Virus record (IMG/VR): IMGVR_UViG_3300025652_007521 | Coordinates: 1 to 62,810 of that record | Length of the DNA: 62,810 nucleotides | Direction: 5' to 3' (one strand) | DNA from: a virus | In this document: piece after piece, positions 1 through 62,810 of the stretch | Layout: each line of letters starts with the position of its first letter | How positions within the stretch are numbered: position 1 is the stretch's first letter | Notes under the pieces: generated by a model | Database searches by the model: none | What the model was told of the DNA's origin: nothing | What the model saw: the letters and a program-made list of their open reading frames with translations, nothing else | Made by a program: the position numbers and the translations under genes

Positions 1-2
1 TA

Positions 3-92
3 GATCAAGATAGTGCGTTTAATCAATCTTATAGTTTAACTCAAAACTGTTTAAACCCTAACGGTTGTTCAATATCGGTATTACAGCAATGA
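3..92 (+). CDS. 3' end of an unknown upstream gene (partial)
   Basis: An open frame enters from the left edge and ends with TGA at 90-92. Only about 29 C-terminal residues are visible, ending SISVLQQ, and they match no family I recognise. The stop overlaps the ATG of the cyclase gene in an ATGA arrangement (89-92). This suggests the two genes are co-transcribed and translationally coupled. It is too short to assign a function. In bacteria CHASE2-cyclase genes often sit beside FecR-type or other sensor genes, but nothing visible here tests that. Confidence 0.5.
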   Translation, partial: DQDSAFNQSYSLTQNCLNPNGCSISVLQQ

Positions 93-1930
93 AATATATA
101 ACTTCCATTTGGTTTACATTTATAATCGTAGCATGTTTAATCGGTTTAAGAGTTAATGACTCTAATATAATACAAGAGTTAAGGTTAACAGTCTTTGATC
201 AATATATTAAATCGATACCTTTAAAAGAATCAAACGATATAGTGTTACTTAATATATCAGAAGAGTCATTAGGTTCATTAGGTCAGTATCCATTCCCTCG
301 CCAAACATATGCTCAAATGATATCTGATCTGCGTAACGCTAATGCTGGTATGATTGCATTCACTATGATGTTTCCAGAAGAAGATAGATTCGGGGGTGAT
401 GAAGTGTTCGCCTCGTGGATTAAAGACAATGGTATTATATTATCGCAAGATGCTGATCCTTCTGGTAGAAGTACAAGTGCACCTTATGTCGGCACTGCTA
501 TCTTTGGTAGAGGTGATCCACTTGATTGGGTTATTAAATACGATGGTCTTGTCACTAATATACCATCACTAGAAGAAGGTGCGTGGGGTCATGGTTTAAT
601 TAACGGCATGCCAGAAGTCGATGGTGTGGTACGAAGAATACCTTTGATCTCTCAAATAAACGATCAGTTATATCCATCACTCGCACTTGAAACAATAAGA
701 GTCATGAATGGTAAACCATCTTATACTGTAAAGGTAAATGAAATAGGTATCGAAGAAATTATATTAAGGCCATTTAGAATACCAACAGATGCGAATGGTT
801 CTATGTGGATCAATCCTAATTATAAGTTTACGGAAATAGACTACGTGTCCAATGTATCTCTACCTGATCTGAAAGGTCGTACTGTTCTGGTGGGGCTAAC
901 GGCCAAAGGTCTAGCTGCTCAGATTCCAACGTCAACTGGATTGCGTTCTGCTCATCAATTGCAAGCTGCTTCAATTTCCACCTTAATGGCGCAAGAAACT
1001 CTTCGTCGTCCCGTGTGGGCGGATCTTCTGGAGATTGTGGGAATGGCAGTTGGAGCTGTACTTCTTCTACTTGCCGTATATTATAGTCCGGTATGGTTTT
1101 CTGGTTCATTATTTGTTGTTCTCACATCATCATTAACTTATGGTTATTGGTATATATGGACAGAGAATAGTATATTATTATCACCACTCTGTTCTATAGT
1201 ATTATTTATAATCACATTTATGAGTGCTTCATTTAATAACTTCTATAAACAGTTTGTTTTACGTCAACAAATTAAGAAGCAGTTTGGTACATATCTATCA
1301 CCTGATATGGTGAATGCATTGCAGAAGGATCCATCGCTATTAAAGCTTGGTGGTGATCGTAAGGAGATGACATTCCTCTTTATGGATATATGTGGCTTCA
1401 CCCCCATATCAGAACACTATAAAAATAACGATGATCCAGAAGGATTGGTTGAATTGGTCAATGAGTTCCTTGATGCGATGACAAAGATTATATTAGCAAA
1501 TGGTGGTACAATCGATAAGTATATGGGTGATTGTATTATGGCGTTTTGGAATGCACCATTAGATTGTCCTAATCACGCTGATATGGCAGTTAAATCAGCA
1601 AGAGAGATAGAAGCTAAAACAAACGAATTAAAAGAAGTTTATAAGGAACGTGGACTACCTGATATAAACGTCGGCACTGGTATTAATACGGGTGATTGCA
1701 TTGTAGGTAATATGGGTAGTGAATCAAGGTTCGATTACTCAGTTATCGGTGATGCTGTAAACCTTGCAGCAAGATTAGAGGCGACAGCAGCTCGCCATGA
1801 ATATAAAGAGTATAAGACTATCATATCGTCCTATACTCGAGATCAATTAGAAGACCCAGATTCTTGCCCAGAAATAGGCAAGATCCATGTAAAAGGTAAG
1901 GAAGAAGAGATAACTATTTACGGGACGTGA
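89..1930 (+). CDS. CHASE2-domain membrane adenylate cyclase (class III)
   Basis: Predicted to make cAMP from ATP at the inner membrane. I see an N-terminal membrane segment (about residues 3-22), an extracytoplasmic CHASE2 sensor (about 25-305), three membrane segments (about 312-378) and a cytoplasmic class III cyclase domain (about 420-613). Catalytic residues are intact: metal-binding Asp433 (FLFMDICGFT) and Asp481, adenine-selecting Lys477 (IDKYMGD), and transition-state Asn558 and Arg562 (VNLAARLE). The second purine-selecting position is Ser551 rather than Asp, as in class IIIb adenylate cyclases. I chose the ATG at 89 because it overlaps the upstream stop (ATGA) and directly begins the first membrane segment; a TTG at 65 would add 8 residues. 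No promoter is visible in the window, so it is probably transcribed from upstream. A full-length sensor cyclase is very unusual in a phage. Confidence 0.9.
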   Translation: MKYITSIWFTFIIVACLIGLRVNDSNIIQELRLTVFDQYIKSIPLKESNDIVLLNISEESLGSLGQYPFPRQTYAQMISDLRNANAGMIAFTMMFPEEDRFGGDEVFASWIKDNGIILSQDADPSGRSTSAPYVGTAIFGRGDPLDWVIKYDGLVTNIPSLEEGAWGHGLINGMPEVDGVVRRIPLISQINDQLYPSLALETIRVMNGKPSYTVKVNEIGIEEIILRPFRIPTDANGSMWINPNYKFTEIDYVSNVSLPDLKGRTVLVGLTAKGLAAQIPTSTGLRSAHQLQAASISTLMAQETLRRPVWADLLEIVGMAVGAVLLLLAVYYSPVWFSGSLFVVLTSSLTYGYWYIWTENSILLSPLCSIVLFIITFMSASFNNFYKQFVLRQQIKKQFGTYLSPDMVNALQKDPSLLKLGGDRKEMTFLFMDICGFTPISEHYKNNDDPEGLVELVNEFLDAMTKIILANGGTIDKYMGDCIMAFWNAPLDCPNHADMAVKSAREIEAKTNELKEVYKERGLPDINVGTGINTGDCIVGNMGSESRFDYSVIGDAVNLAARLEATAARHEYKEYKTIISSYTRDQLEDPDSCPEIGKIHVKGKEEEITIYGT

Positions 1931-1950
1931 CCAATTATTTAGTTTTGGTC
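1929..1950 (+). other. Hairpin at the end of the cyclase gene
   Basis: GACCAA (1929-1934) and TTGGTC (1945-1950) form a 6-bp stem that starts inside the cyclase stop codon. There is no T-tract after it, so it is not a standard intrinsic terminator. It may act as an mRNA 3'-end stabiliser, or be chance. Confidence 0.3.
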
Positions 1951-1961
1951 TCACTTAAAGG

Positions 1962-1990
1962 TGTACAAACGTGCTTATATGTAGTATAAT
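1962..1990 (+). promoter_or_regulatory. Sigma70-like promoter P1
   Basis: The -35 element is TGTACA (1962-1967), the spacer is 17 nt, and the -10 element is a perfect TATAAT (1985-1990). It drives the 2020-2843 genes. The downstream gene has a strong AAAGGAG Shine-Dalgarno before ATG 2020. Confidence 0.75.
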
Positions 1991-2019
1991 AGCTATATAA
2001 ATTAATCAAAGGAGACATT

Positions 2020-2433
2020 ATGCTTATTCATGTTACAGGTTCTACCAAAGACAAAAGAGCTCTGGCGCAAAAAACCGTAGCATGGTCTATTAAAAAGCTT
2101 GGCCTTAATAGAATGTCTTCTTTAAGTATTGATGTCATATTACGTAAAATGAAAAAAGATGAGTACGGTTACTGTAATATTATCGAAAGCAACAGAAGCT
2201 TTATTATCGATGTGAATAAAAACGTTTCACTAAAAGATTTTGTTTCAACCATTATTCACGAAATGGTACATGTAAAACAATTTGCAAGGAATGAAATGAG
2301 TGCATACGGCATGCGTTGGAAAACAAAAACCGTTTCAGAAAATACAAAGTATGTAGATCTTCCGTGGGAAAAAGAAGCTTACAAACTTGAAGCAAAACTA
2401 ATTGAATTAATTTGGAAAGAGAATATATTATGA
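2020..2433 (+). CDS. Zincin-type metalloprotease-like protein
   Basis: 137 aa. A metal-binding HExxH motif is visible as His80-Glu81-Met-Val-His84, preceded by a hydrophobic strand or helix. A downstream Trp-Glu-Lys-Glu-Ala segment (about residues 119-123) could supply the third zinc ligand, as in small gluzincins such as SprT- or DUF955-like proteins. The substrate is unknown; phage proteins of this type could act on host regulators or on virion precursors. It is the first gene after promoter P1, has a strong Shine-Dalgarno (AAAGGAG), and overlaps the next gene by an ATGA. The fold assignment rests on the motif alone. Confidence 0.6.
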   Translation: MLIHVTGSTKDKRALAQKTVAWSIKKLGLNRMSSLSIDVILRKMKKDEYGYCNIIESNRSFIIDVNKNVSLKDFVSTIIHEMVHVKQFARNEMSAYGMRWKTKTVSENTKYVDLPWEKEAYKLEAKLIELIWKENIL

Positions 2434-2636
2434 ACCCAGTATACAATGACTTTATATCAGATCGCATTAAGAATGCACTTGTCGAATCATCAGTTGATGA
2501 TGCAATTATCCATGATGTAAGTGGTCCTCACATGGACTTGGATCCTGAAGAAGGCTTCCTTGTATCATTAAAGCGTACCATTAAGGTTATGGACGAAAAC
2601 GGAAACACTTACAAAATCACTATTGAGAAGGACTAA
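2430..2636 (+). CDS. Small acidic phage protein, unknown function
   Basis: 68 aa, acidic, with a C-terminal stretch of alternating hydrophobic and charged residues (VSLKRTIKVMDENGNTYKI) that looks like a beta-hairpin. The start was set at ATG 2430 because it overlaps the preceding stop as ATGA, implying translational coupling to the zincin-like gene. A TTG at 2412 in the same frame would add six residues but lacks support. I do not recognise the family. Confidence 0.65.
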   Translation: MNPVYNDFISDRIKNALVESSVDDAIIHDVSGPHMDLDPEEGFLVSLKRTIKVMDENGNTYKITIEKD

Positions 2637-2639
2637 ATT

Positions 2640-2843
2640 ATGTTAGTATATAGAACAAACATTATTACCGATGAAGTTAAGTCAATGGACTTACCAGTAA
2701 CTCAAAAGCAACTTGATATATACGAGAATACAAACACTCTCGTTCAAGATGTTTTTCCTGATCTAACTGCAGACCAACGCGAGTTTCTTATTTCCGGAAT
2801 GACACCTAATGATTTTACTTTACTATGTGAAGATAATTTTTAA
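2640..2843 (+). CDS. Small conserved phage protein with a DQREFLISG motif
   Basis: 67 aa. The core (LPVTQKQLDIYE, then VQDVFPDLTADQREFLISGMTPNDF) resembles a small protein found in many tailed phages, with a pattern like PVT..QL..W....LIQ..FP.L...EREFLISG.TP.E. No function is established for that family as far as I know. The gene starts three bases after the preceding stop and is the last of the P1-driven trio. An independent promoter (P2) follows it. Confidence 0.7.
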   Translation: MLVYRTNIITDEVKSMDLPVTQKQLDIYENTNTLVQDVFPDLTADQREFLISGMTPNDFTLLCEDNF

Positions 2844-2862
2844 AAATAATTGTAAAAAACTG

Positions 2863-2891
2863 TTTACATTGCTTTAAAACTGTGTTATAAT
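2863..2891 (+). promoter_or_regulatory. Sigma70-like promoter P2, extended -10
   Basis: TTTACA (2863-2868), a 17-nt spacer, then TATAAT (2886-2891) with the extended -10 TGT at 2883-2885. About 30 nt from the -35 through the -10 is nearly identical to promoter P3 at 3488-3516. The spacer contains a TTGCTTTA string like a T4 MotA box, but it lies closer to the -10 than in T4 middle promoters. Confidence 0.85.
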
Positions 2892-2919
2892 ACACATTAT
2901 ATTATACAAGGATTACATT

Positions 2920-3186
2920 ATGACAAAACCTCTTACTCAAGCTCAACGTTTACGTATGATCAAAAAAGCTCACAAAAATGTTGTGAAGAAACAAAAAGTC
3001 TCTGAACGTAAAGCGCTCCAAGAAACACGAGCTCTCACTAAAGCTGTTAAAAAGGCTGGTCAACATGCACCAAAAAATCTTGATGCGTTTAGCGAAGAAA
3101 GCATGTATTACAGTGACAAGGAAGTAAACGATTACATTAAAGGATCTTCGATATACGAATCATATCAATCTATGCAGGACGAATGA
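2920..3186 (+). CDS. Small basic protein, unknown function
   Basis: 88 aa. The N-terminal 55 residues are strongly basic and helical (many Lys/Arg, including KKAHKNVVKKQKVSERK), which could bind nucleic acid or a host protein. The C-terminal third is acidic with several Tyr and Ser. It has its own promoter (P2) and an AAGGA Shine-Dalgarno. The family is not recognised. Its early-type promoter suggests a role in takeover or regulation, but that is inference. Confidence 0.6.
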   Translation: MTKPLTQAQRLRMIKKAHKNVVKKQKVSERKALQETRALTKAVKKAGQHAPKNLDAFSEESMYYSDKEVNDYIKGSSIYESYQSMQDE

Positions 3187-3187
3187 T

Positions 3188-3484
3188 ATGATGTATACTA
3201 ATTCATTGCGTTATGACATACATGGTCGTAAGCGTAAATCAAAGGCACTTAATACTACTAAAAAGTATAAGCCAGAATTTAAGCCAATGGAAGTAAAGTC
3301 AGTACATCCATCTTATGAGGATAGACAAGAATATAAGTCTGCTCCTCTTACGCCACCTCAAAATACCGTACAGGATGATTCTTATAAAAAAGAAATCTCA
3401 GCGCAATATACTGTATCAATTGCTTTTAACAAAGGTGCGTATCAAGTAGTTCCAAACAGCGATATTAAACACATTGGAAAATAA
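3188..3484 (+). CDS. Small protein, unknown function
   Basis: 98 aa, hydrophilic, Lys/Tyr/Pro-rich and probably partly disordered. The start could be ATG 3188 or ATG 3191; both lie just after the stop of the upstream gene, with which it forms an operon from P2. The C-terminal 35 residues (SAQYTVSIAFNKGAYQVVPNSDIKHIGK) look like a small folded beta unit. I do not recognise the family. Promoter P3 starts immediately after its stop codon. Confidence 0.6.
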   Translation: MMYTNSLRYDIHGRKRKSKALNTTKKYKPEFKPMEVKSVHPSYEDRQEYKSAPLTPPQNTVQDDSYKKEISAQYTVSIAFNKGAYQVVPNSDIKHIGK

Positions 3485-3487
3485 TTG

Positions 3488-3516
3488 TTTACATTACTTT
3501 AAAAGTATGATATAAT
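3488..3516 (+). promoter_or_regulatory. Sigma70-like promoter P3, extended -10
   Basis: TTTACA (3488-3493), a 17-nt spacer, then TATAAT (3511-3516) with extended -10 TGA (3508-3510). It closely matches P2 across the whole element. It drives the 391-aa gene and probably gp33, the nucleotidyltransferase and gp59, because those genes overlap or nearly abut. Confidence 0.85.
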
Positions 3517-3540
3517 ATAGTTATTATATAGGAGACAGAT

Positions 3541-4716
3541 ATGTCAGTACAATTAGATAAGCAACGTGCCAAAGGCAGAAAGAATCGAACATCAATTGAA
3601 AGTCAATACCTTGGTCCAATGCCAGTCTTTGATGCAACCACCACCCCCGATCTAGATAAAGATTACAATGGCTATTGGAATGCGTGGAGTAAAGCTGCAA
3701 ACTGGTTTAATTACAAGTTCAGTGGTAAAGACTTTAAAGCGTATGCTATTAGTTATGCAACTGAATATCTAAAAGTTTCCAAAGATGATCTACGTAACTT
3801 AAAGAAAGTTAAAGATGATAAGTTCCTACCAGTCTCTAAGCTAACTGCTATTCACTTTACTGGTTTTAATTATCACTCTGATGAACGTACTCTTATTGAA
3901 AACTCTATTAAAGCTCTTATTGATATCGGTAAACAAATTGCAGAAGAAGTTGTAGAAGATACGGCTGAACCTAAGGTAGTTATATCGATTCAAGATCGTA
4001 TGCGTACTAAAATGATGGAAACACTCTATGCTGAGTTTGATGAAACTGTTATTGAACCTTGGCTTGATGATAATTTCTCTTCTACGTTTGACGCATTCAA
4101 TGCGATTAAGCGACATGGTATTAAAGGTCCTGGTGTTAAAATGTTTGCTGATCAGGTAAAGCCATTGTATGATGAATTAAATGATGCATACAATAAAGAC
4201 TGTGAACAAGCTGTGGAAGGTTATTCACATTGGTCAAGACCACAACTAAAGAAAGCCATCAAGCAACTCGAAACAGTTTTATCTGATATCGAAAAAACTC
4301 AAATGGCAAATAAGGCTGTACGTAAGACACGTGCTATTAAACCTAAAGCATCTGATAAGCAAGTAGCTAAGCTTAATTATCTTAAAGATGATAATGCTAG
4401 TAAGCTAGCGTCCATCAGTCCTATTCAGATCCCAGGCGCTAAGGTCTTATATGTCTATAACGTTAAGCAAAAGAAGCTTACAGAGTTCGTTACAGATAAC
4501 TCTGCAGGGTTTATGGTATCAGGTTCAACACTTAAAAACTTTGATACTACATTGAGTAGATCATGTGGCCTTCGAAAGCCTGATGATATACTACCACAGA
4601 TTCTTAAGAAGACTCAGAAGCAGATTGATAATGTCTTTAAGGGACTCACCACGAAGGTCAGTGTTCCAGCTGGTCGAATCAACAAGGATTGTATATTACT
4701 GAGGGTTATGAATTGA
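3541..4716 (+). CDS. Conserved-looking 391-aa phage protein, unknown function
   Basis: A soluble, mostly helical, charged protein with no signal peptide or membrane segment. Residues 20-120 contain aromatic patches (YWNAWSKAANWFNYKFSGKDFKAY). A central helical region is followed by a Lys-rich linker (about 255-285) and a C-terminal beta-rich domain (about 300-391) with the segment PGAKVLYVYNVKQKKL. It has a good Shine-Dalgarno (GGAGA) and its own promoter P3. It heads an apparent operon with gp33, the nucleotidyltransferase and gp59, which suggests a link to replication or late transcription. I cannot assign a function. Confidence 0.75.
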   Translation: MSVQLDKQRAKGRKNRTSIESQYLGPMPVFDATTTPDLDKDYNGYWNAWSKAANWFNYKFSGKDFKAYAISYATEYLKVSKDDLRNLKKVKDDKFLPVSKLTAIHFTGFNYHSDERTLIENSIKALIDIGKQIAEEVVEDTAEPKVVISIQDRMRTKMMETLYAEFDETVIEPWLDDNFSSTFDAFNAIKRHGIKGPGVKMFADQVKPLYDELNDAYNKDCEQAVEGYSHWSRPQLKKAIKQLETVLSDIEKTQMANKAVRKTRAIKPKASDKQVAKLNYLKDDNASKLASISPIQIPGAKVLYVYNVKQKKLTEFVTDNSAGFMVSGSTLKNFDTTLSRSCGLRKPDDILPQILKKTQKQIDNVFKGLTTKVSVPAGRINKDCILLRVMN

Positions 4717-4955
4717 GTGAATTAGAAGATTATAAAATCATGACAAAGAAACGATTCTCTGCTGCAGTTGAATCAATTGTTATAACTAAACGGCTAAGTT
4801 ATATTGATGCTATTACAGACTTAGCTGAAGAAAGAATGATGGACTATGCAAATGTAAAAAGGTTACTATCAGACTCCATTAAACAAAAGCTTGAAGTAGA
4901 AGCAGCTGAATTAAGATTAATAAAAGTAGAAACAGGAAATAAGTTACCATTATGA
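4713..4955 (+). CDS. 33: Late-transcription co-activator gp33
   Basis: T4 gp33 bridges host RNA polymerase and the sliding clamp to activate late promoters. This protein has the family core (FSAAVESIVITKRLSYIDAI, then a run ending VEAAELRL) and a hydrophobic C-terminus (GNKLPL) like the clamp-binding tail of T4 gp33 (LDFLL). The TTG at 4713 is my preferred start: it overlaps the upstream TGA and has GAGG eight bases upstream. ATG 4740 would give a 71-residue core protein, and an earlier TTG at 4689 lies well inside the upstream gene. Its presence fits the many TATAAATA late promoters in this window. Confidence 0.75.
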   Translation: MSELEDYKIMTKKRFSAAVESIVITKRLSYIDAITDLAEERMMDYANVKRLLSDSIKQKLEVEAAELRLIKVETGNKLPL

Positions 4956-5365
4956 AAGTAGGATTTACTTGTAGTACATTTGATTTATTACATGCTGGTC
5001 ATGTACAAATGTTACGTGAAGCAAAAAACCATTGTGATTACTTATTGGTAGGATTACAAGTAGATCCTAGTCTTGATAGAAAAGAAAAGAATCAACCTGT
5101 ACAAACCATTATTGAACGCTATACACAACTCAAAGCAGTCGGTTATGTAGACGAGATTATTCCATACGGAACAGAGCAAGACCTTGAAGATATATTATCA
5201 ATGTATGCTATTAATGTTCGTATACTAGGTGAAGAGTATCGTGATAAAGATTTTACCGGTAAGGATATATGTCGTAAGCGTGATATTGATTTGTACTTTA
5301 ATAAACGAGATCATCGGTTTAGTTCAAGTGATCTTAGAAACAGAGTATGTACCAAAACTATTTAA
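4952..5365 (+). CDS. TagD-like nucleotidyltransferase (cytidylyltransferase family)
   Basis: 137 aa, a complete single-domain member of the HxGH nucleotidyltransferase family. It has the N-terminal GFTCSTFDLLHAGHVQML motif that binds the nucleotide triphosphate, and a C-terminal FSSSDLRNRV corresponding to the family STT/S-x-x-R motif. Homologues such as glycerol-3-phosphate cytidylyltransferase (TagD) activate a phosphorylated small molecule with CTP. The substrate here is unknown. It overlaps gp33 by ATGA and precedes gp59, so it is embedded in the replication operon. It could make an activated precursor for DNA, glycan or lipid modification; this is inference. Confidence 0.85.
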   Translation: MKVGFTCSTFDLLHAGHVQMLREAKNHCDYLLVGLQVDPSLDRKEKNQPVQTIIERYTQLKAVGYVDEIIPYGTEQDLEDILSMYAINVRILGEEYRDKDFTGKDICRKRDIDLYFNKRDHRFSSSDLRNRVCTKTI

Positions 5366-5387
5366 TTAAACAACAAAGGAAACAACA

Positions 5388-5645
5388 ATGAGTATTATTA
5401 TTCCATCATCACCCGCAGATCGTAAGACCATTAAAGATGCAATGACTGAAATTTCTAATTCAATGGTTCGTATCGAAGGTGAAAAAGCTTTTATCAAAGA
5501 AGCAATTGAAGAACTAAATGATAAAGTTGATATCGATAAGAAGTATCTAAATAAGCTGGCTCGAGTATATCATAAACAAACTCTTGCTCAAGCCACTGCA
5601 GAAATGGAAGACCTAGAAGCACTATATGAGTCTTGCCTTAAGTAA
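5388..5645 (+). CDS. Small helical protein, unknown function
   Basis: 85 aa, almost wholly helical with heptad-like spacing of hydrophobics (NSMVRIEGEKAFIKEAIEEL), so a coiled coil is likely. An AAAGGA Shine-Dalgarno precedes ATG 5388. It lies directly upstream of gp59, with one base between its stop and my chosen gp59 start. In some T4-like phages small helical proteins sit here, but I cannot name a family. A role tied to replication or late transcription is inferred only from position. Confidence 0.65.
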   Translation: MSIIIPSSPADRKTIKDAMTEISNSMVRIEGEKAFIKEAIEELNDKVDIDKKYLNKLARVYHKQTLAQATAEMEDLEALYESCLK

Positions 5646-5646
5646 A

Positions 5647-6234
5647 ATGGATCCATTCGAGTCTTATAAACTGTATAACGCATTAAAGCTACATTTTGAA
5701 ACAGATGGGTATGATGCTGTTAAGTACCGTTATAAGACTCGGGTGAATCCTCAATCTTTCTTTAAACGTAGAGACAAGTATTTCTTTGCTAAGCTGGGTA
5801 AGACATACGGTAAAGATCTTGTTAAGTATTATGTGTCTAACTTTATAAAGGATGTAGGATATGTAGGTGATATGCTAGGTCCTGATGGAGAAGCTAACTA
5901 TAATGATATGATGAAGGTACATGAATCTTTATCGTATAGGTTTAAAAATGATATAAATATATTATCATCAATGGTCAACTCATTTGATGAATTGCTAGAG
6001 TGTCAAGATAACGAATACCCAGTAGTTATTAAAGCATTCATGCAAGAAGAAATTTGTTTAGAAACTGTGGTCATACTAAATAAACTCACAAGGTTTATTG
6101 ATAGGGCAGATAAACAAATAACCGAGACTATCATGTGGCCTGATATCTCACGTAAAGTTCATAAATACGATCCATACGTTTCGATTGACCGAGACAAAAT
6201 GAAAAAGATTGTAATGAAGTCCTTTACAAATTAG
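5647..6234 (+). CDS. 59: Replicative helicase loader gp59
   Basis: T4 gp59 loads helicase gp41 onto gp32-coated forks. The match is clear through the N-terminal half: a MDPFESYKLYNALKLHF start, then KYRYKTRVNPQSFFKRRDKYFFAKL, which parallels the T4 gp59 segment containing QKRRDKYFFQKL. The C-terminal helical half (FMQEEICLETVVILNKLTRFID) also parallels T4. I set the start at ATG 5647, just after the upstream stop; an in-frame ATG at 5626 would overlap the previous gene and add seven residues. Length (195 aa) is close to T4 gp59 (217 aa). It sits immediately before its partner gp32. Confidence 0.9.
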   Translation: MDPFESYKLYNALKLHFETDGYDAVKYRYKTRVNPQSFFKRRDKYFFAKLGKTYGKDLVKYYVSNFIKDVGYVGDMLGPDGEANYNDMMKVHESLSYRFKNDINILSSMVNSFDELLECQDNEYPVVIKAFMQEEICLETVVILNKLTRFIDRADKQITETIMWPDISRKVHKYDPYVSIDRDKMKKIVMKSFTN

Positions 6235-6251
6235 TGATAATGTGTTATAAT
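6223..6251 (+). promoter_or_regulatory. Sigma70-like promoter P4 for gp32
   Basis: TTTACA (6223-6228), a 17-nt spacer, then TATAAT (6246-6251) with extended -10 TGT (6243-6245). The -35 lies inside the last codons of gp59. The predicted leader of about 58 nt is A-rich with no obvious pseudoknot, unlike the autoregulatory leader of T4 gene 32. Confidence 0.85.
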
Positions 6252-6315
6252 ATAATCTATATTATGTATAAAGTGGATAATTCAGACAATACAAAACATA
6301 CATCGGAGAAAAAAT

Positions 6316-7209
6316 ATGTCTTTAAGTAATTTAAAATCTAGTCGTGGCTCGTCCATTGACAAACTCGTTCAAGCAGCAGAAGCTGTATCTCAAAAAGCAG
6401 AAACAAAATCATACGGTGATGACCGTTTTTGGAAACCCTCACGCGATAAAGCTGGTAATGGCTATGCAGTAGTTCGTTTCCTTCCGCCTAAGGAAGGTGA
6501 AGATCTACCGTGGGCTCGTTATTGGGATCATGGTTTTCAAGGTCCAACCGGTATGTGGTATATCGAAAACTCATTGACTTCTATTGGACAGGATGATCCA
6601 GTTTCAGAAGCAAACACCATTCTATGGAATAGTGGTCGAGATGAAGATAAAGCACTTGCTCGTGAACGTAAGCGTCGTTTACATTATGTTTCAAATATCC
6701 TTGTTATCTCGGATCCTTCTAACCCAGAGAATGAAGGTAAAGTATTCCTTTATAAGTTTGGTAAGAAAATCTTTGATAAGATTATGGATGTAATGCAACC
6801 TCAATTCCAAGATGAAGATCCTGTCAACCCTTATGATTTCTGGGAAGGTGCTGACTTTAAGATTAAGATTCGTAAGGTTGAAGGTTGGGTTAACTACGAC
6901 AAGTCAGAGTTTGGTTCTCAGTCTGCTCTATTTAATTCGGATGAAGATAAACTAGAAGAAGTATATTCTAAGGTTCATTCTTTAACTGATTTTACTAAGC
7001 CTGAAAACTATAAGTCTTATGCAGAATTGAAAGCTAAGTTCAATAAGGTTCTAGGTGTAGAAGCTGGTCCTATTGCTGCAGAACCTGTAGTAGCTCAATC
7101 GGTTGCTGAACCAGTCATGGCTGCTGAATCTGCTCCGGTAGGTAATACAGCTGAAGCTGAAGAAGATGATACTCTTAGCTACTTTGCTAAGCTAGCTCAA
7201 GAGAGTTAA
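6316..7209 (+). CDS. 32: Single-stranded DNA-binding protein gp32
   Basis: 297 aa, close to T4 gp32 (301 aa). It coats ssDNA at forks and recombination intermediates and recruits gp59. Recognisable landmarks are the core (HGFQGPTGMWYIEN, then NILVISDPSNPENEGKVFLY with the T4-like PENEGKVF), the NYDKSEF loop, and an acidic C-terminal tail (about residues 275-297). Unlike T4, the zinc-site cysteines are missing; the protein contains no cysteine at all. GGAG lies seven bases before ATG. It has its own promoter P4 and is followed by a structured 3' region and a strong terminator, so it can be expressed as a single abundant transcript. Confidence 0.95.
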   Translation: MSLSNLKSSRGSSIDKLVQAAEAVSQKAETKSYGDDRFWKPSRDKAGNGYAVVRFLPPKEGEDLPWARYWDHGFQGPTGMWYIENSLTSIGQDDPVSEANTILWNSGRDEDKALARERKRRLHYVSNILVISDPSNPENEGKVFLYKFGKKIFDKIMDVMQPQFQDEDPVNPYDFWEGADFKIKIRKVEGWVNYDKSEFGSQSALFNSDEDKLEEVYSKVHSLTDFTKPENYKSYAELKAKFNKVLGVEAGPIAAEPVVAQSVAEPVMAAESAPVGNTAEAEEDDTLSYFAKLAQES

Positions 7210-7282
7210 ACACCGTAGTAAAACCTACGGGCCAATAAGAAGTATGGGCTTTGCGTCTAACATTGGAACCATACCACCCTTT
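7210..7282 (+). ncRNA. Structured 3' untranslated region of gp32
   Basis: Two hairpins precede the terminator: CCGTAG/CTACGG with a six-base loop (7213-7230), and GTATGG (7242-7247) pairing with CCATAC (7269-7274). With the terminator this gives a roughly 100-nt RNA of three stem-loops. It could stabilise gp32 mRNA or be released as a small RNA. Only the inverted repeats are seen; the function is inferred. Confidence 0.35.
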
Positions 7283-7310
7283 AAAGGAGTCCTTCGGGGC
7301 TCCTTTTTTT
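7283..7310 (+). terminator. Intrinsic terminator after gp32
   Basis: A 10-bp stem (7283-7292 with 7297-7306, one T-G wobble) closed by a TTCG tetraloop and ending in a run of seven or more T. A textbook rho-independent terminator. Confidence 0.95.
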
Positions 7311-7397
7311 ATATATAATATAGAGTGGTCATCTTTATCGACTCGCATAGGTTCATGCGTCAAAACGAATCGTATAATCCGAACAAGGAGAATTACG

Positions 7398-7457
7398 ATG
7401 AAAGAACTAGTATATATCTATCGTGGTGTAAAATACGTAAAGCAAGTAAAAGCGTAA
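7398..7457 (+). CDS. 19-residue micro-ORF resembling the start of DUF4278
   Basis: The product is MKELVYIYRGVKYVKQVKA. The pattern YRGVKY is the hallmark of DUF4278 micro-domains found in cyanobacteria and their phages. AAGGAG lies seven bases before the ATG, an excellent ribosome site. It stands alone between two intrinsic terminators, with a possible TATAAT at 7373-7378 but no convincing -35. It would be the shortest protein in the window. The isolated position and strong ribosome site argue that it is translated; the function is unknown. Confidence 0.5.
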   Translation: MKELVYIYRGVKYVKQVKA

Positions 7458-7465
7458 ACCAAACC

Positions 7466-7492
7466 GAGGACTCGCAATGGGTCCTCTTTTTT
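7466..7492 (+). terminator. Intrinsic terminator after the micro-ORF
   Basis: An 8-bp stem with GAGGAC (7466-7471) pairing GTCCTC (7481-7486), plus an inner T-G wobble and a C-G pair, followed by a T-run at 7487-7493. It lies just before the first late promoter and so separates the early/middle block from the late block. Confidence 0.9.
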
Positions 7493-7495
7493 TAT

Positions 7496-7503
7496 TATAA
7501 ATA
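7496..7503 (+). promoter_or_regulatory. T4-type late promoter for gp4
   Basis: A perfect TATAAATA. Using the T4 rule that this box spans -13 to -6, transcription would start at 7509, which is the A of the gp4 start codon. Confidence 0.8.
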
Positions 7504-7508
7504 ATGTT

Positions 7509-7976
7509 ATGGCTTATTCAGGTAGATACAAAATAAAAAAACCAGAAAAATATGTAGGTGATCCAAGTAAAGTTACGTATAGATCTTTATGGGAACGACA
7601 AGCATTTAAATGGTGTGAGAATAATTCGAAGGTTGTTGCTTGGAACTCTGAAGAAGTTGTTGTGCCATACAAATATAAAGTCGATAAAAAGTATCATCGT
7701 TATTTTGTAGATCTACTTATTAAAATGGATAATGGTGATATCATACTTATAGAAATCAAACCAAAGAAAGAAACAGCCCCTCCTAAAAAACCTGCACGTC
7801 AGACTAAAAGATATATTAATGAGGTAACTACTTATATTAAAAATACTGATAAATGGAATGCTGCACAGAAATATGCAGAAGATCGTGGTTGGAAGTTTGA
7901 AGTCTGGACTGAAGATACTCTTAAAAGTCTTGGAATAAAATTAGTCGGTGGTCCTATAAAGAAGAAGAAAAAGTAG
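7509..7976 (+). CDS. 4: Head completion protein gp4 (head-closure nuclease-like)
   Basis: T4 gp4 (also called gp50/65) is needed to finish DNA-filled heads before tail joining. The 155-aa protein matches from its first residues: MAYSGRYKIKKPEKYVGDP with the T4-like TYRSLWE, then VPYKYKVDKKYHRYFVDLLIK and an IEIKPKKETAPPKKP segment almost identical to T4 (IEIKPKKETQPPVKP). The FVD and IEIKPK residues resemble a PD-(D/E)xK nuclease core. There is no Shine-Dalgarno before the start, and the late promoter is only five bases upstream. The start is secure because MAYSG is conserved. Confidence 0.93.
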   Translation: MAYSGRYKIKKPEKYVGDPSKVTYRSLWERQAFKWCENNSKVVAWNSEEVVVPYKYKVDKKYHRYFVDLLIKMDNGDIILIEIKPKKETAPPKKPARQTKRYINEVTTYIKNTDKWNAAQKYAEDRGWKFEVWTEDTLKSLGIKLVGGPIKKKKK

Positions 7977-8046
7977 TATACCTCTATCCTCCGGGGTAAC
8001 TATATTATTATAACACACTTTCGTGTAAAAGTACACTATTTTTGGA

Positions 8047-8054
8047 TATAAATA
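8047..8054 (+). promoter_or_regulatory. T4-type late promoter
   Basis: A perfect TATAAATA. The predicted start of transcription, 8060, is again the first base of the ATG of the next gene. Confidence 0.8.
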
Positions 8055-8059
8055 AAGGT

Positions 8060-8653
8060 ATGGCAAGTCTATTTGATACACTACAAGCACAGGCTTTTAG
8101 AGCTGGCATTAAAACGAGAACAGATCAATCTAAGAATTGGTTTCGTAAAAATGTCGCTAAACTAGGTGATGTAGATCGTCGTAGTCTTTTAAAAGATGAT
8201 GCACTTGATCCTACAACAAAAGAAATAGCTGGTAACATGTACATGTACTTTTATGATCCAAAGCATAAAGCTACACTACCATATTATGATCGGTTCCCAT
8301 TAATTATTATGGTTGAGCCAGCTGAAGGTGGTTTCTATGGATTAAATTTACATTACCTAGCACCAGGTGTAAGAGCAAGATTTTTAGATGAGTTAATGAA
8401 GACTGCACCGAAAAAAGTTGGTGAAAATTCTCGTCTTACAAAGATGCGATATGATTTGTTAAAAGGTGTAAAAAAATATAAAGAGTTTCAACCTTGTTTT
8501 AAACATTATTTAACAAGTCAAATAAAAGGTAGAATGGTAAGAGTTCCGATGACTGAATGGGAAATCGCAATCTTTTTACCAACAGAACAATTTAAGAAAG
8601 TTAAAGCGGAAACTGTTTGGAGATATTCTCGCAAACAATATACAGGTAAATAA
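8060..8653 (+). CDS. T4-like virion-assembly protein, possibly gp2/gp3-type
   Basis: 197 aa. Recognisable features are a basic N-terminus, MYMYFYDPKHKATLPYYDRFPLI and the GGFYGLNLHYLAPGVRARFLDEL segment, which I associate with a conserved protein of marine T4-like phages sometimes labelled DNA end protector. In T4, gene 2 neighbours gene 4, which fits the position here, but the residue-level match to T4 gp2 is not something I can confirm. The start was placed at ATG 8060 (MASLF); a TTG at 8042 would put the late promoter inside the gene. It is followed three bases later by the tube-like gene. Confidence 0.55.
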   Translation: MASLFDTLQAQAFRAGIKTRTDQSKNWFRKNVAKLGDVDRRSLLKDDALDPTTKEIAGNMYMYFYDPKHKATLPYYDRFPLIIMVEPAEGGFYGLNLHYLAPGVRARFLDELMKTAPKKVGENSRLTKMRYDLLKGVKKYKEFQPCFKHYLTSQIKGRMVRVPMTEWEIAIFLPTEQFKKVKAETVWRYSRKQYTGK

Positions 8654-8655
8654 GA

Positions 8656-9363
8656 ATGGCAAAATCAATCGACGATTTTAAAGCAATTGTTACTAAGAGA
8701 CAAGGTCTTGCAAAGACCAATCGCTTTTTGACAATTTTTACTCCACCTACTCAATCGTTAATTAATTTAAACCCACTTGATATTGTTGGTCGTATTGCCA
8801 ACGAAACTTTTAATGCTAGGAGTTTAATAAACGATCCAAGAGATATTGCGTTTCTTACTGAATCAGCAACATTACCTGGTCGTAGTCTTAATACCCTAGA
8901 TTTTTCTGCAGAAAAAGAAACATTAAAATTACCTAATGGATTTATTGATGATGATGTCACAATGACGTTTTATTTAACAAACGATTATTATATGAAAGAT
9001 ATGATGGAGACTTGGATGTCATCAATTGTTGATACAGAAAAATATCAATTAGGTTATAAAAAGAATTATCAAACAGATATTGTAATACAGCAATTAAATA
9101 CCTTTGATAAAAATATATACGGTGTTAAATTAATTAACGCGTATCCAATATCAATAGGAGCACTTGCTCTAAACAACGAATCTGAGAATGCATTTCAAAG
9201 ATTACAAGTTACATTTGCATACGATAGATATGTACCACAAAATTTTATAGATTCATCTATATCTGGCGCAATATCAGCATTACCGAATGAAGTGAAAAGA
9301 TTATTACCAGATAAAATGCAAAGCGGATTGAAAAATTTTACAACAGTTAGTTCATTATTTTAA
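8656..9363 (+). CDS. 54: Tail-tube-fold protein, probable tube initiator gp54
   Basis: 235 aa with the gp19/gp54 type layout. An N-terminal extension leads to an antiparallel core, with a LPGRSLNTLDF strand, MTFYLTNDYYMKDMMETWMS (helix after strand) and a final AFQRLQVTFAYDRYV strand that parallels T4 gp54 (TFDVTFAYRV). T4 gp54 sits on gp48 and nucleates tube polymerisation. It is smaller than T4 gp54 (320 aa). It lies directly before gp26 in a hub cluster, which supports gp54 over the major tube gp19, and a separate gp19 occurs later in the window. Confidence 0.65.
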   Translation: MAKSIDDFKAIVTKRQGLAKTNRFLTIFTPPTQSLINLNPLDIVGRIANETFNARSLINDPRDIAFLTESATLPGRSLNTLDFSAEKETLKLPNGFIDDDVTMTFYLTNDYYMKDMMETWMSSIVDTEKYQLGYKKNYQTDIVIQQLNTFDKNIYGVKLINAYPISIGALALNNESENAFQRLQVTFAYDRYVPQNFIDSSISGAISALPNEVKRLLPDKMQSGLKNFTTVSSLF

Positions 9364-9381
9364 TATTATTAGGAGAATATT

Positions 9382-10086
9382 ATGGCTTTACCAACGTTGA
9401 ATGCTGCGAAGTATAGAACAGTCATTCCATCACTAAATCAGGAAATTGAATATAGGCCTTATTTAGTAAAAGAAGAAAAGATTTTAATGATTGCAATGGA
9501 ATCAAAAGATCAAAGTCAAATACTTAGAGCTTTAAAAGATGTAATCAAAGCATGTGTATATGACGACATTAATGTAAATAAATTAGCAATGTTTGATTTA
9601 GAAGCATTATTTTTGCAATTAAGAGGAAAGTCTGTTGGTGAATCGACAGAAATAAAAATTAAATGTAAGCATTGTGAAGCTGAAAATCATAGGGAAATTA
9701 ATTTCGAAGACATTAATATGCCCGTTGTAACAAATAAGAATAATGTTATTGCTTTAACTGATGAAATAGGTGTAACATTAAGTTATCCATCAGTAGGTGG
9801 ATTAGAAAAGCAAGATCAAAAAGCAAGTAGTGTTGAGCAAGCTATGAATATGATTGTTGACTGCATTGAATCAATATATGATGCAAATGCAGTATATTCA
9901 GCAAAGGACGAAGGTACAAAGGCAGTAAAAGAATTTGTTGATTCTTTAAATAGTGCTCAGTTTAAGAAATTAACAGCGTACTTTGAAGAAATGCCGGCAG
10001 TAACTTATGATATGAATTTTGATTGTTCTTCTTGTGGTGAAACAAATGAGATGGAGTTAAGAGGCTTCGACAATTTTTTTGGTTAG
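9382..10086 (+). CDS. 26: Baseplate hub protein gp26 (zero-frame product)
   Basis: 234 aa, similar in layout to T4 gp26, a minor hub or assembly factor. It has two CxxC pairs (Cys95/Cys98 and Cys215/Cys218), likely forming a zinc ribbon around a helical insertion. It ends with an RGFDNFFG sequence encoded across seven consecutive T residues. An overlapping -1 frame continues into a gp51-like sequence, so gp26 and gp51 may be made as a frameshift pair. It is followed by gp51 and then the tape measure, the position of tail assembly chaperones in other phages. AGGAG precedes the ATG. Confidence 0.88.
   Translation: MALPTLNAAKYRTVIPSLNQEIEYRPYLVKEEKILMIAMESKDQSQILRALKDVIKACVYDDINVNKLAMFDLEALFLQLRGKSVGESTEIKIKCKHCEAENHREINFEDINMPVVTNKNNVIALTDEIGVTLSYPSVGGLEKQDQKASSVEQAMNMIVDCIESIYDANAVYSAKDEGTKAVKEFVDSLNSAQFKKLTAYFEEMPAVTYDMNFDCSSCGETNEMELRGFDNFFG
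10074..10080 (+). other. Candidate -1 ribosomal frameshift site (T-heptamer)
   Basis: Seven T residues read as AAT TTT TTT GGT in the gp26 frame, giving a slippery T TTT TTT. A -1 slip bypasses the TAG at 10084 and enters the gp51 frame as Trp-Leu-Gly-Leu-Ser-His. No clear downstream pseudoknot was found by eye. Confidence 0.6.
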
Positions 10087-10274
10087 GCCTCTCTCACGAT
10101 ACCTTATATAACCACTATAAGACCAACTTTGCGATGATGCAACACCATAATTATAGTCTCACGGAATTAGACAATATGATGCCGTGGGAACGTGAGATAT
10201 ATGTAGCGTTATTACAAGAACATATTAAAGAAGAAAATGAAAGACGTAAAGCAGAACAAGCGAGGAGTAAATAA
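10080..10274 (+). CDS. 51: gp51-like hub assembly factor, likely a gp26 frameshift extension
   Basis: The frame is open from before the gp26 stop to TAA 10272-10274. Its sequence resembles the short gp51 hub-assembly proteins of marine T4-like phages: SHDTLYNHYKTNF, MQHHNYSLTELDNM and PWEREIYVALLQEHIKEE. The first possible start codon is ATG 10134 (then 10137), giving only 46 aa, with no Shine-Dalgarno. The 18 codons before it, which also look protein-like, would be reached only by a -1 shift at 10074-10080. I list the range from the shift site; an independent start at 10134 is the alternative. The stop overlaps the next ATG (TAATG). Confidence 0.7.
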   Translation, partial: WLGLSHDTLYNHYKTNFAMMQHHNYSLTELDNMMPWEREIYVALLQEHIKEENERRKAEQARSK

Positions 10275-10594
10275 TGTCTGAAGAAGAAAAAGTATTCCAT
10301 CCAGCAGATACGAATGGTGATGGTAAAGTAAGTGCAGCTGAAGAGCAGTTATATCTTGAGTTTAAACGCAAAGAGTTAGAAGATGCTGATGCTATGCGTG
10401 ATGCTCAACGTAACATGACATGGTTTGCATTAGGTGGATTACTATTATATCCATTCGCTGTTGTTCTTGCATCACTAGCTGGTTTAGATCAAGCACAAGA
10501 AACATTAGGTGATATGGCACCAACATACTTTGTAGCTGTTGCTGGTATTGTTGCTGCGTTCTTTGGTACACAAGCAATGAAAGGTAAGAAATAA
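10274..10594 (+). CDS. Small membrane protein with an EF-hand-like loop
   Basis: 106 aa. Residues 11-25 (ADTNGDGKVSAAEEQ) form a canonical EF-hand calcium loop. A charged helix follows, then two hydrophobic segments of membrane length (about 48-67 and 83-100) and a basic GKK tail. A two-segment small membrane protein could be a holin, or a membrane factor for tail or genome entry. It lies between gp51 and the tape measure and overlaps both neighbours by one base (TAATG). I know similar proteins occur in marine T4-like phages but not with a proven function. Confidence 0.75.
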   Translation: MSEEEKVFHPADTNGDGKVSAAEEQLYLEFKRKELEDADAMRDAQRNMTWFALGGLLLYPFAVVLASLAGLDQAQETLGDMAPTYFVAVAGIVAAFFGTQAMKGKK

Positions 10595-10710
10595 TGGATC
10601 CGGTAAACGCATGGGAAACACTATCATACTTTGACGGTATTTTATTTACTGTCTGGTTAGGTATTTTATATTATGGTAAAAATTTAATCGACGATTGGTT
10701 CGGAAAATAA
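10594..10710 (+). CDS. 38-residue membrane peptide
   Basis: Starts in the stop of the previous gene (TAATG) and encodes a peptide with one hydrophobic segment (about residues 14-27, GILFTVWLGILYYG) and an acidic, aromatic tail (DDWFGK). It fills the space before the tape measure exactly, has no competing frame, and its coupling to the EF-hand membrane gene suggests the two act together, for example as a holin pair or a membrane-docking pair. Homology is not recognised. Confidence 0.6.
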   Translation: MDPVNAWETLSYFDGILFTVWLGILYYGKNLIDDWFGK

Positions 10711-10727
10711 TTACTAGGTAACGAGTT

Positions 10728-12491
10728 ATGGCTGATAAAATAGATCCCGAAATACTAGAAGCTATGAAGAATAGCATTATGTCTGAGGCGCAGTTAAAAG
10801 CTGGCTTTGGTGGTAAGGCATTCGAAGGTGGTAAGGACGTAAAGGGATTCGGCGGAAAGGGTATGAAAGCCGAAGATCAAACAAAGAAGAATAGCCGGCT
10901 TGAGTCTGGTGTTGCTTCTGGAGAGCTCGGCCGTTTAGCTAAACAATTAGAAGAACAAAATAAAATTGCTCAAAATAATAAATCTGAAAAAGATAGACAG
11001 CAAGCTTTAATGGATCTTGTTCTAGCAACCGAGAAAGGTGACGAGGAAGGAGCGCAAAACGCACTAGAATTAAGAGCTACATATATTGCAACACAAGAGC
11101 GATTAGAAAAAGCTATCGAATCTGGAGATAGTTCTCTCATAGAATTAGAACAAGCTAATATTGAAAGAGTTCTAGCCGGTGCTGAAACAGAAGAGAATCG
11201 CCGAGAAGCTAATAAAATGGCTGAAAAACAGTCTGGTTTATTAGATAAAATATCAGGTGGGATTAGTGGATTAACTGGTTTTCTAAAAGATAATGCTGTT
11301 GCTATTGGGGGTGGTTTATTAGCTGGCCTTGCGCTTTTTGCACCGGAATTAATGGAAAAATTAGTCGGAAGGCTTGTTGAGGTGCTAGGGACAGCGTTTG
11401 AAATCGTAAAGAAATTATTAGATGGTGATGTTAACGGTGCTCTTGAAGCTTTTGGTACAGAATGGAAGGCATTTACTGGTGCATTCATATTCTTCTTTGG
11501 TGGTAAAATTATAAAAGGTTTGAAGGCAGCGCATGCAGCTTTTAAAGGAATAATGGCTGCAGTACAAACATATAAAATGTTTTTAGCTACAAATTATGCT
11601 GGTAGTATGATGGCACACTTAAAAGATATGATGAAAAATCTTGGTAACACATTAATGAAGCCGTTAAGACTTTTACTAAATGGTGCTAAGGTATTTAGAG
11701 TATTTATGATGACAACATTTATTCCAGGAATGATAGCTGCATTTAGTGGAATGATAGCTGCAATTACGCCGATGCTAGTTGCTTTAGCTCCAATTCTATT
11801 ACCTATATTAGCAATTGCTGCAGTCTTTGGTTTAATATATCTTGCATTGGAAAAAATGCGAGAAGCAATGGGATTTACTTCTATCTTTGATGTAATGTTA
11901 CTAGGTCTTGCATATTTAAAAGATGGATTTGGTCATATTGTAAATCTTATTGGTACAATTGTTAACTTTATTATGGGCCTTGTAGGTAAGTTTGCTAGCT
12001 TCCTTGGGTTTGATATAGATATTCCAAAGATACCAAAAATGGATACTGATAATGCTTCAAGGAAAAAGGCAGAATTACAAGAAAAAGCAGCCGCTGCGGC
12101 AGAAGAAGAAGCTGCCAAGAAAGCAAAACAAGATATTGATGCGGATCCACTAAGATATGAAGTAGATATAACAGAACCAGAATTATCTACGAGTACAATT
12201 GATTCAAGCGAATCAATAACACCTGATAGCACATCTAGTAGAGGTAGAGGGAGAAGGAGAGGTCGAGCATCTGTATCTAAAAATCAACCGGTTGCGGGAG
12301 ATCAACTAAATATAGAATCAACGGAAAATAATATGATGCAAGAAAAAGCTCAGACTAATTCCCCTACGAATGTTGTAGTACAAAATAAAGGTGGAGACGT
12401 AACAAATAATAGTACAACTAATCAAACAAGAAATTACAGACGAAGAAGAGGGTGGAGATCTAATGATACAGATACTGCCGCGGCTTTTTAA
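10728..12491 (+). CDS. 29: Tail tape measure protein gp29-like
   Basis: 587 aa, nearly the length of T4 gp29 (590 aa), so a T4-like tail length is expected. The layout is a Gly/Lys-rich N-terminus, a long charged helical region (about 50-180), several hydrophobic stretches (about 190-210, 250-262, 330-380, 400-430), a Lys/Glu/Ala-rich helix (about 445-475), and a disordered Arg/Ser/Asn-rich C-terminus. Hydrophobic segments in a tape measure fit release into the host membrane. It follows gp26/gp51, the expected chaperone pair, and precedes gp48. The call rests on length, layout and position more than on residue identity. Confidence 0.8.
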   Translation: MADKIDPEILEAMKNSIMSEAQLKAGFGGKAFEGGKDVKGFGGKGMKAEDQTKKNSRLESGVASGELGRLAKQLEEQNKIAQNNKSEKDRQQALMDLVLATEKGDEEGAQNALELRATYIATQERLEKAIESGDSSLIELEQANIERVLAGAETEENRREANKMAEKQSGLLDKISGGISGLTGFLKDNAVAIGGGLLAGLALFAPELMEKLVGRLVEVLGTAFEIVKKLLDGDVNGALEAFGTEWKAFTGAFIFFFGGKIIKGLKAAHAAFKGIMAAVQTYKMFLATNYAGSMMAHLKDMMKNLGNTLMKPLRLLLNGAKVFRVFMMTTFIPGMIAAFSGMIAAITPMLVALAPILLPILAIAAVFGLIYLALEKMREAMGFTSIFDVMLLGLAYLKDGFGHIVNLIGTIVNFIMGLVGKFASFLGFDIDIPKIPKMDTDNASRKKAELQEKAAAAAEEEAAKKAKQDIDADPLRYEVDITEPELSTSTIDSSESITPDSTSSRGRGRRRGRASVSKNQPVAGDQLNIESTENNMMQEKAQTNSPTNVVVQNKGGDVTNNSTTNQTRNYRRRRGWRSNDTDTAAAF

Positions 12492-12506
12492 AATCGGGAA
12501 TAATAA

Positions 12507-13376
12507 ATGACTAAGATATACGTATACCCAGAATCTTTACGAGAAAAAGCAGATTCGTTTAAAGGCTTTCCTCATGTATCATTTGAAATGGTACAAAGAG
12601 CATTGCCTGAAGCTGTGAAAATTCATTTATATGTTCCTGGCGGATTTAGTGTACCAGATGGAGCAAACTATGGTACAATTAATCTAAATACTCTTGGTTC
12701 AACTCAGTCCGAGATTAATCAAACTAATGAAAAAGATCTAGCCTTATTAAAAGCAGGAGCTGCATTAGATGCTGCAGGATTAGGTGATTTAACACCGGCA
12801 GCACAAAAACAAGCTATCAATCAAGGTATTGCACTTAATCCTAATACTGCCGTTCAGTTTGATACTGTCAATTTAAGAACATTTGATTTTAATTTTAAAA
12901 TGGTTGCTGAATCTTCTGAAGAAGCTTATCAAATTTTTCAAATAGAAAACTTATTTCGTAAAGCGCTATACCCGACGAGACAAGGTGCACTACTAAAATA
13001 TCCTCCTACGTTTAAGATACAGTTTTTACATGGTGATCAGATAAATTCTTATATGCCTCGAATCATGGAGTCATATTTAGTAGGGTTAAATACAACATAT
13101 AATGCAAGTTCTAATATGTATCATGCTGATGGTTCTCCATCTGAAGTCGATGTATCGTTATCATTCCAAGAAACAGAATTAATTACTCGCGAAAAACTAT
13201 ATGGACCTGAACCTGGATTAGTCAATCCGGGAAGTGAATTTGGTCTAGACTCTATAGAAAAAGAAATACAAAGCAGAGTTGGTGCATTAGAAGGTGAAAT
13301 ACGAGGTAGAGTAAATGAAGCTAAGAGCGGATTTAATAGTGCCATTGATAAACTTGCAAGCAAATTTAAGCTATAG
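12507..13376 (+). CDS. 48: Baseplate tail-tube cap gp48
   Basis: 289 aa. The C-terminal half has the tube-fold pattern of T4 gp48: a TFDFNFKMVAESSEEAYQI strand-helix, a LKYPPTFKIQFL strand, and VDVSLSFQETELITREKLYG, which parallels the T4 segment ending EIITLNRASLYAG. gp48 caps the hub and, with gp54, starts the tube. It is shorter than T4 gp48 (364 aa). A C-terminal helical tail (about 245-289) is Lys/Glu/Arg-rich. It lies between the tape measure and gp53. Confidence 0.8.
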   Translation: MTKIYVYPESLREKADSFKGFPHVSFEMVQRALPEAVKIHLYVPGGFSVPDGANYGTINLNTLGSTQSEINQTNEKDLALLKAGAALDAAGLGDLTPAAQKQAINQGIALNPNTAVQFDTVNLRTFDFNFKMVAESSEEAYQIFQIENLFRKALYPTRQGALLKYPPTFKIQFLHGDQINSYMPRIMESYLVGLNTTYNASSNMYHADGSPSEVDVSLSFQETELITREKLYGPEPGLVNPGSEFGLDSIEKEIQSRVGALEGEIRGRVNEAKSGFNSAIDKLASKFKL

Positions 13377-13386
13377 GAGATTATAA

Positions 13387-14442
13387 ATGTTTTTTAGTCA
13401 ATTTCCAACACTTCAATATAATTTTAATCGTAGTGGCAATATTGAAAGAATGGTCGACATATTTCGTAGCGTACGACCAGAAACATTACAAGAATTAAAT
13501 CAAGTTACTGTCTATAAAGATTATGAAGTGCATGATGGCATGCGTCCTGATGTTTTATCTCAAAAATTATATGGAACACCAGATTTTTATTGGACCTTTT
13601 TTATTATTAATGATTTTTTACATGATGGTCTACAAGTTTGGCCGATGAGTGAAGAGTCTCTTCGAAGATATATTGCAAAAAATTATTCAGGTAAAGCACT
13701 ATGTTTTAAACCAGATGTTGTTGAAGATTCAGATGGTATTCCGCAAGGAACAAAAAACTCTGTCTCAGGCGTATTACAATTAGGTGAACTTATATATGGT
13801 GGAACTTCAGGAGCCTTAGGTCGACTTGTTCGTAAGGACGCAGATTTAAATGAGATCATACTTCAAGATGTTGTTCCGGGTATTCGCGGCACTGATCCAG
13901 CAGGTGGTGCAGTTGATAATAATATTGTAGGTGGTGATTTTCAGCCTGGAGAATTTCTTAGTGCATCAAGAACTACATTAGATAGCTTTACATTATTTTC
14001 TTTACAAATTCATAAGGTTTATGACTACGCAGCTGCTCCTGCATATTATTATGAAACTGGTGATCCAAATAAAAGACCAATAACAAATCCTGATGGAATA
14101 GCACCATTAAAAAATGTTTATTCTGATGTGCATTGGAATCAGAAAATAAAAAATCAAATTCCATCACTCGATCTAAATGATTTTGGTGTAGCTGGTGCAA
14201 CTACTCAAACTAATGCAGCTTATGGTGCACCTTTAGTATATAGTGGTGGATATATTACCGGCTATAGAGAAGAATTAAGAGAAGGATATCGTAATACTGC
14301 AGAAATTGAAGGTGGTGTATCATATATAACAAATGAACAGCACATACGTCATCTAAATGACAAGCGATCTAAAATAAAAATTATTGATCCAGGATACATA
14401 CTAACGTTTGTCGAAGAATTTGAGAATGTTTTAAATGGCTAA
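13387..14442 (+). CDS. 53: Baseplate wedge protein gp53
   Basis: 351 aa, larger than T4 gp53 (196 aa). The N-terminal domain carries the LysM-like wedge signature RPDVLSQKLYGTPDFYWTFFIIND, matching the T4 pattern (ELANAIYGNPQLYWVLLMCND). T4 gp53 clamps the outer wedges to the hub. The extra region (about 130-300) looks like an inserted Gly-rich beta domain, and the last 40 residues (IRHLNDKRSKIKIIDPGYI) return to the typical C-terminal NDKRR-type segment of these wedge proteins. AGGAG precedes ATG 13387. It overlaps gp27 by eight bases. Confidence 0.85.
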   Translation: MFFSQFPTLQYNFNRSGNIERMVDIFRSVRPETLQELNQVTVYKDYEVHDGMRPDVLSQKLYGTPDFYWTFFIINDFLHDGLQVWPMSEESLRRYIAKNYSGKALCFKPDVVEDSDGIPQGTKNSVSGVLQLGELIYGGTSGALGRLVRKDADLNEIILQDVVPGIRGTDPAGGAVDNNIVGGDFQPGEFLSASRTTLDSFTLFSLQIHKVYDYAAAPAYYYETGDPNKRPITNPDGIAPLKNVYSDVHWNQKIKNQIPSLDLNDFGVAGATTQTNAAYGAPLVYSGGYITGYREELREGYRNTAEIEGGVSYITNEQHIRHLNDKRSKIKIIDPGYILTFVEEFENVLNG

Positions 14443-15877
14443 ATTTACTTCAAAAACTGATGGTAATCGCACAATATCGCCTGATGGTTATGAGATATAT
14501 TCTGTACACTGTACTCTTTCGAATGGTAGTCTTACTGATATAAAAGGGCTTGTACAAGAAATAGAAATTATTGAAAGTTTACATAGTTCGTCTATACAAG
14601 TAATTATGAGATTATATGACGGAATGAATTTTCTCGAGAATAGTCATGTTGTTGGTGGTGAAAAAATAAATATAAAAATCCGTAGAACATCAAATACAAA
14701 TAAATCTTTTAGTGAAGCAAGAGACAAATTTGATATTGAAGTTTACATTGCTGCTATTAATGAGCATACTACTCCTAAACCAGGACTCCAAGGATATACC
14801 TTTGAATGTATAAGTGAACATGCAATGGTAAGTAATACCAAAAAACTTAATCGTTCTTTTAATGGTGTTATCGGTCAACTTGTAACTAATATATTTACTA
14901 ACGATTTAGGATTGAAAGATAAAATTGATTTTAATCCTGAAAATATATCTGACACAACAGATCAAATTCAAGGTATATATCCGAATCTTTCTCCACTAGG
15001 AGCATTAACATGGTTAACAAGAAACTCTTCTTCAGATGGAACTCCATATTTTTTATATGAAACCATACAAGAAGGATTACAATTTAAATCATATAACGAT
15101 ATGTTATCTGAAGAAACATATAGAGTGTACAATGATGCTACTTTCTCTCAAAATACTCCAAACACTCAAGCAAGTTATTCTGAACTAGAAAAGAAAATTT
15201 TAACTTTAAATTCTGAGTTAAATAGATCAATATATGATTCTATTGCTAATGGTTCGTATACTTCTAAACTACATACTATAGACATTGCAACAAAAAAATA
15301 CAAGCAAACACATTTTATTTATGATAATCAATATAAAATAGATACTAACATACCTTTTAGTAAACACATTGAATTTGATAATAAAAAAATAAATGAATAT
15401 ACTACAAATAAAGAATATTATGTTCCGTTAAATTCTAAGTCATTTAAAAAGAATATTAACTATCATACACCGACTTCACATTCATTACTTAATAAGCAAT
15501 CTTATTATAATAATCTAAGTTTTATGGGGTTGGACATTGAAATATATGGTGATTTTAATTTATCAGCAGGAATGCGAGTTGGTGTTATTAGGCCAAAGGC
15601 TGACGATGGAGTAGGAGTTACTGGAAGAAATAATTTGGTTGATAAGTATATCGGTGGAGCATATATTGTAACATCAGTCTCACATTTGTTTTCTCCATCA
15701 GATTATAGATGTAGTGTAGGATTACAAAAAGATAGCTTAGGTATTGATTTAGATTCTAATATTGAACTTGGTAAGTCGAATAAAAACTCTTCGAAAAGCA
15801 ATAAGAAAACAAAGGCCAAGAGAAATACGAAAAGCAGAAAAAGAAGCCGTGGTTCGCGGATATTAGGTAAATTATAA
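14435..15877 (+). CDS. 27: Baseplate hub protein gp27
   Basis: 480 aa (T4 gp27 is 391). Two tube-like domains are visible: an N-terminal one (YSVHCTLSNGSLTDIKGLVQEIEIIESLH) and a second after a domain containing SPLGALTWLTRNSSSDGTPYFLYE, a typical gp27/VgrG-like segment. The C-terminal tail (about 440-480) is strongly basic and Ser-rich (KKTKAKRNTKSRKRSRGS) and may contact DNA or another hub part; T4 gp27 has no such tail that I recall. gp27 trimerises under gp5. It overlaps gp53 by eight bases and gp5 by one base (TAATG). Confidence 0.85.
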   Translation: MAKFTSKTDGNRTISPDGYEIYSVHCTLSNGSLTDIKGLVQEIEIIESLHSSSIQVIMRLYDGMNFLENSHVVGGEKINIKIRRTSNTNKSFSEARDKFDIEVYIAAINEHTTPKPGLQGYTFECISEHAMVSNTKKLNRSFNGVIGQLVTNIFTNDLGLKDKIDFNPENISDTTDQIQGIYPNLSPLGALTWLTRNSSSDGTPYFLYETIQEGLQFKSYNDMLSEETYRVYNDATFSQNTPNTQASYSELEKKILTLNSELNRSIYDSIANGSYTSKLHTIDIATKKYKQTHFIYDNQYKIDTNIPFSKHIEFDNKKINEYTTNKEYYVPLNSKSFKKNINYHTPTSHSLLNKQSYYNNLSFMGLDIEIYGDFNLSAGMRVGVIRPKADDGVGVTGRNNLVDKYIGGAYIVTSVSHLFSPSDYRCSVGLQKDSLGIDLDSNIELGKSNKNSSKSNKKTKAKRNTKSRKRSRGSRILGKL

Positions 15878-16830
15878 TGAATAGAAATAGTGATGCATTT
15901 AAAGGTGGAAATTTTTGTTGGTTTACAGGTGTCGTAGAAGATATAAACGATCCTGAAAAGCTAGGGCGAGTTCGTGTAAGAGCATTTGGTTATCATACTG
16001 AAAGTTTAGTTGATATTAAAACTAATGCATTACCTTGGGCAAGTGTCATGGGCCCTACAAACTCTGCAAATATATCTGGTATTGGTACAACTACTCATGG
16101 GTTAGTAAATGGGTCATGGGTAGTTGGATTCTTTCGCGATGGACAAAGCGCACAAGACCCGATTATTATGGGAACGGTCGGATCAACCTACGAAGAAAAA
16201 CCTAAGGCAGATACTGGTTTTTCAGATCCTTCAGAAACATATCCAAAGTTCCAGCAAGATACTGATGGTCTAGATTTAGAATCAGATTACATAGATACAA
16301 ACTTGTTAGCACGTGGTACGAACACCATCACACGAGAACTTGATACTGTAACATCAGAACCTGCAACAGCTTATGCAGCAGTCTATCCTAATAATAAAGT
16401 TACGCAAACAACATCTGGTCATATTATTGAAATAGATGATACACCCGGTGCTGAAAGAATTAATGTAAGACATACATCTGGTACATTCGTAGAGATACAT
16501 CCTAATGGTGATGTTGTACAAAATAATGGTAACCGATTCCAAATAACAACTGGTAATGATAATGTTCATATTACAGGTGTTTGTAATTTAACAATCGACC
16601 AAGATTGTAATACAACTATTCTTGGTAATTGGAATATTGATGTTACTGGTGATAAAACAGAAACGATTGGTGGTAATGTAACAGAAGACGTCGGTGGGAA
16701 TGTTAATGAAACTGTTGCTGGTAATGTTACTGAAGATTATAGTGGTAGTCAAAAAACAACTGCGTCATCAATGGATATTAACGGTGGTAGTGGTATTGAT
16801 ATGGATGCTGGAACAATTAATCTAAACTAG
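15877..16830 (+). CDS. 5: Baseplate central spike gp5 without a lysozyme domain
   Basis: 317 aa versus 575 in T4. The N-terminal OB-fold is clear (WFTGVVEDINDPEKLGRVRVR, then GLVNGSWVVGFFRDGQSAQDPIIMG). A linker leads to a C-terminal triple-stranded beta-helix with short valine-Gly repeats (about 250-317: TGDKTETIGGNVTEDVGGNV). The lysozyme domain that T4 carries between OB-fold and beta-helix is absent, so the spike is probably purely mechanical. It starts in the stop of gp27 and is followed by the PAAR tip. Confidence 0.92.
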   Translation: MNRNSDAFKGGNFCWFTGVVEDINDPEKLGRVRVRAFGYHTESLVDIKTNALPWASVMGPTNSANISGIGTTTHGLVNGSWVVGFFRDGQSAQDPIIMGTVGSTYEEKPKADTGFSDPSETYPKFQQDTDGLDLESDYIDTNLLARGTNTITRELDTVTSEPATAYAAVYPNNKVTQTTSGHIIEIDDTPGAERINVRHTSGTFVEIHPNGDVVQNNGNRFQITTGNDNVHITGVCNLTIDQDCNTTILGNWNIDVTGDKTETIGGNVTEDVGGNVNETVAGNVTEDYSGSQKTTASSMDINGGSGIDMDAGTINLN

Positions 16831-16838
16831 GAAATACT

Positions 16839-17129
16839 ATGCCAGGAATTACAAGAGTAGGAGATCAACATCAGGGGCACGCAAGTCCCACCCCCAACCC
16901 GTTTCATAAGACATCTTATGCATCTGGTTCTCCTAATGTATTCGTAAATGGTAAGGCCGCGATAAGAGAAGGAGACTCTACTGGTTGTGGAGATACAGCA
17001 GTAGGTAAAAGTAGTACTGTAAAAGTAAATGGTAAAGGTGTTCATCGTATTGGTGATTCAACAAGTGGTCATGGTAGCTGGGTTCCAAATGCTTCGGCAG
17101 GTGGCTCAGGTAATGTGATTGCGGGGTGA
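16839..17129 (+). CDS. 5.4: PAAR-motif spike tip protein (gp5.4-like)
   Basis: 96 aa. PAAR-like repeats are visible: GITRVGDQHQGHAS near the start, SPNVFVNGKAAIREGDSTGCG in the middle, and VHRIGDSTSGHG. The His and Cys residues can bind the metal that sharpens the cone. PAAR proteins cap the gp5 beta-helix and first touch the membrane. It immediately follows gp5, the usual arrangement. The ATG follows AGGAAATACT. Confidence 0.92.
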   Translation: MPGITRVGDQHQGHASPTPNPFHKTSYASGSPNVFVNGKAAIREGDSTGCGDTAVGKSSTVKVNGKGVHRIGDSTSGHGSWVPNASAGGSGNVIAG

Positions 17130-17132
17130 TGA

Positions 17133-17357
17133 ATGGCTAAACCAAATTATGTATCTTTATTAGCACAAATCGCAAGCACTCCAGCAGGATCAGCTAGAGA
17201 TGCATTGATTGCTCAATGTTATCAGTTTCCAGAGCCATTAACAACTGAAGAAGAAAATTTATTTAATTATGTATCGACTGATTATTTAGAAGATACACCA
17301 GGAACAACATCGTCGTATATTGGAATATACTATGGAGAAGACGGGATAATACAATGA
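17133..17357 (+). CDS. Small protein between PAAR tip and fibre, unknown
   Basis: 74 aa, mixed composition, with a helical first half (VSLLAQIASTPAGSARDALIAQCYQF) and an acidic second half. No motif recognised. It starts three bases after the PAAR stop and overlaps the following fibre gene by ATGA, so the two are co-expressed. It could be an adaptor or chaperone of the fibre; this is inference from position. Confidence 0.6.
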   Translation: MAKPNYVSLLAQIASTPAGSARDALIAQCYQFPEPLTTEEENLFNYVSTDYLEDTPGTTSSYIGIYYGEDGIIQ

Positions 17358-18961
17358 CAATAACGAAAAGAGGAACAAAAGGTAGTGCGCTAACTTATAA
17401 TGAGATGGATGAGAATATCCGAGATCTCTATGAGGACACTACGATTAATCGTGTATTTACTAATGCTTCAGGCAGTGGATCAGATGTACAATATTTGACA
17501 TATACGCCACCGTCTGAAGGCAATACAGTTGGTTTTATTACTGTAACCGATAATACACGTATTAGATTTCCAACCACGGATGCTGCTGGTAATAGTGTAT
17601 GTTGTGAAGATGTATTAGATATGAAAAACCATAACATTGTTGGTGTTAATCATCTTAAATTTTCTGACCCTGGTCCTGGCGAAGGATTAGAATGGTCTAA
17701 TATTAAAATACAAGAATCACCTGATGATTTAACTACTAATACGGCTGGTAGTTTGCAAATTCTTCATAAAAATACTGGAACACCTACGGGTGGTTCTGCA
17801 ACAACAACCTACGAAAGACGTGTTACTGTAAAAAATGATCACACCGAAATACGTGGCCAAATTCAGGCAGATAGCCACCAATACGTACTGGTAGTTTCTG
17901 GTGAAGATAAGCACAATACAATCAATCAAACAACAAATTCTGGTGTTGGAATTAAACTACTACTAGCTAATAATAGTGCTGACGGAGAAAGTTTTTTAGG
18001 TGCATCAATTGTTGCTAGAAGAGAAAGTGATACTGATGACAATAGCTCTACTTCTCTTGAGTTTTATACAAGTCATAATGATGAAACTCTTGATAAGCGT
18101 ATTGTAATTGATAGTGGTGGTAATGTTAAAATTGGTGTAGTCGGTACAAATCCTAAGCCTTTAACTGTTCGATCACGATACGCGTATAATGATGTAGCTA
18201 ATGGCGGTATACGAGTTGATACTTATAGCAACCAATTAGATCGTTATACTTCAATTAGTACAATTGGTGGGTCAAACTTTTCAGCGAATTGCGAATATTA
18301 TGGTTCTAATATATTTTTACCTATATCAACTGTTGCAAATAATATTCGAATGTTAGATGGTCATATTATATTTTGCGCAAATTCTGGATTAACTGCGAAT
18401 ACTCCATTTACTCCAACAGAACGTGCACGAGTAACTCCATCAGGCAACCTATTGGTGGGTACTACTGATAATACTCCGTATAACAACACAACAGGAAGTG
18501 GTATTTGTTGGGGCGGTGGGACACATCGACCCAACAGTATTGCTCGTGAATCAACCGCCACCTGTTTAATTCTAAATAAAACTGGGACTCAGTCAAACAG
18601 TACTCATATTCAGGAGTTCAGATATGACGGAGTTGGGATTGGAAATGTATCGATTTCAAGCACAGCCGTTGCCTTTAACACTGGCTCGGATGAACGACTA
18701 AAAGAAAACATTACAGACTCTGCTGATGCGGGTAGCAAGGTTGATGCTATACAGATTAGACAGTTTGACTGGAAGGCTGATGGCTCACATCAGGACTACG
18801 GTCTTATTGCACAGGAGTTAGTAACTGTTGCACCTGAAGCAGTACATCAACCTGTAGATGAAGAAGACATGATGGGTGTTGACTACAGTAAGTTAGTACC
18901 TATGCTAATTAAAGAAATACAATCGTTACGTGTTCGTTTGTCCACCTTAGAAAATAACTAA
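17354..18961 (+). CDS. Tail fibre/spike with C-terminal S74 intramolecular chaperone
   Basis: 535 aa. The N-terminus (KRGTKGSALTYNEMDENI) is an adaptor motif common in phage fibre proteins. The middle is a long beta-rich shaft with repeated ERVTV/NVKIGV-like strands. The C-terminus (about residue 440 on) is the Peptidase S74 chaperone: SDERLKENI with Ser445 and Lys450 as the expected self-cleavage dyad, YGLIAQEL, then GVDYSKLVPMLIKEIQSLRVRL as the terminal coiled coil. The chaperone trimerises the fibre and is then cut off. It sits inside the baseplate cluster rather than with the other fibres. Confidence 0.88.
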   Translation: MTITKRGTKGSALTYNEMDENIRDLYEDTTINRVFTNASGSGSDVQYLTYTPPSEGNTVGFITVTDNTRIRFPTTDAAGNSVCCEDVLDMKNHNIVGVNHLKFSDPGPGEGLEWSNIKIQESPDDLTTNTAGSLQILHKNTGTPTGGSATTTYERRVTVKNDHTEIRGQIQADSHQYVLVVSGEDKHNTINQTTNSGVGIKLLLANNSADGESFLGASIVARRESDTDDNSSTSLEFYTSHNDETLDKRIVIDSGGNVKIGVVGTNPKPLTVRSRYAYNDVANGGIRVDTYSNQLDRYTSISTIGGSNFSANCEYYGSNIFLPISTVANNIRMLDGHIIFCANSGLTANTPFTPTERARVTPSGNLLVGTTDNTPYNNTTGSGICWGGGTHRPNSIARESTATCLILNKTGTQSNSTHIQEFRYDGVGIGNVSISSTAVAFNTGSDERLKENITDSADAGSKVDAIQIRQFDWKADGSHQDYGLIAQELVTVAPEAVHQPVDEEDMMGVDYSKLVPMLIKEIQSLRVRLSTLENN

Positions 18962-18977
18962 ACAGTCGCATAAAGCG

Positions 18978-18985
18978 TATAAATA
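18978..18985 (+). promoter_or_regulatory. T4-type late promoter for gp25
   Basis: TATAAATACTATT, the extended T4 late consensus, followed at once by the ATG of gp25. The predicted transcription start (18991) is the first base of that codon. Confidence 0.85.
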
Positions 18986-18990
18986 CTATT

Positions 18991-19518
18991 ATGGCATATA
19001 CTTATACTTCAACTACTACTACTGTAACTACTGACACCGGCGTTCAAACAATTATTACGCCGTTAGATGTAGATGGTGGTGCGACGGGTAAAGATGGTAC
19101 AGTTACGTCGGTTGTAAGTGATGCATCGGCCTCTTCATCTGAACGTTATAGCGACTTAAATTTACAAATGATACCGCATCCTCAGAAAAAAGATGTTTTA
19201 CCGATTTTTGGTGAACAGGCTGTAAAGAATGCAATACGAACTTTGTTGTTAACAAATTTTATGGAAAGACCTTTCCAACCAACATTAGGTGCAAATCTAA
19301 GAAGTTTATTATTTGAACCTAATGATGCTGTTACTCGACTAGCTTTAAAAGATGCAGTAAGAAATGTATTAGAAAGAAATGAACCAAGGATAGAAAATGT
19401 TAACGTTGTAATTGAACCAACTAATAACGAAAATGCATATAGAGTTGTAGTAGTATTTAGTATAAAAGAAACCGATTCGGTGCAAGACGTCGAAATTAAT
19501 TTAAGAAGATTAAGGTAA
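18991..19518 (+). CDS. 25: Baseplate wedge protein gp25
   Basis: 175 aa; T4 gp25 is 132 aa. The gp25-like fold is clear: FGEQAVKNAIRTLLLTNFMERPFQPTLG, then LFEPNDAVTRLALKDAVRNVL, and the conserved EPRIENV turn that nucleates the sheath interface. The N-terminal 45 residues are Thr/Ser-rich and extra. gp25 links the wedge to the first sheath ring in contractile tails. No Shine-Dalgarno is present; the late promoter abuts the start. It precedes gp6 with six bases between. Confidence 0.92.
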   Translation: MAYTYTSTTTTVTTDTGVQTIITPLDVDGGATGKDGTVTSVVSDASASSSERYSDLNLQMIPHPQKKDVLPIFGEQAVKNAIRTLLLTNFMERPFQPTLGANLRSLLFEPNDAVTRLALKDAVRNVLERNEPRIENVNVVIEPTNNENAYRVVVVFSIKETDSVQDVEINLRRLR

Positions 19519-19524
19519 AGAGAT

Positions 19525-21402
19525 ATGGCCTCAAATTTAAATGTATCAGAACTAGATTTTGATCAAATAAAAGATAATCTAAAAAACTTTATGAAGTCAC
19601 AATCACAGTTTAAGGATTATGATTTTGATGGATCAGGCCTTAGTGTTCTATTAGACATACTTGCGTATAATACGCATTATAATGCAATGCTAGCACATTT
19701 TGCGTTGAATGAAGCCTTTCTCGATTCTGCGCAGATTCGTGGTAACGTTGTATCACGAGCTGGTCTACTTGGTTATGTGCCTCGATCGGTTTTAGCACCA
19801 AGAGCAGCTATAAAACTAGTAGTCGATGTAACAAATAACGATTCTATTAACCTACCAACAACTTTAGTATTAGAAAGAGGTACTAAGTTTACTACAACTG
19901 TTGATGGTGTTGCATATACGTTTTCTTCATTAGAATCCCAATCTGCCATTCGAGAAGATACAATCATTAATGGTGTTACTTCGAACATATTTACTTTTGA
20001 ATCTGTACCTATTGCTGAAGGTACAATTCGTTCATTATCGTATCGTGTTGATAACGATATTCAAAACCAAAAATTTCAAATATCAGATGCTGATGCCGAT
20101 ACATCGTCATTAAGAGTACGAGTTCAAAATAATCAACAATCAGAAAGATTCGATACATATCAAATATTCACATCAATTCAGGACGTAGTATCAGATACAC
20201 AAGTATATCATTTACAAGAAAATTCAAGTGGCTTATATCAAGTATTCTTTGGTGATGGAATTATTGGTAAAAAACCAGTAAATGATAATATTATAACGCT
20301 TGATTATCTCGTAACACAAGGTATTGCTGCAAATGGCGCTAACAACTTTGATCTAGTTACAGCGTTTCCAACGTTAAATGAACCAGAAATTACAGTTACA
20401 ACAAAGATAAAAGCAAATGGTGGATCCGCTGCAGAAACAACTGAGTCAATTAGATTTAATGCTCCTATTACTTTCCAAGCGCAAGATCGAGCAGTAACAT
20501 CTCAAGACTATACAGCAATTATTCAAAAGAACTTTGCAAACATTGAGTCAATATCTACATGGGGTGGTGAAGATAATATTATTCCAGATTTTGGTAAAGC
20601 ATATATTAGTATAAAACCTCTTATTGGTAATGCGTTAACATCAAACGAAAAAGAAGAAATCAAAGCAATTGTAAAATCAAAAAATATTTTATCAATTTCA
20701 CCTGAAATTATAGATCCAGAATTTACAAATTTAGAAATCGATGTGTTCTTTAAATATAACCCAGCACTTACAAGTCGATCTACTTCTGCTTTAGAAGCAC
20801 TTGTAAAAGATATTATATTAGATTATAACTTTAACCAATTAAATAGGTTTGACGGTGTATTTAGACATTCAGAATTGTTATCCTTAGTTGATAATTCTGA
20901 CCCAGCAATCGTAAGTTCTACGATTAGACCTTTCCTCACAAAAACTATTATACCTTCTGTGAGTAGAGTTAAAAATGATTTTAATTTAACATTTGCCGGA
21001 TCATTCTTTATTCAAAGCGGTAGCACATACAATATTAATAGTACAGCGTTTAAACTTAATGGTATTGATCATTACTTCGGAGATATCGCAATAGCAGATT
21101 CAGATAATACTAGGCAAGTTGTAATTTATAAAATTGTTAACAATGAAAATATTATCGTAAGAGGAAACGTAGGAACTATAAATGGCGATCTTGGAACTGT
21201 TTCATTAAACGATTTTGGTCCAGACGACACTACTCCAATTACTGTCACATTAACTCCAAATTCTTTAGATATTGCACCAAAACGAAATCAAATTATTAAT
21301 GTCGATTCTTCTAAAATTAAATCTAAAGGATCTATTGATACTATTGCATATTCCGGATCAGCTGGAACTATATCTTATACAACTACTACTAGAATGAGAT
21401 AA
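19525..21402 (+). CDS. 6: Baseplate wedge protein gp6
   Basis: 625 aa (T4 gp6 is 660). The J-type wedge signature is in the N-terminal third (LSVLLDILAYNTHYNAMLAHFALNEAFLDSA, then RAGLLGYVPRS), followed by the ELxxRF-type FGDGIIGKKP loop and a C-terminal beta region. gp6 dimers form the inner ring that switches the baseplate from hexagon to star. It is flanked by gp25 and a gp7-like gene, the T4 order. Confidence 0.93.
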   Translation: MASNLNVSELDFDQIKDNLKNFMKSQSQFKDYDFDGSGLSVLLDILAYNTHYNAMLAHFALNEAFLDSAQIRGNVVSRAGLLGYVPRSVLAPRAAIKLVVDVTNNDSINLPTTLVLERGTKFTTTVDGVAYTFSSLESQSAIREDTIINGVTSNIFTFESVPIAEGTIRSLSYRVDNDIQNQKFQISDADADTSSLRVRVQNNQQSERFDTYQIFTSIQDVVSDTQVYHLQENSSGLYQVFFGDGIIGKKPVNDNIITLDYLVTQGIAANGANNFDLVTAFPTLNEPEITVTTKIKANGGSAAETTESIRFNAPITFQAQDRAVTSQDYTAIIQKNFANIESISTWGGEDNIIPDFGKAYISIKPLIGNALTSNEKEEIKAIVKSKNILSISPEIIDPEFTNLEIDVFFKYNPALTSRSTSALEALVKDIILDYNFNQLNRFDGVFRHSELLSLVDNSDPAIVSSTIRPFLTKTIIPSVSRVKNDFNLTFAGSFFIQSGSTYNINSTAFKLNGIDHYFGDIAIADSDNTRQVVIYKIVNNENIIVRGNVGTINGDLGTVSLNDFGPDDTTPITVTLTPNSLDIAPKRNQIINVDSSKIKSKGSIDTIAYSGSAGTISYTTTTRMR

Positions 21403-21410
21403 TTATAACT

Positions 21411-24400
21411 ATGGCTCAGCAAAGTTTAAAAAACCTAGATTCATTTTCAAGAGGGTATATTGAAGATGTTCGTTCTAACGTAGATTTTGATACGACTTTA
21501 AGAGCTATTACTTCTTATAAAGTATCAAATGGATTTACAGCATATCTAGATAGTCCACCAATAAATTTAGTCGATGGTAGTCCGTATGACCCATTAGAAA
21601 ATTCTATTATTGGTAAAGTAATGTCCGGCATTGGCATTATTGGAAATCCTCGAGTCACATCAATAGCTGATGATGGCCTATCGCTAACATTTGATCAGGC
21701 TCAAACATTCGGTAACATATTTGAAGGTGTTGCTCTTACATTTAGTGATGCTAATTCTGGCATTGATCAGTATGAATTAACTGGTTCTGCTATAGCAAGA
21801 TCGAAAGAAGATATTCGAATTGATAATCTAATTCCGGAAGAATTATTAGATTACGCAACTAGTTCAGCTTATGGTGGTAACCAAACTGGTGGAATACGTA
21901 CATTCTTAGAGTCTTACTACAAGTTTATGAACTTAGAAGAATTTACATATAAAGCTATAGAAGTATTCGAAGATGTTGTTATTGACAATACTGCTATTTT
22001 TAGAATCAACGAGCCGGGTAAGTTTTTTCAAAGAAATTTAGTATTAGGTGCAAAGTTTTTTGACGCTGACGGAAATACATTATTAGTTGGTGATGAAGAT
22101 GGAACACCGACTCAAACGGGCGAGCCAATATTATTAGATGATAGCGCTCTATTAACACCCGGGCAAGGTTATCAAATTGTAGATTTAGGTAATGGTACAA
22201 GCGAAAATATTGCGGCTGGTATTAATAATATTTCAACTCAAGATTTTGTTGAATATAATTTAAATGATACTTTTATTGCAACTGACGATGGAAGTGCTTA
22301 TGATGTAACTCGCGGATCTGTACCGGTAGCTGTTAAACTCCTTATTTATCCAGAAACAATCGATGATATTTTTACTGGAAATATTAGTATCAGTAATGCT
22401 AATAAATTGCCAGGTCGTATAGCAGATAGTCCAGAGCCAACAGGTAGAACTTTAAATATTTATGGTTTATCACCAAGATTGAATAAACGTAAATTAAGAA
22501 TGGAAGTTTATCTTCTTAACTATGTTAATTCTGGACCATCATATCGCATAAACACAATTGAAGATTCTTTAAATTTAAATGAAGCTCAAGAAGAGTTTTT
22601 AGATTTAATGCAAAGGGAAATTGCTCCAGCATTAGATAAAACCTCACCTATTGATAAAAGAGCAGTATACGAAAAAATTATCGATTTTTATAAAATCAAA
22701 GGTTCTCAAGAGTCGATAGAAACATTCTTTAAGTTATTGTACAATGAACATGAAGTTCAGGTCGCTTATCCGTGGGATAATACATTAAAACCATCTGACG
22801 GTATGTTTGATGCAAATTCAGCTTTGGCCAATAACTATAAATTTAATGGAGAAATTGAATCTAGCGATAATGCTAATAATGATTTATTTGGTAAATCTAT
22901 TTCAATATGTGGTAATAGTTTTGCTGCTGGTGCACCGAATGAAGGTTCTGCCGGAACTAATGCTGGTGCAGTATACGTCTTTAATACGGTAAATAGTGGT
23001 AAAAATTGGGTTCAAGAATCTAAAATAGTAGCTAGTCAACCTGTAAGTGGTCAAGCGGAATCAGATCATTTTGGCAATTGTGTATCTCTTGATGGTAACA
23101 CAATGGCTATATCCTCGCCAGGCGATAAAACATCATACAATGTAACAAATACTGGTTCAGTTGAAATCTGGGATAGATCAGTAGATATAAGTGGAAATAA
23201 TGTTTGGAGATTTACTACTAAAATTGTTCCCGCATCAAATGAGGGTATAAGATTCGCAGCGGGCAATGAGTCAGTTTCATTAGATCAAAACTATCTTGTA
23301 GTTGGTCATAAAAGTCATACTGGTACTGGAGATCATCCTGAAGGTGCCGCTTTAGTATATAAAAGAGTTGGTTCGACTTGGACAAGGATTCAAACAATAC
23401 GAGCTCCCGGTATTTTACATAGTAGAGTAGCAGGTAATAACTCCTTTGCTGAAACCGTTGTAATACGAGGTAAATATTTAGTTGTTTCTTTCCAAAATTA
23501 TTCTACTTCAGCAAATACTAAAACTGGTAGAGTTGTTGTTTATAAGAAAGACGATGTAAGCGAGTTATATGAATTAGATGCAATATTAGAACCAACTAAT
23601 GATTTACCTAATCAACAATTTGGATATGCAATTGATATTACAAATGTTGAAAATGGAACCCCGCGGATTGGTTTAACAAGTCGTGATAATCCGTATCATA
23701 CTGTTTATATTTTCGAAAGAAGTGAAAGTACTGAAGGTGTCGGTTCTTGGATAGCAATTAACTCTTTACCTAGTTATGTTATTCCTTCTATTAGAGATAA
23801 CACTAACTATGGTGCAATTGTTCGAATAGATGGCAATAATTTAATTGTAGGTGAACATGGTTTTGATGATGGTGTTATTACAAATAATGGTAAAATATAT
23901 CATTATGAATTTAATGAAGATACGTCAGTGTGGAATCCTAAAGAACAATATAGAGGCGATATAGCAGCCTTAGAACATAATTTTGGATTTGGATTAGATA
24001 TATCTCACGATGATGAAAATTATATGATTGTTGGTGCGCCTGGTAAAACAGATGGAAACGGTAATCAAAAGGGAATCTCTAGAGCTTTCGCTCGACCAAA
24101 AATATTAGGTAATTATGCTACTAATGCTGGATTTTTATCAGAAAAAAGTATAAAGGTTCATGATTCTGATTTCTATCAGAAATTTTCCTATGTAGTAAAA
24201 GTTGCTCGTAATTTATCACAATGGAAAGAGCCATTTGATAAATTAATACATGCTGCTGGATTTAAATACTTTGGTGAAGTATTAATGGTTATTCAAGCAG
24301 TAAGAGCTGTACTGGGTGACGATAATCCTGATACAACCGTAGGTATTGGTGATGACACATTAGTATACCCAAATTCGTATAGTGCATCTCCTGCATTTAG

Positions 24401-25973
24401 AAGAACGTTCTCATCAATGCCTGGTGTACAACCGGGTTACATTGGTATTGAAGACATTGGTTTACTTATTGAAGCAATTGCTTCTACTTTTGGTATTGTT
24501 GGTGTTGCACGAACGAATAGAGATGCTAAGCTATCTCTTAAATCAGCTACACAAAATGGCGGATTAATTGATATATCGATTTCAGAACCTGGACATGGCT
24601 ATCCTTCAGTACCTGCTATTACATTAAGTGGTGACGGATCTGGAGCAACCGCGACTGCTACAATAAATTCTAAAGGTGAAGTTAATAAAGTAATAATTAG
24701 TGGTCCACATAACTCGTTTAATACTGAAGGTCTTAGTACAGATTCAGGTAGATCGCCCGGTACATACAATAATATAACAACTGGAGGCACTAGATCTTCT
24801 GGCAGTGGTACTGGTGGTGAAGTAACAATTGTTGTAGATTCTAATAAAGATATTCACAGTATTACTTCAACCACAGCTGGTAGTGGTTATGAAATTGGCG
24901 AAATTATTACAATCCCTGGTTCGGCTGTAGGAGGTGGTGGTTCATTTACATTTACAGTTGCTAGTGTTGGTACAGGCTATCAGATAGGTGGAACGCTTAT
25001 TGCAATACAAACTCTTGCGCAAGAGAATGCAGACGACGGGCTCAGTGGTGATAATCAAATTGTTGCAAGTACAATTGGTAAGCTTAATTCGACATCTCTA
25101 GGTTTGGACTTAGTTGGATTAAATAAAAAAGAATATGTAACTACGCCCGTAATTAGAATTTCTTCTCCTGATGCTCGTGGGACAGATGGATTACCTTTAT
25201 CAACAAATATACAAGCTGCTGCAACTTTAACGAGAGATACAACAACTAAACGAATAACAGGATTTACAATTACAAATCCTGGATATGGTTATTTAAATGA
25301 TGCTACAATTAAAATTGAAAGCCATACTGCAAAACGTGCACCAGATTATATGCACAAAAAGATTATTCCAGCTAATCATGATATTGAAATAAAAGGAACA
25401 TTAGCAGAAAATAGTTATTTTGAGCGAAAAAATATTATGTCAATTACTGAATATGATTTGAGGGTTGCAGCTAAAACAAATAGTGTAGGTAATGCATTTT
25501 ATATTAACAACATTGAATCATCATCTTCATTAATATTACTTCGTGGAAGTAGACATAGATTTTCACAAAGTCATCCAAGTAATGAAGGTCACCCTTTAAG
25601 GTTTTCTAGAGGGGTAGATGGAGCACATGAAAACGCAGTCGAATTTTCAGGTAACATAACTGAAGTTGGAATTCCTGGGCAAGAAGGCTCTTATACAGAA
25701 ATTACAATTCCAGAAGATGCTCCACCAACAATATACTACTATTGTCAAAACCATAGTGGTATGGGAGGTTCTTTTAATATATTTGGTAGAAATATGGCTA
25801 AAGAAAATCCTGCATTTTTGGGACAAAAGAAATTCCAAGGGAATTATCAAATATATATGTTCGATGAAGTTATAATCGAAGATATTTACAACTCAACTGC
25901 TGATGGAACTAGTATAAATAATATAAACGCACAAGCTAGTTTATCAGACGCAATTACGAATAAAACAATATAG
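21411..25973 (+). CDS. 7: Large baseplate wedge protein, gp7-like, with added domains
   Basis: 1520 aa, about half again T4 gp7 (1032). Its place between gp6 and gp8 is that of gp7, which forms the wedge core. The first 450 residues look like the wedge part (FSRGYIEDVRSNVDFDT near the start; YEKIIDFYKIKGSQESIETFFKLLY about 423-447). Residues about 480-900 are an FG-GAP-like propeller with repeated FG.S+S..G......AP..G..GAVYVF units. Residues about 1050-1320 are Gly-rich beta, including TITNPGYGYLNDA. Residues about 1370-1456 form a cupredoxin-like domain ending YYYCQNHSGMGG. The gp7 assignment is mainly positional. Confidence 0.6.
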   Translation: MAQQSLKNLDSFSRGYIEDVRSNVDFDTTLRAITSYKVSNGFTAYLDSPPINLVDGSPYDPLENSIIGKVMSGIGIIGNPRVTSIADDGLSLTFDQAQTFGNIFEGVALTFSDANSGIDQYELTGSAIARSKEDIRIDNLIPEELLDYATSSAYGGNQTGGIRTFLESYYKFMNLEEFTYKAIEVFEDVVIDNTAIFRINEPGKFFQRNLVLGAKFFDADGNTLLVGDEDGTPTQTGEPILLDDSALLTPGQGYQIVDLGNGTSENIAAGINNISTQDFVEYNLNDTFIATDDGSAYDVTRGSVPVAVKLLIYPETIDDIFTGNISISNANKLPGRIADSPEPTGRTLNIYGLSPRLNKRKLRMEVYLLNYVNSGPSYRINTIEDSLNLNEAQEEFLDLMQREIAPALDKTSPIDKRAVYEKIIDFYKIKGSQESIETFFKLLYNEHEVQVAYPWDNTLKPSDGMFDANSALANNYKFNGEIESSDNANNDLFGKSISICGNSFAAGAPNEGSAGTNAGAVYVFNTVNSGKNWVQESKIVASQPVSGQAESDHFGNCVSLDGNTMAISSPGDKTSYNVTNTGSVEIWDRSVDISGNNVWRFTTKIVPASNEGIRFAAGNESVSLDQNYLVVGHKSHTGTGDHPEGAALVYKRVGSTWTRIQTIRAPGILHSRVAGNNSFAETVVIRGKYLVVSFQNYSTSANTKTGRVVVYKKDDVSELYELDAILEPTNDLPNQQFGYAIDITNVENGTPRIGLTSRDNPYHTVYIFERSESTEGVGSWIAINSLPSYVIPSIRDNTNYGAIVRIDGNNLIVGEHGFDDGVITNNGKIYHYEFNEDTSVWNPKEQYRGDIAALEHNFGFGLDISHDDENYMIVGAPGKTDGNGNQKGISRAFARPKILGNYATNAGFLSEKSIKVHDSDFYQKFSYVVKVARNLSQWKEPFDKLIHAAGFKYFGEVLMVIQAVRAVLGDDNPDTTVGIGDDTLVYPNSYSASPAFRRTFSSMPGVQPGYIGIEDIGLLIEAIASTFGIVGVARTNRDAKLSLKSATQNGGLIDISISEPGHGYPSVPAITLSGDGSGATATATINSKGEVNKVIISGPHNSFNTEGLSTDSGRSPGTYNNITTGGTRSSGSGTGGEVTIVVDSNKDIHSITSTTAGSGYEIGEIITIPGSAVGGGGSFTFTVASVGTGYQIGGTLIAIQTLAQENADDGLSGDNQIVASTIGKLNSTSLGLDLVGLNKKEYVTTPVIRISSPDARGTDGLPLSTNIQAAATLTRDTTTKRITGFTITNPGYGYLNDATIKIESHTAKRAPDYMHKKIIPANHDIEIKGTLAENSYFERKNIMSITEYDLRVAAKTNSVGNAFYINNIESSSSLILLRGSRHRFSQSHPSNEGHPLRFSRGVDGAHENAVEFSGNITEVGIPGQEGSYTEITIPEDAPPTIYYYCQNHSGMGGSFNIFGRNMAKENPAFLGQKKFQGNYQIYMFDEVIIEDIYNSTADGTSINNINAQASLSDAITNKTI
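25913..25920 (+). promoter_or_regulatory. Possible late promoter for gp8
   Basis: A perfect TATAAATA near the 3' end of the gp7-like gene, giving a predicted leader of about 57 nt to gp8. In AT-rich coding DNA it could be chance. Confidence 0.4.
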
Positions 25974-25982
25974 GAATATGTC

Positions 25983-27719
25983 ATGGCCGCTATAATTTCG
26001 GGAAATTTTAGATCACTTAACGCTGCAGCTTTTGTTGATGAAGTAAAAGGTGATAGAAGTAACATATACATTGGATTAGGTAAATCTAGTCCATGGGGAG
26101 GTACAACTACTGCTAATACTAGTGACACAAATGCACCAGCTCCTACTGATACACTAGATGCTATTAATGAAGCACGTCAACAAATGATTGGTATGAAGCT
26201 AGTAACTGATCAGGATATATCGCACGTTATACCAAGATATGACTGGGTCGCAGGTGCTGAGTTTGTTGCATGGGATTCAACTGATCCAGCTATTTTTGAT
26301 AAAGCTTTTTATTGTCTAACTTCAGACTTTAAAGTCTATAAGTGTATTGTTGCTCCAATTTCTGGTGGAGTATCTGATGTACCAACTCATGTAGATGCAA
26401 ATATTACTGCAACTTCTGACGGCTATCATTGGAAATATATGTATACTATTCTTGCTTCTGATTCAGAAAAGTTCCTAACAAATTCATATTTGCCTGTTAA
26501 AACTCTAACAGAAGAAACTAAAGCCCAGGTAGCTGCAACTATTACTGCAAATGCAACAACCTTTACAATTGATAATGAAAATCCACGAATCATGGTTGGT
26601 CAAACAATTACTGCTATTGCTAACGGTGCAACAGAGCCTTCCATCACCGCGGACACGGTAGTTACTGCAGTAAGTGGTAAAACAATTACTGCTTCTGCGA
26701 GTATACCAGCTCTTGCCGATGGAAATATCGTTACCTTTGGTGATTTCCTTATTACCGATCCTAAATTTTCGCAACAACAATCACAAGCCGCCTCTCGTGA
26801 ATTAACTAGTGCTCAAGGTATTCACAGATTGAAACTAATAAATGGTGGTAGTGGTTATGATAATACTGGTGCTGCAACATCATTAACTATTACAGGTGAT
26901 GGCAGCGGTCTTGTTACAACAGGAACAATTAATTCTAACTATATATCTGGTGGGTCTTTCGTTAGTGACATTATTATTACTGGTGATAATGCTACTAACC
27001 AAGCTGATAACGTTGGTGCTGATTTTAGTGTTGCACAAGCAACAATTACTTCTACAACTTCTGGTGCATCTGGTGCAGAATATATTCCAATTATTTCACC
27101 TCGAGGACGTCCTGGATTTAATACTTCGCATGCAAACGGTGGTCATGGTTGTGATCCTGTATTTGAACTTGGTGGTTTCTATGTTGGCATTAACGTACAA
27201 ATAAGCGGTACTGTTGATAGTGAAATTGCTAATACACAAGACTTTAGACAAATATCACTTTTACGAAACCCTCTTATTAGTGGTGTAATTCCTGTCGATC
27301 CACCCACTGCAATTAATACACTAAAATATATTGAATATGTAACTGGTTATGATGATAAAGCATTGCAATTAGCTCAACTTGTACAACAAAATGATTATGT
27401 ACTTGAAAATACTAGCTCTGGATTTAAAGGATATATAGTTAATATAGATATAGCTACTGATAAAAGAAGAATCTATTATTTCCAAAATGATTTAACCGGT
27501 TATGTTACAGCAACCTCTGCTGATATGGTCGTTAAAACTGGAGGTCAGGTGCAGGACGATTATGCTTTAGCTGCTGGTAATTTATCAGCAGATCCAATAA
27601 AACCAGCACCAGAAAACTTTAATGCTGGATCAGGTGAAATGTTATTTTTAGAAAATAGAGATCCGATTCAAAGAAGTACATCTCAAATTGAAGATGTTAA
27701 ACTAATTATAGAATTTTAA
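25983..27719 (+). CDS. 8: Baseplate wedge protein gp8
   Basis: 578 aa (T4 gp8 is 334). T4-like landmarks are IYIGLGKSSPWGG, VIPRYDWVAG, DGYHWKYMYTI, FRQISLLRNP, and the C-terminal GEMLFLENRDPIQRS (T4 GEMIYMENRPPI) ending in IIEF. About 200 extra residues form a Gly/Thr-rich beta insertion in the middle (about 175-400). gp8 dimers join gp7, gp10 and gp53 in the wedge. It has a weak ribosome site (AGGAAT). It follows the gp7-like gene in T4 order. Confidence 0.92.
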   Translation: MAAIISGNFRSLNAAAFVDEVKGDRSNIYIGLGKSSPWGGTTTANTSDTNAPAPTDTLDAINEARQQMIGMKLVTDQDISHVIPRYDWVAGAEFVAWDSTDPAIFDKAFYCLTSDFKVYKCIVAPISGGVSDVPTHVDANITATSDGYHWKYMYTILASDSEKFLTNSYLPVKTLTEETKAQVAATITANATTFTIDNENPRIMVGQTITAIANGATEPSITADTVVTAVSGKTITASASIPALADGNIVTFGDFLITDPKFSQQQSQAASRELTSAQGIHRLKLINGGSGYDNTGAATSLTITGDGSGLVTTGTINSNYISGGSFVSDIIITGDNATNQADNVGADFSVAQATITSTTSGASGAEYIPIISPRGRPGFNTSHANGGHGCDPVFELGGFYVGINVQISGTVDSEIANTQDFRQISLLRNPLISGVIPVDPPTAINTLKYIEYVTGYDDKALQLAQLVQQNDYVLENTSSGFKGYIVNIDIATDKRRIYYFQNDLTGYVTATSADMVVKTGGQVQDDYALAAGNLSADPIKPAPENFNAGSGEMLFLENRDPIQRSTSQIEDVKLIIEF

Positions 27720-27736
27720 GACGAGACTTATAAAAT

Positions 27737-30700
27737 ATGGCAATTACAACGTTAAATAAGAATCCTAATAGTGCGTATACATTAGATGATTTCGATGAAA
27801 CTAAAAACTATCATCGAGTATTGTTTAAACCTGGCGTTGCCGTACAAGCACGCGAGCTTACGCAAATGCAAACTGCCATACAGCGTCAAATTGATTATCA
27901 TGGACAATATACATTCCCTGATGGCGCGCGTGTAGTTGGTGGTAAACCTTCTATTGAGTTTAACTATGATTATATTCAGATAGAAGATGCTTTTACATCT
28001 GGCGGTCAGGCCTATGTAACTTCCTCATATCTTGCAGATTATAAAGGTAGTACTATCGTAGGTGCAACAAGTGGTGTAAAAGCTACTGTACTTCAGGCGA
28101 TTAATCAAGTTGGCGTTGATGTTAATGATTCTACAAAAAAAGGTATTTTAGAAAACTCCGGCGGCGATGCTATTACGTTATATGTTCAATATACGTCTGG
28201 CGATGGTGATGCAGCCAATGGTACTGGTGGAACAAATAAAACGTTTTTAGCTGGTGAAATAATTAAACTTTTAGCTGCAAATGGTAGTGAAATTACTTCG
28301 AAGAAAACTCGTGTAGGTGGATTTGGTAATGGTGATACACTTGATGGCGGTTCTTCATCAACTGCAACTGCTACTGAATTTATTGGAACAACCTTTGTTG
28401 ATGATCCTACTAGTGATTCAAATATTCCTGCAGCAACTGCAGTAGGACTTGGTTCTCAGGCTGTTATTGAAGAAGGCGCATATTTTATCAAAGGTACATT
28501 CGTTTATGTTCCAGCTCAATCGGTAATATTAGACAAATACACAAATAGTCCTTCATACATTATTGGTTTAAGTGTTACAGAATCAGTTGTTTCAGCTACG
28601 GTAGATTCTACTCTTAATGATAATGCCGCAGGTACTACAAACCTAGCTGCTCCTGGTGCTGATAGATATAAAATTACAACTAAATTAATTAAAACACCAA
28701 AAGATGCAAACCCTAATGATGAATTTAACCAATATGTATTATTGCTAACAACCGATGAAGGAATTATTGCATCTGATAAGTCTAATGGTGATCCAAATAA
28801 TACAACCGAATTTAGTGCAAGATTAGCAACTAGAACAAAAGAAGAGTCTGGCAATTACTCAATATCACCTTTTAAATATGATGTAAGAAACTATTTAAAT
28901 AACGAAGGTGGTAATAACGGTTTTAAAACTGCTGCAGCAATTATAGCTGATGGAGATGCTGCTAATACACAAGCAGCTAAAATTTATGGTAACAATCATC
29001 TTGCATTTGGTATTGAGCCGAATACAATGTATGTAGATGGTTATAGAATAGAAAATCTAAAAACACGATACATAAAAATTGAAAAACCACGCACTGATAC
29101 CTTAGCGTTTGGTGACGTTGAAAGAGAAATAAACTATGGTAATTTCTTTATTGTTGATTCATCGACTGTTAGAGGTATGCCAGATATTAATGACTATACC
29201 ATTGCAACATTGCAAAATACAAGTAATAATAGCACAGCGATTGCACACTTTAAGGATATTACAGGTGCTGGCCCAACTTCCGGAAGAACACAAGGGAAAG
29301 TAAGATACGAACATGTTGTTGCGCATGCATCTACAAATAACTTTAAGAAAACTGCATCTGATGGAACAGTAACCACAGGTGTTGATCTTACAGTAAGTAA
29401 TAATGTCAGTGGTGTCGGTCTTATTTTTGATTTAGAAATTATGTATGATGGTTCTTGTATTATTACCATGCTTGATGGCGGTAATAACTATGCTACCAAT
29501 TGGGATCTAACAATTCCTGCATCCGAACTTGGAGGTGGATCTACTGCTCTACATTTAGACGGTACATTATTAGGTATAGGTACATGTCGAACTAGATCTC
29601 TTGAAAAACATCCTAGTAGTTCTGATAATTCACTAGCTAGATTACATGTATTCGATGTAAATATGACTCGCGGATCGTTGACAGATGTTAAGCATATTGT
29701 GCAAGAGCACGAAGGTGGAGATGGTGGTGATTTCCAAGATTTTGCCGCAACGATTCCTACTGCTCATATAGGTAAGTTATTTACGAATGCAAGATCTGGT
29801 GGTGCAACATCGATGTTATTCCGTTTACCATATAGATCAATTAAGCATCTCGGATCACATGTATCTCCAACTGCTGAGGTTCCACGAGTAAGATTGAAGA
29901 AAAAAGTTAAATTTAATAAAACCGCTAATAACTCTACTAGTGCAACTTTTGACTTATCTACAGGCGAATCATTATACGGCAATACTGGCTTTTTAACACA
30001 AGATGGTAGTGGACTTGCTTTTACAACAAACGTGACAGAATCTGGTGGTACTGTTACTGTTACTGGATTAGATGCAACTGAAGATGACGCTGATTGTAAT
30101 ATTATTATTACTATTGAAAAGACGCAAACTGATCCAACTGGTAATAAATCTTTAAGAACTAAAACAGCTCAATGGTCTCAAACCGGTACTGCTCCTTTCA
30201 CTGGTTATAAATTTGACGGATATAGCGAAATTAGATTACATAAACCAGATGTTTCTCGAATATACTATGCATATGATAATTCAACTAAAATAAGCGGAAC
30301 AACTGCTGCTACGGTTAATACAATTGGTTCTACTACGCTGAAGTTAACTGCATCTGTATCGGGAATTATTCCTGGCATGCAAATTGTAAAAGCATCTACT
30401 GATACTGGTAATCTAGAGCCAATAAGTTATGGAACAGTAGTTAGTGTTGAAGTAGATGGCGGAGTAACTGTATTAACTTTAAGTAAACCTTTAATTGAAG
30501 CTGCCAATAGCCAAGGTATTATTCTTTTTGATAATATAAAGGATCAATTTACATCTGATGATGGCCAAAGAGAAGCATATTATGATGAAGCTAAGCTTAT
30601 TCCAAAAAATGCTGGTAGCGTGATTGCAGACTTAAGAGTTAAATTTAAATATTATTCTCACGGAACTGGTGACTATTTTACAATTGATTCACATAGTGGA

Positions 30701-33700
30701 GATGATAAAACTTATTACGCTAGACAATTTAATGGTTTGCCTTTAAGAGATTGTATTGACTTTAGACCAGTTAAAGCTGTAACAAATGGAACAAATTCTC
30801 CTGTATTAGGTAAAGAATTTTCTAGTGGTACAGGTGGTGTAGTCGGTAAGCCACCAGCTCAAGGTGAAAAAGTTACAACTGATATGGAATTTTATTTACC
30901 TCGTGTAGATAAAATCATAGTAGATAAAGAAGGAAAATTCGATGTTATTAAAGGTGAAACTGGATTAAATCCTACTATTCCAGAAGATCGATCTAATGCT
31001 ATGACCCTTTTCACATTATTCTTAAATGGATTTATGTTTAGAGCGCCACCTCAAAAAGATTATAAAGTTACGACTCATAACTATAAACGATATCAAATGA
31101 AAGATATTGGAAATCTTGATAAAAGAATTAAGAAGCTAGAATACTATACGTCTTTAAACTTTTTAGAAGCTTCGGCAACAAATCAACACATGGTTGATGA
31201 TTCTGGTAACCCTTTATTTAAAAATGGTATTTTTGTAGATTCATTTAAAGGTCACAATAAAGGTAATGTTAACCACCCAGATTATTTAAATGCTATTGAC
31301 AAATATCAAGGTGTTTTAAGACCACATTGTAATTTTAGAAATGTACCTCTACGCAGATATGCTAATGATATGAATCAAGGCACTGGTACAGAACCTAAGA
31401 GTTCTAAGATTGCTCTTAAAAATTCTATATACACATTGCCATATACTAATACTGCGTTTATCGAACAGCCCTATGCGGTTGATAGTATTAAAGTTAATCC
31501 ATACAATATCTTTACATGGGGCGGTACTATGCATCTTTCGCCCGATAGTGATGAATGGCTAGATACATATCATCGACCAGAAGTAACTATTGATCAAGAA
31601 GGTACAAGTGATGCTTTATTGGCAACACTGCTAGAGGAAAATGCTATAGGTACATTCTGGAATGAATGGGAAACAATATATACTGGAAAAGATATTGATC
31701 TTGTTAGTGAAAGAAACATGACTCTACAAGCAACACATGGTTGGAAATCTGGTGCGAATACTGTGGATGGAATCGGTGGAGATTGGTTGTCAAATCAAAC
31801 TCATACATATGATTTCCAAAGAGTAGATATTGATGCTTTATTAGCAGAACAAGATAACCCTAATCATGATTGGTTTGACGCTACTGCAACCGGTGGATCA
31901 GGCATGAGAATTAAGGTCAATGAAACAATACATGAAGAAACAACGTTTCATAACCAGGTAAGAGAAGGATTTAATAACTCTATTGTTTGGGATACAGAAT
32001 ATGAATCTCAAGGTAGTAAAGTAGTTGAGACAAATGTTATTCCACTTATGCGCCCACGTCATATATATTTTAGAGCTGAGCATTTGAAGCCTAACACTAG
32101 ATTCTATCCTTTCTTTGATGGTGTTGATGTAAGCGATTATTGTGTGGGCGTAGAATCTAATTATGGTCCTAATGGCTTTGTTGAGTTTTCGCAACAAGAA
32201 CAAATTAATGTTAATGCGAATTTTAATAAGACAAGCAGTACACCTCAAGGTGCACTTATTTCTGATGCAGGTGGTAAGTTATTTGGTAAGTTCTTAATAC
32301 CTAACAACGCAGCAGGATTAAGATTTAAAGTTGGTACAAAAGAATTTAGACTTTCCGATGACTCAACTAATAATACAACTACTGAAGTTTCTTATGCAGA
32401 AGCAAGTTACTTTGCACAAGGTCAAGCACAATACTTAGAGGAAACAATTCATTCTACCCGTGTTCCAAGTATTGAAACTACTCAACTAGCTAATTCACAA
32501 ACTATTAGAGAAGATGCAGTAACTAAAGTAAGTCAGAGAGTACAATATATCGATCCATTGGCGCAAACATTTATATGTGATCAGTCTGGTGGTATGTATA
32601 CAACTAAATTGGATTTATTTGTTGCTCGAGCCGATGATACTGGAGGTACTGCGGAAAAGGCAAGTATCCCATTGCGAGTAAGTTTACGATTGGTTGAAAA
32701 CGGTATACCAACACAGAAAATTGTTCCAGGTTCTGACGTAACTGTTTATTATAATTCTCAAACTAATGGTCATAACGCTAACGCATTAGTAGTAGGCGAT
32801 ACCTACACAATTAGAAATGTAGGTAACGCAAACTGGTCTAACGCTGGTTGGACTGCTAATCATGTTGGACCTAATGGTGATAAACATGGTTCAACTCCAT
32901 CTGTCGGCGATTCTTTTATATGTTCACATGCTACAAACGGTGGCGGTAGTACTGGTATCGCTCGAGCTGAAAATACATGTTATGCAGGTGATATTACAGA
33001 TGATGCTAGTGTCGCATGTCCTGTAACATTTGAACATCCTGTTTATTTGTCAGAGGCTACTGAATATTCAGTAGTACTAATTGCATCATCTGAGCTTTGG
33101 AAGGTATATTTCTCAGAAACTGGTAAATATGATATAACTGGTAATGCATCTCAACCAGCAATGATTGGTAAGCAACCATATAATGGTGTGTTCTTTACAT
33201 CACAAAATGCTTCTACATGGTCTCCTCATCAATTAAGAGATTTAAAGTTTAATTTATACCGTGCAAATTTTGATGTAAATAGTAGTTCAAGTAATGACAA
33301 TTATAAAATTAATTTTGTAAATGATAAACTAGAAGCAGATAGGCTAAGTAGTAATCCATTCCATTATATTTCAAAAGATAGCTCTAATACTGTAATTAGA
33401 GTTAGACATCCTAATCATGGTATGTATACTGGTAACCAAAAAGGAGCTGCAAGTACAAGTAAAAATAGTAACGTTGTTTTAAGTGGCTGTGTTAGTGAGA
33501 ATAACCTTACTGCAGCAAACTTAAATCGTAGCGCAGGATTTACAGTGCATGATATTGAGCACGATTCATATTGTATAACTGTACCTGGTGTCGCAACAAC
33601 TCTAAGTATTCGAGGTGGTGGTACTAATATATTTGCTAATGGTAATGCTCAATTTAATAGTTTTTATGTTTATAACGAAAACTTCCAACCATCTGGAACC

Positions 33701-34546
33701 AATTTATCTGCTAGCTTTAAAACTATTACTGGTAGATCAATGGACGGCGATAGAGCAGCAAGCCATGGCCAACAAATGGATTATGCTTCAGTAGGCTCTG
33801 AAGTTCTTACGTTAAATCAATCTTTAGATACTGAGTTCCCATGTCTAATTGCATCAGAAAAGAATGAGATTCTAAAGGCAAGTATAATACAGTCAAGTTT
33901 CCTCAACAAGTCATTTTCTGTTACAATTAACTTTACTAATGATTCTAATTTCCTATCACCAGTTATTGATGGAAGAAGAAACTCACTATTTTTAACACAA
34001 AATAGAATAAGCGATCCTGGATCTTATAATCAATATGCACCAGATGGTTCACTAAACTTTTATTATGAATCTGTTCAAGATGTAACACAATCTCCCGGAG
34101 ATACAATAACTCCTTCAAGTTCTACTCAAGATGCATTTTATAATAATAAGTCGGCAGCTGGTAGATATTATACTCCTGATACATCACCCATCGGTGTAAG
34201 TAATATAAATAATTACATAACTAGAAATGTATCATTGGAAGATAGCGCTAATGAATTAAGAGTTCTTGCTAATGTATTAAGAGGCAAAGATTCGAATGTT
34301 CATTTGTATTATAAAACATCTAGTAATTTAGATGATAACTTTAATCTACTTCCATGGACATATGCTGGACCAACTAATCCAATTTCAGAAGGTTCAGGCT
34401 TTGATAATGTTGAATGGGTTATTAATCCAGGATCAGGTCCAGGTTGGCGTGGATTTAGTGTTTTTGCATTAAAAATAGTATTAACTGGTAAAGATTCATC
34501 AAATGTACCAATGGTAAGGAACTTTAGAGCAATTGCAGCAACATAA
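27737..34546 (+). CDS. Giant DUF4815-type virion protein at the gp10 position
   Basis: 2269 aa. The N-terminal 250 residues (YHRVLFKPGVAVQARELTQMQ, then QIDYHGQYTFPDGARVVGG) are the DUF4815 attachment domain seen in marine T4-like baseplate and fibre proteins. The rest is a mosaic of beta domains: Gly-rich shafts, a module at about residues 1682-1750 (VVGDTYTIRNVG) shared with the 3350-aa protein, and a C-terminal jelly-roll (YYKTSSNLDDNFNLLPW to NFRAIAAT). It probably attaches to the wedge and serves as a platform or proximal fibre, like T4 gp10. The exact T4 counterpart cannot be decided by eye. Confidence 0.7.
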   Translation: MAITTLNKNPNSAYTLDDFDETKNYHRVLFKPGVAVQARELTQMQTAIQRQIDYHGQYTFPDGARVVGGKPSIEFNYDYIQIEDAFTSGGQAYVTSSYLADYKGSTIVGATSGVKATVLQAINQVGVDVNDSTKKGILENSGGDAITLYVQYTSGDGDAANGTGGTNKTFLAGEIIKLLAANGSEITSKKTRVGGFGNGDTLDGGSSSTATATEFIGTTFVDDPTSDSNIPAATAVGLGSQAVIEEGAYFIKGTFVYVPAQSVILDKYTNSPSYIIGLSVTESVVSATVDSTLNDNAAGTTNLAAPGADRYKITTKLIKTPKDANPNDEFNQYVLLLTTDEGIIASDKSNGDPNNTTEFSARLATRTKEESGNYSISPFKYDVRNYLNNEGGNNGFKTAAAIIADGDAANTQAAKIYGNNHLAFGIEPNTMYVDGYRIENLKTRYIKIEKPRTDTLAFGDVEREINYGNFFIVDSSTVRGMPDINDYTIATLQNTSNNSTAIAHFKDITGAGPTSGRTQGKVRYEHVVAHASTNNFKKTASDGTVTTGVDLTVSNNVSGVGLIFDLEIMYDGSCIITMLDGGNNYATNWDLTIPASELGGGSTALHLDGTLLGIGTCRTRSLEKHPSSSDNSLARLHVFDVNMTRGSLTDVKHIVQEHEGGDGGDFQDFAATIPTAHIGKLFTNARSGGATSMLFRLPYRSIKHLGSHVSPTAEVPRVRLKKKVKFNKTANNSTSATFDLSTGESLYGNTGFLTQDGSGLAFTTNVTESGGTVTVTGLDATEDDADCNIIITIEKTQTDPTGNKSLRTKTAQWSQTGTAPFTGYKFDGYSEIRLHKPDVSRIYYAYDNSTKISGTTAATVNTIGSTTLKLTASVSGIIPGMQIVKASTDTGNLEPISYGTVVSVEVDGGVTVLTLSKPLIEAANSQGIILFDNIKDQFTSDDGQREAYYDEAKLIPKNAGSVIADLRVKFKYYSHGTGDYFTIDSHSGDDKTYYARQFNGLPLRDCIDFRPVKAVTNGTNSPVLGKEFSSGTGGVVGKPPAQGEKVTTDMEFYLPRVDKIIVDKEGKFDVIKGETGLNPTIPEDRSNAMTLFTLFLNGFMFRAPPQKDYKVTTHNYKRYQMKDIGNLDKRIKKLEYYTSLNFLEASATNQHMVDDSGNPLFKNGIFVDSFKGHNKGNVNHPDYLNAIDKYQGVLRPHCNFRNVPLRRYANDMNQGTGTEPKSSKIALKNSIYTLPYTNTAFIEQPYAVDSIKVNPYNIFTWGGTMHLSPDSDEWLDTYHRPEVTIDQEGTSDALLATLLEENAIGTFWNEWETIYTGKDIDLVSERNMTLQATHGWKSGANTVDGIGGDWLSNQTHTYDFQRVDIDALLAEQDNPNHDWFDATATGGSGMRIKVNETIHEETTFHNQVREGFNNSIVWDTEYESQGSKVVETNVIPLMRPRHIYFRAEHLKPNTRFYPFFDGVDVSDYCVGVESNYGPNGFVEFSQQEQINVNANFNKTSSTPQGALISDAGGKLFGKFLIPNNAAGLRFKVGTKEFRLSDDSTNNTTTEVSYAEASYFAQGQAQYLEETIHSTRVPSIETTQLANSQTIREDAVTKVSQRVQYIDPLAQTFICDQSGGMYTTKLDLFVARADDTGGTAEKASIPLRVSLRLVENGIPTQKIVPGSDVTVYYNSQTNGHNANALVVGDTYTIRNVGNANWSNAGWTANHVGPNGDKHGSTPSVGDSFICSHATNGGGSTGIARAENTCYAGDITDDASVACPVTFEHPVYLSEATEYSVVLIASSELWKVYFSETGKYDITGNASQPAMIGKQPYNGVFFTSQNASTWSPHQLRDLKFNLYRANFDVNSSSSNDNYKINFVNDKLEADRLSSNPFHYISKDSSNTVIRVRHPNHGMYTGNQKGAASTSKNSNVVLSGCVSENNLTAANLNRSAGFTVHDIEHDSYCITVPGVATTLSIRGGGTNIFANGNAQFNSFYVYNENFQPSGTNLSASFKTITGRSMDGDRAASHGQQMDYASVGSEVLTLNQSLDTEFPCLIASEKNEILKASIIQSSFLNKSFSVTINFTNDSNFLSPVIDGRRNSLFLTQNRISDPGSYNQYAPDGSLNFYYESVQDVTQSPGDTITPSSSTQDAFYNNKSAAGRYYTPDTSPIGVSNINNYITRNVSLEDSANELRVLANVLRGKDSNVHLYYKTSSNLDDNFNLLPWTYAGPTNPISEGSGFDNVEWVINPGSGPGWRGFSVFALKIVLTGKDSSNVPMVRNFRAIAAT

Positions 34547-34550
34547 TACA

Positions 34551-34766
34551 ATGAAAGAAAGATATGAAAAAGTAGAAGATAATCCATCACTAGTTCGCGA
34601 TAACAGCTCTGGTGCGATTATAAATATAAATGAAACTGCATATAAAGCACGACTAAGGCAGATAGAAGAAACCAAAAATCAAGCTCAACAGGCTGAAAAG
34701 ATTGATAAGCTCGAATCAGACGTTGAAGAAATTAAAAACTTATTAAAACAACTAGTGAGTAAATAA
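34551..34766 (+). CDS. Small coiled-coil protein between giant virion genes
   Basis: 71 aa. It begins MKERYEKVEDNPSLVRDNSSGAI, a pattern common in marine T4-like phages next to fibre genes, and ends in a coiled coil (EKIDKLESDVEEIKNLLKQL). The start was set at ATG 34551, five bases after the upstream stop; a TTG at 34533 would overlap it. Its stop overlaps the start of the 3350-aa gene (TAATG). It may be an assembly cofactor for one of its giant neighbours. Confidence 0.72.
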   Translation: MKERYEKVEDNPSLVRDNSSGAIININETAYKARLRQIEETKNQAQQAEKIDKLESDVEEIKNLLKQLVSK

Positions 34767-37700
34767 TGGCGCAAAATAAAGAAATAAGAGTACCAAAAAC
34801 TTCATCGTTTGAAGAATGGAGACAATCCACTAACGAAATATCATTTGATCTAGGTCCTATTGAAAGTGATGATAATAAAAATGCTGATTCTCTGGATAAG
34901 GAAACTCGTCTTACCGACCAAGCTAAAATAATCAATGTATCTACTGGTGTATCTACTGCAACCTCTGTAGATGTTGGTGCTTCTGCTCCATGGCAAGGTT
35001 GGAACGATTTTTTCGCATTAGATGGTTCAACGGGCAAAGGCGCCTCTTTAGGTGGCTTTGGTGGTACATTGTCTGGCCTTGGTGTTGGTGGTACTGAAAT
35101 AGATGATCAGGAATTTAGTGTTGCTGCAAATGGTAATATTACCTTAGCTCCTAACACTAGTGTTTACGCCAGTAATGATCTACGCGCCACTCAAGGTGGT
35201 ACTAATTATGCTCAAAGCGGCGGTGATGGCGGAGCATATATCGAGTTTAATACTTTCCAAAAAAATACTGCGTGGAGAGGTAAAACCTTACAATTTACTG
35301 GTGATGTTAATAGTAATTCTTTACATTCAAGATATACTGTAGAAGCATATATTCGAACACTAGATATAACTAATAATTATGCTCTTCTTTCTGAAGCAAC
35401 AGCTGTAATAACTTCAGCAAATGATTGGGACATATCACTAGATATCGAAGAAGGTAGTAATGTTGAAGTTCAAGTTGGTTTCACCTTTGGTGGTCGAAAT
35501 GCTAATGTATCGGGTAGCTTTGACGATGGATCAATAGTTGTAAATAACGTTGAATTAAATGTATCTATTGGCGCAAGTGAAATCATTGATCTTGATGAAG
35601 AATTTATTCGAGATCAATCTAATGGTTCTAATGATGTTGGTATGAGAATTGATTTAGCTCCTGATAAAAAACTTGATATGACTGCAGGTTATATTATCAT
35701 GGACGGAGCATCTGGGCATCCTACTGACTTTGCGGTGGGTAATTCTGTTGTGCAGTTTACTGATAATAATAATAGTAATGAACGTGTGTTTACTGGTGAT
35801 ATTGTAGGTATTACAAAAGATTCTACTGGAAATAACATTTCAAAGCTGCTTATCACTAACGTTGTAGGTTCGTTTAATCCTGGGCTAAATTTAGGTTCAG
35901 AAACAAACTATTCAACACAAATAGTTCTTGCTGCTAGATTAGTTAGACAGGTTGTTGGTTCACTTGATTTTGGTTACGTTCGAGTATATAAAACAAATAG
36001 TGGTACTATAACAAAACTAGAACAAAGTGTTACTGCAGCAAATGGTTTCCACTTACCTCGTGCAACCTTTGCTCTTCCATTGACTTCAGGTAGCACATTA
36101 CCATCATCATTTATAGAAGGTGAAAGAATTTATCAAACCGCCGATGGTAACGTCGAGTCAGCATCAAACATTTCATCATTTAGTGCTGTTGTATTGCTTG
36201 GCACAACAACAGCTGGAAAGTACGCTTTAGGATCTCATGGCGGATTTATACTTTATGATGTAATTGGTACGTTTGATCCGAATCGTAGATTAAGAGGTAC
36301 TACTACTCCAAGTGCTACTGTTGAAGCTTCTCGCTTTAGTGCATCTCATGCTGATTGTTCAATAGATAATACATTCTCATCTATTATTCGATTAAACACT
36401 CCTGCAGTTACTGGTGATTCATATGAAATTGAATTTGCTAGTGCAGTTGATGCTATTGTGGAATTACAAGACGATATTGGTAAGATTGAAGATCTTCCGA
36501 CTAATACTGTTCAAGCAGGATTTGGTGCTACTGGAGACAGAAAAGCATTTGATACTACCGATCTTGTTACAACGTTGAATACATTACAAGATATGATTGG
36601 CAATGCTGAAATGCCAATCATTGCTAATAATGAGCATTTGATTCCAGCAAATGTGAATACTATTAGTGGCTTAGCTAAAAGCATAGTTGATTTTATTGGT
36701 GATACTAATCTATCAGATGCAAATTTAGGTGCTACTGCCAATACATCTTCTACTCTAACCAATGCAATTACAACAATTAAAAACTTTATTGGTAGTACAG
36801 ATATTTCTGATATTACTACTGGTGAAAATGTTACTACCACTATTGCTCAGCTTCATGATGAAGTCGGTGATGTTGAATTATTAGATGATACTGCTACAAC
36901 AAGTGCTGCTGGATTTAATACTAATGTTCTTACAACAGCTCTTATTGAATTAAGAACTCTTGTATGTCCTGGTGATATTGATGCAGCTAAGACCGCGTTG
37001 TCTGCTAATGTAGCACCTGCAGCAAACTTTGCTGCAACTACAAATACTGATGGTATTGTTGAATTACAAACTATTGTTGGTGATAGAGTTGGTATTAGTA
37101 CAGCTAATCTTATTGGTACTGCTGCTGCAACAAACAATATTGTTGCCCAAATTAATCATATTAAAGACGAAATTGGTACTGCTGCACTATTAACAACTTC
37201 TAATGGCGATATTGCATCTGCAATTAATGAGCTCGAAACAAATATCCGTGGAACAGTAAATAATTACACTATTACAGATAATCTGCCATCTGACATCACT
37301 TATACTGTCAATAATGGTATTATAACTGCGATTAATACTTTAACATCATTTGTCGGTGATACCAGCCTTGATGCGATAGGGTCTTCAAATACAATTACTT
37401 CAGCTGTCGATAAAATACATATTGAGCTTGGAGAGCCAGATGCTCTAAATTCTGCACCTACTGCATATAACGATACTAGTGGTCAAGAGACTGATGGTGT
37501 TGGTGGATTCAGAAATGCCGTAGCTGAAACAGCTTCTGAAGCAACAGTAGTATCAGCATTGACAGAATTAAGACAAGCGCTTGTTGGTAACACTGCAAAC
37601 TTAGCAGCAGTTACAAATGCTCGTATAGACACAGCAACTAGTGCGACAATTCAAAATGCAATTACTGACCTAGCTAATTTGGCTGGTTATAGTAAAACAA

Positions 37701-40700
37701 ACGTTATTGATTCAATATTAGAAATTCAAGATTTAATGGGTGATGTTACTTCACTCAATAATGCAGATAATGATTTTAATAGCGCGAGAATTACTGATTC
37801 ATTAGTTGAACTAAAAACAGCTCTTGTTGGTACTGGTGATCTTACAGATACAATTGCTACTTTAAATGTAAACGACGAAACTGATTTTTCAGCTACAACC
37901 GTTGTTAATGCTATTGGCGAACTTCAAACTGATCTTGGTCAACAAAGTTTACTAAGTGCATCACCATTCCATGCAGATTTATATACAACCACAGGATCAG
38001 ATGTATATGCTAGTACAGATTTTCAATTAGCAATTAATGGTATTACTGCTGCAATCGGTAATGCTGATATTGGTAACGCAATTAATAGTGGTAGTAATGA
38101 AACTCTCACACAAGCAATTAGACAATTAAGAATTGATATTGGTGATGTTGGTGATAGTGGTGTAAATCTGGCTGCAGCCATAGGTTATTCAGCAACTAAT
38201 TTAAAAGCGGCTGTACTTGAAATACAAGGTGATATTGGTGATGTAACTAATATCAATAATGCAGCTGGTTATGTAGCTACTAGTGCAGTCACTGGTATTA
38301 CTGAAATTCAAGGATTAATAGGTAATCCTGTTGCTACTGCTGCTAACTTAGGAGCAATCAATACTCGAGTCCAAAAAGATACAGATGCTGATGTTGATGC
38401 CGGTGAAACTACAATTCCAATGGCCGATACAACCGGTATCGTAGTAGGTATGACGGTTCTAAATATAGAAACTGGTCGTACAGATAGTATTGCAGCTGGA
38501 ACTAAAGTAACAACTGTTAATAGCGATAGCGTTGTGATATCACCCATTACTGATGGGGTAATTAACGACGGTGATACCTTACGATTTGATGTTTCTACTG
38601 TTGTAAATGCAATTAATGCAATCGATTCTCGTATTGGATCTGAAATAAATGCAGCAACAATGGGTACTACTGCAGCTACGTTAGTACCGGCAATTAAAGA
38701 AATTACTGATGAGCTAGGTGATGTAACTGCAGGTAACCTAGGTACTACATCAAGTACTATTGTGACATCGATAAGAGAATTAGTTGATGGAACAGGCGCT
38801 GCAACAAGGGCAGTTTCTGGTGTTACAGGTTTAAAGCCATCGGGTAAATTAGATAAAATATCTGGTACAAGTACTGTAACCAAAAATCCTACTGTAACAG
38901 CAAATACTGGCCAAGCAAATATTACTGTAGCAGACGCGTCTAATCTAGTTATAGGTGCAGTTGTTACAGGTACTAATATTCCATCTGATGCATATATTGA
39001 AAGCATTTCAAATAACGTTATTACATTAAATAAAAATATTACTGTTGCTAATGTTACAACTGGTACAACTCTTACATTTACTATGGATCAGTCAATTTTC
39101 AGTAATATTAACTTCTTTGCACCAGGTACAGCTGAAAACGAAGAAACTACATTAAAATTCGGGCCTAATACAATTCTTGATGTTTCTGAAGGAACATTAA
39201 AAATGTCTAGTGCTAGTGCTGCATTCCAGGTTCAAAGTACATACTTAAAATTACAAGGTACATCAAAAACTGGATCTGGTTTACAAATCGATCGCAGCGA
39301 AATGCCTAATGTTGCAATTGAAGCTAGCTCTGATGCATTTATTGAATGGCGAGAAGATTTAATTAGTAATAATAATCCAAGCTCTGCTCATAACCTTAAT
39401 GATCTAGCATGGCGCGTTAGAGGTTTAACTGCAGATGATACTAGTGCTGCGGCATATACTGTTCCTAACCTTGATTTCCAAAACGCATATCGTTTATTTG
39501 GTATTGGTATATTTAACAATGCTAATACTATGGATAACGTTACTGTAACATGGGATGCTACTGAAAAACACTTTAATGTTTCATTAAACGATACAACCAC
39601 TGATATGACGGGTGGTGGTACTGGACCTGCGGGATCTGGCGCAACAGCTGGTTTAACTGCATGGGGTACAGCTGGTAAGATGCCACAAATTCATGTTGAT
39701 CGTCAAGGGCGAATTGCAGGTATTGCAGAAGTTTCAATGACAGGCTTTTTAGGTAACTTTACACTTAAAGGAGACAGCGGCAGTGATCTATTAGTTGCTG
39801 CAGATAATAATGTTCACATTACAGGTACCGCAGGAGAAATTGAAACTTCTATATCAGATGTAAGTGGTACAAGAACAATTCAAGTTGGTTTACCAAGCAA
39901 TGTAGACGTAGATGGAGCATTAACAGTAGCTGGTGATATCGATTTCAATACAACCGGTACTGTTAGTATTGGTACAGCTGATACCGAAGTTAATATTCCT
40001 GGTGAACTAAACGTATTCAATCTAAATGTAAGTGGTACTCAAACAACATCTACTGTATCTAATACAACAATTAGTGGTGATGCTTTTGTACTAAGAGCTG
40101 AAAATAGTAATGTACCAGCTAATGACGATACTCCAAAATTTGTGGTTGGACGAGGATTTAATACAACTAAGAATATCACTCAACTTGTTGCCGGTTTGCG
40201 ATATAAGATTGTAAGCGGTACTGGATTTACTTCAGTAGGTGCAAGTAATAATAATGTTGGTACAATTTTTACAGCAACCGGCGCAGGAACGGGTTCATCT
40301 ACAGCTAAACTTCAACGAGACGAAGCAGCAATTGCATGGAGTGAACAATATGATCAATTCATATTAACTCGTGCTGGTACTGCTGGTGCAGTTAGTACTA
40401 ATACTCAGCAAGGTGCAATCATTGCTCAAGGCGATACGATTGGATCTGCTACTAAGTTTACTGTTGCTACAAACAGCACAAATGCCGATAGACAAGTGTT
40501 ATTTATGGCAGCTGACGGTACTTCATCACTTATGAGAGATGGTGGATTACACTATAATCCAAGTACTAATGTACTTAAAGTAAATCATGGCAGTAATTAT
40601 ACAACGATTTCTAATAGTGGTAATCATTTTGATTCAAATATTACTGTACGTGATACCGTCGGTAGTGGTGCTCGTCAAATTAAAATCGAAGGTGCCAATG

Positions 40701-43700
40701 CAATACTTCAGTTAGTCGAAAACGATGCTAATGTTGCTAATAATCCATCTTGGTGGCATGTCGCCGATGGCGGTCATTATAGCATACGTTTAAACAATAC
40801 TGGTGCATATCCTTTGCAAATTGGTACTAATGCTGACAATAACGCTGTTTCTCATATTGATTTAAATTATCATACAGATATAACTGGTGGTCTAGACGTA
40901 ATTAGTGGTGGTACTAATCTAAAAGGTTTACAGCAAGTCGGCTTGTTTACACAAATGCGAAATGATGTTACTCAGGTTGGTAGCACTTTAGGTCATACAA
41001 GCGGATCCACAAGTATTGGTGCAGAGTTTAAAGGCAGAGTTAATACATCAGGCGATTTGTCAGTACTTGAAATTAGAGATGAACGAGTTATAAGTCAAAC
41101 TGATGGTAGTGAATCTTTTGGAAGTGCAACAAAACAATTACAACATAAGATAAATGGTACTCGAATGAGTTTCCTTGAGTTCTACGGAACAAGCGGTAAT
41201 ACACACTTTGCTCAGCTTGGCGGTATATCTCATGAAGTTCGCAAATCTTATCTACTTGGTCAAGGCAATGGTGCTACCAGATTATATCATAATACTGCTG
41301 ATGCACAAGCATCTCAAGATGTTTTACAAACGAAATCAGGCGGTATTAACATTAGCGGTAACTTAGAAGCAGATTCGGCTGATGTAACTGGTGATTTAGT
41401 AATTGGTACATTTAAAACTCAAGCTTACGGTCAATCAAGTTTAGTACCAAAATCACCGGTACATATAATTAAAACTGTAAGCAATGGTACTACTAATACA
41501 TTGCTTACATTAGAAACAGTTCAAAGCGATATTACTACTACACCAAATAAACAAAACATTGATTTTAGAATACAAGATACTAATAATGCTGCAAATTTAG
41601 CAAGAATTTCAGCAGCAGTAGATCATGGTGCTAATGGTGGTACTTATGGTTCAGTATCTCATGGAGAAGCTTGTTCTAATTTAATTTTTGGCACAACGAA
41701 TAATGGTACATTCGGCGAGAAAATGATTATCACTGGTAGAGGAGCGGTTGGCATTGGTACACTCAATCCGACTGTAACTCTTGATGTTGATGGTACAGCT
41801 AAAGCTAGTAGTTTTGTTGTTATACGTGATGCAGCTTCAGAAATTAAAATACAAAAGTCAAGCGGTAATACTGCTTATATTAATAAAGTTATATTATCTA
41901 ATACTAATTTTAATGATAAAGGTGGTGCAATATTTGCACAAAGCTCACAAGTTGGTGCTGCAATAGGTGATAGTAGTACTCAAGCTACATTCACAGCTCG
42001 TAATAATAACGATTCATACTTACAAATAATTGATGAAAGGTCTAGACTTTCCGGAAGTTCCACTTCTCCTCGAGATTGGTCAAAATCTCATAAGAGAATC
42101 GAGTTTGGTATTGATAGTACTCGTATGGCTTATCTTGCTGCAAACTGGAATGAAAACTACGGCTTCGAAATTGGTAGTGCTAGTCGAAATACAACAGATC
42201 CATTTAGATCAAATGCACGGCCATGGATTAGATTTAGAAGAGCTGCTTCTTATAATGGTCCTGGTGCGGTAGAATTATATCATGGCAACACAGATGCAGC
42301 TGGGTCAACGAAGAAGTTTGAAACTTTAAATGTTGGTGCTAAAGTAACAGGTCAATTATCAACTACCGGTAAATTAGGAGTTGGTACTGATTCTCCAGAA
42401 TGTGACGGACTACACGTTACAAACCTGACTAGTAGTACGATCGCCGGCGCAACAATGGCAAATGCTAAGTTGCTGGTTGGTACTGCAGCTGATGGTATTG
42501 GTTTAGATAATAATGAAATAGTTTGCTCGGCTGGTAATTTTTATATCAGAACCCTTAACGGATCAGCAGGCCATATTAATTTTGGCACATCAACAAGTAA
42601 TAACATGGTACTTACTGACGGAGGTAATGTTGGTATTAATGTTGGTGATGCTCCAGGTCAAAAACTAGATGTTGGCGGTAATATTAAGCTAAGTGGTTTT
42701 ATCGATCAAAACGGTACTGGCACTAATGACTTCGAAGGTCAGATTGATTGTAATAAGGATGTTAAAACAACTGCTTCAGGCAAAGGTTTCTATGCATTTG
42801 GTGGTGGTAGTGATTACCTCAAAATGATTCATGACGGAGCTGGTGGTCATATTACTTCAAATGATAAGCTAGAAATCGAAACTCCGCTCTTTGAAGTTCG
42901 TAAATCTGCTGCTGGTGAGTTAATGATTAGAGCTACTAATGACAATTCAGTTGATCTATATTATAATAATGCACTAAGATTCAAAACTACTTCTACTGGT
43001 GCTTCATTACCGGGAACTAGTAGAGCTATAGAAGCTATCGCAAATAATCAGACTTTTGTTGATAATTCTAAATTACATGTTGCTGAAATTAATTTTGCCC
43101 AAGGTAATGCACCTACCGATAGTGCAGCAATAAGATATGTTTCTACTACTGATGGTGCCAGAAACAGATCAGCATTAGACTTTAGAATATCAGATGATTA
43201 TAGTAATACTGCATCAATGGCTGATAAATTTAGATTCCGTTTTGATCCAACTGGTACTACAGTTAATAGTGGTAATGAATATTCATTGATAGAAATATAT
43301 GCTAAGGCTAATGGTTCTACAATGATGGATCTAACTCCATCTCCTGGTGGTAGTTCAAATGTTAAGTCTGACGTATTTACTGGTGCTCTAACTGGTAATG
43401 CTTCAACTGCAACAACTCTATCTGCTACTCTTGCAGTTTCCAAGGGTGGTACTGGTAACACAGCATTTGCAGATAAGGCTGTTATTATTTCTCAGGACAG
43501 TGGTACTGATAAATTATCTGCTGTAACAATGTCCACAAACGGTCAACTACTTATTGGTGGTACGTCTGGTCCTGCCGCGGCAACGCTCAGTGCAGGAAAT
43601 GGTATTGATATTACTAATGGTAATGGAACTATTACTGTTACAGCTGAGACTGCAACCTCTGGTAATCCTGGTGTTGCTAAGTTTAATACCGCTAACTTCT

Positions 43701-44818
43701 TGGTAACGAGTGGTGATGTTACAATTAAAGATAGTGGTGTTGCTACAGCTGAAATTGCAAATAATGCAGTTACTTTTGCTAAGATGCAAAATGTTGCAAC
43801 TGATACCATCATGGGTCGCACGGCTAGCGGAACAGGTGACCCTAAGGCATTAAGTGCTACTGAAGCTCGTGGAATACTTAATGTTGCAAATGGTGCTGAT
43901 AAGTTTTCATCATTCAATATAAGAGCAAATACTAACTCTGGAACAGCCGGTGCAGGTCATGCTATCGCATCAGGCAAAATGATTGCTTTCCAGGGTGTTG
44001 GTGCAACTAGTATTACACGATCAGGCGGTACTATTAAGATAAGCTCTAATAACACAACTTATAAAGCCGCGGGTGGAACTAGTTACTCCAATGCCGCCGG
44101 CATTTATCTAGATGGTACTACCTTTAAGCTTGGATATGTTATTAGACCTCATAAAAATCTGTATATTGGTAATAACTTAAAGACTCAAATACTATTCCAC
44201 GGTAATTCGGGTGGCGGTAGAGATGAAGATCCTTATATAAACTTCTATACTTCGCAAAGTGGTTCTAGAGCAATGACGATGCGCGTTGCAAAACATATGA
44301 CAGCAAGCGGAAGAGGAACTCCTAGTTCTGCTAATTCTCATAAAGCTGTTCTTTATGGAATGTACTCAGCTGAAGTTGATAAAACAATTCCAACATACGA
44401 AAGAGAACTTACTAGTAAAAAATACGTTGATTCTCTACAACCACAAATGGGTGCATGCTATCATACTGGATCAAAAGCCGCTAAATTATATAACTGTAGT
44501 GTAGCTAAGAATGGAACGGGTCGATATACAATAACGACAAGTCGTAATGAATCTGGCCAATATATGATTCCAGTTGCTTCTTTAGCAAATGATCAACCTA
44601 CACATGGTGGCACTAAGGGTGATAATACCGCAAATCCACTAGAATACAGTATTACTGCTAGGAGAACCGGGGCACGCACCATATTAGTTGAAATATTTAG
44701 AGTTAGATCTGCTAATGGGCATGGTGGTGGTAATGATCATAATGAGGTTGCAATATTCCATCGTGAGTTTATTGATCAATATTGGACATGTATGTTCTAT
44801 TTTGGAGAAGGTAAATAA
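34766..44818 (+). CDS. 3350-residue tail-fibre-like protein
   Basis: The largest gene here. The N-terminal 550 residues are beta-rich, with SFEEWRQSTNEISFDLG near the start. Residues about 560-1345 hold some 23 degenerate copies of an AIxELxxxIGD motif, likely a long trimeric coiled-coil or heptad-type shaft. Later come beta-helix-like strands (VDVDGALTVAGDIDFNTTGTV), a shared AGLRYKI..VGAS module (about 1805-1848), and two related 130-aa modules (about 2065-2200 and 2395-2535). The last 350 residues (YHTGSKAAKLYNCSVAKNG to FYFGEGK) are the likely receptor-binding tip. No S74 chaperone is present, so folding help must come from elsewhere. Confidence 0.8.
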   Translation: MAQNKEIRVPKTSSFEEWRQSTNEISFDLGPIESDDNKNADSLDKETRLTDQAKIINVSTGVSTATSVDVGASAPWQGWNDFFALDGSTGKGASLGGFGGTLSGLGVGGTEIDDQEFSVAANGNITLAPNTSVYASNDLRATQGGTNYAQSGGDGGAYIEFNTFQKNTAWRGKTLQFTGDVNSNSLHSRYTVEAYIRTLDITNNYALLSEATAVITSANDWDISLDIEEGSNVEVQVGFTFGGRNANVSGSFDDGSIVVNNVELNVSIGASEIIDLDEEFIRDQSNGSNDVGMRIDLAPDKKLDMTAGYIIMDGASGHPTDFAVGNSVVQFTDNNNSNERVFTGDIVGITKDSTGNNISKLLITNVVGSFNPGLNLGSETNYSTQIVLAARLVRQVVGSLDFGYVRVYKTNSGTITKLEQSVTAANGFHLPRATFALPLTSGSTLPSSFIEGERIYQTADGNVESASNISSFSAVVLLGTTTAGKYALGSHGGFILYDVIGTFDPNRRLRGTTTPSATVEASRFSASHADCSIDNTFSSIIRLNTPAVTGDSYEIEFASAVDAIVELQDDIGKIEDLPTNTVQAGFGATGDRKAFDTTDLVTTLNTLQDMIGNAEMPIIANNEHLIPANVNTISGLAKSIVDFIGDTNLSDANLGATANTSSTLTNAITTIKNFIGSTDISDITTGENVTTTIAQLHDEVGDVELLDDTATTSAAGFNTNVLTTALIELRTLVCPGDIDAAKTALSANVAPAANFAATTNTDGIVELQTIVGDRVGISTANLIGTAAATNNIVAQINHIKDEIGTAALLTTSNGDIASAINELETNIRGTVNNYTITDNLPSDITYTVNNGIITAINTLTSFVGDTSLDAIGSSNTITSAVDKIHIELGEPDALNSAPTAYNDTSGQETDGVGGFRNAVAETASEATVVSALTELRQALVGNTANLAAVTNARIDTATSATIQNAITDLANLAGYSKTNVIDSILEIQDLMGDVTSLNNADNDFNSARITDSLVELKTALVGTGDLTDTIATLNVNDETDFSATTVVNAIGELQTDLGQQSLLSASPFHADLYTTTGSDVYASTDFQLAINGITAAIGNADIGNAINSGSNETLTQAIRQLRIDIGDVGDSGVNLAAAIGYSATNLKAAVLEIQGDIGDVTNINNAAGYVATSAVTGITEIQGLIGNPVATAANLGAINTRVQKDTDADVDAGETTIPMADTTGIVVGMTVLNIETGRTDSIAAGTKVTTVNSDSVVISPITDGVINDGDTLRFDVSTVVNAINAIDSRIGSEINAATMGTTAATLVPAIKEITDELGDVTAGNLGTTSSTIVTSIRELVDGTGAATRAVSGVTGLKPSGKLDKISGTSTVTKNPTVTANTGQANITVADASNLVIGAVVTGTNIPSDAYIESISNNVITLNKNITVANVTTGTTLTFTMDQSIFSNINFFAPGTAENEETTLKFGPNTILDVSEGTLKMSSASAAFQVQSTYLKLQGTSKTGSGLQIDRSEMPNVAIEASSDAFIEWREDLISNNNPSSAHNLNDLAWRVRGLTADDTSAAAYTVPNLDFQNAYRLFGIGIFNNANTMDNVTVTWDATEKHFNVSLNDTTTDMTGGGTGPAGSGATAGLTAWGTAGKMPQIHVDRQGRIAGIAEVSMTGFLGNFTLKGDSGSDLLVAADNNVHITGTAGEIETSISDVSGTRTIQVGLPSNVDVDGALTVAGDIDFNTTGTVSIGTADTEVNIPGELNVFNLNVSGTQTTSTVSNTTISGDAFVLRAENSNVPANDDTPKFVVGRGFNTTKNITQLVAGLRYKIVSGTGFTSVGASNNNVGTIFTATGAGTGSSTAKLQRDEAAIAWSEQYDQFILTRAGTAGAVSTNTQQGAIIAQGDTIGSATKFTVATNSTNADRQVLFMAADGTSSLMRDGGLHYNPSTNVLKVNHGSNYTTISNSGNHFDSNITVRDTVGSGARQIKIEGANAILQLVENDANVANNPSWWHVADGGHYSIRLNNTGAYPLQIGTNADNNAVSHIDLNYHTDITGGLDVISGGTNLKGLQQVGLFTQMRNDVTQVGSTLGHTSGSTSIGAEFKGRVNTSGDLSVLEIRDERVISQTDGSESFGSATKQLQHKINGTRMSFLEFYGTSGNTHFAQLGGISHEVRKSYLLGQGNGATRLYHNTADAQASQDVLQTKSGGINISGNLEADSADVTGDLVIGTFKTQAYGQSSLVPKSPVHIIKTVSNGTTNTLLTLETVQSDITTTPNKQNIDFRIQDTNNAANLARISAAVDHGANGGTYGSVSHGEACSNLIFGTTNNGTFGEKMIITGRGAVGIGTLNPTVTLDVDGTAKASSFVVIRDAASEIKIQKSSGNTAYINKVILSNTNFNDKGGAIFAQSSQVGAAIGDSSTQATFTARNNNDSYLQIIDERSRLSGSSTSPRDWSKSHKRIEFGIDSTRMAYLAANWNENYGFEIGSASRNTTDPFRSNARPWIRFRRAASYNGPGAVELYHGNTDAAGSTKKFETLNVGAKVTGQLSTTGKLGVGTDSPECDGLHVTNLTSSTIAGATMANAKLLVGTAADGIGLDNNEIVCSAGNFYIRTLNGSAGHINFGTSTSNNMVLTDGGNVGINVGDAPGQKLDVGGNIKLSGFIDQNGTGTNDFEGQIDCNKDVKTTASGKGFYAFGGGSDYLKMIHDGAGGHITSNDKLEIETPLFEVRKSAAGELMIRATNDNSVDLYYNNALRFKTTSTGASLPGTSRAIEAIANNQTFVDNSKLHVAEINFAQGNAPTDSAAIRYVSTTDGARNRSALDFRISDDYSNTASMADKFRFRFDPTGTTVNSGNEYSLIEIYAKANGSTMMDLTPSPGGSSNVKSDVFTGALTGNASTATTLSATLAVSKGGTGNTAFADKAVIISQDSGTDKLSAVTMSTNGQLLIGGTSGPAAATLSAGNGIDITNGNGTITVTAETATSGNPGVAKFNTANFLVTSGDVTIKDSGVATAEIANNAVTFAKMQNVATDTIMGRTASGTGDPKALSATEARGILNVANGADKFSSFNIRANTNSGTAGAGHAIASGKMIAFQGVGATSITRSGGTIKISSNNTTYKAAGGTSYSNAAGIYLDGTTFKLGYVIRPHKNLYIGNNLKTQILFHGNSGGGRDEDPYINFYTSQSGSRAMTMRVAKHMTASGRGTPSSANSHKAVLYGMYSAEVDKTIPTYERELTSKKYVDSLQPQMGACYHTGSKAAKLYNCSVAKNGTGRYTITTSRNESGQYMIPVASLANDQPTHGGTKGDNTANPLEYSITARRTGARTILVEIFRVRSANGHGGGNDHNEVAIFHREFIDQYWTCMFYFGEGK
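36450..38800 (+). repeat. About 23 degenerate AIxELxxxIGD protein repeats
   Basis: Coding repeats inside the 3350-aa protein. Representative units are IVELQDDIGKIEDL, AINELETNIRGT, ILEIQDLMGDVTSL, AIRQLRIDIGDVGD and AIKEITDELGDVTA. Units recur roughly every 25 to 60 residues with variable linkers. DNA identity between units is low, so this is an old expansion. Confidence 0.75.
40957..42370 (+). repeat. Two-copy internal module in the 3350-aa protein
   Basis: Copy A (about 40,957-41,370) and copy B (about 41,945-42,370) share a layout: F..R.N..g.L.+..ERS, a +.+.I..TRM..L segment, then .LYH....A.....+.+...G+++.G.L. Examples are INGTRMSFLEFYG with LYHNTADAQ in A, and IDSTRMAYLAANW with LYHGNTDAAG in B. 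Confidence 0.55.
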
Positions 44819-44860
44819 TTTAGTTATATATATTATATTAAAAACTTATGAGGTGATTTT

Positions 44861-45334
44861 GTGTTTAATTATATTGAACAATTTAAAGACGGTAGTCTAG
44901 CTATAACATCAGCTGAAAACCCAATAGATGCTGATAGTGAATATTTTAATCCAGATGTAAAGAAAAGAATTGAATTATCTGAAAACGATTTAAATAAATA
45001 TTCGGCTGAAATTGATTATATTGATTGTTGTTTTTTAGATGAAAGAGATAAGTTAATAATTGATACCACTAAATTGTTGTCTAAAAAACTGCAAAACTTA
45101 ATGTTAAGGGTTGACGAAAGGTGTGTTCATTTGCGCAGGCTAATACAAGAAGCTGGTGTAATGGATAAAAAGGAAGTTGCTCAAGAAATTGCTGGAGTTA
45201 TGAAAACATTGAGGGCATTTATTGAGAATGATTTTTCTAATATTAAAACCGTTAATGAAATTGAACAAATAACTTGCCCCGAATTAAATATAGATTATGA
45301 TAGATACTTCTCAAACAAAATATACGGAATATAA
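44861..45334 (+). CDS. Small helical protein downstream of the giant fibre, unknown
   Basis: 157 aa starting at GTG 44861 with a strong GAGGTGA ribosome site four bases upstream. Mostly helical and charged. It contains three cysteines in the central and C-terminal parts besides a Cys-Cys pair at about residue 65 (DCCFLDERDK). Its place right after the fibre gene suggests a fibre assembly factor or chaperone, but no family is recognised. The next gene overlaps its 3' end by 38 bases. Confidence 0.65.
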   Translation: MFNYIEQFKDGSLAITSAENPIDADSEYFNPDVKKRIELSENDLNKYSAEIDYIDCCFLDERDKLIIDTTKLLSKKLQNLMLRVDERCVHLRRLIQEAGVMDKKEVAQEIAGVMKTLRAFIENDFSNIKTVNEIEQITCPELNIDYDRYFSNKIYGI

Positions 45335-45851
45335 TATACACGGAAAGGGTGTCCCAGCTCCTTTACATGTTGATGAATTAGAAAAATTATTAAAGAGTTT
45401 TGCTAATAAAGAGACATATGATAGCGGTGAAAAAAGTTTTAGATCTGGGGATCCAGATCCATATACCAATTATGCAGTAAATGCAAGAACTACGTACATA
45501 TCAAACGATAATATTATTAATAATTTAGTACCTACTTTAAAAAAATGTTTTCCTAATTTAATATTCAGAGTTACCGGTAATTTTATATATGGACCGGGTG
45601 ATGGAATTGACGAGCATACAAATGCTAATGATCCTTCAGATGTAATGTACATAACCTATGCAACAGGTAAATCTAAATTTTCATATCGTTATTCTCAAGA
45701 AGAACCTCTTATCGATACATATGATAAAGTAAATGGATTAACTTTACGAGCGTTTACATTAACAGAATCAGAACCATTTACATTTCACAAAGTAGAATGT
45801 GAAAGCGGATATAGAGTATCTATTGGAATACGGTATGTTAAATTATTCTAA
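45297..45851 (+). CDS. 2OG-Fe(II)-oxygenase-like protein with altered iron motif
   Basis: 184 aa. The C-terminal half looks like a double-stranded beta-helix of the 2-oxoglutarate/Fe(II) oxygenase type common in T4-like phages. The first iron motif appears as His107-Thr-Asn109 (DEHTNANDP) instead of HxD, then a second His164 and the 2OG-binding Arg173 in FHKVECESGYRVSIGIRYV. The Asp-to-Asn change would weaken or alter iron binding, so this may be a binding protein or an enzyme with different chemistry. It lies with two small genes between fibre genes. The start is uncertain because it overlaps the upstream gene by 38 bases. Confidence 0.45.
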   Translation: MIDTSQTKYTEYNIHGKGVPAPLHVDELEKLLKSFANKETYDSGEKSFRSGDPDPYTNYAVNARTTYISNDNIINNLVPTLKKCFPNLIFRVTGNFIYGPGDGIDEHTNANDPSDVMYITYATGKSKFSYRYSQEEPLIDTYDKVNGLTLRAFTLTESEPFTFHKVECESGYRVSIGIRYVKLF

Positions 45852-46164
45852 TCATTATATATCAGATACGAAATACATTAATATATCTAGTTTAATGCTT
45901 ACACTAAATGCTTTAAGAAAAGTAAAGTATGTAGAAGAATATAATATTAATAATACAACCTGTCAAACATTTCCTTTAAAAGAAAGCACTATGAATTATT
46001 ATCAAACAAAAGGTGTTTGTAAGGATCCTATTGTAGTTACAGATGACGATTTTTGTTTAGATGGTCGTCATAGAGTAGCTTTTCATAAAGAAAATAACAT
46101 TTCTATATTACCCGCGTATATTGTTCCTCAAGCTTACGTTAATAAATTTATTGAAAGTCTATAA
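45835..46164 (+). CDS. Small ParB-like-motif protein
   Basis: 109 aa. The segment PIVVTDDDFCLDGRHRVAFHKENNISILPAYIV resembles the ParB/Srx nucleotide-binding core (a strand, then DGRHR, a helix, then a strand). In ParB-type proteins the GxxRxxA region contacts a nucleotide. It lacks a DNA-binding domain, so it is a stand-alone core. The start was placed at ATG 45835, overlapping the upstream gene by 17 bases; GTG 45799 would extend it by 12 residues. Possible roles are a nucleotide-hydrolysing or host-modulating factor. Confidence 0.5.
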   Translation: MLNYSNHYISDTKYINISSLMLTLNALRKVKYVEEYNINNTTCQTFPLKESTMNYYQTKGVCKDPIVVTDDDFCLDGRHRVAFHKENNISILPAYIVPQAYVNKFIESL

Positions 46165-46174
46165 AAAATAGTTG

Positions 46175-46182
46175 TATAAATA
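46175..46182 (+). promoter_or_regulatory. T4-type late promoter
   Basis: A perfect TATAAATA in the 92-nt gap before the 46257 gene. The predicted leader is about 69 nt. Confidence 0.65.
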
Positions 46183-46225
46183 TACTATATTACTGCATTT
46201 ATTAGCTAGATAAGATCACAAATGA

Positions 46226-46233
46226 TATAAATA
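46226..46233 (+). promoter_or_regulatory. Second T4-type late promoter
   Basis: A second perfect TATAAATA, 51 nt after the first and giving a predicted leader of about 18 nt, with AGGA at 46243-46246 for ribosome binding at ATG 46257. Confidence 0.7.
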
Positions 46234-46256
46234 ATAGATAAATAGGATTTAAATAA

Positions 46257-46592
46257 ATGGCCATTATTTCAAATTTAATAGTAGACCAAGGGTCAACTTT
46301 TAGTGCAACCGTAGATGTTACAGATACCAATGGTAGTGCTACTAATTTGACTGGTTATTCTGTTGCAGGACAAGTGCGAAAAACCTATAGCTCGAGTACT
46401 GCAATTAATTTTGTTTCTAGCATTACTGATGCCGCTGGTGGCGTTGTTAGTATATCATTATCAGATACTGTTACAAATAATATGAAGGCCGGAAGATACG
46501 TCTATGATGTTGAAATCTTATCCTCAGGTGGGACTAGAACTCGGGTTTTAGAAGGCCAGCTGGAAGTAACACCTGGAGTTACACAAATATAA
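46257..46592 (+). CDS. Small beta-sandwich virion protein (BppU-like fold)
   Basis: 111 aa with the pattern LTGYSVAGQVRKTYSS, then AGRYVYDVEILSSGGTRTRVLEGQLEVTPGVT. This is a recurring module of phage and siphophage baseplate or fibre proteins (BppU N-terminal-like), proposed to attach fibres. It is common in marine T4-like phages just before fibre genes. It overlaps the next gene by one base (TAATG). Confidence 0.7.
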   Translation: MAIISNLIVDQGSTFSATVDVTDTNGSATNLTGYSVAGQVRKTYSSSTAINFVSSITDAAGGVVSISLSDTVTNNMKAGRYVYDVEILSSGGTRTRVLEGQLEVTPGVTQI

Positions 46593-46837
46593 TGTCTATA
46601 AAAGCTAAAATTAGACAAACTAATAGAGTTAATGCAAGAGTTAACCAAACTAGTAATATCGTTGCTGAAACTGTTCAAGTTTCAGCGGCTGGTTTAAAAC
46701 TAGAAGATTTAGCTAATGTTGACTCAACTAATATTGCAGAAGGTGCATTACTTGTATATAACGCGACGACTGAGCAATTCGAAACAACAAATGAATTGTC
46801 AAGCGAAAACCTAACTATCAGCGCAGGATTATTTTAA
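46592..46837 (+). CDS. Small fibre-associated protein
   Basis: 81 aa with the motif KLEDLANVDSTNIAEGALLVYNATTEQFETTNEL, a sequence unit often found inside marine phage fibres (L.DL..V......G..LVYN....FE.T..L). Here it stands alone as a separate gene, perhaps a fibre collar or connector. It starts in the stop of the upstream gene and ends immediately before the next ATG. Confidence 0.65.
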   Translation: MSIKAKIRQTNRVNARVNQTSNIVAETVQVSAAGLKLEDLANVDSTNIAEGALLVYNATTEQFETTNELSSENLTISAGLF

Positions 46838-48409
46838 ATGGCAACTAAAACACGGATTAAAAATTTAACGAGCTCTACGGCAAATGCACCTACTATTCTA
46901 AAGACTGGTGAGTTTGGTTACTCATACGGTACTGGTACTCAGGCGAATGGTGGTGATCGTCTTTACATCGGTACAGGAGCAGAAGATGGTGGAACCGGCA
47001 TAGCAGCTTCTGCACCAGTTGTTGGTGGTAAATACTTTGTTGATATGTTGGATCATGTGGCAGGTACATTAACTGCTGGTTCTGCGATTATTGTGGATGC
47101 TAATAGCAAAATAGATAATTTAAAAGTTGATGATTTAGTTTTAGATGGTAGTACTATTTCTAGTGCTCAACAAATCAATATTTCAACGACAGCTGGCAGT
47201 AACGACATTGTATTATCACCTAATGGTACTGGTAAAACTGTTCTTAATAATCCATACATTAATGGCACAGATGATACTCTAGCTGAGTTTATTTACGACA
47301 CTGTTGGTGGTGCGGTAACTGGTGGAACTGGTATTACTGTTACTAGTGACGACGCTGGTAATACTGCAACAGTTAAAATTACAGACACAGGTGTTACTGC
47401 CGGTTCTACGGGTAGCGCAACAGCGATTCCAGTAATTACATTTAATGCTCAAGGGCAAATCACAGCTGTAACTACTGCTGCCATTTCCTCTACTCTTGAT
47501 ATTCAAGCGGATACTGGAACTGACGATGGAGTATTAATCGGAACAGATACTCTAACATTTACTGGTGGAACTGGTATTGATACATCAGTTTCAGGTGATG
47601 CAGTAACGTTTGCGATTGACTCAACCGTGGCGACCAAAACATATGTAGATGGTGTTGCAAGTGGACTTGATGTTAAAAAATCTGTAAAAGTTGCAACCAC
47701 TGCTGATCTTTCAGCAACCTATGCAAATGGTGCTGGTACATTGACTGCAGATGCGAACGGCGCGATTTCAATTGATGGCGTAACTCTTGTTGCTAACGAT
47801 CGTGTACTTGTTAAAAATCAGTCAACTCAAACTGAAAACGGATTCTATAAAGTAACTACTGTTGGTGATGGTTCTACTGCGTTTGTTTTAACAAGAACGC
47901 CTGATGCAGATTCAGCATCTGAAATTACTGGTGGTGCATTTACCTTTGTTGAACAAGGTACTGCTAATGCTGAGAATGGATATGTTGCAACGCATAATGG
48001 CGAACCAACGCTTGGTACAACTAATATTACGTTTGATCAATTCTCTGGTGCTGGCCAAATTACTGCAGGAACTGGTTTAACTAAAACCGGTAATACTATT
48101 AATGCCGTAGGTACAGCAGACAGAATTTCAGTAACTGCAGACGCTATTAATATTGCAACAACTTATGTTGGTCAGGCCTCGATCACAACTCTTGGTACTA
48201 TTACAACAGGTGTTTGGAATGGTACAACCGTTGCAGTTGCAAATGGCGGTACAGGCGCAACAACACTTACATCTAAAGGGGTCGTACTTGGTAATGGTAC
48301 TAGTGCATTAAGTGCTACGGCAGCTTCATCAGCTAATGGATCCGTTTTACAAGCAGATAACGCTGGTGTACCAGCATTTAGTAACGTTATCGACGGTGGT
48401 ACATACTAA
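46838..48409 (+). CDS. Tail fibre/structural protein (523 aa)
   Basis: An N-terminal adaptor (MATKTRIKNLTSSTANAPTI, then GEFGYSYGTG and LYIGTG) leads to a beta-helical shaft (TGGTGITVTSDDAG, VITFNAQGQITAVTT, TKTYVDGVASGLDVKKSVKV). The YVDGVASGLDVKKSV unit is typical of cyanophage-type short fibres. The C-terminal GGTGATTLTSKGVVLGNGTSALS motif also recurs in the 3350-aa protein (SKGGTGNTAFADKAVII). No S74 or lysozyme domain is present. It directly follows the 81-aa gene without a gap. Confidence 0.75.
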   Translation: MATKTRIKNLTSSTANAPTILKTGEFGYSYGTGTQANGGDRLYIGTGAEDGGTGIAASAPVVGGKYFVDMLDHVAGTLTAGSAIIVDANSKIDNLKVDDLVLDGSTISSAQQINISTTAGSNDIVLSPNGTGKTVLNNPYINGTDDTLAEFIYDTVGGAVTGGTGITVTSDDAGNTATVKITDTGVTAGSTGSATAIPVITFNAQGQITAVTTAAISSTLDIQADTGTDDGVLIGTDTLTFTGGTGIDTSVSGDAVTFAIDSTVATKTYVDGVASGLDVKKSVKVATTADLSATYANGAGTLTADANGAISIDGVTLVANDRVLVKNQSTQTENGFYKVTTVGDGSTAFVLTRTPDADSASEITGGAFTFVEQGTANAENGYVATHNGEPTLGTTNITFDQFSGAGQITAGTGLTKTGNTINAVGTADRISVTADAINIATTYVGQASITTLGTITTGVWNGTTVAVANGGTGATTLTSKGVVLGNGTSALSATAASSANGSVLQADNAGVPAFSNVIDGGTY

Positions 48410-48416
48410 GCTTACG

Positions 48417-48424
48417 TATAAATA
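48417..48424 (+). promoter_or_regulatory. T4-type late promoter for the 640-aa fibre gene
   Basis: TATAAATACT in the 96-nt gap after the 46838 gene. The predicted 76-nt leader carries three short inverted repeats. Confidence 0.75.
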
Positions 48425-48434
48425 CTTTTATACA

Positions 48435-48510
48435 CCTTGTATATACAAGGAAGCTACATTTTATTAACAGCTCTATATAGAGATTGAACATAGGAGAAGC
48501 CAAAATTGGC
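48435..48510 (+). promoter_or_regulatory. Structured leader of the 640-aa fibre gene
   Basis: Three inverted repeats: CCTTGTATATACAAGG (48435-48450, a perfect 16-bp palindrome), CTCTATATAGAG (48471-48482), and GCCAAAATTGGC (48499-48510), which spans the TTG start. AGGAG at 48492-48496 is the ribosome site. Confidence 0.45.
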
Positions 48511-50428
48511 CAGAAAAACTGACATTCGACTCAGGCGCTCTAACACGGAAGCGGCAATCCCTACTCATTCCAATCTTAGTGATGGCGAATTAGCCATGAA
48601 CACTAAGGACGGTGCTCTATATTTTAAAAAATCTGATAATACAATTATTACCGCACATGACGATACTATCATGCACATTGATAGTTCTAACAGGGCAGTA
48701 AAGTTATTTGAAACTGTAAAAAGAGATAGCAATAATACTGCATACACAACCGGTGATGCAGCTGGATTTGAATATAAAGAAGCTGTAAAAATATTCTCAG
48801 ATTCTGATGAAGGTGTTATAGACTTAAGTCGTACAATTTCTAATGGCGGAGATCGAGATGTTGCTACACGGATTAGGTGTAACGGTCTTTCATATTTTAA
48901 GGACAGATTGTCTGTAAATACTCATTTAGACTTTGGTGGCCCACTTAATATTAGTTCGTATTCTGATAGATTTATATTCATGCGCGGGTTCAATAACAAT
49001 TCATCTAATGCAGATGTCAATTTAATAGAACTTCGTCAATCAATCAACTCTACTACTAACACTACTTCATCTGGTGTAATTAAAATTTTTACTAGTACTG
49101 ACGGAACACAATCTACACCAATACTTTTAAGCAGTGATCCAGATACTAATAGTGTTTTAACAACCGATCTGGTTATTGACGGTCAGTTTTTAATAAATCC
49201 TACAACAGTGGCAGATGTGATTACTATTGGATCGACAGCTGGCACAGGCCCGATAGCTATCGGAAGAAGCACAAAAACTCAATCCGTAGAAATTGCTGAT
49301 ACTGGAGTTGAGTCTGGAGCGACTAAAACAGTTGATATAGGTGGTGGTACTTCTGCTGGTACTACGAATATCAATATTGGTTCTAGTGATAATAGCGGTA
49401 CACAAACTGTTAATATTTATGGAAATACAACATTAACTGGTAATGCTGCTGATACAATGACGGTTGGTTCAGCCACACAAACTGGTACAATTACTCTTGG
49501 TCAAAGTACCGCAACCAACACAATCAATATTGGTAATGCTGCAACAGCATCTGGTTCAACACAAACGATTAATATCGGTGGTGGAAACGTTGCTGGTGGC
49601 GACACTATATTGAATTTAGCCGCAAATACAACTCTTGCCGCAGATACAACAGTGACAATTGGTAATAGTAATACAACTGGTACTCACGCAGTTGCGATTC
49701 GTGGTACTACTACATTTTCAAACGGAAACGTAGACGTAGAAGATGCCTTTACTGCAAATAGTGTTGCATCAGATACTACAGTTGCAACAGGTGCATTCGT
49801 ATTACCGAATGCTGCTGGTACCGAAGGACAAGTACTTCAGTGGCCTTCTTCTGGTACGACACTAACATGGGCTACTGATGTAGACGCTGTAAATGCAATA
49901 GGAATGGCCAGATCATTAGGCTGGGTTCCTGGTAATGGTCATAGTACAGCAACTGCTGTTGTATGGAATGACTCACAGTCTGCTGTTGAGCTTAAACCAT
50001 CTGGATCAGCTACAACTGGAATTATTCATAAAGCGTTTAGAGTTTATGCTGGCCAAAAAATTCATGCAACCATACATATTAAACCGGCATCAACAGGGGC
50101 GGCGAATGGATTGTATGCGTTTCTTTATAAACATGACGGAAACTTACCGGCTGGTAAAACACATGTTGGTAATGGTGGTACTGCTGATGCACAGGTTCAA
50201 GCTGCAGATTCATCACAAGCTTTCAGTACTGTTAATAATCTCGCACCAGCAGCTGGTTGGAATAGCTATACAACCGAATATACTCCGGCTTCAGATGGTT
50301 ACGTTAGTTTAGCATTAAATACTACAACGACGATTGGAACAACATCAATTTACTTTAAGCAACCTGTAGTAGCAAATGCTGGTATCGGAATCGGTGATGT
50401 TATTGCGATACAATATCTATTAGGATAA
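48506..50428 (+). CDS. Tail fibre/structural protein (640 aa), TTG start
   Basis: The N-terminus MARKTDIRLRRSNTEAAI leads to the adaptor SDGELAMNTKDGALYFKK, common to marine T4-like fibres and consistent with TTG 48506 as the true start (MAR). The middle (about 270-430) is a beta-helix of TINIG-type turns (TNINIGSSDNSGTQTVNIYG). The C-terminal domain (about 470-640: SLGWVPGNGHSTATAVVWNDS to VIAIQYLLG) is a separate beta-rich head. AGGAG lies nine bases before the TTG. The weak start codon and folded leader suggest reduced or regulated translation. Confidence 0.78.
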   Translation: MARKTDIRLRRSNTEAAIPTHSNLSDGELAMNTKDGALYFKKSDNTIITAHDDTIMHIDSSNRAVKLFETVKRDSNNTAYTTGDAAGFEYKEAVKIFSDSDEGVIDLSRTISNGGDRDVATRIRCNGLSYFKDRLSVNTHLDFGGPLNISSYSDRFIFMRGFNNNSSNADVNLIELRQSINSTTNTTSSGVIKIFTSTDGTQSTPILLSSDPDTNSVLTTDLVIDGQFLINPTTVADVITIGSTAGTGPIAIGRSTKTQSVEIADTGVESGATKTVDIGGGTSAGTTNINIGSSDNSGTQTVNIYGNTTLTGNAADTMTVGSATQTGTITLGQSTATNTINIGNAATASGSTQTINIGGGNVAGGDTILNLAANTTLAADTTVTIGNSNTTGTHAVAIRGTTTFSNGNVDVEDAFTANSVASDTTVATGAFVLPNAAGTEGQVLQWPSSGTTLTWATDVDAVNAIGMARSLGWVPGNGHSTATAVVWNDSQSAVELKPSGSATTGIIHKAFRVYAGQKIHATIHIKPASTGAANGLYAFLYKHDGNLPAGKTHVGNGGTADAQVQAADSSQAFSTVNNLAPAAGWNSYTTEYTPASDGYVSLALNTTTTIGTTSIYFKQPVVANAGIGIGDVIAIQYLLG

Positions 50429-50431
50429 ATA
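50424..50431 (+). promoter_or_regulatory. Variant late promoter (GATAAATA)
   Basis: GATAAATA begins 13 nt before ATG 50437, the same geometry as the three other late genes, but with one mismatch and overlapping the previous stop. AGGA at 50422-50425 could instead serve as a Shine-Dalgarno. Confidence 0.35.
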
Positions 50432-50436
50432 ATATT

Positions 50437-50808
50437 ATGCCTTATGATTTAGTTGAAACAATTAATCCTGCAGATACCGCAAATATTCAAATGGAGCTTA
50501 AACAAACTACGTTAAGTCCAAACACTAGTTTTTTTGATATATTTGCTGAAACGAGTGCACCGAGTTTAAAATTATATAAAGTGGTTAGTCTAATGGTAAG
50601 CTATCCAAAGGCTGACTTTGTTGGTCCTGGAATAATTTATACTCTCAATTATGGAGATACTGTAGCAGCATCTGTTTATGTTAAGCCAGGTGAAAATATA
50701 GTTATAGCAAAAAGTATTCAACCAATTTATGCTTCAGGTGAAGACTTAAAACATAAAGCCTCTGCTACAGGATTGAAAGTATCTATATCCTATCAGGAGT
50801 TTAGTTAA
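50437..50808 (+). CDS. Small beta-rich paralogue 1 of 6
   Basis: 123 aa. The pattern LKLYKVVSLMVSYP, then PGENIVIAKSIQPIYASGEDLKHKAS and VSISYQEF has a counterpart in the five following genes: a central +..+.+ strand pair, a P....+.+.. turn, a PIY-type turn, and a final beta strand. Likely a small structural domain, perhaps a decoration or hetero-oligomeric fibre subunit. It overlaps the next gene by one base (TAATG). Confidence 0.65.
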   Translation: MPYDLVETINPADTANIQMELKQTTLSPNTSFFDIFAETSAPSLKLYKVVSLMVSYPKADFVGPGIIYTLNYGDTVAASVYVKPGENIVIAKSIQPIYASGEDLKHKASATGLKVSISYQEFS

Positions 50809-51176
50809 TGGCTAATCCAAATTTTATAAATGGTGTCAATGATATTGATATTGCTATAAACTGTGCTAATTTAAGTATCGGCACTAATAGCTTTATTGAA
50901 GGTGCCACATGTCCAGCACATAGTGTTAGAAAAATTGTCAATTTAACAGTTATTAATTATTCTGCAACCACTACAGCCGGATATAAAATTCATAAATATT
51001 CAAATGGGACCAATAGAGGGACAATATTTGAAGGCACTTTAGGTCCTTCTCAGTCTGTTTGCTTAGTAGATGAAACTCGGCCTATATATTGTGAAGAGCT
51101 TTCGGAACTTAGAGGCGCAGCAGTGACAGCTAATAATTGTATAAGTATATATTGCACTAGTGAGGTATATTCATAA
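50808..51176 (+). CDS. Small beta-rich paralogue 2 of 6
   Basis: 122 aa. VRKIVNLTVINYSA, GPSQSVCLVDETRPIYCEELSELRG and a terminal CISIYCTSEVYS align by pattern with paralogue 1 (VVSLMVSYP, IQPIYASGEDL, VSISYQEFS). Five cysteines in 122 residues are unusual for this phage and could form a metal site or disulfides. It is flanked by one-base overlaps on both sides. Confidence 0.65.
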   Translation: MANPNFINGVNDIDIAINCANLSIGTNSFIEGATCPAHSVRKIVNLTVINYSATTTAGYKIHKYSNGTNRGTIFEGTLGPSQSVCLVDETRPIYCEELSELRGAAVTANNCISIYCTSEVYS

Positions 51177-51541
51177 TGCCTCATATGAATCCATCAACTA
51201 TAAAACCTTATTATCGAGCTGCAACAGTCGCGCCTGATGGTAACTTTTTTGCTTTTGCTGATAGACCATCGGGATCTGCGTTAAAGATCGAAACACTTAT
51301 GATTCATAACTCACTTACATATGACGAGCTTATTATCTCATTGGCGACAGGTAATGTAAATAATGTTTGGATGAAATCTAAAATACCTCCTAATACCACA
51401 TTATGTGCAGTAATGGCTGAAGCTCCGTACTATGTCCCAGCGGCCGACGATTTATACATAAAAGCTGAACTTGCTGATGGCGCATCAAGTAATACAGAAT
51501 CCATTGGTGTACATTGTGCTGGATTAGAGGTAATATCATGA
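51176..51541 (+). CDS. Small beta-rich paralogue 3 of 6
   Basis: 121 aa. ALKIETLMIHNSL, IPPNTTLCAVMAEAPYYVPAADDLYIKAEL and IGVHCAGLEVIS repeat the paralogue layout (strand pair, PP...L turn, APYY-type turn, C-terminal strand). It starts in the stop of paralogue 2 and overlaps paralogue 4 by ATGA. Confidence 0.65.
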   Translation: MPHMNPSTIKPYYRAATVAPDGNFFAFADRPSGSALKIETLMIHNSLTYDELIISLATGNVNNVWMKSKIPPNTTLCAVMAEAPYYVPAADDLYIKAELADGASSNTESIGVHCAGLEVIS

Positions 51542-51975
51542 TTACTGTATCAGATAAACATATTGTAGGTCATTACTCTATTAGGTTTTCCGCGGGAACA
51601 ATGCCTAGATCAATTTCCTCGACGAGTCATGCAACCATTAGTGGTGAGTCTTTAAGTTTATATACCGCTAGTGCAAGTCAAACATCGGGAGTTACTAAGG
51701 GTTTTGCACAAGATGAATTTATAGTTAGTGGTTTATACGTTACTAATAAAAGTGATCAATCATTTAATGTGTCGTTATTTTTTGATTATGCATCAACGTA
51801 TTCCAACATTGCTATAGTTCCACCATTGTCCACCATATACGTAATCACAGCTGATAACCCAATTAAGTGGAATGGTGCTGGCTTTAGAGCTAATTTAAAC
51901 GGAAGACCCGGTAGTTCGATAGTAGCAGGTGATGTTTCAGTTCACATGGTTTGGAGCGCAGTTGTTAAAACATAG
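51538..51975 (+). CDS. Small beta-rich paralogue 4 of 6
   Basis: 145 aa. The start was set at ATG 51538 (ATGA overlap with the previous gene); an upstream TTG at 51514 is unlikely. Pattern matches to the family are FIVSGLYVTNKSDQS, IVPPLSTIYVITADNPIKWNG and VSVHMVWSAVVKT. It has an N-terminal Ser/Thr-rich extension absent from paralogues 1 to 3. Confidence 0.65.
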   Translation: MITVSDKHIVGHYSIRFSAGTMPRSISSTSHATISGESLSLYTASASQTSGVTKGFAQDEFIVSGLYVTNKSDQSFNVSLFFDYASTYSNIAIVPPLSTIYVITADNPIKWNGAGFRANLNGRPGSSIVAGDVSVHMVWSAVVKT

Positions 51976-51984
51976 GAGCTAATT

Positions 51985-52437
51985 ATGGGTACTAAATATA
52001 CAATCGATTATGAAGATCCTACGAACTTAAAAGATGTAGTTGGTGTTATTGGTCATCAAGTGAGTGTCAGTCATTTTCAAGGGACTGACCAGAATGCTTC
52101 AAGTTCTTGGAATAATACGCAGAATCCAGCTTGCTTTAAAATAATGCATGCATCACAGGCAGCTAGTTCGCCGAACGACGCTTACCTGCGTGCGCAAATG
52201 AGACTGCAAATTGATGGTGGACAAGTTTTTACAATACCCATGATAGATGGCCTTTTTATGGAAGGATATTCATATATTAGACCATTTATTACAAGTTCTA
52301 ATCCAATAATTTTTTCGGGAGACGATAGCGGTCAATATACAATGGAGTTAATTGTAAAGCTGAATAGTACTAATCAGGGCTCCGGCGCATCTTATGGTCG
52401 AACAGAAGTTTACACGAAAGGTCTTTATGCGCCTTAG
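51985..52437 (+). CDS. Small beta-rich paralogue 5 of 6
   Basis: 150 aa with an AGGAG ribosome site. A similar fold layout is suggested by VSVSHFQGTDQNAS, FTIPMIDGLFMEGYSYIRPFITSSNPIIFSGDD and MELIVKLNSTNQ. This is the most divergent member, so membership rests mainly on size, position and strand pattern. Confidence 0.55.
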   Translation: MGTKYTIDYEDPTNLKDVVGVIGHQVSVSHFQGTDQNASSSWNNTQNPACFKIMHASQAASSPNDAYLRAQMRLQIDGGQVFTIPMIDGLFMEGYSYIRPFITSSNPIIFSGDDSGQYTMELIVKLNSTNQGSGASYGRTEVYTKGLYAP

Positions 52438-52449
52438 AGGGAAATAATT

Positions 52450-52854
52450 ATGTCTGGAGAATTTTGTCGATTTAGAAAAGATACTGCAACGTCTGTTAAA
52501 CTTTTAGGCGCGCATGTGATATATCAAGCATCTGCTGGTACTTTTAGTACTATACTCGACCCACAAGCCAACAAAGCTATGATAATAGATTCTATCTATG
52601 TGCGTAATGCTGATACAGATGCCAGTGATGGGCCAATGCAAATCGAATTAGAGATTTTTAGCACAGGTAAACAAAGGCCATTTTTTGTTGCGCTGTTAGA
52701 TCACGGTGAAACGTGCTTAGCTGCTAGTAAGTCGACTCCAATAATGGTAGATAATGGTCAAGATATTAGAATAAAAGCATTTCATAAAACTGCAGTTGCC
52801 CAAACTACAGTAAATGCATTTGTGTATGTATCATATAGGGAGTACGATGTTTAA
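52450..52854 (+). CDS. Small beta-rich paralogue 6 of 6
   Basis: 134 aa. AMIIDSIYVRNADT, FVALLDHGETCLAASKSTPIMVDNGQDIRIKAF and VNAFVYVSYREYDV fit the family pattern well, including the final VSYxE strand also seen in paralogue 1 (SISYQEF). It overlaps the next gene by one base (TAATG). Confidence 0.65.
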   Translation: MSGEFCRFRKDTATSVKLLGAHVIYQASAGTFSTILDPQANKAMIIDSIYVRNADTDASDGPMQIELEIFSTGKQRPFFVALLDHGETCLAASKSTPIMVDNGQDIRIKAFHKTAVAQTTVNAFVYVSYREYDV

Positions 52855-53795
52855 TGAGTTATAATTACTTTAAAAATAATGCGTTTCTTAATAGTGGAGG
52901 AATTTCATCCAGCGCCAATAATAAATCTCTAGATGCTATTAAAAGTAGTGGCGTAAGTGATTTAAGCGCTCCTTCTCCACAAATGCTGTATGATATTGAC
53001 TATGAAGCAGTTAATACGTTATTTAATACGTATGATCATAATACGAGTCAAAGTACTATAACAGCTGGTTTAAAAAATGCAATAAGCGGTGCGAAGGTTT
53101 GGGCTACTCCAATAAATAATGCTGCTTTTGAAAATTTAGTTGGTACTACCACTACAACTCATGGTGATCTTCAAACTAACGGTCAATTTGAAAGAAACGT
53201 AATTGACAATGAGTCGTCAAATCCAATACAGCCGTCTAATTTTCCAGGTCTTACTAAAGGGTGTTTATGGTTCGCTATGTCGTTTTGGGCACCTGGCAAC
53301 AGCAGCGGCGCGCCTGGACATCTAGGAACAATTTATATGAATTTTCCAGATTTGCCAGCTACTGGCTCTAATGGAATTAAAAGTTTACTTTATCCGATGT
53401 ATTCTAAACGTGTCGAAGCATTTATTGTATATGGGCAATATCTCGAAAGTAATAACAGTCAATATGAAAACGGTTATACTGAAACATATTCGAGTCCTGT
53501 TGCAAGGTGGTATATATCATCGGAAGCTTATAACTATGGAAGTACTGGGTATTATACTCAAAGCGGCCCCTCATACAGAATTTCTAATAATGATGGCATT
53601 TGGGGCTTTAGAACTGACGGTACCGTAAATGGACACGACGGAAGCAACCTTAGTACGTACCAAGGAGCAGGTAAGTCATTTGGTGTACAAAATTACAATA
53701 GTAATGATGCATCAGTTGACGATGTATACTGGGGGACTTTTACAAAATCAAGCAATACATTCTGGCGAGCAAATATTTGGACGGTGACAACATAA
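52854..53795 (+). CDS. Structural protein of unknown function (313 aa)
   Basis: Aromatic- and Asn/Ser-rich, with no signal peptide or membrane segment. A short helical N-terminus (NKSLDAIKSSGVSDL) leads to a large beta-rich domain with many Tyr/Trp (CLWFAMSFWAPGNSSG, RWYISSEAYNYGS, VYWGTFTKSSNTFWR). Such composition is typical of receptor-binding or carbohydrate-contacting tips. It lies in the fibre locus and is coupled at both ends by one-base overlaps. The family is not recognised. Confidence 0.7.
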   Translation: MSYNYFKNNAFLNSGGISSSANNKSLDAIKSSGVSDLSAPSPQMLYDIDYEAVNTLFNTYDHNTSQSTITAGLKNAISGAKVWATPINNAAFENLVGTTTTTHGDLQTNGQFERNVIDNESSNPIQPSNFPGLTKGCLWFAMSFWAPGNSSGAPGHLGTIYMNFPDLPATGSNGIKSLLYPMYSKRVEAFIVYGQYLESNNSQYENGYTETYSSPVARWYISSEAYNYGSTGYYTQSGPSYRISNNDGIWGFRTDGTVNGHDGSNLSTYQGAGKSFGVQNYNSNDASVDDVYWGTFTKSSNTFWRANIWTVTT

Positions 53796-54658
53796 TGGCA
53801 ATAGGAAATTTATCAAGAATAGGAAAAAAAGTACCTCTAACAGATTTACCTCATAAAGGTGGATCAATGGACACAATGGATTTTCATTCGTTAAGTAACG
53901 AATACCGTTTGTCAGCATCTTTGAATACTACTGCTTCGACACTAGTAGGAGGCTTTGGTAATAGATATGATATAAAATCAGCTTTTGGTGCATTGCAGGG
54001 TTTTAAGATTAATTCTCAAACATATATGAATGGTGATACTGATTATGATGGTCCTTATCATGTATCAGAAATATTTTTCGATATTGGTGCAGCTCGTTCA
54101 GGTAAGCTTTATATTGGACATAATCATACACTAACTAGTGGGAATCAATGGTGCGCAGATGCCCCAATGGTTGGTGCACAAATATTAGATATAGAGGGCA
54201 ATCTTTTAGAAAACATTACTTTTACAACCACCACAATGGAACAAAGCGCCGGTCAATACGGCACACCACCAACGCCTTTGGTTTTAAGTAGTGCTACGTT
54301 TTTTAGTCTCAGTACGAATGGCTCTGGAGCTAGATTTAATTATCGGTCATCTACCGTCAGTTCTAGAACTGGTGCAGCTGATGGATTTGATAATTCGGCA
54401 TTCGATGATACACCATATCCTTTAACCACCTCAAGTTCTCAAGCGGCAAGATCAATAGCACAACAAGGCAACTACAACTATGTATACCGAGAAGTATCTA
54501 ATAGTGGAACATACTTAAAATCACAATTTATGAGAACTACCGGCTCTTATTCGTTTCCGCGCAGAGGTTCAATTAGATTATCTTATGCAAATACCACGGA
54601 AACAGCTCGGTATTCCGATTTAGAAGAAAATAACACATTTTTAATAGGTATCTATTAA
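53795..54658 (+). CDS. Structural protein of unknown function (287 aa)
   Basis: The start at ATG 53795 overlaps the upstream stop (TAATG); an in-frame TTG at 53777 is less likely. The N-terminus MAIGNLSRIGKKVPLTDLP is followed by a beta-rich body containing GKLYIGHNHTLTSGNQWCADAPMVGAQILDIEGN and a Ser/Arg-rich C-terminus. Its place after the 313-aa gene suggests a paired receptor-binding or fibre component. I cannot name a family. Confidence 0.7.
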   Translation: MAIGNLSRIGKKVPLTDLPHKGGSMDTMDFHSLSNEYRLSASLNTTASTLVGGFGNRYDIKSAFGALQGFKINSQTYMNGDTDYDGPYHVSEIFFDIGAARSGKLYIGHNHTLTSGNQWCADAPMVGAQILDIEGNLLENITFTTTTMEQSAGQYGTPPTPLVLSSATFFSLSTNGSGARFNYRSSTVSSRTGAADGFDNSAFDDTPYPLTTSSSQAARSIAQQGNYNYVYREVSNSGTYLKSQFMRTTGSYSFPRRGSIRLSYANTTETARYSDLEENNTFLIGIY

Positions 54659-54670
54659 TAGGAGAATATA

Positions 54671-55102
54671 ATGGCATTATATACAAAAGGCGGGTGTTAT
54701 CCACAAAGTATACCCGAAATGATTCAGCTTGAAGATGGAAACATTAGAACTGGTTCAACTACATATACCCCTGATGAAATTGCATCTGCTGGATGGACAG
54801 TTGCTCCAGATCTAATTGCATATGATGGGACGACTCATAACCTTAATTGGAATAGTGAAACTTCTAGTTGGTATTTAACAGAAGTTACTGCTGAAGATCA
54901 AGCTGCAAGAATAGAAGCTGGTTGGCGCGGAGTTAGAAGTGAAAGAAATTCTATATTAGCTGAGTCTGATTACATGGTAATACAAGCAGTTGAAGCTGGA
55001 ACAACCATTGCATCCGATTGGGGTACATATCGCCAAGCGTTAAGAGATATTACTAATGAATCAGATCCATTTGATGTTACTTGGCCCACTAAGCCTTCAT
55101 AA
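54671..55102 (+). CDS. Tail fibre assembly chaperone-like protein
   Basis: 143 aa. The C-terminal half (WRGVRSERNSILAESDYMVIQAVEAG to TYRQALRDIT) carries the RxxRNxLLxxSDWxxxxxxxxxxxxWxxYRQALRDIP signature of tail-fibre assembly/XkdW-type proteins. These help fibre trimers fold or attach and are normally encoded just after the fibre genes, as here. AGGAG precedes ATG 54671. Confidence 0.8.
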   Translation: MALYTKGGCYPQSIPEMIQLEDGNIRTGSTTYTPDEIASAGWTVAPDLIAYDGTTHNLNWNSETSSWYLTEVTAEDQAARIEAGWRGVRSERNSILAESDYMVIQAVEAGTTIASDWGTYRQALRDITNESDPFDVTWPTKPS

Positions 55103-55104
55103 CA

Positions 55105-55125
55105 TATAAATAAACCATATAAATA
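55105..55125 (+). promoter_or_regulatory. Tandem late promoters before gp13
   Basis: Two perfect TATAAATA boxes at 55105-55112 and 55118-55125, spaced 13 nt apart. Predicted starts are 55118 and 55131, giving short leaders that contain AGAGG (55136-55140) for ATG 55149. Confidence 0.8.
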
Positions 55126-55148
55126 TAGTAAAGTAAGAGGTGTTTTAA

Positions 55149-55901
55149 ATGGCAAAGCCAAACAGTAGAGCAACATTAATCGATTACTGCCTAAGAAATC
55201 TAGGTGCACCTGTTATCGAAATTAATATTGACGAAGATCAACTAGATGATAGAATAGATGAAGCTTTACAATTCTATCAGCATTATCACACTGATGCCAC
55301 AGAGAAAGTATTCTTAAAACATCAAGTGACACAAACTGACATAGATAATCAATATATTGCAATACCAGAAGTCGTAACAGATGTCGTTAGAGTTCTACCT
55401 ATTAGTAACTCTGGCTCTATAAGTGCAGATATGTTTGATGTAAAATATCAATTACATTTAAACGACATGTATAAACTCGGTTATATGGGCAATATTCTAG
55501 AATATGTTCAAACACAACAGCATATGTCGACAGTAGATCTTCTTGTTAATTCTGATGATAAACGAATCTCATTTAATCGACATAAAGATAGATTGGATAT
55601 TGTAATGGATTGGGCCAATGAAGTTTCAGTTGGTGAGTTTATTGTACTTGAAGCATATCGGATTGTAGATCCTGCTGTATACCTGCAGGTATATAACGAT
55701 TATTATTTAAAGAAATATGCTACAGCATTGATTAAGAAACAATGGGGTGCAAACCTAATTAAATTTGAAGGGATGCAAATGCCTGGTGGAGTCACATTTA
55801 ATGGTCGTCAATTGTTTGATGATGCTGTTGAAGACTTAGTAAAACTAGAAGAAGAAGTTAGGTTAAATTGGGAACAGCCAGTTGACTTCTACGTAGGATA
55901 A
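55149..55901 (+). CDS. 13: Neck protein gp13
   Basis: 250 aa (T4 gp13 is 309). Recognisable segments are DYCLRNLGAPVIEINIDEDQLDDRIDEALQFYQHYH near the N-terminus and the C-terminal WGANLIKFEGMQMPGGVTFNGRQLFDDA, both characteristic of the gp13 head-completion/neck family. gp13 and gp14 close the portal after packaging and bind the tail. It is followed three bases later by gp14. Confidence 0.92.
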   Translation: MAKPNSRATLIDYCLRNLGAPVIEINIDEDQLDDRIDEALQFYQHYHTDATEKVFLKHQVTQTDIDNQYIAIPEVVTDVVRVLPISNSGSISADMFDVKYQLHLNDMYKLGYMGNILEYVQTQQHMSTVDLLVNSDDKRISFNRHKDRLDIVMDWANEVSVGEFIVLEAYRIVDPAVYLQVYNDYYLKKYATALIKKQWGANLIKFEGMQMPGGVTFNGRQLFDDAVEDLVKLEEEVRLNWEQPVDFYVG

Positions 55902-55904
55902 TAA

Positions 55905-56858
55905 ATGCCTAGAAACGTATATTTTTCTCAAGCCGTCAAATCAGAGCAAAATCTGTATGAAGACTTGATCATAGAATCTCTTAAGATATTTGCACAAGAT
56001 GTCTACTATATTCCTCGCACTATTATTAGTCGTGATACCATCTTAGGCGAAGATCCAGCATCTAAGTTTGATGATGCATACCTAATAGAAGCATATATTG
56101 AAAATGCTGAAGGCTTTGATGGAGAAGGAGATTTATATAGTAAGTTTGGTCTTGAGATAAGAGACGAAGCTTCATTCATTATTTCTAGGAAAATATGGAA
56201 TCAACGCATTGGTTTAAACGAAGGTACATTAAAGCCTGCAGAGGGTGATTTATTATATCTTCCAATGTCTAATTCTTTCTTTGAAATTAGTCTAGTTGAA
56301 GATGATAAACCTTTCTATCAGTTATCTAACTTACCAGTTTATAAATTATCATGCTCATTGTTCGAATATAACGATCAAGAAATGGATACTGGTATTGCTG
56401 CTATTGATAATGTAGAAACACAGTATGGTTATCAGGTTGGAATAGATGTTGCTGTAACAGGCGGTAATCACTTTACTCAAGGTGAGATTGTTACTCAAAC
56501 TCTTTCAGCTGGTATTACAGTCTTTGGCGAAGTACAAGCTATTACCAAAACATCAAATACTGCAGCTACAATTTCTGTATCTAATATTGGAACTAAGGAT
56601 ACTACAAATGCTGCTACTGCTACAGACTCAGCCCGCGAATTTATAGTATCGGCAACTTCATCAGCTAATAATCTAGTAGGATCAAAATCTGGTAATACAT
56701 GCGTAATTACAAACGTATATACATTAGCTGATGATGATACGAATAATACCTTTGCTTCAGATTCACAAGCTAAGAATGTTCAGTTTGAAATCGAAGGTGA
56801 TAACTTTATTGACTTTTCTGAATCTAATCCATTCGGTGATCCATCGGAGACATTATAA
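55905..56858 (+). CDS. 14: Neck protein gp14
   Basis: 317 aa (T4 gp14 is 256). The family N-terminus is clear (RNVYFSQAVKSEQNLYEDLIIESLKIFAQDVYYIPR, then DEASFIISRKIWNQ). A Gly/Thr-rich beta insertion (about 170-290: GEIVTQTLSAGITVFGEV) is larger than in T4, and the C-terminus ends with a FDFSESNPFGDPS-type motif typical of marine gp14. It overlaps gp15 by one base (TAATG). Confidence 0.92.
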   Translation: MPRNVYFSQAVKSEQNLYEDLIIESLKIFAQDVYYIPRTIISRDTILGEDPASKFDDAYLIEAYIENAEGFDGEGDLYSKFGLEIRDEASFIISRKIWNQRIGLNEGTLKPAEGDLLYLPMSNSFFEISLVEDDKPFYQLSNLPVYKLSCSLFEYNDQEMDTGIAAIDNVETQYGYQVGIDVAVTGGNHFTQGEIVTQTLSAGITVFGEVQAITKTSNTAATISVSNIGTKDTTNAATATDSAREFIVSATSSANNLVGSKSGNTCVITNVYTLADDDTNNTFASDSQAKNVQFEIEGDNFIDFSESNPFGDPSETL

Positions 56859-57619
56859 TGTTTGGTTCTCATTTCTATCATGCTACGGTTCGTAAATCAG
56901 TTGCTGTCTTTGGAACAATGTTTAATAACATTACAATTGCTCGTAAGAAAGGTGATGGATCTCTCATTAATCAACAGAAGGTTCCATTAGCTTATGGCCC
57001 TAAACAAAAGTTTTTATCTCGTCTAGACTCATTAACTGGTCAAGATGCGTCTGTTGCTTTAAAGCTTCCTCGTATGTCTTTTGAGATAACTAGTATAGAA
57101 TTAGATACAACTAAAAAGCTTGGTAAAAGAACAACTATAACTGAACCAGGAACTACAGGTACTACGACTCAACGTAATGTAATTAAGCAATTTGCTCCAT
57201 ATAATATTAATATGCAACTTAATATCATGGCTAAAAATCAGGATGATGGATTGCAGATTTTAGAACAAATACTACCATATTTCCAGCCTGAATATACTTT
57301 ATCTATTAAACCAGTAGACGAATTTGCTTCGTTTAAACAAGACGTACCTATTATTTTAAATGGTGTATCATTTGATGATCAGTATGAAGGTGATTACCAG
57401 TCTCGAAGAGTATTAATTTACAGCTTAGATTTTACAATGAAAATGTCATTCTATGGTCCGGTTGGTGATAATAAAGTTATTAGAGAAGTTAATATTGACT
57501 TTAATCAATCAGCTCAAAGCGCCAATAATATATCTGAAATGGATATAACTATAGGAAATAACGATACCGAATCGAGCTTTACAGTAACAACTAATATTGA
57601 TTTAACTGACTTTGATTAA
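56858..57619 (+). CDS. 15: Tail terminator / sheath stabiliser gp15
   Basis: 253 aa (T4 gp15 is 272). It starts MFGSHFYHATVRKSVAVFGTMFNNITI, followed by QKVPLAYGPKQKFLSRL and LKLPRMSFEITSIELD, all hallmarks of gp15, the hexameric ring that ends tube and sheath and binds the neck. The gene starts within the stop of gp14. Confidence 0.93.
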   Translation: MFGSHFYHATVRKSVAVFGTMFNNITIARKKGDGSLINQQKVPLAYGPKQKFLSRLDSLTGQDASVALKLPRMSFEITSIELDTTKKLGKRTTITEPGTTGTTTQRNVIKQFAPYNINMQLNIMAKNQDDGLQILEQILPYFQPEYTLSIKPVDEFASFKQDVPIILNGVSFDDQYEGDYQSRRVLIYSLDFTMKMSFYGPVGDNKVIREVNIDFNQSAQSANNISEMDITIGNNDTESSFTVTTNIDLTDFD

Positions 57620-57621
57620 TT

Positions 57622-58047
57622 ATGTTTGATAAAAAAGATACACTAAAAAAATCATTAGAAAAAAATCTACCAGCTGAAACTAAACACGCTGAGGTAGATA
57701 AAGAGCTTACGTCTAAGAAAGATATAAATGATGATTATACTTTCTCAAGAGATACTTACAAAGAACTCATAAGTACAGGTATGGGATCACTAGATTCTCT
57801 TGCCGAAATTGCTCGTGAATCAGAACACCCCCGAGCATTTGAAGTATTATCAAAATCAATTAAAGACATTGGTGATGTAACTGATAAGCTGATGTCATTA
57901 CAAAAGAGTAAGCAAGACTTAGTAGGTAAAAAAGAAGAACAAAGTAAAGTAACTAATAATAATATGTTTATAGGTAGCACTACTGATTTACAGAGAATGC
58001 TCTTAGACACTGACGAAAAAGTGATTGATGGCGACATTAAAGAATAA
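57622..58047 (+). CDS. 16: Small terminase subunit gp16
   Basis: 141 aa (T4 gp16 is 164). Charged and helical, with the family central segment YKELISTGMGSLDSLAEIARESEHPRAFEVLS and a C-terminal VFIGSTxDLQ-like motif (NMFIGSTTDLQRML). gp16 recognises packaging substrate DNA and stimulates gp17. Its 3' end overlaps the gp17 start by 20 bases. Confidence 0.92.
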   Translation: MFDKKDTLKKSLEKNLPAETKHAEVDKELTSKKDINDDYTFSRDTYKELISTGMGSLDSLAEIARESEHPRAFEVLSKSIKDIGDVTDKLMSLQKSKQDLVGKKEEQSKVTNNNMFIGSTTDLQRMLLDTDEKVIDGDIKE

Positions 58048-59635
58048 TGAATTTGGTTATCTTGGAAATCCTAATGTAAAGAGAGACGGAGTCGAGGCTC
58101 AGTTTACACTTGAGGAAATCAAAGAATATAAAAAATGTATGCAGGATCCTGCGTACTTTGCAAAAACTTACGTTAAGATTATATCACTCGATGAAGGACT
58201 AGTTCCCTTTAATCTATATGATTATCAGGAAAAGATGTTTAATCATTTTAACGATAATCGATTTTCAATTGTATTGGCATGTCGTCAGTCTGGTAAATCG
58301 ATATCATCAGTAGCGTATCTACTGTGGTTTACAATCTTTAATCCGGAAAAGACTATTGCCATACTTGCAAACAAAGGTGCTACTGCAAGAGAGATGTTAG
58401 CTCGAGTTACTCTTATGTTAGAGAACTTACCATTCTTTTTGCAGCCAGGTTGTAAGGCATTAAACAAGGGTTCTATAGAATTTAGTAATAACTCAAAGAT
58501 TATTGCAGCTGCTACGTCTGGTAGTTCTATTCGTGGTCTATCGATTAACTTACTGTTTCTTGATGAGTTTGCTTTTATTGACAATGATGCTACATTCTAT
58601 ACATCAACGTACCCAGTAGTATCATCTGGTAAAGATACAAAGATTATTATTACTTCTACAGCAAATGGTATTGGTAATGTATACCATAAACTGTGGGAAG
58701 GAGCTGTCACAAAGACAAATGAGTTTAAACCTTTTCGTGTAGATTGGTGGGATGTTCCAGGGCGAGATGATAAGTGGAAAGAGCAAACAATTGCCAATAC
58801 TTCTCAGATACAGTTTGATCAGGAGTTTGGTAATACATTTCAGGGTAGAGGTAATAGCCTTATATCTGCAGAATGTTTACTTGCTCAAAAGGCTCAAGAT
58901 CCAATATATACACAAGAGAATACATATGTTTATGAAAGACCGATAGAAGGTCATAATTATATTATGTGTGTCGATGTTGCGAAAGGTAGAGGGCAAGATT
59001 ATTCAACCTTTAATATTATAGACACATCAGTCAATCCGTTTAAACAGGTTGCAACATTTAGAGATAATAATCTATCAGCATTATTATTTCCTGATATTAT
59101 ATACAAGTATGCTATGACATACAATGAAGCATATATCATTGTAGAATCAAACGATCAAGGTAGTGTTGTATGTAATGGTTTATATTATGATTTAGAATAC
59201 GAAAACTTATTTGTAGAATCAACTGTGAAAGCTGGTGCAATTGGTGCTACAATGACTAAACGTGTAAAACGTATCGGTTGTTCTACATTAAAGGATTTTG
59301 TTGAGCAAAAGAAATTGCATATTGTAGACGCAAACACAATTATGGAGATGAGTACATTCGAAGCAAGAGGTACATCGTTTCAAGCATCGGGTAGTAATCA
59401 TGATGACTTAGTAATGAACCTAGTCATGTTTGCATGGTTTGCTACAACGGATATATTTAATGGTATAACTGATATTGATATGAAGAATATGTTATACAAA
59501 GAGCAGCTGCAAGCGATACAAGATGATTTAATACCGTTTGGTTTTATAACAAGTGCAGCTGTAGACGAACCAGTAGTGGAAGTAGATAATACAGGGCAAC
59601 AATGGGTTGTCCAAGAGCCTATCTCGAAACTATAA
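58028..59635 (+). CDS. 17: Large terminase subunit gp17 (ATPase and nuclease)
   Basis: 535 aa (T4 gp17 is 610). Walker A is ACRQSGKS (Lys90), Walker B is LLFLDE (Asp179, Glu180). The RNase-H-like nuclease has its first acidic residue in CVDVAKGRGQDYSTF (Asp316), then VESNDQGS and SNHDDLVMNLVMFAW. All essential motor and nuclease motifs are intact, so it should pump and cut DNA by a headful-type mechanism. ATG 58028 was chosen; a TTG one codon upstream is the alternative. It overlaps gp16 by 20 bases. Confidence 0.97.
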   Translation: MATLKNNEFGYLGNPNVKRDGVEAQFTLEEIKEYKKCMQDPAYFAKTYVKIISLDEGLVPFNLYDYQEKMFNHFNDNRFSIVLACRQSGKSISSVAYLLWFTIFNPEKTIAILANKGATAREMLARVTLMLENLPFFLQPGCKALNKGSIEFSNNSKIIAAATSGSSIRGLSINLLFLDEFAFIDNDATFYTSTYPVVSSGKDTKIIITSTANGIGNVYHKLWEGAVTKTNEFKPFRVDWWDVPGRDDKWKEQTIANTSQIQFDQEFGNTFQGRGNSLISAECLLAQKAQDPIYTQENTYVYERPIEGHNYIMCVDVAKGRGQDYSTFNIIDTSVNPFKQVATFRDNNLSALLFPDIIYKYAMTYNEAYIIVESNDQGSVVCNGLYYDLEYENLFVESTVKAGAIGATMTKRVKRIGCSTLKDFVEQKKLHIVDANTIMEMSTFEARGTSFQASGSNHDDLVMNLVMFAWFATTDIFNGITDIDMKNMLYKEQLQAIQDDLIPFGFITSAAVDEPVVEVDNTGQQWVVQEPISKL

Positions 59636-59647
59636 ATATTATAAATA
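59631..59647 (+). promoter_or_regulatory. Tandem late promoters before gp18
   Basis: Perfect TATAAATA boxes at 59631-59638 (overlapping the gp17 stop) and 59640-59647. Predicted leaders are about 67 and 58 nt. Two closely spaced boxes fit the need for much sheath protein. Confidence 0.8.
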
Positions 59648-59710
59648 ATAGTAATTGAGTAAGTATCGTATTATGAACACACACTATTTAACCTTTGAGA
59701 GGATATAAAG

Positions 59711-61435
59711 ATGGCATTTCAAGTCTCGCCCGGCGTCGAGGTAAAAGAAATCGACGCAACAAATGTGATTCCTGCGGTATCTACTAGTATAGGTGGGTCA
59801 GTCGGATTTTTCACAAAGGGTCCCGTTGATACTCCAATTACTGTTAGTTCGGAAAAACAGTTAGTGGAAACCTTCGGTGAACCTACTGCAGCAACATTTA
59901 AATATTTTGGCCCAATGGCGGCTTTCCTAAAATACGGAAACGCGCTGAAAGTAATAAGAGTTGAAGGAGCTGAAGCTCTTAATGCAGCTGGTACAGCTGC
60001 TGCGGGTGATGCTACAGCTCAACTTATTAAAACTAAGGACGCATTTGATGCACTAACTCTTGCAGAGACTGCAGGTGATTTTATTGCACGTTCGCCTGGT
60101 GTTGAAGGTAATGCAATAGATGTACACGTTTGTCTAGCAAACAGTACTTCATTTACTGCATGGACCCATAAAGCACTATTTTCAAGAGCTCCTGGAACTT
60201 CAAACTTTGCAGTATCAAAGGGTAACGCTGACGCGGCCGATGAGCTACATATTGCAGTAGTTGATAGAACAGGCGTAATTAGTGGAGTCCCAGGAACAGT
60301 TTTAGAAACATTTGAGGCACTAAGTCAAGGTACTAATGCTAAAAATGACGATGGTTCTACTAATTTCTTTAAAGATGTTGTTAATTCAAAGTCACAATAT
60401 ATCTATGCAGGTTATACTGGTGCGGCATGGCTAAATGGTACTGCTGCAATACCAGCACAGATTACACAAGATAGCACATCATATACTGCAGCTGCAGATA
60501 CAGCTCCTCTGGTAGTCGCATTGAGCTTAGGCGTAGCTGGTACTATAGCAAATACGGCAGTAGTAACTGGCTTAGATTTGTTAAAAGACGCAGAAACACT
60601 TGATGTTAATTTGCTTTTTGCTACTGCGGATTTATCAACAGAAAGTGCTGCAATTGCTATTAAACTTCAAGAGGTAGCAGAGCATCGTAAAGATTGTGTT
60701 GCTTTTGTATCTCCTCCAGTGTCGTTAACAGATGGTAGTAGTGCTATTTCTGCAGATACAATTGCATCTGATGCTACGCTTTCTGGTCGTAATTCATCAT
60801 ATGTTATACTAGATTCAACTTCTGTTAAAGTATATGATAAATATACCGATACGTATCGATTCATAAACGCTTCTGGTCATATAGCTGGTCTTTGTGCTAA
60901 TACTGATCGTGTTGCTGATGCTTGGTTCTCACCAGCTGGTGAAACTCGTGGTCAACTCTTAGGAGTAACCAAATTAGGCTTTAATCCTAATAAAGCTGAG
61001 CGTGATACATTATATAAAGCAAGCGTTAACCCGCTAGTTTCATTCCCAGGACAAGGGACAATGTTGTTCGGTGATAAAACTTCACAATTCCGTGCTTCTG
61101 CATTCGATCGAATTAATGTTCGTCGATTGTTTATTGTTTTGGAAAAAGCAATTTCAACTGCATCTAAGAGCATGTTATTTGAATTTAACGATGAGTTTAC
61201 CCGCGCAAACTTCCGTAACATGGTAGAACCATTCTTGCGTGATGTTAAGGGCCGTCGCGGTATTACTGATTTCTTGGTAATTTGTGATGAAACAAATAAC
61301 ACTGGTAATGTTATTGATAGTAACCAATTCGTTGCTGATATATTCATTAAACCAGCTCGATCAATTAACTTTATTAAATTAAACTTTATCGCCACGCGTA
61401 CTGGTGTTGAGTTTAGTGAAATCGCTGGACAATAG
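59711..61435 (+). CDS. 18: Tail sheath protein gp18
   Basis: 574 aa (T4 gp18 is 659). The N-terminal FQVSPGVEVKEIDATNVIPAVSTS segment and SIGGSVGFFTKGPVDTPITVSSEKQLVETFGEP are classical sheath features, as is the C-terminal RRLFIVLEKAISTASKSMLFEFNDEFTRANFRNMVEPFLRDVKGRRGI. The shortfall relative to T4 lies in the outer protease-resistant domains. Polymerises around the gp19 tube and contracts on infection. Confidence 0.97.
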   Translation: MAFQVSPGVEVKEIDATNVIPAVSTSIGGSVGFFTKGPVDTPITVSSEKQLVETFGEPTAATFKYFGPMAAFLKYGNALKVIRVEGAEALNAAGTAAAGDATAQLIKTKDAFDALTLAETAGDFIARSPGVEGNAIDVHVCLANSTSFTAWTHKALFSRAPGTSNFAVSKGNADAADELHIAVVDRTGVISGVPGTVLETFEALSQGTNAKNDDGSTNFFKDVVNSKSQYIYAGYTGAAWLNGTAAIPAQITQDSTSYTAAADTAPLVVALSLGVAGTIANTAVVTGLDLLKDAETLDVNLLFATADLSTESAAIAIKLQEVAEHRKDCVAFVSPPVSLTDGSSAISADTIASDATLSGRNSSYVILDSTSVKVYDKYTDTYRFINASGHIAGLCANTDRVADAWFSPAGETRGQLLGVTKLGFNPNKAERDTLYKASVNPLVSFPGQGTMLFGDKTSQFRASAFDRINVRRLFIVLEKAISTASKSMLFEFNDEFTRANFRNMVEPFLRDVKGRRGITDFLVICDETNNTGNVIDSNQFVADIFIKPARSINFIKLNFIATRTGVEFSEIAGQ

Positions 61436-61447
61436 GAGTAAATAAAA

Positions 61448-61975
61448 ATGGCTATTTTAGGTGTAGATGACTTTAAGTCAAAACTAACAGGAGGTGGTGC
61501 TCGCGCCAACATGTTCAAGGTAACATGTAACTTTCCTGGTTATGCGCAGGGTGATGTAGAACTTACTTCATTTATGTGTAAAGGTGCTCAGTTACCAGCT
61601 TCGATAATTGCACCGATCACGATTCCGTTTCGTGGTCGTCAATTACAAATTGCCGGTGATCGTACATTCGAACCATGGACTATCACTGTAATTAATGATG
61701 GTGAGTTCAGTGTAAGAAATGCGTTTGAGCGATGGATGAATGGTATCAATGAACATAATAATAATGCAGGTCTTGTTAATCCTGTTGATTATCAAGCTGA
61801 TATGATTGTTGAGCAATTACGTAGAGATGGTAGTGTTTCAAAGCGCTATGATTTCCGAGGTACTTGGCCAACGAATATCTCTGCAATTGATGTTAACTAT
61901 GATTCAGAGAATGCTATCGAAGAGTTTACAGTTGAGCTACAAGTTCAATACTGGGAATCAGATACCACTTCTTAA
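61448..61975 (+). CDS. 19: Tail tube protein gp19
   Basis: 175 aa (T4 gp19 is 163). It contains the tube fold pattern: ANMFKVTCNFPGYA, IAPITIPFRGRQLQIAGDRTFEPWTITVIND, then RNAFERWMNGINEHNNNAGLVNP. It assembles the rigid inner tube with gp18 around it. AGGAG precedes the ATG, 12 bases after gp18. Confidence 0.97.
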   Translation: MAILGVDDFKSKLTGGGARANMFKVTCNFPGYAQGDVELTSFMCKGAQLPASIIAPITIPFRGRQLQIAGDRTFEPWTITVINDGEFSVRNAFERWMNGINEHNNNAGLVNPVDYQADMIVEQLRRDGSVSKRYDFRGTWPTNISAIDVNYDSENAIEEFTVELQVQYWESDTTS

Positions 61976-61981
61976 TTGGTG

Positions 61982-61989
61982 TATAAATA
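61982..61989 (+). promoter_or_regulatory. T4-type late promoter for gp20
   Basis: A perfect TATAAATA right after the gp19 stop. The predicted start, 61995, lies two bases before a strong hairpin. Confidence 0.8.
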
Positions 61990-61996
61990 ATATAGT

Positions 61997-62017
61997 GAGG
62001 GGAATTTCCTTCCCCTC
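61997..62017 (+). other. 8-bp hairpin at the 5' end of the gp20 transcript
   Basis: GAGGGGAA pairs perfectly with TTCCCCTC around a five-base loop. It lacks a T-tract, so it is a poor intrinsic terminator. It would form the first structure of the gp20 mRNA (5'-end protection), or the 3'-end structure of the gp19 mRNA. Confidence 0.55.
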
Positions 62018-62040
62018 CATTATTATGGAGATTATTAGAC

Positions 62041-62810
62041 ATGGCTGAGTTTTTTGGCTTTGAGATAAAAAGAAAAGATGCAGATGCTACTGAGAAACCT
62101 TCAGTAAAGACCTTTGTCGCCAATGCGGAAGAGGACGGCGCAGGTGTCATTAAGGCTGCAGGGCATTTTGGATCCTATTTAGATTTAGAAGGCAATAATC
62201 AAAAGAACGAAGCGGACTTAATTCTTAAGTACCGTGATATTGCATCGCATCCAGAATGTGATACTGCAATTGAAGATATTGTAAATGATGCAATTATTGG
62301 TGATCATGATTCATCACCTGTTGATGTTGTATTAGACAAAGTAGAGACCTCTGATGCTATTAAAGAGACAATCAGAGAAGAATTTGATAATATTTTGACA
62401 ATGCTAAACTTTAGTCAGCATGGTCATGATATATTTAAAAAGTGGTATATCGATGGACGGTTACCATATCATATTGTAATTGATTCGAATGCCCCAAAGA
62501 AAGGTATTCAAGACTTACGATATATTGATCCCATTATGCTTCGTAAAGTAAAGGAAGTAACAGAAGAAAAGGATCCAAAAACTGGTGCAACTCTAGTAAA
62601 AGGTGCAAAAGAGTTTTTCATATATAGTGATCCTGAAGATACTGCTGATGCAAGTGGTCGTCAGTCTGGTCTGAAAATACATAAAGATTCGATTGCATAT
62701 TGTACATCAGGTATGTTAGATCCAAGCCGTAAACGTATTCTTTCGTACTTACAAAAGGCAGTTAAACCAGTTAATCAGCTTCGTATGATGGAAGATTCAT
62801 TGGTAATCTA
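62041..62810 (+). CDS. 20: Portal protein gp20 (3'-truncated by the window edge)
   Basis: The first 256 residues of a gp20-type portal (T4 gp20 is 524 aa). Family segments are ILKYRDIASHPECDTAIEDIVNDAI, FKKWYIDGRLPYHIVID, GIQDLRYIDPIMLRKVKEV and LSYLQKAVKPVNQLRMMEDSLVI. The gene runs off the right edge without a stop. The portal is the dodecameric DNA channel of the head; here it follows gp19 in T4 order. GGAG lies 10 bases before the ATG. Confidence 0.96.
   Translation, partial: MAEFFGFEIKRKDADATEKPSVKTFVANAEEDGAGVIKAAGHFGSYLDLEGNNQKNEADLILKYRDIASHPECDTAIEDIVNDAIIGDHDSSPVDVVLDKVETSDAIKETIREEFDNILTMLNFSQHGHDIFKKWYIDGRLPYHIVIDSNAPKKGIQDLRYIDPIMLRKVKEVTEEKDPKTGATLVKGAKEFFIYSDPEDTADASGRQSGLKIHKDSIAYCTSGMLDPSRKRILSYLQKAVKPVNQLRMMEDSLVI

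Follow-up and report, generated by a model that had tools for sequence, protein, structure and literature searches.

A predicted CHASE2-domain adenylate cyclase is the last gene of a curli-type secretion operon in marine T4-like phages

The window, by which we mean the whole 62,810-nt stretch analysed here, is a virus record of 62.8 kb flagged as linear, a form that often denotes a fragment. It opens on the plus strand with the 3′ end of a curlin-type gene (3..92), whose direct translation gives the end of a second fibre-subunit-like protein, terminating in ...SYSLTQNCLNPNGCSISVLQQ*, and the stop codon of this gene overlaps the start of the following one within an ATGA at 89-92. The following gene (89..1930, plus strand) is an intact open reading frame encoding a 613-aa CHASE2-domain class III cyclase, presumably an adenylate cyclase, as assigned from Pfam, an AF2 model and residue alignment. 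Specifically, Pfam places CHASE2 (PF05226, E=6e-39) at aa 13-325 (125..1063, plus strand) and Guanylate_cyc (E=3e-17) at aa 425-609 (1361..1915, plus strand), while the AF2 model (pLDDT 88) contains one N-terminal membrane helix (aa 7-23; 107..157, plus strand), a large CHASE2 domain, three further membrane helices that lead into the cyclase linker (aa 310-332, 335-360 and 367-399; 1016..1285, plus strand) and a class III domain. Membrane helices flank the CHASE2 region, which lies N-terminal to the catalytic domain, the arrangement of a CHASE2 receptor cyclase, and this 1 + 3 helix layout bears out the preliminary description of an intact cyclase with a full CHASE2 sensor and four membrane segments. 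By structure match, the nearest solved folds to the catalytic domain are P. aeruginosa CyaB and Spirulina CyaC (3r5g, 1wc1).

The catalytic domain contains the residues that define class III nucleotide cyclases, with metal-binding Asp433 and Asp481, substrate-specifying Lys477 and Ser551, and transition-state Asn558 and Arg562. All 82 phage homologues keep D433, K477, D481 and R562, and 81/82 keep N558; S551 likewise varies once, both exceptions being the phage Melnitz; the five residues named in the preliminary description were thus correct and conserved in 81-82 of 82 homologues, and its list had lacked only the second substrate-specifying position, Ser551. The adenylate class expects Lys plus Asp, Thr or Ser at the substrate-specifying pair, here K477 and S551, and position 551 is Ser or Thr in all 80 cellular relatives (Ser in 71/80); the presumed product is cAMP. 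The gene is under strong purifying selection, because dN/dS is ~0.03 against two close relatives (0.034 vs L002 and 0.028 vs L010). The Melnitz cyclase (L083, 10001-12049) has a divergent catalytic half with Asp at 551 and Ser at 558, on which basis its activity may differ, and a C-terminal extension resembling that of a bacterial cyclase described below (L084). We also observed that the cyclase genes of L025 and L027 are ~97-100% identical in DNA up to about residue 400 and 61-93% identical thereafter, with similar breaks in further pairs such as L021 vs L034, and that catalytic halves fall into at least two recurrent types (SPDMV...EATAA and DPRQV...EGQTR). From these alignments, catalytic halves look to have been swapped between phages by recombination.

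Downstream of the cyclase, Pfam and PHROG profiles identify plus-strand phage genes over 2020..7976, with matches to a gp33-like coactivator (4689-4955), homologues of gp59 (5626-6234) and gp32 (6316-7209), and a head closure gene (7509-7976), in agreement with the T4-like neighbourhood first proposed. Two relatives are colinear with the window across the junction between the cyclase and these genes at ~85-96% nucleotide identity, L002 over window positions 24-10190 and L010 over 631-5805. This colinearity rules out host contamination or a chimera at the 5′ end, the caveat attached to the original proposal, and with uniform GC along the window and the same gene in complete phage isolates we consider such an origin extremely improbable. 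The cyclase is a genuine gene of a marine T4-like phage. The nearest relative of the window tail sheath is that of Pelagibacter phage Mosig, at 51%. Elsewhere in the window, profile matches to the 536-aa terminase large subunit ORF (58025-59635) start well inside the models, so that its N-terminal portion may be encoded by another ORF upstream; the interval 21411-44818 holds three very long ORFs of 1520, 2269 and 3350 aa.

The cyclase had been thought rare in phages, and the database search proposed at the time finds it widespread instead. A viral scan with the window cyclase gave at least 600 matches, a PHROG family covers the protein over its full length, and the gene is present in the isolates HTVC008M (infecting SAR11) and Melnitz (infecting OM43), the HTVC008M protein (AGE60353) being 44% identical to the window cyclase over the full length. 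Across 50,697 phage records, the cyclase, FecR and close CsgG homologues co-occur in the same six, two of HTVC008M and four of Melnitz. Because Mosig infects the same SAR11 strain as HTVC008M and gave no match to cyclase, CsgG or FecR in this search, the curli/cyclase module is dispensable for infection.

The left edge of the window cuts the operon inside the curlin-type gene, and because of this cut the operon context was missed in the preliminary description. In L002, which is colinear with the truncated window, the curlin-type gene is complete (215 aa; 2643-3290, ending SYSLTQNCLNPSGCSISVTQQ) and the gene order is csgG, curlin, FecR, curlin, cyclase, a phage curli (type VIII secretion, T8SS) module that includes the cyclase. 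In HTVC008M and Melnitz, csgF precedes this set, and the cyclase is the last gene of a phage csgF-csgG-curlin-FecR-curlin-cyclase operon. FecR lies upstream of the cyclase in 51/51 viral loci with at least 3.5 kb of upstream sequence, and CsgG and CsgF in 46/46 loci with at least 6 kb, counts that describe this cyclase clade only and are biased towards the module, since loci were chosen by cyclase similarity. In six loci (L066, L067, L071, L076, L077 and L080), FecR itself directly overlaps the cyclase start. The curlin proteins were recognised by position and by repeat or tail pattern rather than by profile, neither L002 curlin protein matching the Pfam Curlin repeat model. Between the cyclase and the next gene lies a promoter-like match, TGTACA-17-TATAAT (1962..1990, plus strand), one of 8 such sites found against 10 expected by chance, which faintly suggests the cyclase as the final gene of the curli/cyclase unit. 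Weak CsgG-like matches (~28% identity), annotated as hypothetical, also occur in Brevundimonas jumbo phages of near 350 kb (H44-H46).

A conserved IxIxQ strand (hydrophobic-x-hydrophobic-x-Gln) closes nearly all FecR proteins of the module, a few residues from the C-terminus, and a strand of this type also terminates the module curlin proteins. Of 62 phage FecRs, 61 have the motif, as does the single cellular FecR linked to curli (L084), compared with 0/24 other cellular FecRs from CHASE2 cyclase loci and 60/1283 background ORFs, although the pattern was set after inspection of the data and these counts, taken over homologous FecRs, are not independent trials. Its glutamine, Gln366, is invariant in 30/30 sequences. 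A model of FecR at moderate confidence (pLDDT 70) comprises a signal helix and a PupR-like FecR region, joined through an acidic, disordered linker to a C-terminal beta domain that carries the tail strand; comparison of this C-terminal domain with curlin gave no structural match, only PupR-type anti-sigma domains being matched. The shared strand suggests that the FecR tail may contact the fibre or its export. Such a fibre-like tail would offer a concrete physical link from amyloid secretion to signalling by CHASE2.

Like the CHASE2 cyclases of Alphaproteobacteria, e.g. S. meliloti CyaD1, the window protein combines an N-terminal helix, a periplasmic CHASE2, three membrane helices and a class III domain, but it is only ~30-38% identical to them. 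Many of these alphaproteobacterial genes also adjoin FecR-domain genes. Among the 80 cellular loci with the most similar CHASE2 cyclases, 26 also contain a neighbouring FecR gene, so the FecR-cyclase pairing is older than the phage module. Curli genes are nearby in only one of these 80 loci, L084, a Caulobacteraceae MAG contig (GC 57%) that we judged bacterial from its GC and the look of its flanking ORFs and that has csgF-csgG-curlin-curlin-FecR-cyclase, in phage order. In the cyclase tree, 41 phage proteins cluster with L084 under full support, to the exclusion of 45 cellular sequences, and L084 branches at or near the base of this cluster. Further bacterial copies of the module were not found among 385 members of the class and 299 of the order. 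L084, itself a MAG, may represent the source type or an early capture, and its operon indicates that the combination of FecR, cyclase and curli is not purely a phage invention.

Three earlier reports deal with this system: Zaragoza-Solas et al. 2020 (PMC7029224), Buchholz et al. 2022 (PMC9004378) and Wittmers et al. 2022 (PMC9599517). The first reported CsgF and CsgG in pelagimyophages (PMC7029224). The third describes a T8SS cluster with FecR and an adenylate cyclase in pelagiphage podo- and myoviruses, with expression in metatranscriptomes and alphaproteobacterial affinity, and reports csgE, csgC and csgD as absent from pelagiphages (PMC9599517). The window operon shares its gene order, its cyclase family and its setting in marine T4-like phages with that cluster, as represented by HTVC008M, and operon and cyclase belong to the published curli module rather than being a one-off. 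The text consulted calls the cyclase AC, and CHASE2, the FecR tail and the lack of cAMP receivers in SAR11 do not appear in it (PMC9599517). New relative to this literature are the bacterial L084 operon, the IxIxQ tail of FecR, the absence of class I and III cyclases and CRP from 78 SAR11-order genomes and the apparent swaps of catalytic halves.

We propose that FecR informs CHASE2 of curli or envelope state and that CHASE2 in turn gates cAMP synthesis by the product of the last gene of the phage curli module, a reading to which we assign a probability of roughly 0.55. During infection, the phage would place a pore of CsgG and CsgF in the outer membrane and produce curlin-type fibre subunits (type VIII secretion), together with a periplasmic FecR-domain protein that shares its C-terminal strand with the subunits and is encoded beside the cyclase. 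FecR would then report curli secretion or assembly, or envelope state, to the periplasmic CHASE2, which would raise or lower cAMP synthesis in the infected cell. We infer both the FecR-to-CHASE2 coupling and the signal sensed. FecR/CHASE2 pairing has been described in a biofilm operon, and S. meliloti CyaD1 lacking CHASE2 makes cAMP constitutively (PMC5192318, PMC5498481, respectively). That biofilm operon, Burkholderia BiofilmReg, joins a periplasmic FecR-domain protein to a CHASE2 receptor, although there the CHASE2 protein is a histidine kinase and the described operon has no curli genes (PMC5192318). Among the roles suggested in the preliminary description, the sensing of envelope conditions fits the curli/FecR context and the periplasmic sensor. 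Its interpretation as a whole stands in part: the gene does belong to the phage, has all its catalytic residues and encodes a periplasmic sensor, whereas its rarity is not supported and, as set out below, a reset of catabolism is unlikely for SAR11 hosts and a counter to host defence is without positive support.

Alternatively, the module could act at lysis or egress, with the CsgGF pore serving as a gated secretin or pinholin and the cyclase helping with timing rather than with fibre control. Synteny and structure led one study to propose a lysis role for Melnitz CsgGF (PMC9004378), and the cyclase is always in a unit with CsgG and CsgF. A pore alone, however, needs neither fibre subunits nor a fibre-tailed FecR, and curlin-type genes do lie in the unit, even though none were found in Melnitz by that study (PMC9004378; compare PMC9599517), and we therefore regard this alternative as unlikely.

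We looked for a receiver of cAMP in SAR11, the host of the closest cultured phages. Two SAR11 genomes were recognised by 5/5 published 16S probes; the Melnitz tmRNA used as a probe for SAR11 genomes gave short weak matches only. Among 78 SAR11-order genomes, for which completeness was not given, none had a class I or class III cyclase or a Crp-type HTH over the cut-off. A cNMP-binding domain was present in 5/78, always in a long ORF, the only type of such domain found in these genomes. In the one case examined (L205, 919-3264), the ORF is a fusion of cNMP-binding and acyltransferase domains, and similar ORFs occur in four other SAR11-order genomes. A search of 15 phage records, a good number of which are fragments, found no phage-encoded cNMP-binding domain. 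Judged from these genomes, SAR11 appear to be without adenylate cyclases and CRP-type cAMP receptors.

These results bear on two further readings. The cAMP may not be read inside the cell at all, the cyclase instead draining ATP or its product passing out, conceivably via the CsgG pore, to act on other cells as a signal. The lack of a canonical receiver in SAR11-order genomes and the 15 phage records is consistent with this, as is the outer-membrane pore that the module makes, but cytoplasmic cAMP must first cross the inner membrane, and we think the idea decidedly unlikely. The cyclase might also raise host cAMP and reprogram catabolism through CRP, as first suggested, given that the class III enzyme is intact and that CRP pathways exist in many Proteobacteria. 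With no cAMP-CRP circuit detected in the 78 genomes, and cNMP-binding domains limited to the five long ORFs, such a reset is very doubtful for SAR11 hosts.

We consider slightly more doubtful still that the cyclic nucleotide disrupts a nucleotide-based defence (Pycsar, CBASS), or that the gene is itself a Pycsar-type cyclase. PADLOC PycC models match the catalytic domain (best 1.5e-24), and PycC and the window protein share a class III cyclase domain, but the matches span only that domain. Unlike PycC, the window cyclase is a receptor-type membrane protein with the purine-specifying Lys477, which is invariant. An adjacent cyclic-pyrimidine effector, as expected for Pycsar, was not found: PADLOC detected no effectors among the six downstream proteins, and the upstream neighbours are curli genes. 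The counter-defence role suggested in the preliminary description accordingly has no positive support.

More tentatively, we speculate that phages install a full system of amyloid-fibre secretion together with its own sensor linking envelope to cytoplasm, the fibre-tailed FecR and CHASE2 cyclase, in bacteria otherwise without cAMP signalling, giving a second-messenger circuit with an undescribed receiver that exists only in the infected cell; we see this as possible rather than probable. Should the enzyme prove active, these phages would introduce cAMP to an order in which its synthesis and its sensing both seem to be lacking, and any cAMP effect in infected SAR11 would then be phage-made.

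Follow-up and report, generated by a model that had tools for sequence, protein, structure and literature searches.

The gp26-type gene of a marine T4-like phage ends over a run of Ts, and a second open frame carrying the gp51 domain runs on past its stop. This raises the question whether gp51 is a protein of its own, as gene callers have it, or the tail of gp26, reached by a programmed -1 ribosomal frameshift as a preliminary description of this DNA had proposed. The locus was analyzed in the whole stretch of 62,810 nucleotides (IMG/VR virus record IMGVR_UViG_3300025652_007521), here called the window, and in its relatives. The closest named phages by sequence, among those compared, were Mosig, HTVC008M, Melnitz and P-SSM2.

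Reading frames at the gp26/gp51 locus

The gp26-type gene lies on the plus strand at 9382–10086. Its 234-aa product, the putative short form of a TAC-N-like tail assembly chaperone, matches Pfam T4_baseplate (PF12322, E 3.5e-60) and phrog_150 (E 7.8e-64). The final codons read GAC AAT TTT TTT GGT TAG. The seven Ts were confirmed to lie in frame as the heptamer T TTT TTT (10074–10080), in the register X XXY YYZ with the gp26 codons that is expected of a -1 frameshift signal, and one sense codon separates them from the stop TAG (10084–10086). The -1 frame is open over 10050–10274 and reads ...QFFWLGLSHDTLYNHYKTNFAMMQHH..., as had been described. Its extension past the slip site (10080–10274) comprises 64 aa and a stop and would give a long form of 297 aa. 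The part in front of the first ATG (10134–10136) reads WLGLSHDTLYNHYKTNFA, and ATG, GTG and TTG are indeed absent from this frame of the window 5' of 10134.

Gene callers pick this ATG and predict a gp51 ORF of 46 aa (10134–10274). The data do not support it as a real start. In the window the anti-Shine-Dalgarno score is a weak -1.5 at ATG 10134, compared with -7.3 at the gp26 start. A search with the -1-frame product hit phrog_634 ("baseplate hub assembly catalyst", gp51) at an E value of 1.1e-29, and the match starts at frame residue 2, which is the slip site and not the ATG. Homology thus continues 5' of the ATG.

The rarity of the T-run was considered as evidence and rejected, since neither T7 runs nor in-frame heptamers are rare in the window. 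There are 14 T7 runs, and among the 49 ORFs of at least 100 aa three X XXY YYZ heptamers lie within 10 codons of the stop. The count is uninformative and therefore the test had to come from relatives. As a separate observation, T7 runs across the whole window are about three times rarer than in shuffles (47 expected), and long homopolymers are apparently avoided.

The slippery site and the -1 frame in related phages

IMG/VR was scanned for loci with a gp51-type tail, and 166 were obtained. Adding the window and seven named phages raised the number to 174 loci, 159 of them distinct. From these, 130 representatives with gp26 identity below 85% were used. The query was the -1-frame protein; finding a tail was thus built into the search, but the state of the gp26 wobble bases was not. 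A gp51 from an Agrobacterium phage, used as query against the viral contigs, found no relatives.

The preliminary description had named conservation of the T-run as a check. The motif T TTT TT(T/C/A) was present in the gp26 frame of all 159 distinct loci, and the gp26 stop followed exactly one codon 3' of the heptamer in 154 of the 174 loci. We compared the 51 gp26 alignment columns at which a third-position T or C is silent in the 130 representatives. Just two columns were 100% T and both lie inside the heptamer, while the median column had 58% T. Parsimony on the gp26 tree gave no change at these two columns against 14–58 changes at every other column. The codon in front, whose last base is the first T of the heptamer, switched identity 36 times (AGT, AAT, TCT, GAT, GCT, GGT). 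By this comparison, the heptamer is conserved far beyond chance. The canonical heptamer occurs at the same place in P-SSM2, Mosig, Melnitz-3, S-PM2, phiM7, Vibrio R10Z, Agrobacterium Atu_ph04, S-P4, MC09, Astolliot, SynMITS9220M01, C48C1, Bakedbeans and HTVC008M. Variants are T TTT TTG in Rhizobium RHph_Y68 and G GTT TTC in the ackermannvirus phiMAM1.

A sequencing or assembly error in a homopolymer could have split a single gene, and the split does coincide with a homopolymer. However, all 159 distinct loci show the same split, as do isolate genomes (P-SSM2, S-PM2, HTVC008M and others), the heptamer variants differ between loci and the 0-frame stop is conserved. The probability of such an error is practically nil.

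Slippage could also occur during transcription. RNA polymerase is known to slip on longer T-runs, and on the seven Ts of the window this would yield a fraction of mRNAs one base longer or two bases shorter, with gp51 in frame. In contrast, the heptamer of most relatives is T TTT TTC and that of some is T TTT TTA, and these have only six Ts. Positions 1–6 are fixed and position 7 is free, which is the pattern expected of tandem tRNA slippage. The 3' hairpin found in about a third of the relatives and the upstream Shine-Dalgarno-like element (see below), both typical of ribosomal frameshifting, also argue against slippage of the polymerase, which we regard as very unlikely.

Ribosomal frameshifting further implies that the -1 frame is translated in front of any start codon. 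In the pre-ATG stretch pN/pS was 0.28–0.31 in the -1 frame, compared with 1.3 and 1.7–1.9 in the other two frames. A -1 stop occurred in none of 128 sequences and a 0-frame stop in all 128. By these measures the substitutions fit only the -1 frame, and this frame appears to be translated from the slip site on. In 64 of the 130 representatives, the window among them, the -1 frame has no ATG, GTG or TTG between its stop 5' of the site and the end of codon 18 past the slip. The early 0-frame stop is thus accompanied by an open -1 frame that carries the marks of coding selection and has no start of its own. In 111 of 128 sequences the second tail codon had A at its wobble position, as the 0-frame TAG or TAA requires, and therefore the short product seems to be under selection as well.

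These results bear on the possibility that gp51 is an independent 46-aa protein made from ATG 10134 or 10137. The ORF exists, and gp51 is deposited in this form for Mosig, Melnitz-3, S-P4 and HTVC008M. In the deposited records of relatives that were compared, gp51 either has its own start farther downstream or is omitted, and a joined frameshifted gene is annotated in none. The gp51 ATGs near codon 19–20 in the relatives had a mean anti-Shine-Dalgarno score of -0.8 with 1% strong sites, compared with -4.2 and 39% for the gp26 starts, and appear to be without a Shine-Dalgarno sequence. Purifying selection in this frame acts on at least 17 conserved residues 5' of the ATG, and a start at the ATG would cut the matching helix in a model of T4-type gp51 (residues 206–221). 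An independent gp51 would also leave the invariant silent sites unexplained. We consider it highly improbable.

Similarly, ribosomes that end at the gp26 stop might reinitiate nearby in the -1 frame. Such translational coupling has some appeal in relatives with an ATG a few codons from the gp26 stop, and in the distant Pseudomonas phage Cygsa01 and Vibrio phages K469 and 1.244, where stop and start overlap as TAATG. In the window and 63 other representatives, however, there is no start codon at this place, and coupling does not predict the invariance of the heptamer. We judge it extremely unlikely as the source of gp51. The preliminary description would have given up the frameshift for relatives with an independent gp51 start and Shine-Dalgarno sequence. 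None was found among the close relatives, but Cygsa01, K469 and 1.244 (L191, L193 and L196), with the gp26 stop overlapping the gp51 ATG, lack a canonical heptamer. Their TAATG overlap is a possible third route to the gp51 domain, besides frameshift and gene duplication.

Taken together, a -1 programmed ribosomal frameshift very probably produces a short and a long tail assembly chaperone from one gp26/gp51 coding unit. This explanation, put forward in the preliminary description, is supported by the invariant heptamer with its silent sites, the coding constraint on the -1 frame where no start precedes it, the lack of a Shine-Dalgarno sequence at gp51 and the homology to T4 gp51, all of which are shown by the sequence comparisons. 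From these observations we infer that the ribosome itself slips. Most ribosomes would terminate at the TAG at 10084–10086 and release the 234-aa short chaperone. A minority would slip back by one base on T TTT TTT (10074–10080), bypass the TAG and complete the 297-aa fusion with gp51 as its C-terminal domain. The slip-spanning peptide predicted for the window is ...FFWLGLSHDTLYNHYK, with the junction FF-WLGLSH.

Candidate stimulators and RNA structure

Signals for -1 frameshifting commonly include a stimulatory structure a few nucleotides downstream and, in bacteria, an upstream Shine-Dalgarno-like stimulator, neither of which is required. E. coli dnaX-type signals have both, the upstream element about 10 nt in front of the heptamer and a hairpin 3' of it. 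At the locus studied here, a similarly placed upstream element is clear in the family as a whole and a candidate in the window; the 3' hairpin is found in many relatives and is absent from the window.

Most relatives carry a GAGG or GGAGG element at a fixed upstream place, with a sharp minimum of the anti-Shine-Dalgarno energy there. Glu codons at position -6 were GAG in 52 of 63 cases, compared with 26% across the rest of gp26. The only such element of the window is GAGG at 10061–10064, nine nucleotides 5' of the heptamer. It is a candidate upstream stimulator and no stronger than in synonymous shuffles.

Nearly all predictions of the frameshift held, with the exception of the 3' stimulatory hairpin. 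A strong stem starting 3–9 nt past the heptamer was found in about 35% of the relatives, compared with 1–12% at other positions in the region (examples are L162 with z -3.9 and L123 with z -6.0). No such hairpin was found in the window (z +0.67). We also looked for an RNA structure that is conserved with covariation across the family. It was not found, and the downstream stems use several registers.

In the window, AGAGGC (10060–10065) can pair with GCCTCT (10087–10092) to form a candidate hairpin with the slip site in its loop (z -2.54 for positions 10055–10100). An enclosing fold beat synonymous shuffles (z below -1.5) in 23 of 37 representatives of the T TTT TTT type; no compensatory changes or covariation supporting the enclosing stem were seen among the relatives. 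It is conceivable, although we think it doubtful, that in the clade of the window the usual 3' hairpin has been replaced by this hairpin, which may modulate frameshifting by masking or exposing the Shine-Dalgarno-like element. To our knowledge, no hairpin of this kind enclosing a slip site has been described from other phages.

T4 gp26 and gp51 and the tail assembly chaperones

The gp26 and gp51 of T4-like phages belong to the same two protein families as the products of the window. T4 gp26 has 208 aa and ends in RGLKEFFELL. The gp26 profile of the window aligned to T4 gp26 up to that end (hhalign E 3.9e-19), and T4 gp26 stops right after the same FF position. T4-type gp51 (249 aa) aligned to the gp26 profile of the window as well (E 3.1e-11), and its C-terminus aligned to the tail of the window, beginning with the first residue at the slip site (E 3.4e-8). 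Like the proposed long form of the window, T4 gp51 therefore corresponds to the short form plus the gp51 domain. T4 thus has two genes, gp26 for the short form and gp51 for a long form read in one frame. These are separate and on opposite strands without a slippery site (G TTC TTT), in contrast to the single locus with a slippery site in the window. The codons at the 3' end of T4 gp26 are GAG TTC TTT GAG, and T TTT TT was found at the gp26 end in none of nine T4-type contigs with a readable gp26 end. Phage T4 provides a clean natural control, in which the long form has its own gene and the slippery site has been lost. In the AlphaFold model of T4-type gp51, the elements of gp26 recur in unchanged order and are followed by three C-terminal helices, and the first of these (206–221) covers the stretch that would be lost with a start at ATG 10134. 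In one T4-type contig (L184:2501-3246) the gp51 ORF is split in mid-gene between two frames, unlike in its relatives, which is probably an indel or sequencing error.

The preliminary description had suggested that gp26 and gp51 are T4-type tail assembly chaperones. This identity is supported by the hhalign profile matches, which pair the short form with T4 gp26 and the long form with T4 gp51; the predicted fold lends weaker support. For residues 1–95 of the gp26 model (pLDDT 88) the best VIA-align matches were 3FGX (Z 7.7), the HK97 tail assembly chaperone 2OB9 (Z 7.5) and YqbN 3KLU (Z 7.2), all below the aligner's safe Z of 8; the first clearly unrelated chain had Z 3.1. No tail chaperone was among the VIA-align matches listed for the T4-type gp51 model, which excludes nothing, and the PDB Foldseek search by itself gave weak matches only. 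A review of T4 describes gp26 and gp51 as hub assembly chaperones, of which gp51 is required and absent from the final particle (PMC3004832).

The gene order had been likened to lambda G, GT and H. A tail tube gp19-like gene (8656–9363) precedes gp26, and a putative tape measure gene (10728–12491) lies downstream. The latter has a weak match to phrog_16297 (E 0.043) and gave no usable profile alignment with T4 gp29 (E 0.12). HTVC008M has the same gene order, with the deposited label "putative tail tape measure". The analogy with lambda is supported by the profile matches to T4 gp26 and gp51, but the putative tape measure gene does not follow immediately. Unlike in lambda, two small ORFs (10274–10594 and 10594–10710) separate it from gp26/gp51. 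The first, on the plus strand, encodes a protein of 106 aa that has hydrophobic segments and an EF-hand-like loop (DTNGDGKVSAAEE). Its relatives occur in HTVC008M and Melnitz and also in the 54–58-kb roseophages CRP-207, CRP-345 and CRP-810, a distribution that suggests exchange between unrelated phages. The second, also on the plus strand, overlaps the stop of the first and encodes 38 aa with a hydrophobic stretch; Pelagibacter phage Mosig has a 42-aa gene at the same place. Very long plus-strand ORFs lie 3' of the tail module (27737–34546, 2269 aa; 34766–44818, 3350 aa).

In lambda, gpG and gpGT prevent the tape measure protein from coming out of solution and load it so that the tube can assemble. 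By analogy, both forms encoded by the window would act on its tape measure protein in the same way. The slippery site of lambda is G GGA AAG and that of the window T TTT TTT. The conserved frameshift in the tail genes of dsDNA phages (Xu, Hendrix & Duda 2004, as cited in PMC8785237) gives the pair that is proposed here, a short chaperone and a minor -1-frameshifted longer form, from genes between tail tube and tape measure. At the chaperone locus of Vandenendeviridae and Andersonviridae (phage Adele, PMC12846349), a -1 shift likewise takes place on T-rich sequence close to where the short chaperone gene ends, and it is routinely missed in annotation. These are different virus families, and their invariant motif is GTTTTT instead of T TTT TT(T/C/A). 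Our reading agrees with work on T4-like chaperones (Vladimirov, Gautam & Davidson 2022, Virology 566:9-15), as far as it is reported in later papers. According to PMC10885494, that study found that some T4-like phages do not frameshift but carry two copies, a short one and a longer fusion, and according to PMC12846349 it described poly-T slippery sites in the short chaperone genes of T4-like phages.

Frameshifting by -1 is well known in tailed phages and usually missed in the annotation of the T4-like marine group. Our results indicate that phages of one of the commonest ocean groups (cyanophages, pelagiphages and relatives) encode the function of T4 gp51 as a frameshifted tail of gp26 rather than as a separate "hub assembly catalyst" of 45 aa, and deposited annotations of the locus are therefore often wrong or incomplete. 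They also support the view that T4 gp26 and gp51, which have long been listed among the baseplate hub proteins, are tail assembly chaperones.
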